Part shown: positions 1-64,000 of the stretch, in pieces
How the letters are laid out: every line of letters starts with the position of its first letter
How positions within the stretch are numbered: position 1 is the stretch's first letter
Assembly (NCBI GenBank): GCA_949358305.1
Contig: OX442314.1
Coordinates: 2,731,087-2,795,086 of the forward strand
Origin: Strigamia acuminata
Taxonomy: Eukaryota > Arthropoda > Chilopoda > Geophilomorpha > Linotaeniidae
Direction: 5' to 3'
Length of the DNA stretch: 64,000 bases
Notes under the pieces: generated by a model
What the model saw: the letters and a program-made list of their open reading frames with translations, nothing else
What the model was told of the DNA's origin: nothing
The model's database searches: none
Program-made: the position numbers and the translations under genes

Positions 1-2
1 GT

Positions 3-395
3 AATTATTCCTGTATTGGAAGTGGGGATTTAAGAAAACATTTATTATCCCATACGGGAGAAAAACCATTCAAGTGCCATTTGTGTGATTTTTCTTGTAC
101 TACAAGTAGTTATTTAAAAAAGCATTTGTTAACCCACAGTGGAGAAAAACCATTCAATTGCCATTTGTGTGCTTATACCAGCAGTCAAATTGGAACTTTA
201 AAGAGACATTTATTAACCCATACGGGAGAAAAACCATTCAAATGCCATTTATGTGATTATTGCAGCAGTGAAAGTGGAACATTAAAAAGACATTTGTTAA
301 CCCATAGTGGAGAAAAACCATTCAAGTGCCATTTGTGTGCTTATTCTAGTAGTCGAAATGATAAGTTTAAAAAACATTTAACAAAGCACAAATAG
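3..395 (+). CDS. C2H2 zinc-finger protein, 3' end (partial)
   Basis: The frame is open from the window edge to TAG at 393-395 and encodes one partial plus four complete C2H2 fingers of the form C-x2-C-x12-H-x3-H. They are joined by canonical HTGEKPF or HSGEKPF linkers, with finger starts reading CHLCDY or CHLCAY. Such arrays bind DNA, one finger per roughly 3 bp, and act as nuclear regulators; the target cannot be predicted here. The last finger ends with a short lysine-rich tail, so this is the true C-terminus. The 5' part lies outside the window. The fingers and 3' flank are closely related, in inverted orientation, to the array at 48.6-49.4 kb. The rest of the gene could hold other domains. 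Confidence 0.9.
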   Translation, partial: NYSCIGSGDLRKHLLSHTGEKPFKCHLCDFSCTTSSYLKKHLLTHSGEKPFNCHLCAYTSSQIGTLKRHLLTHTGEKPFKCHLCDYCSSESGTLKRHLLTHSGEKPFKCHLCAYSSSRNDKFKKHLTKHK

Positions 396-1290
396 TAAAA
401 ATCACATTGTTCATTAAGACCATAATTCTGTTATTCTAATTTTATTTCAAATGACATTTTGTTTTTGTTTTTAATTCAAAATTTTGCCTCAATTTGTTTA
501 ATCCACAAATCAAAACCTCTGCTTGCTGTGTTTGTATATTTTTCTCGTTTCATTTCCAATTTTTTATGGTAAGCGATACACGAAAAACTCGTGCTTTATC
601 TTGCAATGGAAATGGGAATTTGAAAATTGTTTTAAAAATTCATACCGGAGAAAAACCATGTAATTGGCATTAACCAACACTAGAGAAAACAATTCAAGTG
701 CTATTTGTGTGCATATTCCTGTATTCATAAATTCAAAACGGTTTAATTTTTTGTTTTTATTTGTGATTTAATGCATTTCAATTTGATTTTTAAAAATAAC
801 TATTATATAAATATTTTTTATCAGATTTTCTTTCAACCAGGTCGAAAATATTCCTGGTTGAATGGAATCCTGCTTACCATGAATACGTGTTATTATTTCT
901 GCATTTAATTATTTATTTATGCGTTGAAAGTTCTGTATTTGAAATTGCATTTTGTGTTCAACTCAAATTTAAGAAAACTGAAACTTGTTTTAATTTGTTT
1001 CATCCACGAAACAAAATCTGCCGTTCCCGTATATTTTTCTCATTTCATTTCTAATGTATTATTTCTTCCCAACACTTGCAAAAAATAAAAATAACAACTG
1101 TTTTTTTTTTATAATTTTATTTCAAATGACATTTTGTTTTTCTTTTTAACTCAAAATTTTGCTTCATTTTCTTTCATCCACACTTGCTGTGTTTGTATAT
1201 TTTTCTCGTTTCATTTCTAATATTTTATGGTGAGTGACACAATCGAAATGGGAATTTTAAAATTTATTTAAAAATTCATACCGAGGGAGT
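396..1290. repeat. Three degenerate copies of the zinc-finger gene 3' flank
   Basis: The run ATTTCAAATGACATTTTG, then an AAATTTTG block and the GTATATTTTTCTCGTTTCAT block occur at about 435-565. They recur, diverged, at about 940-1060 and again at 1110-1280. The inverted copy lies at about 48460-48600. These look like tandem duplications of one 3' flank followed by decay. No gene is seen in the stretch. Confidence 0.75.
560..735 (+). pseudogene. Decayed zinc-finger fragment
   Basis: An ATG at 566 opens a short frame with a finger-like helix, an IHTGEKP linker and then a stop just after the first cysteine. A second degenerate linker and half finger follow in another frame. The same frame, better preserved, occurs on the minus strand at 48239-48454. 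It is a remnant of the neighbouring zinc-finger family. Confidence 0.7.
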
Positions 1291-1433
1291 GCGTGGTTTT
1301 GTTGAATTTTGGAAAGGAGTTGCTTGATCCTATCGAGGAGAATACGACTATGGTATGTTGTAGACTTTGGCTAGGAAGATTGAAAAGCGGGTTTATGGAG
1401 TGCAGAATACGAGGGATGCTACTATGGATTCTT

Positions 1434-1985
1434 GCTGAAAAATGTATTTTTTTACTGAAAAATGTATTTTTTTGTTGCAAAATTTATTTTTTTTGCTGCA
1501 AAATTTATTTTTTTTGCTGCAAAATTTATTTTTTTTGCTGCAAAATTTATTTTTTTTGCTGCAAAATTTATTTTTTTTGCTGCAAAATTTATTTTTTTTG
1601 CTGCAAAATGTATTTTTTTTGTTGCAAAATGTATTTTTTTGCTGCAAAATGTATTTTTTTGCTGCAAAATGTATTTTTTTGCTGCAAAATGTATTTTTTT
1701 GCTGCAAAATGTATTTTTTTGCTGAAAAATGTATTTTCTTGCTGAAAAATGTATTTTCTTTGCTGAAAAATGTATTTTTTTTGCTGAAAAATGTATTTTT
1801 TCTGCTGAAAAATGTATTTTTTTTGCTGAAAAATGTATTTTTTTTGCTGAAAAATGTATTTTTTTTGCTGAAAAATGTATTTTTTTTGCTGAAAAATGTA
1901 TTTTTTTTGCTGAAAAATGTATTTTTTTTGCTGAAAAATGTATTTTTTTTGCTGAAAAATGTATTTTTTTTGCTGAAAAATGTTT
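1434..1985. repeat. 20-21-bp minisatellite, about 26 copies in three variants
   Basis: The array consists of GCTG-C/A-AAAAT-T/G-TA followed by seven to nine T. The order is about six GCTGCAAAATTTA units, then about six GCTGCAAAATGTA units, then about twelve GCTGAAAAATGTA units, so the variants sit in blocks as expected from local unequal exchange. Most units are 21 bp, which keeps every frame open on both strands. The resulting 90-200-residue frames are repeat artefacts, not genes. Confidence 0.95.
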
Positions 1986-2227
1986 TTTATTTTTATTTTT
2001 ATAAAATGTATGCACGTCGTTTCTCAACACCAGCGCTTTCTGTCGTTCGTAATTAGCGACGCTAATAACCCAAAAATATTATTCGGATCACTGTACAATA
2101 TTGCCCTGTGCAATTAAAATTCTCCTAAAATCTTTCGAATCTCAGAAAAACTTGAAAAATATTAATTTCCGACAAGTTGATTTAGATTGTGTGGTGACAT
2201 CTCGCGGCGAGTATTGTAGATGAGTAA

Positions 2228-3169
2228 TGGCGGCCAAAGGGACAGGCATGTGCGACTAAAGAAATAAGCGTGAAGCGACCGAGTGTTAAAGAAACGGATG
2301 AAGATTTGTTGGCAGAACAAGAGAAATTTCTGACTATGGTAGTCGTTTGGTTGCGTTGGCGAGTATTGATAAGAAGAAAATCGAAGAAACGAAAGCAAGT
2401 TTGACCAAAATCAACGATAATGGCTATAAAATAGGTTAGTTTTGAATATTTCCTCGGTTTGATCATGTTCTTTAAAATAATTTTTATGTTATTAATTTTA
2501 TTAGGCAACGACGATAACATGAGGGTTTCCCGTCGTGCCAAAACTGACAAAAGCACAGGTGAATTTTAATTTTAAACCTCCAAAACATCCTTTTTCGTAT
2601 TCCAGTAGTGTTATGAATGCAAGTTTCTAGTTCATCTCAGAACTAACCCGGGTTGAAAACGTAATTCGTATTCACAACTAAACTGGAATCGGTATTTTTG
2701 TATCCATCTTGTTTACAGTTTATAAATTATTTTAGTCGCAATGTTCGTCCAAAAGAATCTTGTTTGCTACGCAACTCGCAAATAAGAAACAAAAAGTCAA
2801 CCTGATGAAAGAAAATGAATCCCCAAATATAGAAAACAAGTTTGGTAATAAATTAATTATTTTCGCACCGATAAAATAATAATATTAGAAAAATTGTATT
2901 TTATTTTTACAGGCGAAGAGAGTTTCGTTGAGGAAAATCTTACACTGGCTAAACCAATACACGAATCGAAAAATAAAGGGCTGATAGAAATCCGCCTCTG
3001 CAGACATTGGTCAGTTTATCGCAGAGTTGAGGAGGAGGAGCCCGAATGGATTGAAGAGAGGCAGCGGGTGGAGGAGGAGGAGCGCCGCAAACACGAGCAG
3101 ATGGTGGAGGAGGAGCGCAAGATGAAGGAAGCAGCCGAGTTGCAGACAAAAAGTAAATTAAAAAAATGA
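2228..3169 (+). CDS. Unrecognised multi-exon gene with charged coiled-coil C-terminus
   Basis: Several coding-like blocks are separated by small GT-AG introns: a block ending 2434 (donor GTTAGT), 2505-2558, 2736-2844 and 2913-3169. The last join (2844/2913) keeps phase 1. The final exon encodes about 85 residues, very rich in E, R and K (EEEERRKHEQMVEEERK), predicted as an acidic-basic coiled coil, ending in KLKK and TGA. A GTAAAT just before the stop could also be a splice donor, so the gene may continue. The first block contains ETDEDLLAEQEKFL, which resembles the N-terminal motif of RNA polymerase II-associated protein 1; this is a weak hint. A one-base frame break near 2335 and an unmatched phase at 2558/2736 mean the model is incomplete or the gene is decayed. 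Confidence 0.4.
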
Positions 3170-3273
3170 TTTTTATGAGTGATTTTGAGTTTTTTAGGGA
3201 TTTTGAGTTGATTATTGACAATTTTTTATTTAATTTAGAGTAATATTTGGTGTTTTTTTTGTGATTTTGAGTT

Positions 3274-3303
3274 AATTTGTGGTGATTTAAATCACCACAA
3301 ATT
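3274..3303. repeat. 30-bp perfect palindrome
   Basis: AATTTGTGGTGATTT is followed directly by its reverse complement with no spacer, in otherwise featureless AT-rich DNA 3' of the coiled-coil gene. It could form a cruciform or be a closed-up fold-back footprint. Confidence 0.9.
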
Positions 3304-3739
3304 TTATTGGAATGTAACAGGTGTGGATTCACCACACACATTCCTTTGTCTAATCTCTTGCTTGGAATATTCAACCTCTCTTTTTGATCTACATTCCAAA
3401 AAAAGGGGTGTCAACTAAAAAATGGTGTTGACTAATTGGATTGGAAGTGTTACAGGATTGGTCTGGACTGCCTAAGATAATCTAAATCTTTTCCTTCCAG
3501 ATTCTGTCATGTGATACTTGTCTATATAAATCCTTGCAAAGCTGAAAAACACACAGTCCAACACCAACCACACCATCAACAGCATCGAAGCCTCACCGAT
3601 CAAGCCGCCGTATTTTACATACCGGAGTGACCGAGGCAGATGCAAGTTGAGACAAACAGTTGTTGGAAAACACCAAATATCATACAAATTCTCATCCACT
3701 AATCTTCAGGTCGTCTCCTCCTTTAGCTGCTTGTAGTGA

Positions 3740-4455
3740 ATTACTATTTTGTAATTACTGTACAGTTCAAAGACTTGAATTGTAAATTTTATTAGTATGT
3801 GGGTAGGGTGTTTCTTCCTTTTTTTCTTTTTTTGGATATAGTTTACTTTAGTGACACCCGTTATAGCGATGCCGTTTTTCAACCTAAACTAACACAAACT
3901 AACCTATACTAACCTGAACTAACCTATACTAACCTATACTAACCTGAACTAACCTATACTAACCTATACTAATTACTAATCAACATAAAGTAACCTATAC
4001 TAACATAAACTAACGAACTAACCTAACTGCATCTAAGCACTTTACAGCTGTGTCACTTAAACAGGCGTCGCTAAAGTGAACTAATCCGAAAAGAATAAAT
4101 GTAGAAAATGCATGCCCTTCTTTGCTCTGCCGTCCTTCCTTCTCAGTTATCTACATTTGTTAACTTCAATGATAGCAACATTAGCATCAATTGCAACATT
4201 TGCCTTTCAATGTCCATGGGTGACTTCTTTGAAGCCTTTTCTGGTTTTTCTAAAAAAATTGTTGTTCAAAATGTGCTCGTAATTATTTGTGCGAGAAATT
4301 CTAGTACGATAGCTTTTTGAAGTGTTCCAACTGTGAATTAAATTCGTGCCTTTGATGAGCAACTCTCAACAGCACGTGACTTCTGCATTCTAAACCGCAT
4401 AAAAATTTATTTATTTAGGGTACATTTTTTTAGAGGATTGCTACTTATTACACAC
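3740..4455. repeat. Dispersed repeat family A, copy 1
   Basis: About 700 bp is shared with 28895-29695, including TATGTGGGTAGGG near 3800, the embedded element at 3841-4081, and the long tail with GATAGCAACATTAGCATC and CAACAGCACGTGACTTCTG. Only part is found at 42975-43215. There is no convincing protein in any frame. Confidence 0.85.
3841..4081. mobile_element. MITE-like element with CTAACC-type satellite core, copy 1
   Basis: The ends are inverted: GTTTACTTTAGTGACACCC at the left, and the right end reads GTTCACTTTAGCGACGCC on the other strand. TA lies immediately outside both ends. The core is a degenerate CTAACCTATA decamer array (about 3885-4030). Related copies are at 29147-29320 and 42978-43167. 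Inverted ends plus TA flanks suggest a non-autonomous Tc1/mariner-type element. Confidence 0.7.
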
Positions 4456-6169
4456 AACTATACCAAATACGTGTATAACGGCATTATCCACAGATTCGGT
4501 CGTTTCGAATAGTCTGTCCCTAAACTTCATCTTATGTGAACCCGATGACGATGAATGATACCATGTTACCATGTTTCCTTAAATACGAGTCACAAGAATG
4601 ATATTCCACGATTAAGAATTCTCTTCTCTCTCCTATCTGCCTATCTATTTTACTCCTTCTTCTCTAATTATATAACCTTGCGCACCTTCCAAATATAGAA
4701 TGTTTTTCTCGTTTGAATTTGTTGTGTTGTAGCACTAGCACTAAATATACTAAAATCACATTTAACACTTAGTTCGAAAGTTGTACAATTTGTTTTCAAG
4801 CTTTCTTCTGTCTCGATACATTCTTTTCTTGTGCAATTTACTGTAGAAAAGTAGTCAGTGTGGTATTTTCTTCTACCTCTATTCTCTATCTATCTATCTC
4901 TTACTAAGCCCAATATAGGCTTTTGATTTTGATTCTGTTGCTAACAACTTGACATTGTATCTTCAAGGTGAAACAAAATAAAACAACATGTCCATTGTAG
5001 TATCAAATCCTAGAATGTAGGGGTGTATGGTATTTCGTAGATAATTCTACCGCCCAAATAGTTAAACCCTTTAGCCAGGTTGGCCATTGTAGTCGCTGCC
5101 AGCGGATTGGTTGCGGCCAAACTTTGTGAGCCTACAAGTGCTGGAAAATCTCCACTGTAGTTTTAGCTTTCGGCTCTTTACTTCTCTCTTGCATTTGTTT
5201 GACCTCGAATAAGTTAAATAAAAAACCACGAACGGTTTGTATTTGAGACTCCAATTGTTAATTCTCGCGTGTGTTTTTTTCTCCAACTCTTTCCTAATTC
5301 ACTCGATGCATACAGAATAGACCTACGTTCTGTCTCCAGACACGGAATTTTTGCATGAAAAAGGAACTGACGTGCAAACCAACATGCACGCGTCGACTTT
5401 ACGCCGCGGATTCGGCTTACGTGTCAGCAGGAGGACGGAAAGACTCTTTCATTACGTATCTGTGGCCATGGTGCCAGAGACTGAACCTCTCCTTGCTCTT
5501 AATCAAATGATCTGAACTCAACTTGTATACTAAAATCTTATTCTTTATTCTTAAAAAAAGTTGTTTTAATTCTAGATTGTGGGTTTGAAGGTTTTTCTGC
5601 CAAACTAAATTGCATTTGTCTTTAAAGATTTTATGTTTTTTACTGAAGGAAACTGGATTAATGAAATATTATTATCAATGATTTGATTTTTTTTCGTTCA
5701 AATAAAGTGTTTGCTCACTTTTTTGTGGAGTGCAGACCAAGCTTGATGTTGTTCAATATCACTTTTATTGCGAACCGAATAAGCCGTTTCCATGTGCCTT
5801 CTTGAGATTTATAGCTGTTCTTTTTTGCCATTTCTGGTGGTTGATTTTTTTTTTAGAAAAAATATTAAATAAGTTAAATATATTAAATAAATTACGGGGT
5901 AGGAGTAGTTTACCCTGCTAGACGCGATGTATTTTCAACTGCATAGCTCCACTTCATAACAAAAATTAGCATTTATCTCTGGGGATGAGAGGGACAAATG
6001 ATGCATTCTTCTGCACGTTTAAAATCGCGATTATTCTTTATTTTTAACGGAATTTAATCCAAAAAAATTGGAACATATCGACAGATGTTTGTAGAATACC
6101 CGGTGATAAAAAATTTCCTCGTACAGTATCGCTTTTAATTTATTTGTTTCACCCGTTTTTTGTCTAGTG
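4456..6169. other. No gene recognised
   Basis: AT-rich DNA without convincing coding structure. Short frames here have no recognisable motif and no supporting splice signals. A short GC-richer stretch at about 5340-5470 (TCGACTTTACGCCGCGGATTC) stands out but has no readable feature. Confidence 0.6.
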
Positions 6170-6960
6170 CCGTCCGACCAGACTTGACCATGACGGTAGA
6201 GTTCGAGATTTGGAGCCTGAGTCGACCATAGGTGACATTTCGCCAAAAGAGATGAAAAGAGGTGAATTTTAATTTTTAATTTTTAATTTTTTAATTTTAT
6301 TTATTTTTCTTTGATGGTTTGAAAAATTGATTTAAACTTGTCCGACACTAACTTGTAAGTTGCAGAGTCACTCTGGTGGGAATAATTATTATTAACAGTG
6401 GAGAATGACGCAATTTGTTGACGTTGATTGCAACAAATAGAGATGCTTCTCCTTCACTTAGCAACGGCACGTGTCTGTGTTCTTCATTCCATTTCTGCTT
6501 TGTCGTTTGCTTTTCGGTTCGATCGATGTTTTTCGGTGTTTCCATTCGTTTTCGAGACGATAATGATGCAAAACCAAAGGATTAGGGTTGAATTTTTATC
6601 TGACGGTTTGATTTTAGTGAATATTTTGTCTCTGATGGAATTTAATGTCTCTTTCTCTTTCTTTTTCCGCTGATGTGGTATCGCGAGTTTCTATTCTATT
6701 TTTGACCAAAATGGCATTTGTTTTTGTTTATTTGGTTTGTCTGCTTGCCTGACAAAAGAATTGGATCAAGATTTGATTTTGAGTCGCTGGTTCGATTTTC
6801 GTTAATAATTCTCAGAACGTGTAGGAATTGCATTAGGGTTAGCATTTAGTGTTAGTAGCTGTGTAATTCATTTATTCTGGTGTTGTAAGTCTGCATTTCC
6901 GATATATAGGATTGTAGCATTCACCCGTTTGATTTAGTGTGATAAACATGATGCATTCAA
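6170..6960. repeat. Dispersed repeat family B, most complete copy
   Basis: Hallmarks are GTGACATTTCGCCAAAAGAGATGAAAAG cut here to its core GACATTTCGCCAAAAGAGAT, then AGTTGCAGAGTCACTCTGGTG, ATTATTATTAACA, CTTTTCGGTTCGAT and GATGCAAAACCAAAGGAT, followed by a TTAGGGTTAGCATTTAGTG block. Other copies: 34390-35120, 53030-53480, 58310-58840, and partial ones at 29990-30290 and 30700-30790. The frames inside are not conserved between copies, so it looks non-coding. Confidence 0.85.
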
Positions 6961-8489
6961 TGCGTGTTTGTCACTCCCGAATTGTGCTGATGCACTGTAG
7001 CATTTGAGATTTGCATTAAGAATTTAATTTCTTACTATTTTGCCATTTTGAATTCAGCAGCTTTTCACTAAAGACACAAAATACAAATAGAAGAGAATTG
7101 AATCACACCTGCTTGTTTTCTGTTTGTTTTGATTCAAGTTCCTGATGTGATGCCCACTCAACTGCATCCTTAAATGGTCTCCTTTTAACTCTGGCTTGAA
7201 CTTCAAAATTCAAAGGTTTTCTGAGTTTCCTTAGCTAAAGTTTTCTCCTTTTCCTGTAAAACTGCTAAAACTTGTCAGAGTGCCTCTGCAGTTTTCTCAT
7301 GACCAAAACGGCCACGAAGTAACTTTTGAAATTCTACACGCACTACACAAAAAACCATCTCTATCCTCAATTTTTGAATGTGGAAATAACTTTAGGTTAT
7401 TATTATTGCTTCTCAAGAATGGTGCATTTTTTTTACTTTTCCTCGCCAAATCGGTTCTATGCCCTTCTGCATTGGTCTTTTATGCCCTGCAACATTGTGA
7501 GCGATCCTTTGAAATGTTTCGAAAGGTTTAAAATGTTGCGGCTTGTTTACTGTCCGGGACAATTACTAGATACAATTATCTACGTGGTGGTTAGGTATTA
7601 ATTTATTGGGAGAAATTCTGATGGTCCTACCTTTCTGAAGAGTTAAACATGCAATGGAAACTTTTATATATTGTAAGATATTGTTCCAACACTTTCTTTT
7701 ATCAAAATTCAACATTTCAAATTGTATTCACTATTAAACTATTTTTAAAAAGCGTCTAAAATAAGGCATCGAATTGTCACGGACACGCTGTTGCCCAGCA
7801 TTCTCTGGAGGAGCGAGGACGTGTTTGGTCAATGACTTTTTGTTTGAACGTGGCTGGCTTCTTTGAAGCCTTCCTTGGTCGAAGCCTCTCCCGGCGGAAT
7901 TCCTTTCACTTTCATTTTATAAGAAAAAACATTGTTTCTAAAAAAAATTCTGTTTTGTTAGATGAAATATATGAGACAGTAGTACTTCCTCGTCTACATT
8001 TATATTGTCCACTAAAGCATCTTTGTGCTAAGCAAGAAGAAAATAAAGAAAAAAAACTAGAGGTGATCCTCAATCTAATAACAAACATAAGTATTACTTT
8101 AATTTGCTTTAATTTTCTTGGTGGTGCTTTTCTTGGTCGTGCCTTTTTTTAATTTTGACCCTCTGAACTTTTTTTCGTTGGTAAATTGATAATTTTGGGT
8201 GATTGATCCAAAAGAAATATATACGAGGACGGATATACCCTTCATCAAATAGCTTCAATCCGATAATCTTGTCCCACTTTTGTATATGGCCACTAAATAT
8301 TATAAAAAAAAAATTTAAATTTGTTCGCCAGATTTGTTGGTTCTACTATTGCCTTTCTAATACAAAACCCCAATGCTGGACTGGCCAAGTGGGATACCGG
8401 GAATAACCCGGTGGCAGGTGACGACGTGCAATTATATTTCATACCCTATGGCTTGGTATAAATTTGTTCTCGTGGCCCGACCTCTCGAT
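6961..8489. other. No gene recognised
   Basis: AT-rich sequence with short unconserved frames. About 60 bp near 7405-7465 (CTTCTCAAGAATGGTGC) recurs near 42630-42680. At 8372-8420 a CTGGACTGGCCAAGTGGG-ATACCGGGAATAACCCGGT stretch resembles one end of a DNA transposon, but I found no matching second end. Confidence 0.5.
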
Positions 8490-8687
8490 TTATTGCGGTT
8501 GTGGCTGGTAGAAGTTTTGTACGATGGATCCGTTTATGTTGATGTTGATTGCAGGGTTAACAACAGGAGTAACGGTAGGAGGGTTACAATTGTGCGTTAA
8601 CAAATAGACAACGGTGATGATAGTCAATGCACATATTATATATTTCGCCAACCGTTCAAACCATTTCATTACAAAATACAAAAACAT
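8490..8687 (-). CDS. Small putative single-pass membrane protein
   Basis: ATG at 8687 or 8669 opens a 58-65-residue frame: a short basic start (KWFERLAKY), a hydrophobic segment IICALTIITVVYLL and a polar, proline- and asparagine-rich tail ending QPQPQ. This is the layout of a signal-anchored peptide. No family is recognised and no neighbour supports it. It abuts a dispersed repeat, so it may be chance or a transposon-borne frame. Confidence 0.3.
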   Translation of the reverse strand: MFLYFVMKWFERLAKYIICALTIITVVYLLTHNCNPPTVTPVVNPAINININGSIVQNFYQPQPQ

Positions 8688-8849
8688 TTGGGCTTAACCC
8701 GAATATAGTCTTCTTAATCGGGGTTTCTTTACAAATATGAGGGCCGTCACTATCTTGCTGAGACTTGTGTTTGTGCGAATTTATGGTTGGGTCATTGCCT
8801 TTTGGTGCCATGCATATTACATACTGTACTCTAAATTTTACATTACGTA

Positions 8850-9480
8850 AATGATCAGACTCAGTGCAAGGGGTTTGGAATATGTTCAGCACCCATCTTG
8901 GATCATGTAGTGGGTTTCCATAAATATATTCTAAGTGTGAATGCTTTCCAACCTTGCTCATCCTAATTAATCCCATTTGAAGTGGCTGAGTTGATTCTCT
9001 CTCATAGAATCAATCCACGGTGAAGTGGTCTGCTGAAGAATAATTTATTTATTTATTATTTTATTATAATTCCTGTTGTCATGGCTTCCTGCCATGTTTC
9101 TGGAGCTGCTTTGTCCAGAATCAATCGCAGAAATAGAACTAAACTATTCCCGAAAAGAAATGTTGCACAAATGAACAGAAATGAACAGAATTTTAAAGAA
9201 ATGTTGCCTTATTACGGTGACATGACCATTCTAGTGTATTTATGATTTCTCGATTTATAAATCCAGCAATAATGCAAGATAGCGTGTACACAACTGTGTT
9301 ATGCTATGTTCTTTCATATTTTCTTCAAACTCTTGCAAATAATTCCTACGGAAATAATCACATATAAATGATGAATATATCGAATCAATTATTGCTTGCA
9401 GCATTATTCACGTGTCTATTGCTTGACTTGTTTGAAGTAATGGCACCCGAACCTTGATTTCAAGCTCAAGAATGCTGCTT
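8850..9480. repeat. Dispersed repeat family C, copy 1
   Basis: Shared with 32740-33365 in the same orientation (AATGCTTTCCAACCTTGCTC, GAATCAATCCACGGTGAAG, AAATGAACAGAAATGAACAG) and, in part, with 28575-28870. The end carries GCTTGCAGCATTATTC. No conserved protein lies in the shared part. Confidence 0.85.
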
Positions 9481-10711
9481 TATTTTTACTTTTGATTTTG
9501 ATTCTGTTGTCTTCTTTGAGAAGGTTTAGAAAGTTTATGAGTGTCTACTCTACTGATTTTGAGTTTCAACTGATTTATTTGAGCGGTTGTCGGGGAGGAG
9601 TCCTGACAATCACTTAATTGTGTACATATGGTATAGGAAGGTGCAAAAGGCACCTTATCCATAAGGCCAACGTTTGTTATGTTTCTTAAAACAAAAATTA
9701 ACATTTTTGATATTTTTCTAAACAGAAATTAATTATGCCTCTAATCCAATCTGTATTTTTCCAATGTTTACTCTTTAGTTTGAATTGATCTTACTTGTTA
9801 GATAAAAACATTACTTTGCTCTATCCCCTATTCAAAAATCAGGTTTGAGATCCGTGTTCCAAATGACAAGCAAAAAGATATTGGTGTCCTCTGTGTTGGT
9901 AAAATACCTGTACGGTACTGGGAGTCACCGGACTTTGATATGTAGGCATGCAGCTTTGATTGCTCAAACTAGTTGTTTGCACATTTGCCGCTTTTTCAAA
10001 TTCCAATTTAATTAATTAATGATTAATTTCTTACCAAAGCCAGAACCAAAATCTTTTTGGTCATCTTAGCCATAGTGGCTGATTACCGAACTTAATGCGT
10101 TCATATGGGTAATGGTCCGAAATTGCCCTATCGACATAAATGGTTGGTATGTTATAAAATCATATTCTTTCCAACTGCTTAATGACTTGCTTAACCGAAC
10201 AATCATTAAACTGAGAAATAAATTTTTAAGTGTTATAAATCACAACTATTATTACTACTATATGGAGAACTAGGCCGAGTAAATCGATCGTAAATTTGTA
10301 CGAACAAATCGAAAATTCTAATATCGGCCACGACGGCCACATCGTAAATCCTTAGAAGGTGAGAAGGTATAAAAAAAATATAGAAGAAACTGCATAATCG
10401 CTTCAACAACAATGCTCAACTTACGTTTGAATCGAATTTTCTTGCAAATTAACAGATGGATCCCATTCGGAAACTCTAACTCGATTCAATCGAGGCTCGG
10501 AAATAAGCTTAGGTGATCAATTCCATTTTTCTGCAAAAATTCTCCTTAAAGTCAGAATTGTAGTGGCGGAAATTTCTTTCGATGAGATTTTATTCTTTTC
10601 TTTCAATGCTTCACGGTTGTCAGTCTGGGGTACTTTTAGTAAGACCTCATAACAGCATTTGAAAAATAATGCTGGCTTAAAGAGTCATCTATCTCTGGGC
10701 TAAATTCTAAA
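9481..10711. other. No gene recognised; short shared segments
   Basis: Two short blocks recur elsewhere: CACCTTATCCATAAGGCCAAC at about 9650 (again near 52830) and GGCATGCAGCTTTGATTGCTC at about 9945 (again near 53850). The remainder is AT-rich with no supported gene. Confidence 0.6.
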
Positions 10712-11025
10712 ATACAGTGCTGCATTTAAAATATAAATCAATATTACTAACTTTATTTAGTTTTTTATTAATTATTTGAAAAATACCTTTAAACGATTTG
10801 ATTTTATAATGACTGTTCAAATCTCTAGCGTGTTTTAACACCTCATCTTGTTTTTTGACAAATCGATAAACTTCCAATACTGCTTTGGTGTCCACTTGTA
10901 CATTTTCAACTATTGGCATTTCACTAAACAAAAATTCACGACATTCTCCCGATGTGAATTGTGTCCTGTTGTCGCCTTTTAAGGTCAAATCGCAAAAAAA
11001 TATCACTTAAATTCAATTCAAAAAA
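10712..11025 (-). CDS. Duplicated exon-like segment of unknown protein, copy 1
   Basis: On the minus strand this segment reads as an exon of about 75 residues (GECREFLFSEMPIVEN, then VYRFVKKQDEVLKHARDLNS) ending at a possible AAAG|GTATTT donor. It is repeated at 44762-45075. Several of the base differences between the copies are synonymous or conservative, which argues for past or present coding selection. No ATG or acceptor is certain, and no family is recognised. It lies only about 190 bp from the Polinton but outside its target duplication, so it is not part of it. Confidence 0.45.
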
Positions 11026-11208
11026 CAATAAACAACTCCACTCGATCGCTTAACTTGAATCAGTGGTGTTCTCTGAAATTAAATTAAATACATAATAAAA
11101 TTGTGGGGCTTTTATACTTAACAGTTCATTAATAATTTGCAATTTTAGCGTGCCATAAATTCCTCGTAAAGTCATAACTGCGTCTTGCTGGACGTATGGA
11201 ATAAAATG

Positions 11209-11214
11209 CCCATT
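11209..11214. repeat. Polinton target-site duplication, left (CCCATT)
   Basis: CCCATT directly abuts the AGTAGGGGG terminus and is repeated at 26674-26679 outside the other end. Six-bp duplications are the norm for Polinton integrases. Confidence 0.95.
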
Positions 11215-11597
11215 AGTAGGGGGATAGTGGCAGTCCTGGGCCAGTGGTTGGTGGTGAGGGGGGTGGGGGGTGGTGAGGGGTAAGTAGGGGGAGATAAGGG
11301 GAGGGGAAGATAAGTGGAGGGGGAGATAAGGGGAGGGGAGATAAGGAGAGGGGGAGATAAGGGGAGAGCTAAGTGGGGATGACTAATTGCCTCAATCAAT
11401 CAATCTTATCATTCGATCAATGTGCCCTAGGCTATTATTTGTTATTGTTTTTCTTTACTTAAGTACCTTGTTGTTGTTTTTCCCAAATTTTCAAAGGCCC
11501 CTTGTTTTTCTTTCCTTAAGCACCTTGTTGTTGTTTTTCCCAAATTTTCAAAGGACCCTTAGGCTACTTTTAACCAAAGGAGAGATATTATTGGGTA
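11215..11597 (+). repeat. Polinton left terminal inverted repeat
   Basis: Begins AGTAGGGGGATAGTGG and includes a strongly G-rich tract (to about 11370, runs of GGGG every 5-10 bp, able in principle to form G-quadruplexes) and a roughly 60-bp internal tandem pair containing CTTGTTGTTGTTTTTCCC. It matches 26291-26673 in inverse orientation base for base as far as I can read. Identity stops at GGGTA. Confidence 0.97.
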
Positions 11598-11628
11598 GTC
11601 ATCTTAACCAGTGGGAAACTGGTAATGG

Positions 11629-11636
11629 GTATATAT
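11629..11636 (+). promoter_or_regulatory. TATA box of POLB
   Basis: TATATATA, about 60 bp before the chosen POLB start and just inside the terminal repeat. A small inverted pair ACCAGT/ACTGGT at 11608-11624 sits immediately upstream. Confidence 0.6.
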
Positions 11637-11696
11637 ACTTGCAATTCCCTACTCTCTTCTCTTCACTTCTTGCAAGTGCTAGGTACTGTTTGTATC

Positions 11697-14600
11697 ATGG
11701 AATTTAACCACATTCACTCTGAATTTGCTGAGTTGCTTATGGAAATTGAAGAATCTCTCTTTCCACAAGTAAATACGCCTAATCCTCTATCGGATGTTGA
11801 TGAAGAAAATGGATCCAATGATTCTCCATGTTGGATTTATAATCATTCTCCCATTCTTCCAATCTCATCGCCTACCATTATCAACCAGTCTCAACTCATC
11901 CCATCTCCAACCATCATCAACCAGTCTCAACACGTGCAATCTCCAACCTGTATCCTCCAATCTCAACCTGCATCATTTCAATCATGCAATCCATTGACAT
12001 CATGTGAGTCTCCCGTTCCTCTCTTGATTAACCATCAAATTCATAATCAAGTGGGACAACATAATAATTGCGAATTTGAAGAGATGCTTACGGAAATTGA
12101 AGAATCTCTATTTCCTCAAGTTAACACGCCCAATCCTCTACCAGATGATGAAAATGGATACAATGATTCTCCATGGATTTATAATCATTCTCCAATTTAT
12201 CCACTCTCACCACCTACCATCATCAACCAGTATCAACACGTGCCATCTCCATCTTGCACCAATGCGTTTCAACATGCGCCAACTCCAACCTGCGACAATC
12301 AATCTGAACCTGCATCATCTCAATCGTGCAATCCATCGATATCCTATGAGTCTCCAGTTCCTGTGTACCACTACCAACCAAATTTGTGCCAAGCAGGAAC
12401 AAGCCGCATCGTCAATCCCCCATCTCCTATGGCTTTAGTGCAACAAATTGGAGGTGGAGAGAAAGTACATTCATGTGAGTACTGCAATAAAATTTTTTCA
12501 TGTGTTTCAACGTTAAAAAGGCATCTTATTCATTCGCATACTCTTGCTAAAAGCACATTCTCATGCCCAATTTGTACAAATATTTTTTCGCGCAAAGATG
12601 CTTTGCTGCGACATGTTAAAAAAATTCACAATCGCAGCAAAGAGTTATTTCCCTGCAATGTTTGCAAAAAGTCTTTTTCTTCAAATAATAATTTACTTAA
12701 ACACATGCAAGTTCATGTTCATCCTTTACCCGCCGTTCCACATCCACAACCACTACCCTGTGATGATCCTTGTGTTGACGCATTAGAGGGAAACGTCAAC
12801 ACATATAAAATTCCCGGTAATGATTGTGGTGATTTAAATCACTTTTTCATCCAACACCACAGTCAGGTGAAACGTATTTTAAATTTTCAATTGATTAAAA
12901 AGAAAGCGGTAAAATATTACATCGCCGTTAAAATACATTTTACTCGATCATCACAGAGTGGTGATACAGAAACCATCGCGTGTTTTCGAAGCATTTGCTA
13001 TATTGCGCTCGTTGAATCGGATCTCGAGAACCAATTATTGGAGGCGTACGAGAAAATTAAACGTTCTTGTGCCGAATTTCAACGAGATGGTAGTGGTTGG
13101 GTATTTGAAGCGGTGGTAGAGATGCATGTAAATATTGGTAGATATCGCCCATTGGCTGGAAGATCTTACATCACACTCCCCAAATTTTTAGCAGACAAGA
13201 AAGCAATAATAAATGTGCAAAATGATGATTCTTTGTGTTTTCTCTGGAGTGTTTTAGCTGCTCTGCATCCTGCACCTTCCCATCCTGAACGTGTTTCACA
13301 TTATACCAAGTACCAAAACACTTTAGATTTAACTGGACTTTCATTCCCGATGACAATTCAACAAATCCCCAAGTTTGAATCCATGAATGCAATTAGTGTT
13401 CATGTGTTTGGTTTTGAAAAAGAAGTGTTTCCCCTATACATTAGCAAAATGGAACATAAAACCGAAATAAATTTGTTACTTTTTGCTAATGATCAAACCC
13501 AACATTATTGCTGGATTAAAAATTTAAATAAACTGTTACATTCATTAACACATCATGATCCCCAAGCTCACTATTGTAAATATTGTCTGCATAGATGTTC
13601 GTCAGAACGGATACTAAAAGATCACTTGGAGTATTGCTCAACCTACGGGCTTCAAAAAGTCAAATACCCCACCGATGAAACAAAATGGATGCACTTTACT
13701 GATTTCCATAAACAATTTAAAGTCCCATTTGTAATATATGCGGATTTCGAGTCACTGCTCGTTAAAAATGTTGAAAAAGATGAGACAAGCAAAGTGCAAA
13801 AAGTGTCCAAGCACGTACCATCGGGTTATGCTTATGCCGTAATCAATACAGAAGGTAAACTGCACCAACCTCCATCGGTATATCGAGGTGAAAATGCAGT
13901 TGATCATTTTCTTGATCATATTACTAAATTGGAAGTAGAGTTGGAAAAGCTTATGGCTTTAAATCTTCCAATGGATTTATCGAATGAAGAAAAATTGTTT
14001 ATGGAAAGTGCTACATCTTGTCACATTTGTAATAAGGCATTTTTAAAAAATGAAAAGAAAGTAAGGGACCATGATCATGCTACTGGCAAGTTCCGTGGCC
14101 CTGCTCATAATTTTTGTAATCTGATGTATCGCAGAACATCTAAACAAATTCCTGTTGTGTTTCATAACTTAAAAAATTATGATTCACATTTGTTAATGCA
14201 AGGAATTGGAAAGTATAAAGATCGTGAAATAAGCTGTATTCCAACCAACATGCAACGATATATTACTTTTTCACTCGGAAATCTTCGATTTCTCGATAGT
14301 CTGCAATTTATGAATGCATCTTTAGAATCATTGGTTGCTAATTTATTCAAAAGCGATCCAAACCAATTCCGAATAATGAATCAACATTTCAAACCTGATG
14401 AAATCGGATTGTTATTACGGAAAGGTATTTTTCCATATGAGTACATGGACTCTTGGATCAAATTCAACGAAGTCCAACTTCCTCCCATATCCGAATTTTA
14501 CAGTACTCTAAGTGAGCAAAGTGTATCCGAATCTGACTATAATCATGCAAAGAAAGTGTGGGATAAATTCAATATCCAAAATCTCGGTGTTTATCAAGAC

Positions 14601-16154
14601 CTTTATGTTTTGACGGACGTTTTGCTGCTAGCTGACGTCTTTGAAAATTTTCGATCGATTTGTTTAGAGACTTATAAATTGGATTGTTGCAATTATTTCA
14701 CAACACCCGGTCTCTCATGGGGGGCATGTCTGAAACTAACGGATGTCAAATTAGAACTGTTAACGGATCCGCTTATGCATGTTTTTATTGAAAATGGTAT
14801 TCGCGGTGGTATATCAATGATTAGCCATCGATTTGCTAAAGCCAATCACAAAGATATAGATGGTTATAAAGAGGACCTTCCATCCAATCACATCATCTAT
14901 CTCGATGCGAATAACTTGTACGGCTGGGCAATGAACCAATATTTACCAACTCATAATTTCAAATGGATACCACCCACCGATGATTTTGATGTGTTAAGCA
15001 TTAGTGAAACCGGCACAAAGGGATATATTTTAGAAGTAGATTTAGAATATCCCAAAGAACTCCATGATTCCCATAACGATTATCCTCTTGCTCCCGAACG
15101 ACTAACAGTAACTGAAAACATGTTATCACCCTACAGTCTCGAACACCTTAACCTACTAGAACAAAAACATCACCCATCTCCCAAATTAGTTCCTAACCTT
15201 GCTAACAAAACAAAATACATTATCCACTATCAAAACCTCCAATTGTATTTGAAATTGGGAATGAAAGTCACGAAAATTCATAAAATTCTGGAATTTGAAC
15301 AATCTGATTGGCTTGCAAAGTACATTGGCTTAAATACTGAGTTGCGAAAACAAGCAACCAATAGTTTTCAAAAGGACTTCTTCAAATTGATGAATAATAG
15401 TGTTTTTGGGAAGTCGCTCGAATCCGTCAGGAAACGTGTTGATGTGAGGTTGGTGCAAAATCCAGAGCGAGTGACTAAATTATTAAATTCACCAACTTTT
15501 CACGAGTTCAAGATTTTCAATGAAGATCTTGTAGGTGTACATTTAAAGAAAAGAAATATCCTATTAAATAGACCCATATACGTGGGCTTTTGCATTCTAG
15601 AACTTAGCAAAGTCCTTATGTATGATTTTCATTATAATCATATCAAAAAAACATATGGGAACAAAGCCAAGTTGCTTTTTACTGATACGGATAGTTTAAC
15701 GTATAATATCGAAACAGATGATATTTATGCAGACATGAAAAAAGATTTAGAAAAATTCGACACTTCAGATTATCCTTCCACACACTCCCTATACAGCACA
15801 AAGAATAAAAAGGTAATTGGAAAGTTTAAAGACGAAATGTCCGGGAAATGCATACAGGAATTTCTCGGATTTCGATGTAAAATGTATTCGTTTAAAACAA
15901 AAGATCAAGAAAAAAAGACAGCAAAAGGTGTACCTCGAAGTGTGCGAAATCAACTTCGCCACAAAGACTACAAAGAGTGTCTATTCAACAAAATAGAAAA
16001 CGCACGTTCATCAAATCAAATTCGCTCTTTCGATCACGAATTATATACAATTTTGCAAAAGAAAATTGCTTTGTCTGCTGGAGATGATAAAAGGTACATT
16101 TTGAGTGATGGTGTAACGACTCTAGCTCATGGGCATTACAATATTATTTTGTAA
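11697..16154 (+). CDS. POLB: Polinton protein-primed family B DNA polymerase
   Basis: Replicates the element. I chose ATG 11697 because it follows the TATA box by about 60 bp; an in-frame ATG at 11625 overlaps the TATA box. Length 1,485 residues. Order: an N-terminal region with two copies of an acidic IEESLFPQVNTPNPL block; three C2H2 fingers (about 258-342); a CFLWSVLAALHP region typical of Polinton polymerases; exonuclease motif I YADFES (D683/E685); an endonuclease-VII-like Cys/His insert with VRDHDHATGKFRGPAH (about 775-806); exonuclease II HNLKNYDSH (about 825); exonuclease III with YVLTDVLLLAD (about 970); palm motif A YLDANNLYG (about 1069); motif B KLMNNSVFGK (about 1231); motif C TDTDS (about 1329). 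All catalytic residues are present and the frame is unbroken. Confidence 0.97.
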   Translation: MEFNHIHSEFAELLMEIEESLFPQVNTPNPLSDVDEENGSNDSPCWIYNHSPILPISSPTIINQSQLIPSPTIINQSQHVQSPTCILQSQPASFQSCNPLTSCESPVPLLINHQIHNQVGQHNNCEFEEMLTEIEESLFPQVNTPNPLPDDENGYNDSPWIYNHSPIYPLSPPTIINQYQHVPSPSCTNAFQHAPTPTCDNQSEPASSQSCNPSISYESPVPVYHYQPNLCQAGTSRIVNPPSPMALVQQIGGGEKVHSCEYCNKIFSCVSTLKRHLIHSHTLAKSTFSCPICTNIFSRKDALLRHVKKIHNRSKELFPCNVCKKSFSSNNNLLKHMQVHVHPLPAVPHPQPLPCDDPCVDALEGNVNTYKIPGNDCGDLNHFFIQHHSQVKRILNFQLIKKKAVKYYIAVKIHFTRSSQSGDTETIACFRSICYIALVESDLENQLLEAYEKIKRSCAEFQRDGSGWVFEAVVEMHVNIGRYRPLAGRSYITLPKFLADKKAIINVQNDDSLCFLWSVLAALHPAPSHPERVSHYTKYQNTLDLTGLSFPMTIQQIPKFESMNAISVHVFGFEKEVFPLYISKMEHKTEINLLLFANDQTQHYCWIKNLNKLLHSLTHHDPQAHYCKYCLHRCSSERILKDHLEYCSTYGLQKVKYPTDETKWMHFTDFHKQFKVPFVIYADFESLLVKNVEKDETSKVQKVSKHVPSGYAYAVINTEGKLHQPPSVYRGENAVDHFLDHITKLEVELEKLMALNLPMDLSNEEKLFMESATSCHICNKAFLKNEKKVRDHDHATGKFRGPAHNFCNLMYRRTSKQIPVVFHNLKNYDSHLLMQGIGKYKDREISCIPTNMQRYITFSLGNLRFLDSLQFMNASLESLVANLFKSDPNQFRIMNQHFKPDEIGLLLRKGIFPYEYMDSWIKFNEVQLPPISEFYSTLSEQSVSESDYNHAKKVWDKFNIQNLGVYQDLYVLTDVLLLADVFENFRSICLETYKLDCCNYFTTPGLSWGACLKLTDVKLELLTDPLMHVFIENGIRGGISMISHRFAKANHKDIDGYKEDLPSNHIIYLDANNLYGWAMNQYLPTHNFKWIPPTDDFDVLSISETGTKGYILEVDLEYPKELHDSHNDYPLAPERLTVTENMLSPYSLEHLNLLEQKHHPSPKLVPNLANKTKYIIHYQNLQLYLKLGMKVTKIHKILEFEQSDWLAKYIGLNTELRKQATNSFQKDFFKLMNNSVFGKSLESVRKRVDVRLVQNPERVTKLLNSPTFHEFKIFNEDLVGVHLKKRNILLNRPIYVGFCILELSKVLMYDFHYNHIKKTYGNKAKLLFTDTDSLTYNIETDDIYADMKKDLEKFDTSDYPSTHSLYSTKNKKVIGKFKDEMSGKCIQEFLGFRCKMYSFKTKDQEKKTAKGVPRSVRNQLRHKDYKECLFNKIENARSSNQIRSFDHELYTILQKKIALSAGDDKRYILSDGVTTLAHGHYNIIL

Positions 16155-16337
16155 AAAGTGTTATTTATTTATTTATTTATTTTGTAAACAAAACTGTTAC
16201 ATATTTTTATTATTATTATATCATTATCTTATCATGTAATTTATTTTGTAAATGAAATTATTATTATTATTATTATTATTATTTTTATAAAATAAAACCA
16301 TTATTATATATATTATCGTGTCATTCTTTCACAAACC
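16155..16337. repeat. AT-rich spacer with ATT and TTTA microsatellites
   Basis: Contains (TTTA)n at about 16162-16182 and (ATT)n at about 16255-16285, an AATAAAA possible poly(A) signal for POLB near 16290, and TATATATA near 16305 that could be the TATA box of the next gene. Confidence 0.7.
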
Positions 16338-16724
16338 ATGGACAGAGCAGGATTACAGAAAAACCTGATGCTCTTATTTGAAAATCATAAATTATGGATT
16401 ACGACTGGAAGTTTCTCTGTTGTTGGATGTTGTATCGTTATTCTACAAATCATGATTCTGATGTACTCTCCTCCAACCTTAATCCAACCAACTGTGGATG
16501 TAGTGAAAATGTTGCCTGTATCCAATGGATGCAATTCCACTTTTGATCTAGGAAATGGAAAACAACTAAATATTTGCAAACGTGGAGATGATGTAATATT
16601 TGATATCAGACAGTTTAGCAGAGCTGGTCCATCCATCAAAGGAATTAATTTAAATTGGTATCAATGGATTAGATTAACTCGAGCAATCTCTTTTCTCCAT
16701 TCGAATGTAACTATTGTTAAATAA
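16338..16724 (+). CDS. Small membrane-anchored PC4-like protein
   Basis: 128 residues. Residues about 20-45 are hydrophobic (VVGCCIVILQIMILMY), a signal anchor, followed by a soluble part that ends in a PC4/p15-like fold signature: VIFDIRQF, then IKGINLNWYQWIRL. In PC4 proteins this region binds single-stranded DNA. Combining it with a membrane segment is odd. The gene lies just after POLB and converges on the integrase, whose poly(A) signal (AATAAAG on the minus strand) is about 30 bp downstream. The fold assignment is by motif only. Confidence 0.6.
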   Translation: MDRAGLQKNLMLLFENHKLWITTGSFSVVGCCIVILQIMILMYSPPTLIQPTVDVVKMLPVSNGCNSTFDLGNGKQLNICKRGDDVIFDIRQFSRAGPSIKGINLNWYQWIRLTRAISFLHSNVTIVK

Positions 16725-16776
16725 ACAAGTGCATATGCAATGATCGAAATATATCTTTATTATTTGTGTATACAAA

Positions 16777-17871
16777 TTATAATGGTGGGTTGTCTCGTAA
16801 GTCATCAGCGGGAATCCAGGAATTAAATTCATCTCCATAACCCATCCACTTTACAAAATATAATTTATTCGCACCTTTGCCTTTAGACTTTAATACTGTT
16901 TCTACAGCATACTCCGCATCCTTGGGTTTATTAATTTTCTGCAACTCAAATTCATAAAATGTACCGAGTAAAGGTTCATCATTGTAATCTTTAAGCATAT
17001 AGACAACTTCTGGTGGTCGGATTAATCGATTGGCAATATAATAAATTTGATGCGAATAGCTTCCCCTGTATCCCTTTCGGAAAACCACTTTTGATTTTGA
17101 TATTCTAACACCATCACCAATATTAAACTTAAATTTTTTATGTCTTTTATTTATTGTATCACCATATAAGTGGTAAAACACTGCCGGTTCTTTCTCTTTC
17201 GTAACATCAACAGGTTTCATTCCTAATGTTCGATGAACGCTATGATTATATGAATCAATAAATGTTTGCAGTTGGTCAATATATCGATGTCTGCCGGTAT
17301 ATGTGAAATAAGTCCACATTTTCTGCTTTATGGTCCGATTTAATCTTTCACAAAGTGAACATTTAATATCATCATTTTCACTTGTAAAATGTTTGATGTT
17401 ATTTTTTAGTAAGAATTCCTGAAAAGCTTTATTTAAGTATTCTTTTCCCTTATCGGTCTGTAGAAAAAGGGGTTTAGTCTTGGCACGTTTTAGAATTGTT
17501 TCAAAAGCTTTTATAATATGTTGCGCAGACTTTGTTGGTAAAGCTTCAATATACGCATATCGTGAAAATACATCAATGACAGTCATTAAATATCTATTTC
17601 CATCATTTTCCTTTGCTATGTTTCCAACTTCAACCAAATCCGATTGCCATTGGTAATTAATAGATGGTACAATAGTCTTAGAGCGTTGAAACTTGTATCG
17701 AACTGGTTTATGTAAGGTATATGAGTCTAGTCCTTGTAACCAATCTTGAATCTCCTTTCTGGTAACTTGTACCCCCCGATTACGTGCAGCATGGAACAAT
17801 TTATCTCGACTACTAAATCCGGCAGGATTTCTTGGATTAAAGTAGATATCTTTCAATTGTTGCTCTGCCAT
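16777..17871 (-). CDS. INT: Polinton DDE integrase with C-terminal chromodomain
   Basis: 364 residues. The retroviral-type rve core has catalytic D78 (QWQSDLVEV), D140 (LQTDKGKEY) and E175 (CERLNRTIKQ), a DD34-35E spacing, and is complete. A chromodomain follows at about 313-360 (YFVKWMGYGDEFNSWIPADDL), which in related integrases directs insertion to methylated-histone chromatin. The enzyme would cut the target and join the element ends, giving the 6-bp duplication seen. It is the last gene of a minus-strand run ATPase, 111-aa, 296-aa, INT. Confidence 0.96.
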   Translation of the reverse strand: MAEQQLKDIYFNPRNPAGFSSRDKLFHAARNRGVQVTRKEIQDWLQGLDSYTLHKPVRYKFQRSKTIVPSINYQWQSDLVEVGNIAKENDGNRYLMTVIDVFSRYAYIEALPTKSAQHIIKAFETILKRAKTKPLFLQTDKGKEYLNKAFQEFLLKNNIKHFTSENDDIKCSLCERLNRTIKQKMWTYFTYTGRHRYIDQLQTFIDSYNHSVHRTLGMKPVDVTKEKEPAVFYHLYGDTINKRHKKFKFNIGDGVRISKSKVVFRKGYRGSYSHQIYYIANRLIRPPEVVYMLKDYNDEPLLGTFYEFELQKINKPKDAEYAVETVLKSKGKGANKLYFVKWMGYGDEFNSWIPADDLRDNPPL

Positions 17872-17911
17872 ATGTTTTTCTAACTTTGTTCTATGCTCCT
17901 AGTTATACTGT

Positions 17912-18802
17912 TTATTTCTTTATTTTTTTTCTTTTTTGTGAACCGGAACTTGGTGTTTTATATTTGAATAAACTCTCGTCTTGATCTCGTTGAAATCTTA
18001 AAGATTTGTTTGGTGTTCCGTAATGTGCCCAAGTGTTCTCTAAGTCTGACAGCTCTTGATCTTGATCTGATAGTGTTTGATTATTGATGATGGAGTCATT
18101 TCCACTCAATGACTCTCTATGAATGTCCCTAGTAATTGTGGGAGTTGAAGTGCTCATCGGTCTAATTAATTCCTTTCTTAAATTCTTGTTTATAATGTAT
18201 TCTTTTGGTACATTTGAATCAATCAAAATTTTAATATACTCTGACTGACCAATCGGAATTACATTTTGCTTCGGGCGGTTTCTTATGGTATAGTTTATAA
18301 GATCAGCTTTGGTTGTATTTGGAATTTTTACTCCATCTATAATCATTTCCGATAGATTGCTCCATTTCAACCTTGGATTCAAATTCATAACTTCCATTAA
18401 CGCAATAGCTTGTTTCTTTTGATCTTTTGACATTTTATTCAACATTATTTTATCCAATGGTTGAAGAACAAATGGCGATTGAGATGTGGATAAGTGCGAA
18501 ACAATTGGTGGTGGTGATTGAGGTGGAGATGCGGATTGAGTTGGAGGTGATATAGTAACAGTTTTTGGTGCATTTAATTGTTTAATTAGCTTTTGTTTAA
18601 AGTTTCCAAATTGCGATTGAAGTGTCGATATAAGTTTAGCTTTCATTTCATCATTCAAGTTTGCATCATTGAAAATTTCCTCTATTGACGATTCAATCTT
18701 TTGCAATTTTTGATATTGCGGATCAATATCATCATAGTTCTTTTTCGAATATTGTAAAGATGACATCATTTCCTGCGGTACTAAAACCATTTTCCTAGCC
18801 AT
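17912..18802 (-). CDS. Polinton protein of unknown function, basic C-terminus
   Basis: 296 residues. A charged helical N-terminal part (about 1-75) leads to a proline/serine-rich linker (PPTQSASPPQSPPPI), then a globular middle (about 110-210), an acidic stretch (LSDQDQELSDLE) and a basic tail (SQKRKKIKK) like a nuclear localisation signal or DNA-binding tail. Its position between the integrase and ATPase genes and its 8-nt overlap with the preceding gene suggest co-expression with the packaging genes. It may be one of the uncharacterised conserved Polinton proteins; I cannot assign a role. Confidence 0.75.
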   Translation of the reverse strand: MARKMVLVPQEMMSSLQYSKKNYDDIDPQYQKLQKIESSIEEIFNDANLNDEMKAKLISTLQSQFGNFKQKLIKQLNAPKTVTISPPTQSASPPQSPPPIVSHLSTSQSPFVLQPLDKIMLNKMSKDQKKQAIALMEVMNLNPRLKWSNLSEMIIDGVKIPNTTKADLINYTIRNRPKQNVIPIGQSEYIKILIDSNVPKEYIINKNLRKELIRPMSTSTPTITRDIHRESLSGNDSIINNQTLSDQDQELSDLENTWAHYGTPNKSLRFQRDQDESLFKYKTPSSGSQKRKKIKK

Positions 18803-19130
18803 TTTGTTTACTAATTAGTTTACCTACTAATGCTCCAATAATTGGGGCGAGTAGTTGCGGTAAAAATCCACCAGTTTGAATGACCAAGTTCCGTCTTTGT
18901 TTGAATGAAGATGTAGGAGTGGCCAATTTTCTTAACAACCTTCTCTTTCGATAAAGTGATTGTTTCTGATTTGCTCCTAACTTAATTGTACCTTTTATAA
19001 TGTTTAAACAAATTTCACAGATGGTTTTACAGAAATCATCGTTAGAATGTTTGAGAAAATCCTTGATTTGTCTCTTATTTAAATCGGGAATGGCCCGGAG
19101 CACATTGGCGTGACGTCTTACTCGTTTCAT
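18795..19130 (-). CDS. Small basic Polinton protein with hydrophobic C-terminus
   Basis: 111 residues. A helical N-terminal domain with paired cysteines (CKTICEICLNIIKG) is followed by a very basic stretch (YRKRRLLRKLA) and a glycine-hydrophobic end GGFLPQLLAPIIGALVGKLI. This pattern recurs in small proteins of many invertebrate Polintons. The end looks like an amphipathic, membrane-active peptide, so a virion core or membrane-lytic role is plausible but inferred. It starts 9 bp after the ATPase stop and overlaps the next gene by 8 nt. Confidence 0.75.
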   Translation of the reverse strand: MKRVRRHANVLRAIPDLNKRQIKDFLKHSNDDFCKTICEICLNIIKGTIKLGANQKQSLYRKRRLLRKLATPTSSFKQRRNLVIQTGGFLPQLLAPIIGALVGKLISKQNG

Positions 19131-19139
19131 TGGTGGAAT

Positions 19140-19739
19140 CTATATGTAAACTATAGTATATTCATCCGGAAATATATTAGTCTTCACTCTTTGATCTTGG
19201 GGTGTATCCGGTTTCAAATCAATTAATAAATACCCAAAACTTTGCGCTGTTGCATCGTTAAATGCTGACATGAAAAATTTACCTCGCTGTGGGAACATTT
19301 GACTCCCTACTTTTGCGATTTGATTCATATCCCTTGGATTTCGAAAAAGGATTAAATAGTGACTATTTAAAGATAAAGTTCGTTGATATTTGCTTTGATG
19401 AAATATGTTTTGGCATAAATAAAATACACTAGTGCTCGTATGGTGCGAATATTTAGTCCACAATAACCCAATCTCTTGATTTAAATTTTCCATTTGATCG
19501 TCAATGATGAAAAGCTTTCTCGTTGATGAATCCAAAGTCTTTAAATTGGGTAATCCTTCGTGGAACTGCACATTGGGAAATTCGATATACCACTGTTGCC
19601 ATATTGAATAGTACCAGCAAATATCTTGTGGGGGTGGATCAATCATTTTACTCGCATTTCGGATAATTTTCTTACATATCTCCGTTTTGCCCGTACCCGA
19701 ACTTCCAGAAATAATAGCAGTAAATGGATGATGAAACAT
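19140..19739 (-). CDS. ATP: A32-like genome-packaging ATPase
   Basis: 199 residues. Walker A GSSGTGKT lies at about 12-19 and Walker B LFIIDD at 76-81, as in the FtsK/HerA-type packaging ATPases of Polintons and large DNA viruses. The length is typical of the short Polinton form. It would drive DNA into the capsid. It is the first gene of the minus-strand run and is transcribed divergently from the penton gene across a 53-bp gap. Confidence 0.95.
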   Translation of the reverse strand: MFHHPFTAIISGSSGTGKTEICKKIIRNASKMIDPPPQDICWYYSIWQQWYIEFPNVQFHEGLPNLKTLDSSTRKLFIIDDQMENLNQEIGLLWTKYSHHTSTSVFYLCQNIFHQSKYQRTLSLNSHYLILFRNPRDMNQIAKVGSQMFPQRGKFFMSAFNDATAQSFGYLLIDLKPDTPQDQRVKTNIFPDEYTIVYI

Positions 19740-19792
19740 TGTTCATATAAGAGGTGATGTCACCTCAATGATGCAATCAGAAGTGAGCAGGC
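19740..19792. promoter_or_regulatory. Divergent promoter between ATPase and penton genes
   Basis: Holds CATATAAG (TATA-like, 19744-19751), the inverted repeat GAGGTGA-TG-TCACCTC (19751-19766) and CAGAAGTGAGC directly before the penton ATG. The last resembles the CAGGAAGTGAGC motif upstream of the accessory genes. Confidence 0.55.
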
Positions 19793-20923
19793 ATGGATCC
19801 GGAACAGAGTTTCTATGTGAGTCTTCCATCAAATAGCAGCTTAGATTATTACCCGAATAATACATTGACGGAATTTCATACGCAATTACCATCATATATT
19901 AATTTAGATGAAAATTGGGAAGTGGGTCTGGTTGAATTCCTTTATCCAAGAAGCTGGAGTACTGCTCTATTGCCCCGAGGTGCCGATTTTCGAATACTGA
20001 AGAATGAAGTCAATGCAATCAAATTTCCACCATTCAAATTTGTGGATGCATCCCTACCGCAGGATAAGCTAATATCCGAGTTTCTTAACTTTTTAAATAA
20101 TAATTTAACATCTCCAACCAAGAAAGATGAGAAAGTTAAAGATCTTGACAAAGCATTGCAAAAATTAGGAATTAAATTTCACTGGAATTCCACTCGTTTA
20201 AGATTTGAAATAATAATTATGCCTAAGTTTCAAGTCATGATCCCGCAGAGGCTGGCATATGTGTTAGGTTTTGTGAAAGATGAAGATGATGATTTTTACG
20301 CTGATGAATCCAAGACGGCTCGTGATTCTCCACGTCTCACACCAAATCTTATCAATGATAAAAATTGGAATTTATCAATTGAAAAGGAGACTGATGGTAA
20401 ACAGAAACAAAGCTTGAAACCTGGAAATTATTCGGGACCTGATCAATTAGTAGATGCTTTAAATCTTAAAGCACTCGTAGTTATTGATAAAGCACCATTT
20501 AGTTTTAATATATCATCAAAGAAAATTGAGATTAACTTGCCAATTAACACCAAGTTGGTTCTTGATAAAGCCTTGGCATCAACTCTCGGTTTTAATGATT
20601 TGCGTGTAATTACAAAAACAACAGAAGCTTTTCATAAAATGGATGAACAAGTTGGACTATATCATATGTACTTGTATTGCAATCTAATACAACCAAACAT
20701 TGTTGGGGATACTTTAGCGCCACTGTTAAGAATAATACAGATTCAAGGAAAAGAGCGAGGACAATACATCTCCCAAACTTTTGAAAATCCACATTATAAA
20801 CCGCTGGCAAAATTGCAATTTGAATCCATACAAGTGCTTATAAGGGGTGACACCGGAGAAAAAGTACCATTCGAGTTTGGACGTGTCGTTGCAACGTTAC
20901 ACTTCAGGAAGAGATTGGATTGA
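19793..20923 (+). CDS. Polinton penton / minor capsid protein
   Basis: 376 residues. The start YVSLPSNSSLDYYPNNTLTE followed by WEVGLVEFLYPRSW is the recognisable N-terminus of the Polinton minor capsid (penton-like, single jelly roll) family. A second related motif, NFNISSKKIEIN-type beta-rich sequence, follows in the C-terminal half. It would occupy capsid vertices. It is first in a plus-strand run with the basic capsid protein, major capsid protein and protease; gaps are 2-8 bp, so they are probably made from one transcript or overlapping transcripts. Confidence 0.85.
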   Translation: MDPEQSFYVSLPSNSSLDYYPNNTLTEFHTQLPSYINLDENWEVGLVEFLYPRSWSTALLPRGADFRILKNEVNAIKFPPFKFVDASLPQDKLISEFLNFLNNNLTSPTKKDEKVKDLDKALQKLGIKFHWNSTRLRFEIIIMPKFQVMIPQRLAYVLGFVKDEDDDFYADESKTARDSPRLTPNLINDKNWNLSIEKETDGKQKQSLKPGNYSGPDQLVDALNLKALVVIDKAPFSFNISSKKIEINLPINTKLVLDKALASTLGFNDLRVITKTTEAFHKMDEQVGLYHMYLYCNLIQPNIVGDTLAPLLRIIQIQGKERGQYISQTFENPHYKPLAKLQFESIQVLIRGDTGEKVPFEFGRVVATLHFRKRLD

Positions 20924-20927
20924 CAAG

Positions 20928-21410
20928 ATGAGATTTCACTATGAACTAAACCCTCAAATCTGCATGGATAGATATTGCTCAAATCATGCGCAAATAGGTG
21001 GAGCAGATCTTCCTATATTTGTAGGATCTCGCTATCAACAAGGACATGGTTTGGGTTCACTTATAAGTGACGCATTTCGAATTGTAAAGCCTTTTGTGAG
21101 AAGTGGAGCGTTGGATGCAGCAACGTATGGTTTGAAGAGAGGATTAGACGTAATTTCCGATATGCGTGTAAACAAGAGAAAATTTGGAAATGCATTTAAA
21201 GATCAGGTTGTTCGAACCAAATCGGATTTTTTAAAAAAGATTGGTGTACAGAAAGGAGGCAAACAAAAGCGGATGGATGGTAAACAAAAGAAAAGACGTG
21301 TAACCAAACAAAAGAATCAGTCTAAGAGACGAACTCGACCAAAGAAGAACGTGCGTAGGAAGTCCTGCAAAAGGAAAACTTCACTTCTTGGACCTGACAT
21401 ATTTGATTAG
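20928..21410 (+). CDS. Basic capsid-associated protein
   Basis: 160 residues from ATG 20928, four bases after the penton stop. Residues about 35-75 (YQQGHGLGSLISDAFRIVKP, then a glycine-containing amphipathic helix) match a pattern common to small Polinton/adintovirus proteins. The C-terminal half is an extreme lysine/arginine tail (KKRRVTKQKNQSKRRTRPKK), as expected of a DNA-condensing core protein. By position and layout it may serve like an adenovirus core or pVI-type protein; that is inference. The frame is also open upstream inside the penton gene, but the ATG right after the stop is the natural start. Confidence 0.75.
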   Translation: MRFHYELNPQICMDRYCSNHAQIGGADLPIFVGSRYQQGHGLGSLISDAFRIVKPFVRSGALDAATYGLKRGLDVISDMRVNKRKFGNAFKDQVVRTKSDFLKKIGVQKGGKQKRMDGKQKKRRVTKQKNQSKRRTRPKKNVRRKSCKRKTSLLGPDIFD

Positions 21411-21412
21411 CC

Positions 21413-22750
21413 ATGCCGCAATTTCCCCATGAATCATCTGCCGAAGGCGCGACTCCAGAACTAGACATTTTTGGATTACCACTCACACAAATAACTGTGG
21501 AAGATAATTATTGGAGTGAATACCATCCAATTACAGCCGTAACTGCAGGACAGCCATTAGATTTTTCAATCAAGGGTACTGCTGATACGTACATTGACTT
21601 GAGTCAAACATACTTGTTACTAAATGTAACTGTAACCGATGGTGCTGGGGCTGTAATTACAAAAACAGCTAAGGTTTCTCCTACAAATTTATTCCTACAT
21701 TCATTGTTCAGTCAAATAGATGTTAGACTAAATGATAAGCTAGTGTCAGCTTCCGATTCAAATTATTGTTATAGAAGTTATCTCGAAACAATTCTCAGTT
21801 TTTCAAATGATGCCAAAAAGAGTTATAAAACAGTGGAGATGTATTATGAGGATACAGGAGGATCATTTGATGATTTAGATCCAACAGTAGCAGATTTTAA
21901 CGAGGAGTTTGGAATTTATAAACGATATCATCGACTCATGCAGGATGGTGATTGTGGAAAATTACAGATGTTTGGAAGACTTCACTGCGATATCTTTTCT
22001 CAACCACATTATCTCATAAATAATGTTGACTTGCGAATTACACTTACTAGACAAAATGATGCATTTAGTTTAATTTCAAAAGAGGCAGGGGCGGCCTATA
22101 AAACAGTTATAAATGATGCAACTTTATTTGTAAAAAAGATAGTTCCTAGCGCTAGTGTACTCTTAGCTCATCATCAAGCATTAGAGCAACGTAATGCGAA
22201 ATATCCCATTAGAAGGGTAGAAGTTAAGACATTTACAATTGCTACAGGATCGCAAACTGCTATGATTGATAATGCATTTCTCGGTCAATATCCATCCCGA
22301 TTGATTATTGGTCTTGTGAAAAACACTGCCTACTGCGGATCATATGCCAGTAATCCGTATAATTTTGAAAACCAAGGAATAAATTTTCTTCAAGTATTTT
22401 TGGATGGAAAAGGAGTACCAATGAGTCCATATAAGCCAGATTTTGCAAAAGGACAAGCAGCTCGTGAATTTATTACCTTATACCAAACTATGAATAGAGC
22501 AGATAAAGATTTAGGATTAGGCATTTCGTATACTGATTATTGTTTAGGCGGAAATGTTTTATTTGGATTTGATTTAACGCAAGATGCATCCGCCGGTCAA
22601 CCACATTTGAATTTAGTAAAACAAGGAAATGTTAGGATTGAAATGAGATTTAATAAAGCCTTAACTGCAACCATAACCGTATTAGTACTGGCGGAATATC
22701 AATCCATACTGGAGATTGATAGAGCGAGGAATATCATTACTGAATTTTAA
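21413..22750 (+). CDS. MCP: Double-jelly-roll major capsid protein
   Basis: 445 residues. The sequence from ELDIFGLPLTQ through DLSQTYLLLNVTV, SLFSQIDVRLNDKLV and YPIRRVEVKTF follows the Polinton major capsid family, widely annotated in animal genomes as uncharacterised F54H12.2-like. Length and motif order are normal and the frame is intact. Trimers of this protein would form the icosahedral shell. The start is 2 bp after the preceding stop. Confidence 0.95.
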   Translation: MPQFPHESSAEGATPELDIFGLPLTQITVEDNYWSEYHPITAVTAGQPLDFSIKGTADTYIDLSQTYLLLNVTVTDGAGAVITKTAKVSPTNLFLHSLFSQIDVRLNDKLVSASDSNYCYRSYLETILSFSNDAKKSYKTVEMYYEDTGGSFDDLDPTVADFNEEFGIYKRYHRLMQDGDCGKLQMFGRLHCDIFSQPHYLINNVDLRITLTRQNDAFSLISKEAGAAYKTVINDATLFVKKIVPSASVLLAHHQALEQRNAKYPIRRVEVKTFTIATGSQTAMIDNAFLGQYPSRLIIGLVKNTAYCGSYASNPYNFENQGINFLQVFLDGKGVPMSPYKPDFAKGQAAREFITLYQTMNRADKDLGLGISYTDYCLGGNVLFGFDLTQDASAGQPHLNLVKQGNVRIEMRFNKALTATITVLVLAEYQSILEIDRARNIITEF

Positions 22751-22758
22751 CTCAAGCT

Positions 22759-23283
22759 ATGAACACGCTCCAAATAACGGAGATTTTATCTAAGAATTCA
22801 GTGACGAGGCAAATTTTTAAAGGTGTATATCCAATTGATTTGCTATCCTCATCGCAACAAACAAACAAAACATGCGCGTTTGTTGTAAATACTCATCCCC
22901 ATACAAAACCAGGCGAACATTGGGTAGCATTGTTTCGAGATGAGAAAGTACCCGGTGCGATTGAATATTTTGATTCGTTCGGTAAACCACCAGCGAAAGA
23001 AATTACTGCTTTTATTCAAAATATTGGATGTAAACTAACCAACAGGATTACTCAAACCTATCAATCACCGTGTAGTCTCGCATGTGGATATTATTGCATT
23101 TATTTTATTTATAATAGGTGTAAAGGAAAAAGCTTTGATTATATAAAAAATCAATTTAATCCAAGAAATCCATATTACAATGATAAAAAAGTTACAAAAT
23201 TTGTTAAACATATTTTTAATTTTAAGATGTCAACATTGTATGATAAAAATTGTATCGTACAAATAAGTAAAACAAAGAAATAA
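22759..23283 (+). CDS. PRO: Adenain-like capsid maturation cysteine protease
   Basis: 174 residues of the C5/Ulp1-type fold. Catalytic residues are visible: H54 (PGEHWVALF), D72 (EYFDSFG), Q102 (YQSPC) and C109 (LACGYYC). In adenoviruses and Polintons this enzyme trims virion proteins. It follows MCP by 8 bp and closes the plus-strand capsid run. The stop codon overlaps an AATAAA, a likely poly(A) signal. It converges on the BIR gene 29 bp away. Confidence 0.95.
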   Translation: MNTLQITEILSKNSVTRQIFKGVYPIDLLSSSQQTNKTCAFVVNTHPHTKPGEHWVALFRDEKVPGAIEYFDSFGKPPAKEITAFIQNIGCKLTNRITQTYQSPCSLACGYYCIYFIYNRCKGKSFDYIKNQFNPRNPYYNDKKVTKFVKHIFNFKMSTLYDKNCIVQISKTKK

Positions 23284-23312
23284 AGTAATTGTTACAAAAT
23301 CTGGTGTTTCTA

Positions 23313-23639
23313 TCAACCTGGTGTATCTAACCCATAGATGGATTTATAAATCAACCACTCTTCATTCAGTCCTTTTTCAAAAGTAATTCTCATTAATGGA
23401 CAATAGGCATACCAAGAATAATGTTCCAAAAGAGGTATGTCACCACGTTTCCACTCTTTTAATCGACCGAGACAGTAGACGCACTCAACATGATCATTTT
23501 CACCCAAGTATTTGAATCCAGCACGGGCTAAGGTGGAAGGGTCGGCGATGTGTCTAGAAACAGGCCAGTTGCGAAAGGTTTGCTTCCGTTCCCGGATTCG
23601 CCGCATCATCTCCGTTCGCATTTTCATTTCCCGTTCCAT
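23313..23639 (-). CDS. BIR-domain (inhibitor-of-apoptosis-like) protein
   Basis: 108 residues from ATG 23639. One BIR domain spans about residues 18-85: TFRNWP, LARAGFKYLGENDHVEC, then zinc ligands C53, C56, H73 and C80 in exact C-x2-C-x16-H-x6-C spacing. There is no RING. BIR proteins bind caspases or their antagonists; a viral-type copy would suppress host cell death. Its first 86 nt overlap the end of the exonuclease-like gene in another frame, so it needs its own initiation, a frameshift or splicing to join the two. An upstream frame extension reaches 23687 but lacks ATG. The BIR assignment is firm; the anti-apoptotic role is inferred. Confidence 0.9.
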   Translation of the reverse strand: MEREMKMRTEMMRRIRERKQTFRNWPVSRHIADPSTLARAGFKYLGENDHVECVYCLGRLKEWKRGDIPLLEHYSWYAYCPLMRITFEKGLNEEWLIYKSIYGLDTPG

Positions 23640-24213
23640 GAAGGAGGGCTTCAAGATCGTCGAGATAAGAATGGTCTTGAGTTTCAATACACCACTCCTT
23701 AAAGCAAAGACACTCAGCTTGAGGACAGTGCATTAACTTGGAGGGAAGTAGGGATTCATGAAGGTGACATAAAGGTTTTGAATCAGGATCAAGATTAAAA
23801 TGAAGGTCCTGATATTTTGGACATCCCAATGATTCCAGGTCGAGGTATGGAATGTCACATTTGATTAACCAATTTTTTTCAATTTGGCCTCCTTTGAATG
23901 CAATAATTGGTCTGTTGGCTTCCTGAACACAATTTATATGTAAAGATGTGAGGATAAAAGGAATCCAGCTTTGAGGTAGATCATCAGGACCATCTTCAAA
24001 CTTCATACCGTGGATATTACGTTTTAACCAAGCAGCAACTTTTTGCCATTTTGGTTCTAGTTTGTCAAATTGTCCAACACGAAAGTGATAACTTAAAGTA
24101 GAATCCTTGTATAGAAAACACACTCCGAGCTCCTTGAGTAGAAAGTCGGGACCAAACTGGAATCCCTCAAAGTCAATAATACAACCTACGTTTTTTAATT
24201 GTTCCGAATTCAT
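23554..24213 (-). CDS. DEDD-exonuclease-like protein
   Basis: 219 residues from ATG 24213. The start IIDFEGFQFG (D14/E16), KELGVCF, and later IIAFKGGQIEKNWL (about 103-116) and a Cys/His cluster C-HLHE...MHCPQAEC (about 149-168) match a family of RNase-H-fold DEDD-type frames common in invertebrate mobile elements. If active it would trim DNA or RNA ends. Assignment rests on motif pattern and the full catalytic set is not proven. It begins 13 bp after the ALKBH2-like gene, overlaps BIR by 86 nt, and is probably co-transcribed with both. Confidence 0.55.
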   Translation of the reverse strand: MNSEQLKNVGCIIDFEGFQFGPDFLLKELGVCFLYKDSTLSYHFRVGQFDKLEPKWQKVAAWLKRNIHGMKFEDGPDDLPQSWIPFILTSLHINCVQEANRPIIAFKGGQIEKNWLIKCDIPYLDLESLGCPKYQDLHFNLDPDSKPLCHLHESLLPSKLMHCPQAECLCFKEWCIETQDHSYLDDLEALLHGTGNENANGDDAANPGTEANLSQLACF

Positions 24214-24226
24214 TCTAAAACACGAA

Positions 24227-24925
24227 TTAAAATAAATATTCATTTATAATAATATCATTAAATAAATGGAACTTACTTTGAATGATGTTTCTAAAAGTTA
24301 AGTTGATTCGCGGATGAAGTGCAGAAATTTGCTTTGGAAGACTGTGATACCAAAAACGGTTTGTAGGTTGGTGCATTAGCAGAATGCTACCGTGTTCCAA
24401 CGCGAGAGAAATCGGCTTTGGTGGTAAGACTGAGTTGCGAATAGTATACTTTCGCTTAAGAGACACGTGACGAAGAACAAAGTTTCTGTTTTGTCCTAGA
24501 GACAGGCTCGCTATTGGTGCGTTTGGATGAAGTCCCACCTCATCGTCTCGATGTTCACCAATAGTCTGGTTGCCATTTGCATAACGATTAACGAGAACAA
24601 AGTTAAATTCATGTCCGGTAACAAACTGAACGGCATCTCGTAAATCACGCAAAAGAGGAGTCCAAGTTTTAACCGGTAAAGTATTACCAGAAAATGAATA
24701 TTTCAATCCATCATCACCAAATGCAACTTGTTGTCTCGGTATATTGATCCACTTGCCATAAATCTTGATTTGACTCAGTCTACCTGTATAGTATGTGATT
24801 TCATTTTCCAGCTTTTGAAATGTAGAATCAGCTACTTCTTTGTTGAAAAGAAGCCCATACTGCAAGTGTAAATCCTGCTTGAGAATATCTTTCCAACAAA
24901 CAGGCTCTATTGTCGTCTTCTCCAT
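24227..24925 (-). CDS. ALKBH2-like 2-oxoglutarate/Fe(II) DNA dealkylase
   Basis: 232 residues. It tracks ALKBH2/3: PRQQVAFGDDGLKYSFSG (about 63-80), FNFVLVNRYANG, iron ligands H125 and D127 (GEHRDDE) and H194 (WYHSLP), and 2-oxoglutarate-binding R206 and R212 (PRINLTFR). These enzymes oxidatively remove 1-methyladenine and 3-methylcytosine from DNA. A repair gene inside a Polinton probably came from a host by transfer. The start lies 32 bp after a TATATATA box (24957-24964). Every catalytic residue is present, so activity is likely. Confidence 0.93.
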   Translation of the reverse strand: MEKTTIEPVCWKDILKQDLHLQYGLLFNKEVADSTFQKLENEITYYTGRLSQIKIYGKWINIPRQQVAFGDDGLKYSFSGNTLPVKTWTPLLRDLRDAVQFVTGHEFNFVLVNRYANGNQTIGEHRDDEVGLHPNAPIASLSLGQNRNFVLRHVSLKRKYTIRNSVLPPKPISLALEHGSILLMHQPTNRFWYHSLPKQISALHPRINLTFRNIIQSKFHLFNDIIINEYLF

Positions 24926-24956
24926 GTTTTTTCATCCAAAAGAAACATCAGCTCGG

Positions 24957-24964
24957 TATATATA
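24957..24964 (-). promoter_or_regulatory. TATA box of the ALKBH2-like gene
   Basis: TATATATA 32 bp upstream of the ATG at 24925. This distance implies a very short leader. Confidence 0.65.
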
Positions 24965-24992
24965 GCAGTTAACCTATTCTGCTGTCCAATCG

Positions 24993-25308
24993 GAGACATG
25001 TCTAAACTTGCCCTCCCAAGCGGTTTCAACAAATTATAGCAGAGGACTCCTCCCCTTTGCACCGCTCACTTCCTGTTTTATCCCCCCTTCCAAACAGTGC
25101 CATTGCTGAGACATGTTGAAACTTGTCTAAAATGGTTTCAACGAATCATAGCAGAGGAGACATTTGCACCACTCACTTTCTGTTTTATCCTCCCTTCCAA
25201 ACAGTGCAATTGATGAGATATGTTGAAACTTGTCTAAAATGGTTTCAACGAATCATAGCAGAGGACAACGTTGCACCGCTCGCTTCCTGTTTTATCCTCC
25301 ATTTCCAC
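24993..25308 (-). promoter_or_regulatory. Three tandem ~107-115-bp upstream repeats with ETS-like motif
   Basis: Units begin at 24993, 25108 and 25215. Each holds GGTTTCAAC-AATCATAGCAGAGGA and, read on the minus strand, GGATAAAACAGGAAGTGAGC or a close variant. ACAGGAAGTGA matches the ETS-factor consensus; the middle copy has AGAAAGTGAG. A fourth copy of the motif plus the adjoining GGGGAGGAGT lies alone at 26227-26265 upstream of the PC4-like gene. The array is upstream of the ALKBH2-like gene and looks like an enhancer-type promoter array. Confidence 0.65.
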
Positions 25309-25508
25309 TAATATAACACAAACACCCTTATTACAACTTAACTTATTTGTTAAAGAAATTAATGAAAGAAAAAAGATGTATTCTTATTCAAACAAATTTT
25401 ATTTATATAATTAACACAAAAAAAAAAGAAATAAGTACAAAAAAAAAAATTTAAACTAAAGTATACAATTTCTATTCTACCAATACAAATAACAAATTAA
25501 CTATAAAT

Positions 25509-26165
25509 CTATTCATCATCATCAGTATCGACAGGTACACTGGTAGGTTTTGAATTGACATCCTCATCAGAAGAATCCACAAAATGCACACCAGGAATGG
25601 GTCTCTGATATGGTTTCTTCTTCATTTGCTTTCTCTCCTTTTTCTTTTTTAAAACAATTGGAGCTTGAGATGTGGTCGGAGTAACAAATGAACTTGCAGT
25701 TGTTTCCTCGGGAATAGCTGGAAATTGAAGGTTGCTCTCTTGCAACTTTGACAGAGCTTCATCGATGCCCGAAAATATGGATGATCGCTGCTTCTTGAGT
25801 TGACGCCATTGTTCATACGAAAGCAGAATAAACTTCTCTGGCGCAAATGAATGACATATCATCAAAGATACATCATCAGTTTTCGACTTGGAAATAGTGA
25901 CTAAAACACCACCTACACACTCAATGGTTGATGATTTCTTGGTTTTTAAATTCGCAATTTCACTCGTTATCTGCTTCCAATGTTCCACAAAATCATAAAA
26001 TGTCTTAACGTTCATGCACATACCATCACGAGAGGGATACAGCTTTCCGTTCGGGTATGTCAGAAATCGTCTTAGGTGGATGTAGACTCCAGCTAGAAAT
26101 GGATTGACTTGACAATAGATCTCCCCACCAAGAGAGTAGATCCCGCTGCTTGAAGTAGTAGTCAT
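25509..26165 (-). CDS. PC4-like ssDNA-binding protein with acidic tail
   Basis: 218 residues from ATG 26165. An in-frame ATG at 26213 overlaps the TATA box (TATAAATG) and is unlikely to be used. Residues about 14-65 carry the PC4 pattern: VYIHLRRF, then PNGKLYPSRDGMCMN and an aromatic FVEHW. A linker, a lysine-rich patch (KKKKERKQMKKK) and an acidic serine tail (DSSDEDVNS, TDDDE) follow. PC4 relatives bind single-stranded DNA and can activate transcription or assist replication. It could serve as the element's ssDNA-binding protein for strand-displacement synthesis. Confidence 0.7.
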   Translation of the reverse strand: MTTTSSSGIYSLGGEIYCQVNPFLAGVYIHLRRFLTYPNGKLYPSRDGMCMNVKTFYDFVEHWKQITSEIANLKTKKSSTIECVGGVLVTISKSKTDDVSLMICHSFAPEKFILLSYEQWRQLKKQRSSIFSGIDEALSKLQESNLQFPAIPEETTASSFVTPTTSQAPIVLKKKKERKQMKKKPYQRPIPGVHFVDSSDEDVNSKPTSVPVDTDDDE

Positions 26166-26210
26166 GGCTTGTTTGTGAAAGAAATGGTGAGTATCCCAAA
26201 ATGCGAGTTG

Positions 26211-26265
26211 CATTTATACAGGATAACTCCTCCCCTTTGAACCGCTCACTTCCTGTTTTACCCTT
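26211..26265 (-). promoter_or_regulatory. TATA box and ETS-like motif of the PC4-like gene
   Basis: TATAAA (minus strand, about 26212-26217) is directly preceded on that strand by GGGGAGGAGTTATCC and ACAGGAAGTGAGCGG, matching the array at 24993-25308. Confidence 0.65.
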
Positions 26266-26290
26266 CCTTTCCATCACTGACATTGATGAG

Positions 26291-26673
26291 TACCCAATAA
26301 TATCTCTCCTTTGGTTAAAAGTAGCCTAAGGGTCCTTTGAAAATTTGGGAAAAACAACAACAAGGTGCTTAAGGAAAGAAAAACAAGGGGCCTTTGAAAA
26401 TTTGGGAAAAACAACAACAAGGTACTTAAGTAAAGAAAAACAATAACAAATAATAGCCTAGGGCACATTGATCGAATGATAAGATTGATTGATTGAGGCA
26501 ATTAGTCATCCCCACTTAGCTCTCCCCTTATCTCCCCCTCTCCTTATCTCCCCTCCCCTTATCTCCCCCTCCACTTATCTTCCCCTCCCCTTATCTCCCC
26601 CTACTTACCCCTCACCACCCCCCACCCCCCTCACCACCAACCACTGGCCCAGGACTGCCACTATCCCCCTACT
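26291..26673 (-). repeat. Polinton right terminal inverted repeat
   Basis: Inverse copy of 11215-11597, same length, no difference found by eye, ending CCCCCTACT. Confidence 0.97.
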
Positions 26674-26679
26674 CCCATT
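26674..26679. repeat. Polinton target-site duplication, right (CCCATT)
   Basis: Second copy of the six bases at 11209-11214. Confidence 0.95.
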
Positions 26680-26917
26680 GTAAATGAAATGTGTTCGCTC
26701 GAAGCGCATCCTTGACTCATCATCTCCAATTATCGAGTTACATTAATTGCTCCTCTAATAACATCATTAAAGTTACATAAAACCTTTGACAGAGGGGGGT
26801 CTTGAAGAACCCCGCGAACGGTTTTTGACATACCGGCGATATTAAAAAATTGGATGACGTGTATTCGAGGAGCAGCAGAGCGTGTAAGGTGTGGGGTCAA
26901 CAAGATGCTGTGTTATT

Positions 26918-27177
26918 GGTTACTAAGCAACCGGAGACGTTAATATTTCTTGTGTGTTGGGCGCTGAACCGTCTTTCAATCTGGGCTTGGGCATTTGCAT
27001 TTGCATGCCAATACAGCACCCACACCATACGGAGGGGCATCAGTTGCCAAAAGTCAAAACAGGCGCGCACATCAACGCCCGTAAAAATTGACTTTTTTGA
27101 CAAGTTCTACACTTTTACAACATCGTGTAATTAAGTGCATAACCTTTTGAGACTGAATTATGAAATTACCGGTAAGT
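26918..27177 (+). promoter_or_regulatory. Candidate promoter with X-box, octamers and first exon
   Basis: GGTTACTAAGCAACC at 26918-26932 fits the RFX X-box. Overlapping octamers ATTTGCATTTGCAT lie at 26993-27006. An ATG at 27160 is followed after four codons by a strong donor CCG|GTAAGT (27172). Together they look like the promoter and first exon of a host gene, but I could not find the next exon. Confidence 0.35.
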
Positions 27178-28554
27178 GTCAAAATGCGTTTTTGAGACAA
27201 ACTGGAATTTATAATCCCAAAATGTATTTATTTTTAAACACACCAAATGCAAAAAGTCCATTTTTACACGCAAAAAGTGCAGAAAAGTCGAGGGCCGTCT
27301 GGAATAAAACGATAATGTCGTTGGAATGTTTATTGAAATGACGCTAACAGCATTTTTATGTCAACATATTTTCCATGTTAGAAAAGTGAGCAATGTACAG
27401 TAATATTTTCAATTTTTACATTGTTGGCGTTTATTTTGTCTGCTCGTACATTTGTTCATTGAGTTAACAAACGTCAATTGTCTGGTCTGATGTCTCGTGT
27501 CTCGCTCATACTGTTGTCGGCCATTGTTCACTTTGGTTCTGCTCGTTCTTGACTTGTTCTTATCTCATCGTTTTCTATTTCCATTTTAATGATTTTAAAT
27601 TATGCAGGTTTGATATTCCATTCATCCTAGAATTCATGTAAGGACCACAGTTCATTTCTCGTGTAAGATCGAATCGCAAATTATGCAAATTATTAGTGCT
27701 GAATCGTAGGCCTAATGACTGAGTGGATTTGTTCCAATTTGTTTCCATTTCTTTTGCCGTATGCACAACCAAGGAACTGGGTTAGGATTGTATTTCCAGT
27801 CGATGGTTTGATTTTTATCAATATTTCTTCATTTCTTTCATGTCTCAAAAAGTTTCCATCCTATTTATTATACGCCTAATCTAAACTTGATCAAAAAGTT
27901 TCCATTCTATTTATTATAGGCCTAATGGCTTCCTTTCATTGATTTTGTGTGTAAATAATGGGTGTTAATGATGGTGAATATTCACTTTGTGCTCCCATGT
28001 GCAAATATTTCGCCAATTACCCAGCAAGTTGCGCAAACAAAATAATGTTCATATGGATGAATGTGCACATGTAAAAATTCTGAGAATCTGCATCTCTTTT
28101 TCTCTTATATTGCCAAGTTTTTGTTTTTATCGTTCTGGCTTCAGTGAGGAAATATATTTTTTTGTTTCAAGTTGTACTTTGCCGCAGCAGTGACTGTTTC
28201 TTCTTCTGGACTGTTCCAGTTTCTTTCTTGGATGAGTTTGCCAATACCCTATTCTATCTATCTTTGAATCTTTCTGTTCTGGTGAAATATTGTTCTTGCT
28301 CATTATGGTCTTACATTTTGGTGTATGAAAGATGCTACTGAAGCACTTTCCTTTACTTGAGAATGACAAATTAACAAAAAAACGGCACAAGACAAAACAA
28401 AATTCAAATTCCAATGTATCTTTATTAACCGATGGCCAAATTCACTCGAGAGATTATTCACTACACGAATAATCCTCGATTAATCCGAATAATTCTGTTT
28501 ACATGCCAGTTGTGCACACGAGTGAGACGAAATATTCCATGCATGTAAACATGT
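27178..28554. repeat. Repeat-derived DNA (families I and E)
   Basis: 27395-27790 matches 30770-31110 (CATTCATCCTAGAATTCATG, AAGGACCACAGTTCATTTCT). About 28190-28400 matches 35230-35425 (TATTGTTCTTGCTCATTATGG). No gene recognised. Confidence 0.7.
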
Positions 28555-28586
28555 AAACTCACTATTACTATAGTAATAGTGAGTTT
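28555..28586. repeat. 32-bp perfect palindrome
   Basis: AAACTCACTATTACTA followed directly by its reverse complement, at the left edge of a partial family C copy. Confidence 0.9.
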
Positions 28587-28870
28587 CCACAAATATATTC
28601 TAAGACATGTGAATCCAGCAATACAATAATGCAAGATAGCATAATACAGTGCAGTTGTGTCACGATTACCTATCCTGTCCGTGAGCGACGATTACGTGTC
28701 CACGCGATTTGTCCCGTACGATTCTTGCTTACTTTCGTCAATCTGTTGCAAATAATTCCTACAGAAATAATCACATATATAAATGATGATGAATATATTA
28801 AATCACTTCTTGCTTGCAGCATTATTAGCATGACTATTGCTTGACTTTTGTTAGTTAGACTGCACACTTA
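28575..28870. repeat. Dispersed repeat family C, partial copy
   Basis: Shares AATATATTCTAAG, AATAATGCAAGATAGCATAA and GCTTGCAGCATTATTAGC with 8850-9480 and 32740-33365, but lacks their middle. Confidence 0.75.
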
Positions 28871-29020
28871 AAAAAATGGCAAAATTAATACCCGGTACTA
28901 TTTTGTAATCACTGTACAGTTCTGTCAAACACTTAAATTGTACGTTTTATTAGTATGTGGGTAGGGCGTTTCTTCCTTTTTTCTTCTTGTATGTGGGTAT
29001 AAGGAAAAATAACGGATATA

Positions 29021-29144
29021 CCATACTGCCTCATTTAAACGCCCGGGCGTTTAATTTTTTTTTTGGGCCACGGTGCACGGTGCAATAAACGCCGCCCAAC
29101 CCCCGGCGTTTATTTGGGCCCGGCGTTTAAATGAGGCAGTACGG
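29021..29144. mobile_element. 124-bp MITE with TA target duplication
   Basis: Ends CCATACTGCCTCATTTAAAC and, inverted, CCGTACTGCCTCATTTAAAC. TA flanks both ends. The paralogous family A copy near 3834-3846 is an empty site (GGATATAGTTTA), showing exact insertion at TA. The core is GC-rich and can fold (GGCGTTTA repeats). This is a Tc1/mariner-type non-autonomous element. Confidence 0.9.
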
Positions 29145-29146
29145 TA

Positions 29147-29320
29147 GTTTATTTTAGTGACACCCGTTATAGCGATGCTGTTCTTCAACCTGTACTAACC
29201 TGAACTAACCTGTACTAACCAACATAAAGTAACCTATACTAACATAAACTAATGAACTAACCTAACTGCATCTAAGCACTTTACAGCTGTGTCGCTTAAA
29301 CGGGCATCACTAAAGTGAGC
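29147..29320. mobile_element. CTAACC-core MITE-like element, copy 2
   Basis: Relative of 3841-4081 with a shorter satellite core. Left end GTTTATTTTAGTGACACCC; the right end is followed by TA. Confidence 0.65.
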
Positions 29321-29699
29321 TAATCCGAAATTAATAAATGTAGAAAATCCATCTTCTTCTTTGCTCTGCCATCCTGCCTTCTCAGTTATCTACATTTGCT
29401 CACTTCGATGATAGCAACATTAGCATCAATTGCAACATTTGCCTTTCAATGTCCATAGGTGACTTCTTTGAAGCCTTTCCTGGTCTTTCTAAAAAAATTG
29501 TTGTTCAAAATGTGCTGGTAATTATTTGTGTGAAATTCTAGTACGATATCTTTTTGAAGTGTTCCAACTGTGAATTAAATTCGTTCTTTTGATGAGCAAC
29601 TCTCAACAGCACGTGACTTCTGTCTTCTAAATCACATAAAAATTTATATATTTAGGATACATTTTTTCAGAGGATTGCTACTTATTACACTACCGATAC

Positions 29700-29815
29700 T
29701 TGTATATTGCAGTTACATAGGTTTGAAACGCAGCATCCAAATTTGCTTTAAGCTGTTCTAATTGCTCATCGAACCACTTTGTGAAGTTTTTGTCTTCTTC
29801 TTCGCCCATTAACCT
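29700..29815 (-). pseudogene. Charged helical reading frame related to 32488-32778
   Basis: ATG near 29810 on the minus strand opens GEEEDKNFTKWFDEQLEQLK. This aligns with KKNLTKWLADQVEQLD of the frame at 32488-32778, and a following TYVTAIY matches TYETTINHIY. It runs out after about 38 residues into repeat DNA. A fragment of the same small protein family. Confidence 0.5.
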
Positions 29816-31479
29816 TCTCACAACTTACGTGGGTGATTTGACTTGATATGTGATTCACTTACTTATTAAATACAGCTCGTTACAAGCGGTTACCCAAAGA
29901 AATGATAACAATTATATTCGTAAAATGAATAACAGATTTATTATCTGGAATTATAGTAAAACGGAATTGATAAGAAATATAATTGTTAGGTGATATAATG
30001 CTGCTGCCTGCTTTGAAAGACCTCGAACGACGTTTCGGTCGGGTCGTGGCGATCAAGATTGGATTTTGAGCCGATTTGAAGCCGGCAGTTTTCGAAAATG
30101 TGGGGAATTGCATTAGGGTTAGGATTTAGTGTTAGAAGCTGTCTTAATTCATTAATTCTGGTACATATGGGATTGTAGCATTCACCTGTTGGATTGAAAT
30201 TGATAAACAAAGCATGCATTTGATCAGAGATTTATAAGAAAAAGAAATGCATATTTGTCAGTCCAGAATTGACCTGATTCACTTAGGCATCTGAGAAGAG
30301 AATTTAATTTCTTCATTTTGGTTTTTACAATTGGCTGTTTTGTTTGTGCATCCCATTTTGTGGCACTAAAGAATCACTATAACATTTGGCCTTGATGAAT
30401 TTGAATGGATTGATATTTGATCTATTATTCCCTGGATGGAAACTGGGTTAATTCAAGTGCTACACCTGCCCATTGCGTTTAAAGGAGGGTTTTGACTATC
30501 ACGGTTTTGTCACAAAGCTTTTCCACATTAGTAGCATTTTCTGGCTTGTCAACTGGCGATGGCTTTAAGTTAAATCCTTAAATATTAGTCTCGCCATCCG
30601 TGGAAAAGGTTTGAAAATGCTTTCGAAATTCGTAAATCTTTTGTCATGTAAAGTAACGAAGAAATTTAAATTCAGTTTGTAATTTTAATTTTTCATTTAT
30701 CAAAATTTAAAATTTCCTCACACTGACTCGTGAGTTGCACAACCACTCTGGTGGGAATAATTATTATTAACAGTAATAATTTTATAATTTTTACATTGTT
30801 GGGATTTATTTTGTATGGTCTCGTGTCTCGTGTCTCGCTCGTACTGTTGTCGACCATTTTTCACTTTGGCTCTCCTCTTTCTTGACTCGTTCTTTTCTCA
30901 TCGATTTTCTATTTCCATTTTCTATTTCCATGATTTTAAATTGTCCAGGTCGTATTCGTATTCCATTCATCCTAGAATTCATGTAAGGACCACAGTTCAT
31001 TTCTCGTAAGATCGTTCGTTTTAATATTTCGGTATTAGTGCTGATACGTAGGCCTAATGACTGAATGGATTTTTGTTTCAATTGTTTTTCTCTTGCAACG
31101 GAATGCATAGGTTATTTTTTTCTTTTTGTATTTCTCTATCCCGAAGGAAATTTATTCCAAACACAGGTTTGTTTCATTCTTCCTAAAAAAATGTTTTATT
31201 TCTTGCAAATATTAGTGCTGAATCCTAGGCCTAATGGAACAGAATACAGACATTTTGGGTTCGGTTGAATTTCTTGTTGATTTAATTGCTTTTCTTTTGG
31301 ACCACATAAGGGTCTTTCGTACTTGGTTCCAGTTTGCTGAATCTTGATATGCCTAATAACTGAATGGAAGAAACGTTTGTTCCAATTTTGTTTCTTTTCT
31401 CTTGGTTTTGTTGGCTTTACCGATCAATCTTTGTATTTTTAGCATCTTTTTATTTGCATTAAGAATGTCGCCCTCGTAC
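29816..31479. repeat. Repeat mosaic (families B and I)
   Basis: Partial family B at about 29990-30290 and 30700-30790, family I at 30770-31110. The remainder has no recognised gene. Confidence 0.65.
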
Positions 31480-31868
31480 CAGAGATCAGCATTGTCGTAA
31501 AAATTCTACCCGTTACCCGCCCTTTACCCGCCCCCCCTTAAAATTTCCTACCCATACCCTACCCTACCCTACCCTAACCTAACCGTACCCGTATATTTAC
31601 CCTACCCTACCCATACCCATACCCGATCGCAATCACGTCGATTCGGTTCGTTTCGTGTTTCGTGTTGTCGTGTGACGTGTTCGTGTTGTCGTGTGACGTG
31701 TGGTCTATGGTGTTGTGATAATTCGCAACATGGCGCTAACATTTTTATAGTATAAAGTACGATGTTAGCACCACGTTGCGAACGTCGAAAAAACGTACCC
31801 GACGCGTAACCGTTAGTCTCGGGAGATCTGTAACCGTTACGGGTACGGGTACCCGATGCTGATCTCTG
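31480..31868. mobile_element. 389-bp hAT-type MITE
   Basis: 13-bp inverted ends CAGAGATCAGCAT / ATGCTGATCTCTG and an 8-bp duplication CCTCGTAC at 31472-31479 and 31869-31876, both standard for hAT elements. Inside are a degenerate (TACCC)n array (about 31500-31630), two copies of TTCGTGTTGTCGTGTGACGTG, and an inner inverted pair around TGTTAGC. No protein is encoded. Confidence 0.92.
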
Positions 31869-32487
31869 CCTCGTACCCCTCCAAAGATGGTGACAAATCA
31901 TTTGAAGTGTAGCATTTGACTTAAATGTATAAACCTTTTTTCCTTTCCTTCCTCTCCTTGACCACTTCGTGGGCGTTAAATTTGCAGGAAATACCTGCAA
32001 ATTCCATGGGCCAATGTAGTTTTCAATAATACTTCCGCTTTATGAAAAACGTGTTTTGGTCTTATTGCCATTTGGCAATTTTATCACTTTTCCCTTTTTC
32101 AAAATGACTAAAAATTTAAAAAAAAATCTTAGTGCGGATGTTGTTACTGAATTTGGAATCAAGTTTATTAATTCCTTACATACTGTACCGCCCAGTTTAA
32201 AAGCCCCGGCGTTTAATTGAACCAGGAGCAAAAATGGCTTATTCGCGGCCGCCAATGACTGCCCGGCGCTAAAATGGCGATCCTGTGACCCAGGTCAACC
32301 TTGGGTGGCCAAGCAGTCACAAGTTATGAATAACTAACCCTGTTCTTCCGTATTTAGACAAAATTTCTACAAAAAAAAAAAATGTCAAAAACTTAAAAAA
32401 AAATCTACATCAAGAGTTTTTCTGACATACTTGGGAGTTGTCTCTTCGGTCACATGATCTGACAAGTGGCGCCCTCTCTGTGGTGCA

Positions 32488-32778
32488 CTAGCAATTCTTT
32501 CGCGTGATTTGCTTCAGGTTTGCAGATCTTTTCTCCGCCTTCTGCTGCGTTGCTTTGGCAGTTGTCTTTTTTGAGCTTTCTCTTAGTCTGAATCGTTGCC
32601 AGAAGGTTCGCTCCCAGTCTTCATAAATGTGATTTATCGTTGTCTCGTACGTTTCTTTTGTCGGCTTCAGTTGGGTGTCAAGCTGTTCTACCTGGTCAGC
32701 AAGCCATTTAGTTAAGTTTTTTTTGCCATCTTGTTCAAGACTCAGTGCAATGGGGTTTGGAATAGGTTCAGCAGCCAT
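32488..32778 (-). CDS. Small charged helical protein, family unknown
   Basis: 96 residues from ATG 32778. MAAEPIPNPIALSLEQ leads into an amphipathic helix (KWLADQVEQLDTQL), a tryptophan-rich middle (YEDWERTFWQRFRLRE) and a lysine-rich tail. Composition is protein-like and a diverged relative lies at 29700-29815. The ATG falls in the edge of family C repeat DNA. No family is recognised; it could belong to a transposon or be a captured host exon. Confidence 0.4.
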   Translation of the reverse strand: MAAEPIPNPIALSLEQDGKKNLTKWLADQVEQLDTQLKPTKETYETTINHIYEDWERTFWQRFRLRESSKKTTAKATQQKAEKRSANLKQITRKNC

Positions 32779-33365
32779 CTTGGATAAATATATTCTAAGT
32801 ATGAATGCTTTCCAACCTTGCTCATCCTAATTAATCCCATTTGAAGTGGCTGAGTTGATTCTCGCTCATAGAATCAATCCACGGTGAAGTGGTCTGCTGA
32901 AGAATAATTAATTAATTAATTTATTATTTTATTATAATTTATGTTGTCATGGCTTTCGGCCATGTTTCTGGAGCAGCTGCTTTGTCCAGAATCAATCGCA
33001 GAAATAGAACTAAACTATTCCGAAAAGAAATGTTGCATAAATGAACAGAAATGAACAGAATGTTAAAGAAATGTTGCTTTATTGCGGTGACGTGACCATT
33101 CTAGTGTAAGCATTTTCTGGTTTGTGAGGTGGGTGTATTTATGATTTCTCCATTTGTAAATCGAGCAATAATGCAAGATAGCATAACACAGTTGTGTACA
33201 CGCTATGTTTTTTCATATTTTCTTCAAACTCTTGCAAATAATTTCTACGAAAATAATCACATATATAAATGATGAATATATCAAATCAATTATTGCTTGC
33301 AGCATTATTCGCATGTCTATTGCTTGACTTGTTGGAAATAATGGCACCCGAACCTTGATTTACGG
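32740..33365. repeat. Dispersed repeat family C, copy 2
   Basis: Direct relative of 8850-9480 over nearly its whole length, with small indels such as an extra 30 bp near 33110. Confidence 0.85.
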
Positions 33366-33822
33366 TGTCGACTTTTTTTAAAATGACTTAACTAAAATTT
33401 CAAAAAGATTAGCGCAAAGTTGTGACTTGTGAGAAACATCGAACAGGCTTTATAGTTTGTGGGGGTGTAAAATCCAACTCTCTACCTCCTTGTGGTCAAA
33501 AAGAGAGCTCTGGTTGATAATTTTAGGACTGCACTCCATACGCATCCTCCTTAATTGCTGCTCGCTCTGATTGGCAGCGATGTTGAAGTCGATGGCTGTT
33601 CGAATCTAAATACATCTTGACCTTGCTGGTGAATGGCGGATCGCTCGAGATGGTGGTCCCACGCCAAGAAAAATAGGCATGTACGCACATTTTTTACTCT
33701 GCACACGAGACGAAAGTTTTTCAAAAAGACGTAAGCAACGTAAAAACTTGGCCCTCTTGTCTTAAAATCTAAGCTTTGTCATTGCCAAAATTAAACTAAT
33801 CGTGTCAACTCATAAACTGACA

Positions 33823-34400
33823 CTAAACCTTCACATCTCTTTTACGTCTCTTGTGTGTGCGATCAGTTTCACCACCCCGGCTCGACAGCTGCTGCGTCCC
33901 CCGAGTCCAGTAACCATTTGGTCCGTCCCGACTCGTCCTCGGTCGTCTGCACACGAAAAGTGGGAAAAGTGGCATAAAAAGTGGCGTACTGTGCCGTCGC
34001 ACTTGTCGATTTTGCCTCTTTCCACGGCAGTCACGTGCGAAATGTCCACTTTTGCCGCACGCGTAACACGTAACACTGTCACTTCGCTCCGAATTAATTT
34101 TCCTGTTCTTTGCGCTGTTGACAGTCTCGTGCAAAATGATCAAACTTGCCACACTTGAAACATTTTCCCTTGCTTGCTCTTGCGCTGTACGCTCCTTTCC
34201 TTCCTGACCGACATGATCACTCCTTGCCTCGTTTTCCCAGTCTGCCTTTGATCGCAGAGTTCGTCATACCTCCAAAACTGTCATGTCGCGTTTGGTGTGA
34301 AAGGCTTCCGCCACATGCACCTACTTGCAAGTTAAACCTCGGACCATGTAGTAAACGAGTTCGTTTTCGCCGATCTCTTCCCAATTATCACGATTCTGTC
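33823..34400 (-). pseudogene. Decayed retrotransposon gag nucleocapsid fragment
   Basis: Two CCHC zinc knuckles (C-x2-C-x4-H-x4-C) are readable on the minus strand: CFKCGKFDHFARDC near 34150 and CYACGKSGHFARDC near 34040. They lie in different frames with a stop between, so the gene is broken. Tandem knuckles of this type bind RNA in LTR retrotransposon Gag proteins. No protease or polymerase follows. Confidence 0.75.
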
Positions 34401-35425
34401 AAATGACAGTAGAGTTTGAGATGAGATTTGGGAGCCTGAGTCAGCCACATGTGACATTTCGCCAAAAGAGATGAAAAGAGGTGAATTTTAATTTTTTAAT
34501 TTTATATTTCATTTTCTTTATTATTTTTGTTGGTTTGAAAAATTCATTTAAAATTTTTTCACACTGACGTGTGAGTTGCAGAGTCACTCTGGTGAGAATT
34601 TTTATTATTAACAGAGGAGAATGATGTTATTTGTTGACGTTGATTCCAAACAATGGAGAAAGATGCTTCCACTTCGCTTAGCGACGGCGCGTGTTTGTGT
34701 TCTTCTTCATTCCATTTCGTGTCGTTTGCTTTTCGGTTCGATGTTTTTCTTGTGTGTTTCCATTCGTTTTCGTGATGAAAATTATGCAAAACCAAAGGAT
34801 GAGGTTTGGTTTTTCTATCCGACCGTTTGATTTTAGTTAATATCTTCTCTGTGATAAAATTTAATGTGTTTTTCTCTCTTTTTTTCGCTCTATCTTTGAC
34901 CAAAATGGCATTTATTTTTGTTTATTTGGTTTTGTGCTTCTTCGCTTCCTCTGTCTGGCCTCAAAATACAACATATAACTAAGGAACTGGTTTGATTTTA
35001 GCTAATTTTGTCAAAATTTTTATTTATTTTTCTGTTGGATTGCAAATTAGTTTATCCCACATTTCTCGTTTCCATTCCATTTTAGGCTTAATCCAAGTCT
35101 AAAAAATATGGTGGTCTCATTTTCATTTGAATTTGAGCTCAAGCTTTGAATATTTTTTTTGTGATGAAGATCAATTCGATTTAATTCTCCTTGCGAAATC
35201 TAGGAAATCCCAGAGATAATTAATGTTTTTAATGTTCTCGTCCATGGATGAGTTAGCCAATACCTTAACCTATTCTATCTATCTTTGAATCCTTCTGTCC
35301 TGATGAAATATTGTTCTTGCTCATTATGGTCTCACATTTTGGTTTAAGAAAGATGATTACTGAATTTCTTTTCCTCTACTTGAGAATAACAAAATAACAA
35401 GCAAAAAAGCAATGTGGAAAATCTA
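34401..35425. repeat. Families B and E, adjacent copies
   Basis: Family B at about 34390-35120 and family E at about 35230-35425 (TATTGTTCTTGCTCATTATGG). No gene. Confidence 0.75.
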
Positions 35426-35470
35426 TCATCTATCTATCAATATGGTTTTTGTTCTTTTTGCTAACACTGG

Positions 35471-36211
35471 TGTTTCCGGCAGCCCTGGACCGTGGCAGTC
35501 TGCAAGAAACGAGGAAGAAAAGATGAAGAATAACTTCTCTCACCTGATCTTGTAGTGAATTGCCGTAATTGAATTCACTCTTGAAACTTATGGAAAATAA
35601 ACGAAATTGCTGCCCTGAACAGGCGCAGCAATGAGCACACATTGAATCCAAGACTGATGTGCTAAAGCACATGAAAACTGAATTTATTCTAAAGTTAATA
35701 TCTATCAAAAGTACACAGAAAGAAAAAGGGAGAAAAAAACTACATAACTTAACCCTAGCAAGCAAGTGTTGTTGTGCAACGCACAACAATTAGATCACCG
35801 ATCGTAGCAACGGTTTACAACAATTGCACAGAGAATTCAGCCCTCTAGTGCCAACTTGTAAAGTATAACAACTACTAAAAGCATAGAAATGAGCAAGAAT
35901 GCATACAGAAAATACAGTAAACCGTTAAACACGCATTTCAAAGTAAAAACAAACTTAAAACTAACAGCAAACGACACTTTAGGTGAATCTTAGCAGAGAA
36001 AGCTCTAAAGTGCCGGTCAAGAAGTACAAAATTAAGCGGAATTAATGTACAACTACCACTCCCACGTCACAAACTTCACGAATCTCACTTAACATTCAGA
36101 CAAAACTTAAGCTGCGCTATTAACTAAACACAAACTTAAATAATTGATCAATTCAAGCAAATCCGCTATTGCGATAGCAAAAAAACCCATGTTGCGAATC
36201 TGCTCGCAACA
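35471..36211 (-). repeat. Left LTR of the LARD-like element
   Basis: 741 bp, TGTTTCCGGCAG...CTCGCAACA on the plus strand. Identical by eye to 40724-41464. Confidence 0.93.
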
Positions 36212-39200
36212 GCGTTGCCGGCCAAAGAAGAAGGGAAGGCAAGGCAGAAAACCGTTGAAGGAATTCCTCATCAAAACCAAGAGCACGGAAAGAAAAAGTA
36301 CCGAAGCCAAGCTCGACTTTGTGAAAGTCGCGAAGGCAAAACCATAGATGCGAAGGCAAAAAGCTGTAACCTAAACATACTGGACCTCTAAAAGCGTCCC
36401 AGAACCAAGGGCGTCGAAATCGGATCGTGACCCATAAACCACCGGAGAGACTAAAGAAAAGAGAAGTTGCGTTGCGGCGCACTTCCTTATCAACTACCAG
36501 TAAAGACTAAAAGAAACTTAGAACGCGAGAGAAGAAAGAGAAGGGCCGTGCCATGATGACCTAGTCCAGACACCAAGGGGCTACGGCGTCGCCAATAAAC
36601 ACGTGGCGCACACGCAGAAAACCTTTAGAAAATCCGACTGAACGAGTTTTCTAACCAAAATGACGTGAGAACTTTGCGAGAGCTTGTCAGAAAGCTCAGT
36701 CTGTCAACCCGTAGACAGACGCTTAAACTAATGGAAATTAGAAGCATGAAAACGAGAATCCTCGTCAAAGAGGAAGGGGTGCTGGTCAATAACACTTGCC
36801 GGACCACACACCGAGGTTCAAAGCCTCAGTATCGAAAACTAAACGTCGTCGAAAAAAGGAAAAACTGTCACAAAAACTCTTGACCGAGCATGGCCTCGCA
36901 AGGAACATGACATACATGAAGACTAGAAAGAAAACTTGGAACGCAAAAGAGAACGGACTTGAGACACGGCAGGCTTCACCGCCTCGTTGTCCTCGAGCCA
37001 GCGCTCAAGTGACAGCGTACCACGGAAACCTCCATCCGCACTAAAACACGAGCTGCGAACTTAAACTTATTAAACTACTAAAGACGAACCTTTTATAGAA
37101 AACAAGAAAAATGCAAACTAAGGGAATGAATGCGTTGACCCAGACCTATCGTCTGACCAACTACCCAGCATTCGTACGAAGAACTAGAAAATGCCGTCAA
37201 GACCTAGGCACCACTCTTTCGCAAAGAGTGACTAACTAACAACTTACCCAAAGCCATGACCACCTAGCTAACATGATCACGCCAGAAGGAGGAAAAAGAG
37301 AACGAGAAGGCATGAAGCTCAGGCAATGCGAACCATTCGCAGCAACTGCCACGCAAAGGCGTTGACCGCACCCTGACTTGACATGAACCCACGAAACCGC
37401 TAAGAGCAGAGAATAAAGAAAAAAGGAAAGACTTAGTCAGATGACTGTGCAAGCCAACTGCGACCTCTTGTTCACAGTGACAATGAAACACGCGCACGCT
37501 GACCCATCGACCACAACTTTATCTAACTAACAAGAGAAGAAACGGTTCAATTATCTAAAAAAAACGAGCACGTTCCGTGCAAATAAATACCGGCAAAAAC
37601 GTCAATATTATCACTAAAGCTATTGGCCAAGTATGGCCTCACAAGGGAAACTAACAAACTGGAACTGTGAAAACCAGCAAGAATTCCAAAACACTAAACT
37701 TCCTGCTTTTTTTCGAAGAGGGAATAAGTCCGTACCCAAATAATCAATCCATTTCCTCCCCACGAGAAAAGAAAGGAAAGGGGCCTGCTTCTTTTTGAAG
37801 ATCAACAGGTGTCAAACGATACTGAAAAACGTTGGAAGCAGTACAACTGCAACCAAATGAAGCGAAGCTACACTTCCTGCACGAAAACTAATCACGTCGT
37901 TGAAAAGAAATTAAAACCGGTGGCTTTCTTTCAACCGAGCTGCGCTTTACGAATGCGCCTTGAACAAGGAGGTACCCGATGGACTGCACGTCCGCACTCG
38001 GGCCACCGTGTAGCCTGTTGTGAGCAGACTACCACGAAGACTGAAACTTCTTTAACCGAGAGGGAAATAGAAACTAGATCTAGTTAAAACCCCATGCTCC
38101 AATAAGGAGGCTACCGTATGAACGCTTGGCCCACCCCGAGTCGGAACCAATATGATTGAACCGAGAAACGAGAGAAGAGGGAGGGTTGCTTGACGTCCCT
38201 GATTGCGAGGGGCGTCACACATAGACATGAGCACAAGGACTTGCCAGTTGCCAACCGCATTACTGGAACCGGTAAGCAACTGCAAGTCGACAATTGACTC
38301 TCTCACATACCCATTGACCACATCGTCGATCAGCAAGCCGACTTCCGGAAATCGCCACTCTACTGAAAGCACGTGTTGTCCAATGACTAAAACGTGTTGC
38401 CGAGTGCCGGCGCCAAGAAGGCCGCACACACACGTCCTTCGACCCATCCTAGAGTGGGCTCCCTGCCTAGTGCATGTCTGCCTCACTGCAGAGCTAGGGA
38501 TGAAAGACTAACAACAACTACTCAGTCGTGGGAAGCAAACGTAGAAATAGGGGCCGCCAAAAGGCGCAGGGACTTTGTCTCGGACACGACATCTAACAGA
38601 GTATGGCAGTGCAAACCTGCCCTCTGTAACACATCGAATGGCAGTCCTTGCTGTGCACAGCAAAAACGACCATCCAAAACAAGTACCTATACCCTAACGC
38701 CACGCTAGCTAGCCACAACCCAAAAATAGCAAGCAAGCTATTTCCTAAACGAATAAGCTAAAATGTCCAAATTCTAAAGTTGCCCCAAAGAACTAGAATA
38801 ACTAAACTCCCTTTTTTAAACGATAAAAGGCGAGACTAATCACTAATGAAGACTCATGAAACGCTACGGACGTTTCCACGAAGAGAAAGCGAAAATGCAG
38901 AACGTACATCACCAGCGGTAGACACTGGGTGCAGCGGTCAACAACAGAAACTGGACTTGCCCAGTGGGCGGTGCGGATCGGCTGCTCTAAACTTCCAGCA
39001 CCGACAGAAGTCACACGCCTATCTAAATCCAAACCCACTTGCAAACAAGTCGTATAACAATCTAACCGAACAGAAATTGACTGACAGATAAGAACCGACT
39101 GACCACGTGGGCCAGCGCGCTCTCTGCTAGACACGAGCAACAAAGAAACTAATCCCGTTCTAAAAACAGGAAACACTTTACCATACACGAATACAAACGG

Positions 39201-40723
39201 GTGTGCCTTCTCTCGTTCCGGAGAGGCGTCCGACACCAGAACCAACGAGGAACTCGAATGACCCCAAGAAAATCTTACTGGACAAGACAAGAACACGCTA
39301 AATCGTAAAGATTAGGAATCGTCTACATTCCACCCGAACACACACACACCCAGCTGCGAAGAAACTTGACCCCCGACCTACTACATCTAGAGACACTGAT
39401 AAATTAAGGGCGAGAGTTAATTGGCTTAGCACCGCCAAAGAACAGGTCAAGACTACAAAGGGCAGCGAATGCAACGACATTCCCAAGCAAAACACATTAA
39501 TGAATACAAAAAACGTAAAGACCAGGAACCGCCAGCATTCCACACAAGAACATGCAGAATCAGGCAATATTCCTAATCCAAAAACCTACCGGTAACTGGG
39601 GAAAGAACCCGGGAGAACTAAGAACTCAAAATCAAAGAGCTTAATGCGTAATAAATTGGCGATTCCAAATTAAAGGGGGAAACTTGGAAACAAGTAGCTC
39701 TGCTTCTCACATACTAAACCGAAAATTCTTACCAAAAACGTGAGTGAACAAAGAATAAGCGACTAACAAGCACAGGCATAAATGCAATCAGAAAATTGGA
39801 CTCCCTTATTAAATCCAGACACAGAAAGCCAATAAATTCGCATAAGCCATTCTTTGGCACTTAAACAAGGAACTGAGGACAATAGCGACATAACCGTAAA
39901 CGAGAAGTTTCGAGAAGTTTCGAGCTTAAAGGGACCTTGCTGGTCGTTGCGGACTCCAAACAAGGCGCAAATATTCTAGAAAACTAAAATACACTTGCAT
40001 AATAGCGTATGCACGAGCAAGAAACCTAACTAATGCCCCAAAAACCCCCAAAACAACCACAATCTTCCCCAAAAACCTTAAAATTAACAATAAAGGCGAG
40101 AAAATCAACACGAAAATGTTCTTTCTTGACGATTCTGGACGACTAGTACATTGCGTTGTGTTTAACAGGCCGACGCTGGGAGACTTGATCTTCCAAACTC
40201 GGTGACGCTCGTTCTGTGCGCTGACGGCACGAAACTCTCCGCTGGACCGTCCGGTACGACTGAGAGAACTCGCTCTGTTGAAGAAGAAAAGACTCGACTG
40301 GAAACTTGACTGATCCGCTTGTGGGATGGCGCACGTCTGTGTGAACACGGCTTCGTTCTATGCAACGAGCTCGACACACGAAAACCTGGAAAACTTTGAC
40401 GAAACTCTCTCGACCGACGATCTTGCTGCGGCTGCTGGTGACGATCATACCAATGGCGACTGACTTGATCAACGACGCCAAACCACGTGCTGTGTTGACG
40501 ACGCCGATGAGCCGCAAGCACGGAACTCGCCTTCTCGTGTGGCGATCCTCGTCCTGTGTGATAGCCTTCTGTGTGGCTGACGTCACACAGCTCAAAAAAC
40601 CTCCAATGCAGTTGGCTCTGCATTCGGCAAGTTCGCTTGGACAAATGGCGGCGATGTCCGCCATTTTCGCAGCCACGAGCGGAAGGAAATTCGTTCGAAA
40701 ATCCTGAGTCAACGGTACCAAAA
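36212..40723. other. Internal region of the LARD-like element, no proteins recognised
   Basis: GC-richer than its surroundings, with many stop codons in all frames. The longest frames (up to about 300 residues, running into the LTR) show no domain. Plus-strand sequence is A- and C-rich and T-poor, a strand asymmetry worth noting. A conserved structured RNA is possible but not shown. Confidence 0.75.
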
Positions 40724-41464
40724 TGTTTCCGGCAGCCCTGGACCGTGGCAGTCTGCAAGAAACGAGGAAGAAAAGATGAAGAATAACTTCTCTCACCTGA
40801 TCTTGTAGTGAATTGCCGTAATTGAATTCACTCTTGAAACTTATGGAAAATAAACGAAATTGCTGCCCTGAACAGGCGCAGCAATGAGCACACATTGAAT
40901 CCAAGACTGATGTGCTAAAGCACATGAAAACTGAATTTATTCTAAAGTTAATATCTATCAAAAGTACACAGAAAGAAAAAGGGAGAAAAAAACTACATAA
41001 CTTAACCCTAGCAAGCAAGTGTTGTTGTGCAACGCACAACAATTAGATCACCGATCGTAGCAACGGTTTACAACAATTGCACAGAGAATTCAGCCCTCTA
41101 GTGCCAACTTGTAAAGTATAACAACTACTAAAAGCATAGAAATGAGCAAGAATGCATACAGAAAATACAGTAAACCGTTAAACACGCATTTCAAAGTAAA
41201 AACAAACTTAAAACTAACAGCAAACGACACTTTAGGTGAATCTTAGCAGAGAAAGCTCTAAAGTGCCGGTCAAGAAGTACAAAATTAAGCGGAATTAATG
41301 TACAACTACCACTCCCACGTCACAAACTTCACGAATCTCACTTAACATTCAGACAAAACTTAAGCTGCGCTATTAACTAAACACAAACTTAAATAATTGA
41401 TCAATTCAAGCAAATCCGCTATTGCGATAGCAAAAAAACCCATGTTGCGAATCTGCTCGCAACA
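40724..41464 (-). repeat. Right LTR of the LARD-like element
   Basis: Second 741-bp copy. The TSD CTGG follows directly. Confidence 0.93.
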
Positions 41465-41623
41465 CTGGTAACTACTAAGTGAATGAATGATGACACCCTT
41501 CTCTTATTTTGCTTGATTACACTGTTCAGCCTGAATAATCTTTTCTTTTGGCCTACCTGATTGTCGAGTTAAAAAGGCAAATCGGATTGCAGATTGATGC
41601 ACACGGATCTGTTTCGCAGGATT

Positions 41624-41980
41624 CTACAAAAAAGCAGTCAAACATGCAAAAGTACTTAAGCTTCGGTAGGCCTCCCTGCGGTAGTCATCATCTTTTCGTC
41701 GTATTTTGTAGCCAAACCTTATAATTCTACGATTTTGCTTGTCAGTAAAAAGCGGCTCGATCGATTTTTCATCATCGCTTAGCCAGGCAAATGGATTCAC
41801 ACAATTGAAAAAATTTTCTATTAGTTGTCGCACAACTTCACTGATTATTATAAATGAGACTTTCGAAATATGAACGAATTCAGCTGCAGAGAGAGACAAT
41901 TTAGAAAACATGATACCAATCTGTTGAAAGCTGCACCCTAATTGGCTAGATCCAACGACGAACGAATCGACCCTCGTCAT
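41624..41980 (-). CDS. Hypothetical frame next to a promoter-like region
   Basis: 118 residues from ATG 41980, or 95 from ATG near 41911. Hydrophobic and charged segments alternate (VSFIIISEVVRQLIENFF, then RRIIRFGYKIRRKDDDYRRE). No motif is recognised. It starts within the CpG-containing promoter-like block at 41930-42070, which slightly supports it. Confidence 0.3.
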   Translation of the reverse strand: MTRVDSFVVGSSQLGCSFQQIGIMFSKLSLSAAEFVHISKVSFIIISEVVRQLIENFFNCVNPFAWLSDDEKSIEPLFTDKQNRRIIRFGYKIRRKDDDYRREAYRSLSTFACLTAFL

Positions 41981-42080
41981 TGGTCGACCAACTTATCACT
42001 TTCACGTGACGAAAGATGGCGCTGCCCCGAATTAGACGGTCATTTCATCTATTTACAAACATGGCGGACGAGGAGAAGAA
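41930..42080. promoter_or_regulatory. TATA-less promoter candidate with YY1-like sites
   Basis: Contains AAGATGGCGCTGCC and AACATGGCGGAC (YY1-like AANATGGCG), an E-box TCACGTGA and the palindrome TTGGTCGACCAA. A plus-strand ATG at 42061 (GCGGACGAGGAGAAG) is followed by a short frame only. Confidence 0.35.
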
Positions 42081-42081
42081 A

Positions 42082-42977
42082 CGAGACGAGCTGGGAAGAA
42101 AAAAAATTATATACATGCAGTAATTATCCATATATCTATTTGCTTACCTTTTGAAGAAGACGTTGTCGCTTCTCGGTTCGTTCGCTCTTTGTAGATTTTG
42201 TTAAGTGTTGGAACTGTTAACATTATCAAAAAGTCTTTGATTTTTTTTTTCCCAATCTTGAAAATCCTTTTTCATCCATTTAAAAGTCATCCCACTCATG
42301 AAGTGAAATTGGGATGTTAAACCTCCTACTGAATACAAACAACAAAATACCTGCTAATTCTGTTCCCTGGCGGCAAAGAAGTTTTCGATAAAACTTGAGC
42401 TCTGTGTAAAACTTCGTTTTTGTCTTCCACACAATTAAAAATTGTAATTGTAATTGTAATCCTGGCATTTAATTCTAGGCATTTGAACTATCTGTTTGAC
42501 CTGTTCTTGCCTGCGATTGATGAAACTATAAGCACCCATATAATGTTGTGCAGTCTGCTACATGTCGCAGTGGTAAGCAAATGGAAATTCGTTTTCTCAA
42601 AATACGTTTCTGGGTCTGAGTACTGGCTTCTCAAGAATGGTGCTTCATTTTTACCTTTCCTCGCCTCATCAGTTCCATGACCATCTGTATTGCAGTTGTA
42701 GACTGGTCCTCATCCTCCAGGGCGCCGAGCAGTATCCACTGCTCTGCCGTACGCATAGCTCTTCTTGACTTGGGCGAACCTGCTCGAACCTATCCACTGC
42801 AGGGGTTATTGATGACATATCCCTTCTTTGGTGTGTCAGTGGTAGTGACTCATTCACCATCCGTTTTCTAAGCTGGTTCACGAGCCTCACGAGAATACTT
42901 CTGGTCTTCTCATTATTCCATTCGTACAATTCCACTCCTTTCTTGCGTAAGACAATTGCAGTCCTCCAAATCCTTGT
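42082..42977. other. No gene recognised
   Basis: A possible minus-strand splice donor AAAAG|GTAAGC at about 42145 and a 60-bp segment shared with 7405-7465. Nothing else supported. Confidence 0.5.
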
Positions 42978-43167
42978 GTTCACTTTAGCGACGCCCATTT
43001 TAGTTTTTCTACTTATAAACTAAGCTATACTAACCTAAACTTAACCAACCTATACTAACCTATACTAATCTATACTAACCTGTACTAATCTATACTAACC
43101 TAAACTAACCTGTACTAACTAAGCACCTTGCAGCTATGTTGCTAAAATGGGCGTTGCTACAGTGAAC
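42978..43167. mobile_element. CTAACC-core MITE-like element, copy 3
   Basis: Ends GTTCACTTTAGCGACGCCC and, inverted, GTTCACTGTAGCAACGCCC. The core is a CTAACCTATACTAACC array. The right flank TAATCCGAAAATAA matches copies 1 and 2; the left flank is different. Confidence 0.7.
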
Positions 43168-43215
43168 TAATCCGAAAATAACGCGTAGAAAATGCACCCC
43201 CTCCTTCCTTTGCCG

Positions 43216-44761
43216 TCCTTCCTTCTTAATATCCCTCTTCCCAATTCTCAATTATTTGCGAAGGTTCTTTGCATTCAGTTCGGACATTCCAGGCGAGTTT
43301 CATGCTGAATGAAAATTTGAATTGAAATTGGGACTGCATAAATTCGTCCTTGTTTGAATATTTGGCTGATTTCGTTCACTGCTTTTAATTAACAATCACT
43401 TGGGAAGGATTCTCGTGACCTTGTCACCTTCCAATCCAATCCAATCCAATCCACACAGTGGCTTCTCCCACCATCAGCTCACAAACGTCATTCATCATTT
43501 ACATAAACACTGCAATTACGATTCGACGAAACAAAATTACTGTAATAAGATTCGATACTTATTTTCATTTTGGCTCTTGCCATGCGTGTTCACACTTGTT
43601 GAATTTTTTGGTGCCAATTCCAATTGTTTTTTTGGGAGCTGATGTTTTTTTTTCTTCCAATAGTTGAAGACACCCATTAAGATCCCCTCTAGTTGCATCA
43701 GGTTTGATCCGGATAGCTTTACGCTTCATCTAACTTCTTAATATTTTTTTGCAAAAATGTTCATGATCTAGAATTGGAGATCGGTCTTCACAATGAGAAA
43801 TTATTGTCTCTACATCTTCTAAAAAATAAGAAATAAATGAAATTAGTTGAATTAATTTTGCTCTTGCTGAAACTTGCCCTTACTCTCAATCTCAAGACGG
43901 TGATGACATCTTCTCTGAGGAGACACACCTAGGATAATTTGTCTGTGCAAATTTAAAAAGCTCTGTGACCTATACTCTAAATTTGTAGGCTTCTTTGTAA
44001 ATATTAGGCTTTTTTGTGGTTATAACACCCAATTTGCACAAGTTTTTATTATCTATCTATGTTTTAACATTTACAAATGAGCAAATAACCAGAGATTCCT
44101 TGTCAGTTTAGTTGTGTGACCCTCCTTACATCTACAGCTGACAGGTATTGTGAACACGGGTTAAACCAGCAACTCGCTTCAGAACTGATTGCTCCAAACC
44201 ATCAAAGCCAATGCTGTAGTTGACCCTGCTGCAGGGACATCAAAAGGGAATCTTTATGTGTGAGGTTTTGGCCTAAAAGTGTTTTAGTGGTCAGAAAGGC
44301 TAGAAGTAACCTCTGATCATGTGACCAGAGGGACCAAACTATTGTGTGAATATTAATTCTAAGAGGAGGGAGGAAGATGAATGAGTCACTCAACAATGAT
44401 ATGTGCAAGAAACAATTCGCGCATATATCATCAAGGATGGAAACAAAGATGAATTATAGAACAATGTGATGCGCATTGAGCTCATTTGCGCATACATTAA
44501 ACAGAATAAATCAGTAGAAAGAAATAGGATAAACAAATGGGAAAAAGGATGAAATAAAAAGTAAGAAATGGAATAATTTGGGAAAAATTAAATGGGATGA
44601 AAACCATGCCCGTGACAAACTTTACTTTCTTTTCCTTTTCTACATGGCATAAACACTCAAATAAATTCGTCTTTCTTTCCTTTCTTTCATTTATTTACAT
44701 TTATTTTACACCATTTTCTACACTCAAATTTAGTGTTTGAATGTTTGAATGTTTATATAAT
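43216..44761. other. No gene recognised
   Basis: Includes four tandem CCAAT units (about 43432-43452). Short frames lack motifs. Confidence 0.55.
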
Positions 44762-45075
44762 ACACAGTGCTGCATCTAAAATAGGTACAAATCAATATTA
44801 CTAACTTTATTAATTTTTTATTAATTATTTGAAAAATACCTTTAAACAATTTGATTTTATAATGACTGTTCAAATCTCTAGCGTGTTTTAACACCTCATC
44901 TTGTTTTTTGACAAATCGATACACTTCCAAAACAGCTTTGGTGTCTACTTCTACATTTTCAACTATTGGCATTTCACTAAACAAAAATTCACGACATTCT
45001 CCCGTTGTGAATTGTGTCCTGTTGTCGCTTTTTATGGTCAAATCGCAAATAAAATCACTTAAATTTAATTAAAAC
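44762..45075 (-). CDS. Duplicated exon-like segment of unknown protein, copy 2
   Basis: Same reading as 10712-11025 (GECREFLFSEMPIVEN, VYRFVKKQDEVLKHARDLNS), with a few replacements such as S to T, Q to E and S to L. The same AAAG|GTATTT donor-like end is present. Upstream on the minus strand, a hydrophobic frame (45119-45322) could be another exon but the join is unclear. Confidence 0.45.
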
Positions 45076-45349
45076 AAGTAAACATTTGTAATGCAGGGAA
45101 GCATTACTTATTAGACTTCTAAACCGTCTCTCTGTCCCTAAATAAAACACCAAATATAAAAGAAAATAAAGTAATTAAATACAAAATAAAATTTTTGGCC
45201 AAAATAAAGCAACAACAAACATTATTAAGAATGTTGTAAACAACACATGGCAACCATTGGCTGATTCGGGGGCCAAATAAATTCCATAAATTGTTACCCA
45301 AATATATTTTTAAAAAAATCAAATCAAAACTTTAATCAATGATTAATCA

Positions 45350-45556
45350 TCAATAATTACAAAGATGTAAACTTACTAAATTATAGAAAATCGCCGAAAA
45401 TATCTGTAATTTCCAGAAAAATTTCCATTTAAAGTCCACAGAAGTTCTGCGTTGTGACGATGATGGTGTTGATGGAGATTTGGATGGTTTCGTCAATGTG
45501 TAATTTATAAAATTGAGATTTGTTTCCAATGACAAACTTTTGGTTTACAATTTAAA
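45350..45556 (-). CDS. Possible exon with strong donor
   Basis: An open stretch with a serine/proline/threonine segment (KPSKSPSTPSSSQRRTS) and an aromatic one (KWKFFWKLQIFSAIFYNL) ends at a good donor GTAAGT near 45375. It lies right after the small gene at 45557-45866 on the same strand. Start and partner exons are unknown. Confidence 0.25.
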
Positions 45557-45866
45557 TTATTTTAGTCCCATATCGTCGCGAAAGGATCGATTTTTACTCT
45601 GTATCTTCTTCAGTTTCTTCACATTCAAATCGTGGACTTCACGTTCACATAAGGCTTTTGCAGCCTTAATCTTCTGGGCGTAATTTTTTACCGACGCTTT
45701 CACAGCCTGCTCGAATTTTTGCCATTCAATTCTTTCTGCTTTATCTCTGATAGATAACAAATTAAATTTTAAAAAAATGGCCAAAAATCAGCCGGAATAC
45801 TTACCTTGCAGGCGGTATCTTGTTCCACATAGCCGAACGAAAGTCAAACTTTTTGCTTGCCGCCAT
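45557..45866 (-). CDS. Two-exon gene for an 83-residue charged protein
   Basis: Exon 1 is 45805-45866 (ATG 45866, donor AAG|GTAAGT); exon 2 is 45557-45746 (acceptor CTATCAG), with a 58-bp intron. The join is in phase and gives 83 residues: an N-terminal KFDFRSAMWNKIPPAR, then a long lysine-rich helix (FEQAVKASVKNYAQKIKAAK) and a C-terminal SFRDDMGLK. Splice signals and continuous phase make this a credible gene. I do not recognise the family; the composition suggests a coiled-coil adaptor or nucleic-acid-associated protein. Confidence 0.6.
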
Positions 45867-45970
45867 TCTGTGATATCAGTATGAAAAAAAAAAAATACAA
45901 AAAAGTCAGTCGCCAATACAATAACTCAATTTAGGCCTACCTAATGGAAAACTAAGACCATCTATTATGC

Positions 45971-45998
45971 CAAAAAAAAGAAAGAAAGAAAGAAAGAA
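45971..45998. repeat. (AAAG)n microsatellite
   Basis: About six AAAG units. Confidence 0.9.
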
Positions 45999-46121
45999 CG
46001 CTCGTGGTGTCAAAGCCATCTGGTGACGAAAGAAGACAGTTCACCGTGCGCAGCATCAAAACCAGCCGTCATTGTGGTCAGTCGCTATGGTTTCTGGTTT
46101 TGTTGATGTTTAACGTTTTGC

Positions 46122-47196
46122 ATGGGTAATTTTACCTCGAAACGATTCCAGACTCCCGTCGTTTCGTTACGCGACGACGAGTGAGTATTTGTGGGGTTTG
46201 GGTTGCACTGATGGAGATTTTTATTGTGTCCGTTCTAGGTTTACTTATGGGAATGGGTCGGGAGGTTTTATTCGGACAAAAGGGTCTGCAGCGAGCCTGT
46301 ACGACGCTTCACTTTGACGAATTCGTCGAAATGCAGCGCGCAGGTCATCACGTACGGCGCGACTGTCACGTCGCTCAAAGTGCCCGATGCGAACGACGAC
46401 GTGGCCGATGTTGTGCTCGGTTTTGACAGCATTGATGGTAGGAATTGGTGAGATAAATTGATGAATGGATAATTTTTTGTTTTGATTTATTTGTTTAGAA
46501 TATTATAAACAACCGTTTTATGTGGGCGCGACGGTCGGACGTGTGTGTAACCGAATCGCGCACGGACGTTTCGTGCTGAACAACAAGGGATATTTGCTCG
46601 CCATTAACAGCTCTCCGACCCATTTGCACGGCGGAATTCGAGGCTACGATAAAGTATATAGGTTTTTAGTAGACGTATACGTCGCAAAACTGCGGAAAAC
46701 CGTCAAATTTGAATTTCTCGTTTAAAATTCGGTTAATAAACTAATTTATGACTGAATTCAGGCCGAAGTTGAGCCGAAAAAGGAATTATATTCCGGGAAC
46801 GGAAGGTGAGTTAATGATTGACGAGTCGCAAAAGTTAACCAATCGCATTTCAACTCATTTGTCAGTTGTCCTCTATTCTCGAACGACGATGAACTGCATC
46901 GGCTGGAGGTGCAGGAGGGCGCCAAGAAGGCGAAGCAAGACTGCCTAGAAGACACACCCGGAAGCGCAGGCGTCGGAGCTGAGGAACGACTCGGCCAAAA
47001 CGCCGTTCGCGGCCGTACACAGAGGGAACAGCAGCCGTACGCACGGGGCGCCATCACAGGCTTAACGAGCAAGGACAGATCGTCTTCTAGGAACCCCAAC
47101 GAATGGCCGCCAACAACAACGCCAACCGCTACATCTTTCCCAACCAGCAGCAGGGTGCCCTGCCTTTCAATTTGCCTTGGCCCTTTAATTTTTTGA
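46122..47196 (+). CDS. GALM-like: Aldose-1-epimerase-like N-terminal half fused to an unrelated C-terminus
   Basis: Five exons can be joined in phase: 46122-46180, 46292-46437, 46499-46653, 46762-46805 and 46866-47196, giving 244 codons. Exons 2-3 are clearly galactose mutarotase: [44 protein letters not shown] and [12 protein letters not shown]. The family's later catalytic parts (the HxYFNL-type histidine and the catalytic glutamate) are absent. Instead exons 4-5 encode a charged, low-complexity tail of no known family. Full-length enzymes are about 340 residues, so this copy is unlikely to be active. It may be a truncated pseudogene or a chimeric new gene. Confidence 0.6.
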
Positions 47197-48238
47197 CCCC
47201 TTTCTTTGAAGACAACCTGCGCAAGACCCCGATCCTTTTGGAATACCTGCGCCGAGACCTTGCCGTCGTCGTGCTCGTCGTTATTAATCTTTCTCTCTGC
47301 CACCAAAGGACGTTGTGGTCACGGAGGGGAATTGAACAAAAAGCAATAATTAATTATGATTATTTTTTATTGTTCTTTGAAATTGATTGGTGTCCGTGTA
47401 TACTTGTATACAAATAAAGAAAATCATTTTCTTATTATGTTTTTATTTGTTTTTCCATCTTTATAAAATTTACAAAATTGTTTCAAGAATTGTCGAGAAT
47501 TCCTTCATATTTGAGGTGCCTCAAATTCAACGTTTTCTTTTCTATCAATTCGGAGGACAATCTTCCATTCATTCTTATGCTTATTTTGATCAGACGAAGC
47601 TAAAATTATTTTAAATTAAAAATTGAAAACGTCCCCTTGAAACTTCTCTGTATCGCACAAGGAATAATGAAATGCGGGATGTTGGGCAGATGCGCAGGAT
47701 TCACGCAAGATCCTTCCAGAGTGCGCGGTTAGTGACCATTCTGGAATTCTGATAGAAAAAAAATAATAGAAAAAGCAAAAGATCTGGATTTTGAAATCAG
47801 AACAAACCCGCATTCTATAGGAGATTTTCTGAAACTATCCGTCCAGTATGAGCGCAAAGCAGTGGCGGACTGGCAATAATAGGGCCAACTTGCCCAATAG
47901 CAAGTGGCACCTGAGTGCCCCTGACGAAGTAGGCCCCCTGAAACATTACACACCTTGAACATTAATACAAGTTCCAATATTATACGGAGTAGTTATTTTA
48001 CAAAATCTTGCAAAATCTCACGCGATCTCGTACTGGTACATCTGGAGAAATACACTTAAGTACCGCTAAAAAATTTCAGAAATTAGCACAAACTCAAATT
48101 CAGGATGAATGACTAGTGCAATCTAAACCAGGCGAACCTTGAATTAAATTTTAATTTAATTTGGCACAAACAGGAAATACACAAATAATTGAAACGCATT
48201 ATTGCACCAATAAAAACAGAAAGTAAACCGTTTTGAAT
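47197..48238. other. No gene recognised
   Basis: AT-rich. At 47862-47940 a CAGTGGCGGACTGGC stretch resembles one end of a DNA transposon; its partner end was not found. Confidence 0.5.
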
Positions 48239-48454
48239 TTAAGAATACAAGCATATGCAAACAAATAACACGAATTGTTTTCTCTCGTGTTGGGTTAATA
48301 AATGTTTATTTAAATCCTCACTTCGAGTCAAGAAGGAGGCACACAAATGGCAATTACATGGTTTTTCTATGGTGTGATGAATTTTTAAATAAATCTTCAA
48401 ATTCCCATTTTGATTGCAAGATAAAGCAAGAGTTTTTCGAGTTTTGCTTACCAT
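48239..48454 (-). pseudogene. Diverged zinc-finger fragment
   Basis: 71 residues from ATG 48454 with one nearly complete finger (CHLCASFLTRSEDLNKHLLTQH) and an altered linker (HHTIEKPCN). Inverted relative of 560-735. It lies downstream of the zinc-finger pseudogene on the same strand. Confidence 0.65.
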
Positions 48455-48621
48455 AAAGTATTGGAAATGAAACGAGAAAATTATACAAACGCAGCAAGTA
48501 GCAGGTTTTGATTTGTGGATTAAACAAATTGAGGCAAAATTTTAAGTTAAAAACAAAACAAAATGTCATTTAAAATAAAATTAGAAATACAGAATTATGA
48601 ACTTGATGAACAATTTCATTT

Positions 48622-49391
48622 TTACTTTATATGCTTTGTTAAATGTTTTTTCAAAGTATCATTTTGACTACTAGAATAAGCACACAAATGGCACTTGAAT
48701 GGTTTTTCTCCAGTATGAGTTAATAAATGTTTTCTTAAATCCCCACTTTGAATACAGGAATAATCACACAAATGGCACTTGAATGGTTTTTCTCCAGTAT
48801 GTGTTAATAAATGTCTTTTTAGAGTTCCACTTTCATTGCTGCAATAATCACATAAATGGCACTTGAAAGGTTTTTCTCCTGTATGGATTTATAAATGTCT
48901 TTTTAGATGTCCACTTCCAATACAAGAATAAGCACACAAATGGCACTTGAATGGTTTTTCTCCCGTATGGATTAACAAATGTTTTCTTAAACTCCCACTT
49001 TGAATGCAGGAATAATCACACAACTGGCACTTGAATGGTTTTTCTCCAGTATGAGTTAATAAATGTTTTCTTAAATCCCCACTTCCAATACAGGAATAAG
49101 CACACAAATGGCACTTGAATGGTTTTTCTCCAGTGTGGGTTAATAGGTGTCTGTTTAAATGTTCACGACGACTCGAACAATAATCACACAAGTGGCACTC
49201 GAATGGTTTTTCTCCAGTATGAATTCTCATATGGACAATCATGCATTGTTTACCCGAAAGGAAAGTGAACATGTTTGACATTTGAAAGGCTTTTCACCAG
49301 TGTGTTTGAGCATGTGATGTTTCAAAAGACAATAATATGAACATGAATAGTCGCACAAATTGCAACTGTATTTTTGAACTTTTCTTTCCAT
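48622..49391 (-). pseudogene. C2H2 zinc-finger gene broken by a stop and a frameshift
   Basis: From ATG 49391 to TAA 48622-48624 about nine fingers with TGEKPF linkers can be read (CHLCDYC, CHLCAYS types). Two lesions interrupt it. After KPFKCQTCSLSF near 49255 the reading shifts frame in the second finger. At 48889-48891 TTA has become TAA in the His-Leu-Leu-x-His stretch, and three more intact fingers follow it. The gene would encode a DNA-binding regulator like the one at the left edge, to which the 3' end and flank are related in inverted orientation. A sequencing error or a tiny intron at the first lesion cannot be excluded. Confidence 0.8.
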
Positions 49392-51582
49392 TTTTGACTT
49401 TCAGTTGTTAGCAGATGACTCCCGATGACGCGGAAATAAACTTGTTCTAAAATTAAAAAAAAGAAATTAATTCTTTAATTTGTTCCCCTGACTGCTCATC
49501 AACCCTAGCGCTACTCTTCTGATCAATCTACTACCTTTACAAACATGTAACTGATTTTACCTTTAAAAATATACTTTATCAGGTCAGTAAAGATCTCTGA
49601 TCACAAAGAATCCAGTCGGAATGAGTCCTGGTAGGTAAAAATCACAATCGAATGCAATTCGTCTGTTAGGCCTAACTTTTGTAGCCCTAGCAGGATTGCA
49701 CTATACGTTTATAAACTAGAAAATATAAAAATAAAACGCAGTTAAAAGAAAACCACAGATTAGTATCTCCTCCGCCTTCAACCATCATCTGCAAATCTTT
49801 CAAATTTTTCAAGTATTTAGGAACTTTGATACCTTTAAGTCGTAATAGAAATGACGAACGAGAAAGTGAGATGTGAGGCGTGGTAAACAATGTCACAACA
49901 AACCCACACCCGACGGCGCACACACAAACCCAATAAATAAGCACTCAGAGGATTAGTTTAGCGCATCTCAGCATTCTGGGTTTATTTTTTGCTCAGACCA
50001 GAGGTCCTGTCCATTTATTGTTGAAGTACTTATAAAATGTCGAACCAAGAAGAGGAGACATGACCAATTATAGTTTTTTAGATGAAATAAAATTGCAGTT
50101 CTCCTTCCACCTTATGTGAGAATGATTAGACAATCATTAGGTTTGGTTGTTGTAACCTATGTTAGGAGATGAAAAGTGCCTCTCGTGCTTTCCTGCAATA
50201 TCGCCAGTAAGCCTTCCATAAGATAATTAAAATATATTTAGTTTAAAAATAATAAAAGCAAAAATTGTTTTTTTTCTTTCCTATTCTTCCTCTTTTTAAT
50301 TTTTTTGTCAATTTTTTTATAAATTATTTTCGTAGTTAAAAAAAGAACTCTAATTGCTAGTTGTTTGGTTATGCACCACTAGATGGCGCCATCGATTTTA
50401 ATACAGGCAGGATTTGTCTGAAGATTTATTTGTACAAGTTTTCGGTAAAAATACATTTAGTAGAAAAAAATTAAGCGACTGATATTGTCAATTGTTCAAT
50501 GCTGAACTGCCTAACCGCGGAAATAAAAGACAATAATTCGTATAAATTCTTTTGGAGCAATAGCGAAGCCGCGCGCGCATGTGACTTCACATTTTGCTCA
50601 GTGCTTGACGGCCCGTAACGATTACATCACATCCGGTTAATGGCGCGGCGTTCGTTGCTTGGACATTATCTCCTTCCATCCATTACTAACAAACCTAAAA
50701 TAGTATTGAAGAGCAGTGAAGAACGATGTTCTGTTAAGGTATGTGACATTCTGCTCTGAAATTCCATTTTTAATTAGAGATTACGAAATATTATTCGCGA
50801 TTGAATCGAACGATGTGTAGCGTTGTGCTGGTTGAATTCCATATTAATGATTCGGACATTTGGTATTGTAAAACTGCTTTTTACTTATGAGTAGTATTTA
50901 CTATGCTCCAATTTTCATTTGTTATATCCGAATCTGTTATAAATTCGAAGTTCGACCCAATTTTAAATGTTAAAAAGTCGTCACAAATTCTAGTCTAGAA
51001 CTTCTAACACGCAATTAATTGAGCATTCGCAACACGTTGAATTGTACGAATATTTAGCATCGCACGATGGTTGATTTTGTATCAATGATTTAGAAATTTG
51101 GTAAGACTGAATTCCATATCCGAGTGTAGTAAGGTATGTCTTGTCCATTCACAAATTTTTTAGCAAAAAAATATTTCACAAAATTTCTTTTAGAATGATG
51201 TCTTGTCTGCATAAAAACAGCACAAATTTATTTTTAATTTATTTCCCTGCGAATCAGGATTATTTCCTGTGGTTCTGATATTTTGCATGTGTGGTTGTGC
51301 TAATCACTGCATCACTAATCACTTCATTTGACAGAATTCTTCTTGAGAATTAAGATGTGCATCTCAGAAGGTATGAAAATAATTTGAATTCATTCTACGT
51401 GCGAGGTTATCAACTTAAAACTTCTTGCGCAAATTGCAAACTATTTAATGAGTTTGTGATTGTCGTTGCTCAAAACCTTTTTGGAGCTGGAGATGCTGTT
51501 CCAGGGGCCCTATGGTAGTCACTTGAGTCTTGTCATTGGTAGTATTTGACTGCCAGCTTGGCGCTCAACATTTCCTTGTGTA
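49392..51582. other. No firm gene; possible promoter
   Basis: A GC/CpG-richer block at about 50560-50680 (GAAGCCGCGCGCGC, GGCGCGGCGTTCG) is followed by donor-like AAG|GTATGTGAC at about 50737, suggesting a non-coding first exon. A minus-strand frame at 49687-49944 lacks motifs. Confidence 0.4.
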
Positions 51583-52773
51583 CAGGGCCGGTGCGAGGGG
51601 TGAGGCGGCGAGGCGGCCGCCTCAGGCGGCATATTTCTAGGGGCGGCATCTGTGGGCGCTCAAAATTTTTTTTTTTTAAAAATTAAAAAAAAAAAACCTG
51701 ATTATACTTTGAAAAATTTATATTTTAAGATGTATCACACATTTTATGTTTATTAACATATTTTTATTTGTTTTTAATCATTTTCCACACATTTTCGCTT
51801 TTGTTGGATGTTTTTTCCACCCACATTCGCTCGTTTGGAATTATTTTCCACATATTTTCATTCGTTTTGAATTGTTTTCCACGTATTTTCGCTCTTATTG
51901 AATTGTTTTTTTTTACGTTTTGAATGATTTTTCACTCATTTTTAATGATGTTTTCCACCTTTTCACCGGTGTTGAATTGTGCTACACACATTTCTACTCG
52001 TTTTAATTGTTTTTTTCACACAGTTTCAGTCATTTGCTGGTTTGTTTTTCGTATATTTTAAAAGTTTTGGTTTGGCCACTTAAGTCTTCGGATCAGTTAT
52101 GGCCATGATGTCTTGATTCTGATCGTTGTAGGAGCTACTTTATGGTCTAAGTAAGCTCCGACGGCAACCAGAGAATCACATGTCATTGCCGTAACTGATA
52201 TAAGAATAAAAAATTTTCAAACCAAAACAATTAAAACGTACGAAAAACAAACCAAATGACTAAAACTGTGTGGAAAAAGCAATTAAAACGCGTCGAAACG
52301 TGTGTAACATAATTCCAAACTGGTGAAAAGGTGTGAAAAATCATTCAAAATGTGAAAAAACAATTCAATACAAGCGAAAATATGTGGAAAACATTTCAAA
52401 ACGAACGAAAATGTGTGGAAAACAATTCAAAACGAGCGAATATGGGTGGAAAAAACATTCAACACAAGTGAAAATGTGTGGAAAAACATTTAACACCAGC
52501 GAAAAAATGTGGAAAATGATTAAAAACAAGTAAAAATATGTTAATAAACATTCAAAATGTTTGAAAATGTGTGATATATATATAAAATAAAATTTGTCAA
52601 AGTAAAAATCAGGTTTTATGTACATTATATTGACAACTCTATGCTGTTTGTTTGTTTATACCCCATAGCCTCGTTTTCAAACGGGTGTAATGTCACAAAA
52701 AAATTTTTACGGTTCAAAAGGGCGGCATATGCCTTGCTCGCCTCAGGTGCAAATATGTGTCGCACCGGCCCTG
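51583..52773. mobile_element. 1,191-bp hAT-type fold-back element
   Basis: 14-bp inverted ends CAGGGCCGGTGCGA and an 8-bp duplication CTTGTGTA at 51575-51582 and 52774-52781. The inside is a giant imperfect palindrome: the left arm (about 51770-52075) is an array of about 30-bp units like TTTTCCACACATTTTCGCTC, and the right arm (about 52215-52560) is its inverse. The loop is about 52095-52185. No transposase. The frames at 52333-52625 are arm artefacts. Confidence 0.92.
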
Positions 52774-52781
52774 CTTGTGTA

Positions 52782-54209
52782 TAAATTATTTGTTAACATT
52801 TTAATATATTGGTTGTGGACAGTTATGCCCACCTTATCCATAAGGCCAACATTTTTCATGTTTTTCTGTACAGAAATTAATTGTGCCCACAACTTGTTGA
52901 TTTATTTTGGCTGCTGGTGCTGGCTAATGTTGTCTAACTTAATTCGTTTGCATATTTTTTTTGTTTTAGCCCTAATGAATTTTTAATTCGTTAAGTCACA
53001 ATTTTTATTTTTCAATATCCACATTCAAACTTTCCTCACACTGAGTTGCAGCGCCGCTCTGGTGGCAACAACTTGCGATGCTTTCCCGTCGCATAGCAAC
53101 GTTCGCGTGGTTTGTCTTCTTCATTCCATTTCTCTTTCTTCCGCTTCGTTGTTTCTCTCGAATTCGTGCATTTTTCGTTCTTATTTTTCACAACTGTCAT
53201 CTGATTCATGTTGAATTTTCTCATTCATCATCAAGGAACCGGATTAAGGTTGGATTGTGAGTTGATGGTTCGATTTTCGTTAATATTTTCCGACTTGTTC
53301 GTGTCTGGAACTGCGTTAGGGTTAGCATTTAGGGTTAGCATTTAGTGTTAGCAGCGATTTCATTCGTTTATTTATTTCTGGAAAGATCAAATCATTTGGT
53401 GTTGTAACATTCACCAATGTGATTAAAATGTATAAACATAATGAATTCCAGATTTCGAGGGAAAAAATGTATATTTGTCATTTTCCAACTGATCAGATTC
53501 AATTCTTTCTAATTTTGGTTTTTCAATCGAATTATTCCTGTTTAATGAAGTATTGTTTTCTTATTTTGTTGTTGCCATTTGGTTGTGCCAAAATGCATAT
53601 TTGCAACTTCCAGAATTAATGTTGTGATTCTAAAGTAGGCTTAAATCAGGCTATTTGAAAGTGGGGTATAAAATCCAACTCCCTACCTCCTCGTGGTCAC
53701 CCCTGGGTCAAGCTAAGAGAGAGAGCTGTGGTCATAATAGAGTTGGTACTGTAAGCCTGCACGCCATTTACTGTATGGGTGTAGCATTTACTAATTGTTA
53801 TGCAATTTTGATGTCTGATCTGACTGCTTGCTTCGATATGTACAAGTAGGCATGCAGCTTTGATTGCTCAAACTAGTTGTTTGCACATTTGCCGCTTTTT
53901 CAAATTCCAATTGCTTAGCTTTATGATGCGAGTCAATCACATTTTTAATGGCGATATTAAGTCCTTCAACCACAAGAATCTATTTGAAACTTTCCTGTCT
54001 ATGGATTCCATCGATCTGGGTATTGCCACTGGCATCCACTTACTGCATACAATCTCAGACTCTTGAACTGTGGCCAATGGGAAAACTTAATATCCCAGCC
54101 GCCAATTGGAGGAGTGTCACACTATATTGAAACAGACTACACTTTCTTCTTCCGTTTTTGGCGATCTAGAATCTGAGCTTAACTCCAATTGCGCTAAGCC
54201 TATTTCGGT
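52782..54209. repeat. Repeat mosaic including family B copy
   Basis: 52825-52900 matches 9640-9760. Family B lies at 53030-53480. 53660-53760 (AAAATCCAACTCCCTACCTCC) matches 33470-33550. 53838-53915 matches 9940-10010. No gene recognised. Confidence 0.7.
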
Positions 54210-55430
54210 TTGACCGTTGATGAAGTAACTTGCAATGGATGGTTCCTTCTGGGTTGTGACCCATACGCGCTTTTGAGAGCTTCACTCAACTATAGAATTA
54301 CAGGACATTATAAATTATTTTTAACTATTTCTGTCTCACTGGCTCGCTTCGCTATGTCGATAGGATCTCTTAGCAAAGATGTCTTCAAAAATAATTATTG
54401 TAACACTGCTATTCGCCGGCGAAACTGACCTCTAGTATTGTTTTCTTTGCTTAACAATGTCAAGGTTGATTAGAAAGGCATGCTAAAAGATGTTAATTAA
54501 CGATTTTTATTGCTTTTTTTAATTTTAACAGTGAAATTTAATTGTAATAATTCCAACTTTTCTGAACGGATGTGGTGGCCTCTTCTTCGTAATTCTCATA
54601 GACGTTTCCGGCACACGTTGGACACAGGTTTGCCGAATTAAGGGTTTCCCATGCCCAAATGCAAATGAAGCGGATGAATGCCAAAATACCACCCTTAAAG
54701 CAGAAATTGGGGTGTAGTCTCTAATCTCTTTTACGCAAGAGGTAGCATTTACCAATTGTCATGAATTTTGCTGTTTTTCTTGTAATATTTGAAGAAACTG
54801 GCGTTTTTGGAGCGGCGAGTTGGATTGGTCTTTTGTCCTCGCCGCTCCAGTATTTTAATATGGCAGCCGTTAGACTTTCTTTTGTAATTTTGGACCAGCT
54901 GAAATGAATGTTTCTTTTCCTTCGAATGTACTTAAATAACATGGCTTCATTTCAAATTATAAAGGGTAAGGGACTCGTACTCATTTTGGCTTCCACGAGT
55001 TTGTTGATGGAGGTGGCAAACCTTTAACTTTCGTTGAGGTTGTGGTCTAATTTAAGTGATTTAAATTATCAAAATATCAAATACTTTTTTTTGCTGTGCT
55101 GCGGACAGGGGCTTGCCGGTGATGTTTGCAAACACATCTTATCCGTTGAGGTGGTGACCTAATTTAAACGACTAGTTTAATGTAATGAAAACAAATTATT
55201 AGGTGATTCGTACGCATTTTGTAATGTTTTGTTTTCTTTTGTTTTGTTCGTTTCGTTTTGGATGGGCAGGAGCCTGTTGCTGGAGGCCCCTTGCTCCTGT
55301 GCTCTCGCTTCCTTTTGCAGTTTGCAATATTTTAGAAATATTCAAGTATTTAAATGTTTAAAAATATTTTAGAAGGCTGAAGCTAATTTTAACTCTATTT
55401 TCTATTTACTTTTCCCACAAGTTTTTGTTT
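54210..55430. other. No firm gene; inverted GGAGCGGCGAG pair
   Basis: Frames on both strands (54210-54428 plus, 54525-54942 minus) have protein-like stretches but no motif or splice support. GGAGCGGCGAG at about 54820 is repeated inverted about 20 bp later (CTCGCCGCTCC), a GC-rich hairpin. Confidence 0.45.
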
Positions 55431-55443
55431 TCATTGCTGTGGG

Positions 55444-55677
55444 GTGATCTTTACAATATTGGTAGATGTTGTCCATTCTCTTCCTACCTTTCAATTTTCG
55501 GACATGAGGTTCTTTTGTACTGTTCAACTGACTTTGTACTTGAAACTGCTTGCTTCCATCAAAAACATCAAGAAAACTCTAAATAATCTGAAACAACTGA
55601 GAAACGTACACGAAGTCAACGGAGATCCTTCTTATCAAAATGTCAAGCAAGGACAAGTCCTAACAATCGTAGAATAA
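55444..55677 (+). CDS. Probable 3' exon of an unidentified gene
   Basis: Open frame ending at 55677 with a hydrophobic part (FFCTVQLTLYLKLL), a lysine-rich helix (ASIKNIKKTLNNLKQLR) and a polar end. AATAAA poly(A)-type signal about 30 bp beyond the stop. The acceptor could be TTGGTAG near 55464 or another; no upstream exon was identified. Function unknown. Confidence 0.35.
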   Translation: MIFTILVDVVHSLPTFQFSDMRFFCTVQLTLYLKLLASIKNIKKTLNNLKQLRNVHEVNGDPSYQNVKQGQVLTIVE

Positions 55678-55867
55678 TTGAAACCGTAAACTAATTATTG
55701 TAAATAAATCAATACATAAGTTTATTCGGTTTCTACAACAACATACAAATACAATAACTGAAAACACAAATGTAAATGTAAATATAAATCATGTAATGGA
55801 TTACTAGTACACTATTCAAACTAACACGGCCGTGAAATAAAACGCTTTTGCCACTGGTGTGTCGCCC

Positions 55868-56053
55868 TCATATGTCTGCGGTTATAGTGGGTGTAGTCGT
55901 GGTGGTGATGGTCGACTGAGGCGCCGGCCGCACGCTAGATCTTAAAACCGGTCCCTCTCGTCGCTGCCTGTCTCGATCAGCACGTTTTCTTTTTGTATCC
56001 TCCGAACAGTCCTCATCCTTTATTCTTGGCTTGGGCATTGCTTTTTGAAGCAC
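55868..56053 (-). CDS. Probable C-terminal exon of an unidentified gene
   Basis: 61 residues: a strongly charged stretch (KDEDCSEDTKRKRADRDRQR) followed by a serine/proline/threonine end (TITTTTTPTITADI). The base composition is richer in GC than the flanks. A minus-strand AATAAA at about 55720 would end its transcript, overlapping the 3' end of the plus-strand gene before it. The start is unclear because zinc-finger remnants lie directly upstream. Confidence 0.35.
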   Translation of the reverse strand: MLQKAMPKPRIKDEDCSEDTKRKRADRDRQRREGPVLRSSVRPAPQSTITTTTTPTITADI

Positions 56054-56084
56054 AGTCCGTTAAATCAACCCTGAAATAATAATG

Positions 56085-57195
56085 TCTTGGCACTTGAATG
56101 GTTTTTCCCCAGTATGTATTAATAAATGTATTTTTAAAGCCCCACTATGAACACAAGAATAAGCACACAAATGACACTTTGAATGGTTTTTCCCCAGTAT
56201 GTATTAATAAATGATAGTGCAAATGTCAAGTTAAACGACCAAATATTCGAGTTAAAAATTAAATTTGTGTATATTCCGTGTAAATTCAAGTGTAAACAAA
56301 TTAGCCCAAGTAATAATCATAGTAATAATCATTATTGTTGTTGTTTACTCTAAAAAAACAATAACTGTTACAAAAATTGTGCTTACGATCGAGTCAATCT
56401 AACAAAAATCCAAGATGGCTGCCAGTAAAACCTGATTTAAACGTGGCGTGCAGGTCGTTTCCGTTTAACCAGTTTAACGACAGTCACAAAAATTAATTTG
56501 TGTAAATGTAAAGTTAAAACGAATGTAAGCACATTTAGACTCGTTTTGATGACTTTTCGAATGCACCTACTAGTACTATCTCCGTCTCTAGCGCTGATTT
56601 CCATTTTCTGCCTAAAGATTGTCCTCTTCGCAGTAGCTCCAAGTCAAAACATAAGCCGAAGAGTTAATACTCTGTAAATATGCAGCACAAATGGTTTTTC
56701 TCCAGTGTGAGTTGTAATATGTACTGGAGGAAAATCATTTATTTGTGATGTGTTTTCAAGTGGAATTTAATGAACTTGGTAGATTTGTGAGTTGACTGAC
56801 TTTATTCAAAGGTTAAACTGGGTGCAAAGATTTGAAAGATGTTCAAAGATTTTAAACTTGATACTTGGTCAAGTTTAAAATCTTTGAGTTTGAATAAGTC
56901 ATAAATTTTTATGTGGGATATACTTAAAATTAGAAAATTTCCACCCTTGGAAACAAAATAATGGGAGAGGGAATTTAACATTATTAAGTGTATGTTTAGT
57001 GTTGAAACCAGCGAAACATCTGTCAATCCATTTTGCTAAAAAGCAAGTAGGCAAATGACATTTGAATGGTTTTTCTCCAGTAGGAGTTGAAATATGTGCT
57101 TTTATGTTAAAAGTACATTTTACAACCCATACTGGAGGGAAACCATTACAATGACATTTGTGTTCTCATTCTGGTAGTTGTATTCAAGTGGAATT
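56085..57195 (-). pseudogene. Scattered C2H2 zinc-finger remnants
   Basis: Minus-strand TGEKPF linkers and half fingers occur at about 56090-56215 (two, the second frame-shifted), 56690-56730 and 57040-57190. Around the last two, a segment with GACTTTATTCAAAGGTTAAAC is duplicated (56799-56880 and 57301-57380). The reading is broken in every copy. Confidence 0.75.
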
Positions 57196-57610
57196 TAAGA
57201 TGTTTTCTTTTTGTTTGAATTAATTATTGCAGTTAAACAGTTTTATACTGCTGTACTAGAAATTATACTACTTGAGAATTTTGGAGATTTGTGAGTAGAC
57301 CGACTTTATTCAAAGGTTAAACTGGGTGCAAAGATTTTTTAAAGATTTTTAAAAGGTTTTAAACCTGAAACTTGACAGAATCTGCGACCACTCACAAACT
57401 CAAATATTTGAGAGTAGTCGCAAATTTTGCGTGGGATCAGAATTGTGCTAAGGCGACAAATTGAGTTTGTAATTTCTGTATTCCTTGATTCAGTGGCTTT
57501 TCCGCATTCATTATATGGAAGAACTACAGGAGTGGCACTATGAGTTGTTGTTGTCACAGTGATTTATGTTCTTTATCTTGACATAAATAACTTGCGAATT
57601 TCGTATCTAA

Positions 57611-58192
57611 ATGTGTGTTCTCATGAGGCAAAATGAGAGACGCTGCTTTCGATCGAGTTCGGACGAGGTCTGCTTTTTATTACAAGTCAAGGACATACGA
57701 CATATCATGCTCACCTGGGAGAAGAAACTGAACCGCATCAACGCGCTATTTGAGGTCTGGATGGACGTGCAACGACGCTGGGTCTACTTGGAGGGGATCT
57801 TCATCAAGGCGCTGCTGCCGGTGAAGACGTCGCACTTGCAGAGCATCAGCTTGGAGTTCCTGACTCTGATGAAGACAGTGGCCAAGTCGCCGATGGTGAT
57901 GGACGTGCACAACATCCCGGCCGTGCAGCGCTTGGCGGAGCGCTTGGCGGAGCGCTTGGCGGACTTGTTGGGCGGCGAGGATTTGCTGGAGATTATTGGC
58001 AATAGCAAAAACGTGGCGCGCTTGCAGAAACATTTGAAGAAGATGTTTGTGGGCATTTTGATTGGCGTGCCTAAATGGAGTGGGCATAATTACCGAGTGA
58101 GTTTATTTCTGAGTTATTTGATTTGTTGCGCGCATCGTAGATATCTGCGGCTTTCATCCCACTGGCGTTTGTCGCTCGTCATTCGATGCTAG
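57611..58192 (+). pseudogene. DYNC1H1-like: Cytoplasmic dynein heavy-chain linker fragment
   Basis: The frame from about 57705 to 58065 is unmistakable cytoplasmic dynein heavy chain linker: [44 protein letters not shown] and [18 protein letters not shown]. Compared with the family, a few residues are missing after EGIF, and about 27 residues between the LADLLG and GEDLLEI parts are missing, both in frame. [13 protein letters not shown] shows a short local duplication. A full heavy chain has about 4,600 residues; no other part is nearby and there is no ATPase. It is a GC-rich, intronless island, suggesting a transposed or retrocopied piece. Confidence 0.8.
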
Positions 58193-58309
58193 AGTTAAAG
58201 TTTGATGGCCATCATCGTTGGAGGGAAAATTCGTTTTTCGACTTTCCTCCTGGCATCGCGCCATTACATGTGATGATCAATAGCGGGATTTTCTTCGTTT
58301 TTTTTTTGT

Positions 58310-58840
58310 TGGTTTAAAAAATTGATTTAAAATTTTCTCACACTGACTTGTGAGTTGCAGAGTCACTCTGGTGTGAATATTTATTATTAACACAGGAGAA
58401 TGATGCAATTTGTTGACGTTGATTCCAAACGATGGAGATGCTTCCACCTCGCCTAGCGACGGCACGTGTTCGTTGTTCTTGTTCATTCCATTTCGTGTCG
58501 TTTGCTTTTCGGTTCGATGTTTTTCTTGTGTGTTTCCATTCGTTTTCGTGATGATAATGATGCAAAACCAAAGGATGAGGTTTGGTTTTAGTTAATATTT
58601 TGACTGTGATAAAATTTAATGTGTTTTTCTCTTTTTTTCCGCTCTATTTTTGACCAAAATGGCATTTATTTTTGTTCATTTGGTCTTGTGCTTCTTCGCT
58701 TCCTCTCTCTGGCCTCAAAATACAACCTATAACCATGGAACTGGATTAAGATTGGTTTGATTTTAGCTAATTTTGAATTGTTCCTCTTTTTTATTCATTT
58801 TTCTGTTGGATTGCAAATTAGTTTATCCCACATTTGAGCC
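58310..58840. repeat. Dispersed repeat family B, copy
   Basis: Closest to 34550-35050 (GAGTTGCAGAGTCACTCTGG, GATGCAAAACCAAAGGATGAG). Confidence 0.85.
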
Positions 58841-60427
58841 GACAGATGGCGCGTAGGTCGTGGCAGAGTTAACGTAATTGATTGTTGTCAGGTATTTCGG
58901 CATATTGGTATCGATTAAATCTACTGACGAGCCAACTGTGGTTTTATCCGTTTATCTAAGTTGATAGAGAGTCAAGGGGACATGAATGGCGTACAATAGC
59001 GTAAAATATGGGATTGATCTGTTTTTCTAGATGAATATTAATATTGCTGAATTAAAAATAGAGTTTAAATTAAAATCAATCACTCACACATGTTTGACTC
59101 AAATTTAATTGCTTTAATGAATTAAGACACTACACATTTAACGAGCAAATTTTTACGTTTAGACTGGTTTAAAAAATATACAGAAAATAAGTTTAAATGA
59201 CACTGAGTGCACCTTCTGTCCACAACGTTACATTCATTAATCGAAATCAAAATTGTACATGATTGATAACTGACAGTTATCTGAATAAATTAATACAGAG
59301 TACGTAATAAGTTGGGAATGAAGTTACAAGTGCTGTGAGATTTTAATTGTGCTTACAAGATATAGTATTTCTCTGTTCAACAATAAATGAAGTAAACTGC
59401 CTATGTCATAAACAAACAACCAATGTGGAGACTGCAAAACAGTCATCGTTTAGCTCTCCAATCACCAATCCAAAAGCATGTAACAAACCGCATATGATAA
59501 CGGATAGGTTTTATTTTGCTGGTGCTGCCATCTGTTAGGACTCATGTTTGAAACACTCATAACTTATGAGTGTGTCAAACATGTTGCATTCAAATTTAAT
59601 TCCACATGGTGGTATGATTGACCTTAAATTGGTAAATCCTCGTATAAAACACACACTGAGCTTGATTAATTGTTCTGATTAAGGCAGCTCTCATCTTATC
59701 ATGCACTAAGATTCGTGTTGACCTAATTGTCTGGACAATCACTCATCGTGCTACGGATATTTAAAACTTTATTTGAGACTTTTTTTGAGAAAATAGGCGA
59801 CTTCTTTTATTGTTTCAGGCTATACTACTTTTTAAACGCTTGCTTTGCTGCTTCACAGCTATTTAGCAGCTCTGCTTGTGTGAAAAGTGTATTTATTAAA
59901 AAGAAAAGAAAGAAAAGAATTTGTTGTATTCTGTAGATGTTGAGATGTGTAGCAGCACCTGAAAGATGGTGACACTATCTGCGTCTTAAACTACAATGCT
60001 TTGTTTGGAGAAGTGCATAGGGAGAAACAACGTGAGCACCCTGATTGGTTTACGTAATTTTCAGGAGGTCACACACAGTAAGAAGGATGTTAATAAAAGA
60101 GGGTCTGTAAGAGTGCAATAAAGAGGGTAAAACATCACTGCAAAACACTGCAGAAGTGGCTTAAGCACTAAATCTAGATTCTTTACATACGGTAAAATGC
60201 AGGCGTTTTGTTGTTAGAACTTAAATTTCCCCCATGATTTTTTAGCTTTTATGATCAATTTAGACATTTATTGTAGTCGTTTTGTTCAATTTAGTTTGAT
60301 TTAGACCTGCGTTGTAAAGGACATGTCACATTCTATTAGTGCATTTACAGTACAAATTCAATGCATCCAGTTATAAGTTACTGGTAAGCAATATTTTATT
60401 ATTTTAAACCCATGGAATTAAAGGCAA
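58841..60427. other. No gene recognised; 41-bp palindrome
   Basis: 59543-59583 is a near-perfect palindrome around CACTCATAA-C-TTATGAGTG, extended by CATGTTTGA on both sides. Otherwise AT-rich without supported genes. Confidence 0.6.
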
Positions 60428-61389
60428 TCAAAATAGAAGAAGAGAAAATAAGGAGAAACCAGTGAGAATACCAATAATAGATCCAATCTGACACAATAAC
60501 TTTACAATGGTAACCTCTTGCTGTTCTTCGATTATTTCTCTGATGTTATTTTCAAACATATACCAAACAAACGGTTGTAAATCGCGCTCTAAGCTGTTGA
60601 TAATTGAAGGATTGTAGATGGTTTCTTGACAAGATGCTTTGCAGGAACAGTCTTCTCGGGGGTTTGTCTTCAACAGATTTTTCAAATATGTTTCGTAAGT
60701 TGTTTTAGCCGTCTCATGAGATAGGCAAAGGGGAAATTTACTCTTATCCATGGATGGAAGTCTAGTAATACAACAACATTTACTGGAAATACACAGTGTG
60801 CCATGACGCATGATTTTTTCCAGTTATTAAAAATTGGGCAAACACTTGAACTGTTTGGGGTAGCAACTTAGCAACGTAGCAACTTAGCTAGGTAGATCAA
60901 ATGTGACAAATTAAATTTATTGGCAACAATGACAATTGCTTATGATCATTTTTTTCAATGATTTTAGTTTCTATCTTTGCAAGTTTTAAAAATAAATAAT
61001 ATAATCATTCATTTTCAAAGTTGTGGCAAGCCTTTTTTTTTAAATTTAACAGTTCTGAAAAAGTTCTTCTTCAGAAATTAAATTGTTTAATTTTTAAACA
61101 AAATTAATGGTGCTCTACGCCTTTTTGCTGTTTTTGCTGTTTATAAATGGAAACCTGAATACACCTGCTGTTACCAATAAATTTGCTCCATTTGATTGTT
61201 AAGAATATACTCAAACAATGTACGATTTGCAAATTGCAATGTGGGATGCACGGTAATTAGTGGATGAATTACAAGTTACCTGCAATTGAAAGTTTGTTGC
61301 TCGAGTATCTTTTCATAGCAGTTTTCTTCACATCTTAAAACTTCATCATTTGGTCTGCAAGGACTTCTCGGGGTATTTAATCGAACAAG
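60428..61389 (-). CDS. DEG/ENaC (amiloride-sensitive) channel, 3' exons
   Basis: Two exons join in phase: 61280-61389 (acceptor CTTTCCAG, donor CAG|GTAAC) and 60428-60782 (acceptor TATTTCCAG), with a 497-bp intron. The product has the cysteine-rich ectodomain end (LRCEENCYEK; a CxC/SKCCC cluster; CSCKASCQETIY) followed by TM2 with the family signature GSIIGILTGFSLFS. The protein would form sodium-selective, ligand- or force-gated channels in the plasma membrane. It stops right after TM2. The first transmembrane segment and most of the ectodomain are not found in the window, so earlier exons are missing or lie beyond the retrotransposon; the first exon may extend further upstream. Confidence 0.8.
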
Positions 61390-62267
61390 CTGGAAAGAAT
61401 AATCAACTAAATGGCAATTTGGCCACACCCGCAAAAGCTGCGGTGTTGAACAAATTGGGTCCCCAAACCAAAGAAAAATTTGATTTTTTCAAAACTGTCG
61501 ATAATTTTTCAAATTTGTTAGTTGGTTAAGCAGTGATAAACTTGTCAAATAACGGTCGGCGCATTCAAAAGCACTCGGTAAACATTTTTTATTTTAATTT
61601 ATACTTTTTTAATCGAGACATTTAAATGACAACCAATGCAGATTAAATTGGGTGCCATTTTTTAAGTCTAATCACGCTATTTAAACTGTTGCAATGGCTT
61701 TTCGAATGCGCTGTACTCTGGCTTACTATTAGGTTGGCCTTTCTCCGATGGGCCGACCCATTTCACTTGTGTAGTGATACAAAAAATAGACCAAAACACC
61801 AGAATTGCAATCGATGTACAGACATTGTGCTTTTCAGACAAAGCAACCAATAAACTGAACAAACATGTTTGTCGAAATAGACACAGCATAAAACTGTATA
61901 TTACAAATGGAAAAAAACATTTTACTGTAAAATAAAATTAAAATTCTATCATTTTAATCTTTATTTTATAATAATCACAAAAATAAAAACTACTTTTCCT
62001 GGTGGTAGTACACAGTCTACGGTTAGAAGAAGTGAGACTCGGCCAATGGGAGAAAGGGCAACTTTATGGTGAGCCAGAGTATAGTGGATTTATCATTTTT
62101 CGAATTCACCGTTTGAGGGGCGAAGTTGACAAAAAGACTTAAATTGTTGGATACATCGAAACGATATTTCGGATGAAAAAATTGATTTGTTGGCAAAATG
62201 AAGTGCTGGAATGCAGAAAGAGAAATTAGTGTAAACTATTACTAGCTGACTCCAAATAAACAAAGTG
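61390..62267. other. No firm gene; inverted pair
   Basis: 61690-61775 and 62030-62110 are related in inverse orientation (TACTCTGGCT, CCTTTCTCC-ATGGGCCGA). A minus-strand frame at 61677-61889 includes a hydrophobic segment (TSIAILVFWSIFCIT) but has no other support. Confidence 0.4.
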
Positions 62268-62427
62268 GCGGACCCGCTGGTCCGCGACGCACACACTAGC
62301 TTGTTAAATTCAAAGTGATCTTTATTACAAATTATTACATTTAAATATGAGACTGGTCAGCCCTGATTGGCTGACCACAAGGAACAGCCCCCAATTGGCT
62401 GTCTACCCCCAAAACGTCTATCGGACA
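62268..62427 (-). repeat. Probable 3' LTR of the Ty3-type element (bounds uncertain)
   Basis: Just beyond the pol stop on the minus strand are a purine-rich CAGGGGGCGGGGCGGGC tract, then TGTCCGATAG, a hairpin GGTCAGCC...GGCTGACC, AATAAAGATC and a GCGGACC...GGTCCGC hairpin at 62268-62285. Purine tract, poly(A) signal and hairpins fit a short LTR, but the second LTR lies outside the window, so ends are a guess. Confidence 0.45.
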
Positions 62428-62506
62428 TATTCGCGTATGCCCGCCCCGCCCCCTGGCGACCGTTGTCGCCTGTCGAAACCCCAAAACTCCACACTCGGTC
62501 ATCCGA

Positions 62507-64000
62507 CTAAATGTCGGCGCCCCCGCCGACACCTGTTAACTCGTCTTCGGCTCCCGATGCTGCGTCGTCCTCGAATGTCCACTTCTTCATCTGGTCGATT
62601 GGTGCGGTCGTTTTGTATCGAGGCGGGTTCTCGAGACTCGTAACCTCGTACACTGTGCTCGAAATCCGCCGACCTACTCGCAAAGGTCCCCGGTACAGAT
62701 TACTGAGTTTTCCCGCTTTGCCTTGTATTGCGATCGCTTTCCTTCGTACGACGACCACATCTCCGACCTCGTATGTCCGACTTGGTCCTCGATGTCTATC
62801 GAACGCCTTTTTCTGCTTGATCTGGTTTTCTGTAAGTGTTTCGTACGCTTCGTTCCTTACGTCCTTGATTTCCGTCTCGTTTTCATCGTTTTCCTCGACT
62901 ACTATCGCTGCTAATCTTGGCTCAATGATCGTCCTCGGCTGGAATCCATACAACACCTCCAATGGTGTTTTCTTGGTCGATTGGTTGATTCTTGAGTTGA
63001 TCGCGATTTCAACCTTGTCAATCCCTTTGCTCCAATCGCTCCCGTCGTCCTTCGTCGTTTGGCTCGCCAACATTGGAACTATCGTTCGGTTCATCCTTTC
63101 CACTTGTCCGTTCGCTCTCGGATTTTCCGTCGAAGTCAGCACGTGTCGAATCTCGAGTTCCGTGCACATCTCTGCAAATAATGCGTTGGTGAACGCAGTT
63201 CCTCGATCTGTAATAATCCGCGTCGGGATCCACATTCGTGCACACAGTTTCCGAATCTCTTTGCACGTAGTCGTTGCGTTCGTTGATTTCACCGGCATCA
63301 GAAAGACCAATTTCGAAAAATTGCACACCGCCACCAGAATGTGTCGATATCCAATGCCGCTCTTCGGAAAGGGGCCCACATGATCCAGGTGAACAGTGTG
63401 GAATGGCACCCTTTGTCTCTCGATAATATTCAACTCGCCGGCCCGTTTTCCTCCTGGTTCCTTCCTCATCAAACACTCGACACACGTTCCTACGGCTGCC
63501 TTTACGTAACTTCGCATCCTGGGGAACCAAAACCTCTTCCGAATCGCCTCAATCGTTGCGTCGACTCCTGGATGCGCGTGTCCAATATGCACTTCGTTCG
63601 TGATCTGTCTCCGCATCATCTTGGGCAAATACAATACATCCCTTCGCCGTCCATTTGCCGTTAATTCGAAATAAACGTGTCCCTTCTTGATTTTGTATCC
63701 CCGACTCTTGTGCTGCATTCGTTCGTCCAATGAACTTTTATCTTCTACCGACAGCGCGTCCTTCAACTCTTTACACTCGGGATCGCTCTCCTGCGCAGCC
63801 ACGAGCCAGTCGCCTTCTGTAAATTTAATTTGGTTAACTTTGAACCGTCGTTCCATCTCCGTTTCCTCGCCGCTTGCTGGTTCCGCGTTCCTACTCAGGG
63901 CGTCGACGTGGCCCATGAGTAATCCTGGTCGATGTATTGCTTTGAAATTATATTCCGAAAGCGCCAACACCCATCTCCCGATTCGTGGCGTCAACTCCCG
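62507..64000 (-). CDS. Ty3/Gypsy-type retrotransposon Pol, C-terminal part
   Basis: The frame is open to the window edge, with about 497 residues visible. It starts in the RNase H tail (RIGRWVLALSEYNFKAIHRP, then DALSR). An HHCC zinc module follows (HIGHAHP ... CVECLMRK), then the integrase core with catalytic D204 (HLDHVGPF), D263 (ITDRGTAF) and E299 (NGQVERMN), spacing D-x58-D-x35-E, and a GPF/Y module (YRGPLRVGR). No chromodomain is seen. The frame is intact to its stop, so the element may be young. Reverse transcriptase and Gag would lie beyond 64000. Confidence 0.95.
   Translation of the reverse strand, partial: RELTPRIGRWVLALSEYNFKAIHRPGLLMGHVDALSRNAEPASGEETEMERRFKVNQIKFTEGDWLVAAQESDPECKELKDALSVEDKSSLDERMQHKSRGYKIKKGHVYFELTANGRRRDVLYLPKMMRRQITNEVHIGHAHPGVDATIEAIRKRFWFPRMRSYVKAAVGTCVECLMRKEPGGKRAGELNIIERQRVPFHTVHLDHVGPFPKSGIGYRHILVAVCNFSKLVFLMPVKSTNATTTCKEIRKLCARMWIPTRIITDRGTAFTNALFAEMCTELEIRHVLTSTENPRANGQVERMNRTIVPMLASQTTKDDGSDWSKGIDKVEIAINSRINQSTKKTPLEVLYGFQPRTIIEPRLAAIVVEENDENETEIKDVRNEAYETLTENQIKQKKAFDRHRGPSRTYEVGDVVVVRRKAIAIQGKAGKLSNLYRGPLRVGRRISSTVYEVTSLENPPRYKTTAPIDQMKKWTFEDDAASGAEDELTGVGGGADI

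What the first reader, a model, noticed from the sequence alone, without database searches (positions are those of the whole stretch)
23313..26265. Accessory block in a Polinton: DNA dealkylase, exonuclease-like, BIR and PC4-like genes together
An ALKBH2-like repair enzyme, a DEDD-like exonuclease, an apoptosis inhibitor domain and an ssDNA-binding protein lie in one minus-strand block under similar upstream elements. This looks like a replication-support and host-defence-evasion module. The ALKBH2-like gene is the most unexpected: it would clear alkylation damage from single-stranded intermediates made during protein-primed replication. I do not recall a described Polinton with this combination.
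Basis: partly seen in the sequence, partly recalled or inferred. Interest (0 to 1): 0.9.

Follow-up and report, generated by a model that had tools for sequence, protein, structure and literature searches.

The report
Polinton cassette shared with another virus
A virus-like mobile element in an animal genome carries a preserved set of four extra genes (DNA repair, nuclease, anti-apoptosis and single-strand-DNA binding), and relatives of two of them also sit in a much larger DNA virus fossilised in the same genome, which points to gene trading between the two.

Summary
Window 11215-26673 is a recently inserted Polinton: 389-bp TIRs 100% identical, 6-bp duplication CCCATT. Its right end carries, on the minus strand, a PC4/Pur-alpha-like protein, an ALKBH2-type dealkylase, a zinc-DEDDh-type exonuclease and a BIR protein. 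All four lie together at 12 of 12 loci of this family in the host genome. Against a diverged subfamily (two copies) dN/dS is 0.06-0.33: working genes, not dead host exons. Corrections: the shared upstream repeats precede only AlkB and PC4; BIR starts inside the exonuclease ORF in another frame; the exonuclease matches no sequence family, but its model lies closest to arenavirus nucleoprotein exonucleases, Maelstrom lower. New: an endogenous PIF-0-encoding large virus, 4 copies in this genome, has an AlkB 74-77% identical (tree 100/100) and an exonuclease whose sister (98/97) is in a third Polinton lineage. Two genes thus seem to have crossed between Polintons and a naldavirus-like virus. Replication support and defence evasion remain inference; no transcripts or assays. 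New variant of a known kind; host unidentified; literature search incomplete (service failed).

The parts
11215..26673 (.). Polinton with both ends, 15,459 bp
   Evidence: TIR pair 100% identical, 6-bp duplication, rve+chromo integrase, adenain-like protease
11209..11214 (.). left target-site duplication CCCATT
   Evidence: read
26674..26679 (.). right target-site duplication CCCATT
   Evidence: read
11215..11603 (+). left terminal inverted repeat
26285..26673 (-). right terminal inverted repeat
11625..16154 (+). large replication ORF, read as protein-primed PolB (motif reading recalled; no Pfam polymerase hit); N-terminal C2H2 fingers and Endonuclease VII domain
16777..17871 (-). retroviral-type integrase with chromodomain
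   Evidence: PF00665 7.7e-18, PF00385 3.2e-8
19140..19739 (-). packaging-ATPase-like ORF
   Evidence: weak Adeno_IVa2 0.0016, Pox_A32 0.0025, both under cut-off
21413..22750 (+). putative major capsid protein (by position and size; no family hit)
   Evidence: 61% identical relative at C12
22759..23283 (+). adenain-like protease
   Evidence: PF00770 4.2e-7
23313..23639 (-). BIR protein, 108 aa
   Evidence: PF00653 2.1e-19; start from conserved ATG with a stop just upstream in L023/L024
23554..24213 (-). zinc-DEDDh-type exonuclease
24215..24276 (-). candidate 62-nt intron between AlkB end and exonuclease start (GTAAGT donor, TTT[TC]AG acceptor)
   Evidence: both ends present in 12 of 12 sequences compared, from 11 of the 12 loci (L008 and L022 are one locus; C1:6.14 Mb not read); length; not tested by transcripts
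24227..24925 (-). ALKBH2-type 2-oxoglutarate/Fe(II) dealkylase
25034..25307 (.). three copies of the upstream repeat before AlkB
26214..26290 (.). related repeat before the PC4-like gene
25509..26213 (-). PC4/Pur-alpha-like protein, two predicted strand-rich repeats each ending in helix

Best explanation
A recently amplified Polinton (adintovirus-like provirus) carries a selected accessory cassette assembled by horizontal gene traffic. SHOWN: both ends and target-site duplication, co-occurrence at 12 loci, purifying selection on all four genes, sharing of AlkB and the exonuclease family with an endogenous PIF-0-encoding large DNA virus, and of the exonuclease family (with a BIR relative nearby) with another Polinton lineage. 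INFERRED mechanism: the PC4/Pur-like protein coats single strands displaced in protein-primed replication; the ALKBH2-type enzyme removes alkyl lesions from the element's DNA without the N-terminal motif recalled to tie cellular ALKBH2 to PCNA; the zinc-DEDDh exonuclease trims 3' ends of viral DNA or destroys RNA that feeds host silencing; the BIR protein delays apoptosis of the producing cell. PC4 and AlkB are probably switched on together through their shared upstream repeats.
Against: No transcript, protein or assay data. The upstream repeats precede two of four genes only. L023 and L024 are close kin, so the selection test is nearly one comparison; a third copy gave 0.48 for its split exonuclease, and near-identical copies gave 0.83-1.10 for PC4 on 4-5 changes. 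The direction of transfer is not resolved. PC4 model confidence is low (pLDDT 56.7). Foldseek TM-scores of the exonuclease to NP domains are modest (0.42-0.54, ranks 1-10). Its motif II would be Glu (E122), not the usual Asp, and 3 of 25 homologues lack an acid at position 177. In the C13 copy of the large virus AlkB is flipped relative to the other three. Function is by homology.
Confidence: 0.6

Rival explanations
1. Host exons or processed genes inserted into a dead element; the block does nothing.
For: AlkB falls near the host's own ALKBH2 genes in the tree (93/67); some copies have broken genes (AlkB at C1:16.4 Mb; PC4 at C1:31.47 Mb).
Against: 12 of 12 loci carry all four genes; dN/dS 0.06-0.33 against the diverged subfamily; TIRs 100% identical; Polinton+virus AlkB sits on a stem of 0.85 changes per site.
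Confidence: 0.05
2. Independent captures: Polinton and large virus each took ALKBH2 from an animal, without exchange between them.
For: Both lie next to the host's ALKBH2 in the tree; AlkB-family genes are known in giant viruses (PMC10598087, passage).
Against: Polinton and virus AlkB are 74-77% identical, against 46-55% with database ALKBH2 proteins listed and 50-60% with host exons, and form a 100/100 clade on a 0.85 stem.
Confidence: 0.1
3. The exonuclease acts on RNA as a suppressor of small-RNA silencing or of RNA sensing, rather than on the element's DNA.
Confidence: 0.4
4. The ALKBH2-like enzyme counters 3-methylcytosine made as a by-product of host DNA methyltransferases acting on the resident element, rather than general damage during replication.
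For: The protein is ALKBH2-type with an aromatic probing hairpin (IYG for VFG), fit for duplex DNA; the link of ALKBH2 to DNA methyltransferases across animals is recalled, from no call.
Against: No methylation data; host unidentified.
Confidence: 0.15

Closest known systems
Polintons/Mavericks and Adintoviridae
   Same: TIRs, 6-bp duplication, chromodomain integrase, adenain-like protease; capsid ORF by position
   Different: This accessory set. 'AlkB' occurs 0 times in the main texts of PMC8363768, PMC11071308, PMC11071296 and PMC10675110; 'inhibitor of apoptosis' 0 in the first; 'BIR' and 'apoptosis' 0 in the second; 'apoptosis' 0 in the last two (one 'BIR' in PMC11071296 was not shown)
Unannotated viral proteins of the exonuclease's fold: Drosophila-associated adintovirus 2 (A0A7D4ZHK6), ichnovirus ORFs, and two better hits without a name (A0A0K1Y8R3, Q4FEW2)
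   Same: Same fold: E 1.7e-8, 2.1e-7 and 2.5e-7 (ichnovirus), 6.2e-15 and 2.0e-9
   Different: Company of AlkB/BIR/PC4 genes there not checked
Arenavirus nucleoprotein exonuclease domain
   Different: 15-19% identity in the NP rows; RNA virus; no sequence hit
Maelstrom (MAEL) domain
   Different: Lower Z; MAEL is recalled to have lost the acidic catalytic set, which this family keeps
Animal ALKBH2
   Same: Same family; 46-55% identity in the listed database proteins, 50-60% by host exon; catalytic residues kept
   Different: One uninterrupted ORF, whereas host matches come in 2 or 3 exons; lacks the N-terminal M-D-x-F start seen in two of three animal rows
Endogenous nimaviruses of crustaceans (PMC10871703: abstract, outline and passages seen)
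   Same: Large endogenous arthropod DNA viruses with captured eukaryotic genes, BIR genes among them
   Different: AlkB and Polinton occur 0 times in that main text; the virus here is placed only as PIF-0-bearing

Membership tests
Polinton/Maverick | long TIRs and 6-bp target-site duplication | tested here: met
Polinton/Maverick | retroviral-type integrase | tested here: met
   PF00665, PF00385
Polinton/Maverick | adenain-like cysteine protease | tested here: met
   PF00770 4.2e-7
Polinton/Maverick | protein-primed family B DNA polymerase | tested here: inconclusive
   1509-aa ORF with polymerase-like motifs by eye (recalled), but no Pfam polymerase hit in the pieces scanned and no PDB hit
Polinton/Maverick | double-jelly-roll capsid protein and packaging ATPase | tested here: inconclusive
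   capsid ORF has no family or PDB hit; ATPase hits under cut-off
ALKBH2 | HxD...H iron site and RxNxxxR | tested here: met
ALKBH2 | closer to ALKBH2 than ALKBH3 | tested here: met
   4.8e-63 against 3.6e-22
ALKBH2 | demethylase activity on DNA | not testable with these tools
   needs protein
IAP / BIR proteins | BIR domain with its Cys/His positions | tested here: met
   PF00653 over its cut-off; Cys and His positions align with NAIP BIRs
IAP / BIR proteins | anti-apoptotic activity | not testable with these tools
   needs an assay; Pfam found only BIR and a sub-threshold zf-C3HC in the ORF
DEDDh exonuclease | RNase H-like exonuclease fold | tested here: met
DEDDh exonuclease | four acids and a histidine | tested here: inconclusive
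   D24, E/D26, E122, H172, E/D177 conserved, but their place in the active site was not checked on coordinates
Maelstrom domain | membership by profile or as closest fold | tested here: inconclusive
PC4 | PC4 ssDNA-binding fold | tested here: inconclusive
   22.6 of 25 bits; fold hits from a model of pLDDT 56.7
Naldaviricetes-like large virus (holder of the shared genes) | PIF genes | tested here: inconclusive
   PIF-0/p74 over its cut-off at 4 loci; searches for two other PIF families did not complete

The most novel reading that the evidence does not exclude
Polintons and a naldavirus-like giant provirus living in the same nucleus exchange counter-defence genes: AlkB and a zinc-DEDDh nuclease of arenavirus-NP/Maelstrom type moved between them separately, and the nuclease is a DNA-virus suppressor of small-RNA silencing.
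Probability: 0.25. Interest if true: 0.85.

Novelty: new variant of a known kind. Interest (0 to 1): 0.62.

Why it matters
It gives a concrete case, with many near-identical and diverged copies, of likely gene flow between Polintons and a PIF-type large DNA virus in one host genome. It also ties a protein family seen unannotated in an adintovirus, ichnoviruses and metagenomes to a zinc-DEDDh exonuclease fold, which makes its role testable, and shows that a 15-kb element can keep an ALKBH2-type repair enzyme under selection.

Tried and rejected
Host exons in a dead element: rejected by co-occurrence and dN/dS. Nested Polinton inside the large virus as the source of its AlkB/exonuclease: no other Polinton protein matched L012-L015 or L031; only about 45 kb of one copy was read. 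Maelstrom as the exonuclease's own family: my first idea, from the C-x2-H...C pattern; arenavirus NP ranks higher and Pfam Maelstrom was not listed. Relatives in IMG/VR: queries with the exonuclease, capsid (36), AlkB (37) and integrase (114) found none, so that collection could not test co-occurrence outside this genome. The single-sequence protein search with the exonuclease found none; the 3-row profile found 27. Exonuclease-BIR frameshift or spliced fusion: considered; a separate BIR ATG is better supported. Substitutions in the 86-nt overlap are few (5 and 8), too few to prove dual coding. Polymerase relation between this element and the ORF near the C12 AlkB: none found, so that polymerase may belong to another element. 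One viral AlkB clade including the C12 element is not rejected (p-AU 0.588), so one or two captures stay open. The p74 ORF had no PDB hit. Literature: answered searches were Polinton+BIR+AlkB (1 paper, on giant viruses), adintovirus+apoptosis+Maverick (0), Polinton+inhibitor of apoptosis (2, off topic by listing, not opened), adintovirus (29, 20 listed), endogenous+nimavirus+crustacean (9); the others failed, so absence from print is not established. The adintovirus founding paper could not be read.
Full report
THE ELEMENT. An inverted repeat of 389 bp, 100% complementary, spans 11215-11603 and 26285-26673, flanked by CCCATT on both sides. Inside are a 1509-aa replication ORF, integrase with chromodomain, ATPase-like ORF, capsid-position ORF and adenain-like protease. 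This is a Polinton with the marks of a recent insertion. The polymerase and capsid assignments rest on position and recalled motifs; no profile confirmed them.

CO-OCCURRENCE AND SELECTION. Searching the genome with each protein gave the same 12 loci: AlkB (86% identity or more), exonuclease (92% or more), BIR (85% or more), PC4 (70% or more over at least 231 residues). One has a broken AlkB (C1:16.4 Mb), one a PC4 gene with a stop (C1:31.47 Mb), one an exonuclease split by an insert (C1:31.39 Mb). The capsid ORF is full length at 9 of the 12, partial at 2, and not listed at 1 (in that copy, L023, one search found no capsid match). Nine loci have TIR matches at both ends, eight 15.0-15.2 kb across and one 31.4 kb. 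The other hits of those searches are diverged relatives, fragments or host genes: 18 more AlkB rows of 30 (one of them the second piece of the broken copy), 18 more exonuclease rows of 30 (one of them the second piece of the split copy), 9 more BIR rows of 21, 15 more PC4 rows of 27, among these one fragment at 71%. Against two diverged copies (L023, L024), which are close kin, dN/dS is 0.18/0.23 (AlkB), 0.06/0.08 (exonuclease), 0.18/0.14 (BIR), 0.32/0.33 (PC4). L008, with the split exonuclease, gave 0.18 for AlkB and 0.48 for the exonuclease; three near-identical copies gave 0.83-1.10 for PC4 on 4-5 changes, too few to read.

EXPRESSION SIGNALS. A 107-nt repeat (92% between two copies) lies upstream of AlkB and a related stretch upstream of PC4; a 24-nt core occurs four times in the element. 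Between AlkB and the exonuclease a GTAAGT donor and a TTT[TC]AG acceptor 62 nt apart in the window persist in 12 of 12 sequences from 11 loci, including two copies at 81-82% identity in which the stretch between has changed and lost 8 nt. If spliced, the AlkB stop would overlap the exonuclease ATG; that is inference. The BIR ATG at 23639 is kept in two diverged copies that have a stop codon just before it.

SHARED GENES. Four other loci encode an AlkB 74-75% identical to this one by the genome search (77% over 219 residues for the copy read). In each, an exonuclease relative (47%) lies 27-40 kb away and a Baculo_p74 (PIF-0) match 104-268 kb from AlkB, in the same order; in the C13 copy AlkB is flipped. 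One copy was read in part (C5, L012-L015, L031): it has thymidylate synthase, an ORF that reads to the eye like thymidylate kinase and the p74 ORF, and no match to a Polinton protein except AlkB and exonuclease. I take it as an endogenous large virus of the PIF-bearing kind; searches for two further PIF families did not complete. The AlkB tree has 47 rows: 42 database proteins that I picked for spread from the 120 listed of 735 found, two host genes, the window, the virus and the C12 element. Polinton and virus are sisters (100/100), next to the host's ALKBH2 genes (93/67) and the diverged Polinton at C12 (95/70). The C12 element has a capsid ORF (61%) and, about 18 kb on behind retroelement-like ORFs, a protease (47%) with AlkB 17 nt after it. 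A quick tree with two more Polinton copies keeps Polintons plus virus (SH-aLRT 100) but does not resolve which is nested. Polinton-virus AlkB dS is 0.735, dN/dS 0.22. In the exonuclease tree (28 rows; other genome copies not included) the virus is sister to a third Polinton lineage at C1:31.16 Mb (98/97), not to the window's; that lineage has integrase (52-57%) and two other Polinton ORFs (35%, 56%), plus the exonuclease and, next to it, a BIR relative with one in-frame stop. So the two genes seem to have moved separately.

ALKB DETAIL. Iron and 2-oxoglutarate residues are kept. The hairpin VFG of human ALKBH2 is IYG here, consistent with probing duplex DNA (role recalled). The N-terminal M-D-x-F start of two of three animal ALKBH2 rows is absent; in cells it is recalled as a PCNA-binding motif.

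LIMITS. AlkB-family genes in giant viruses are already in print (PMC10598087, passages). Papers seen: passages of PMC11071296, PMC8363768, PMC11071308, PMC10675110, PMC10598087; abstract, outline and passages of PMC10871703. Starrett et al. 2021 was not readable.

Noticed in passing
G000:C5:11.09-11.23 Mb, C5:11.55-11.72, C3:1.88-2.03, C13:1.33-1.64 Mb (L012-L015, L029-L031): Four copies of an endogenous large DNA virus with PIF-0; in the copy read also thymidylate synthase and an ORF like thymidylate kinase.
   Followed up: partly
L016-L017, C1:31.16 Mb, and a second copy near C1:31.26 Mb: A third Polinton lineage with an exonuclease and three BIR-like stretches in or near it, the nearest with one in-frame stop; seemingly duplicated as a block at a distance of about 101 kb.
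   Followed up: partly
C30:8.5-22.4 kb, C13:5.26-5.29 and 3.986-4.000 Mb, C1:60.09 Mb (L021 for a single end at C1:51.72 Mb): Other elements of 13-27 kb carry a PC4-like gene (60-61% identical) just inside both inverted ends, so the gene may be part of long TIRs.
   Followed up: no
16338-16724: Short plus-strand ORF with a hydrophobic stretch and a weak second PC4-like match (E 0.032, under cut-off).
   Followed up: no
11625-16154: The replication ORF has N-terminal C2H2 fingers and an Endonuclease VII domain, and no Pfam polymerase hit in the pieces scanned.
   Followed up: partly
C1:7.84-7.91 Mb: Seven TIR-like copies (79%) all in one orientation, at uneven distances.
   Followed up: no
1-644 and 48291-49233: A repeat array present in inverted orientation 48 kb apart.
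   Followed up: no
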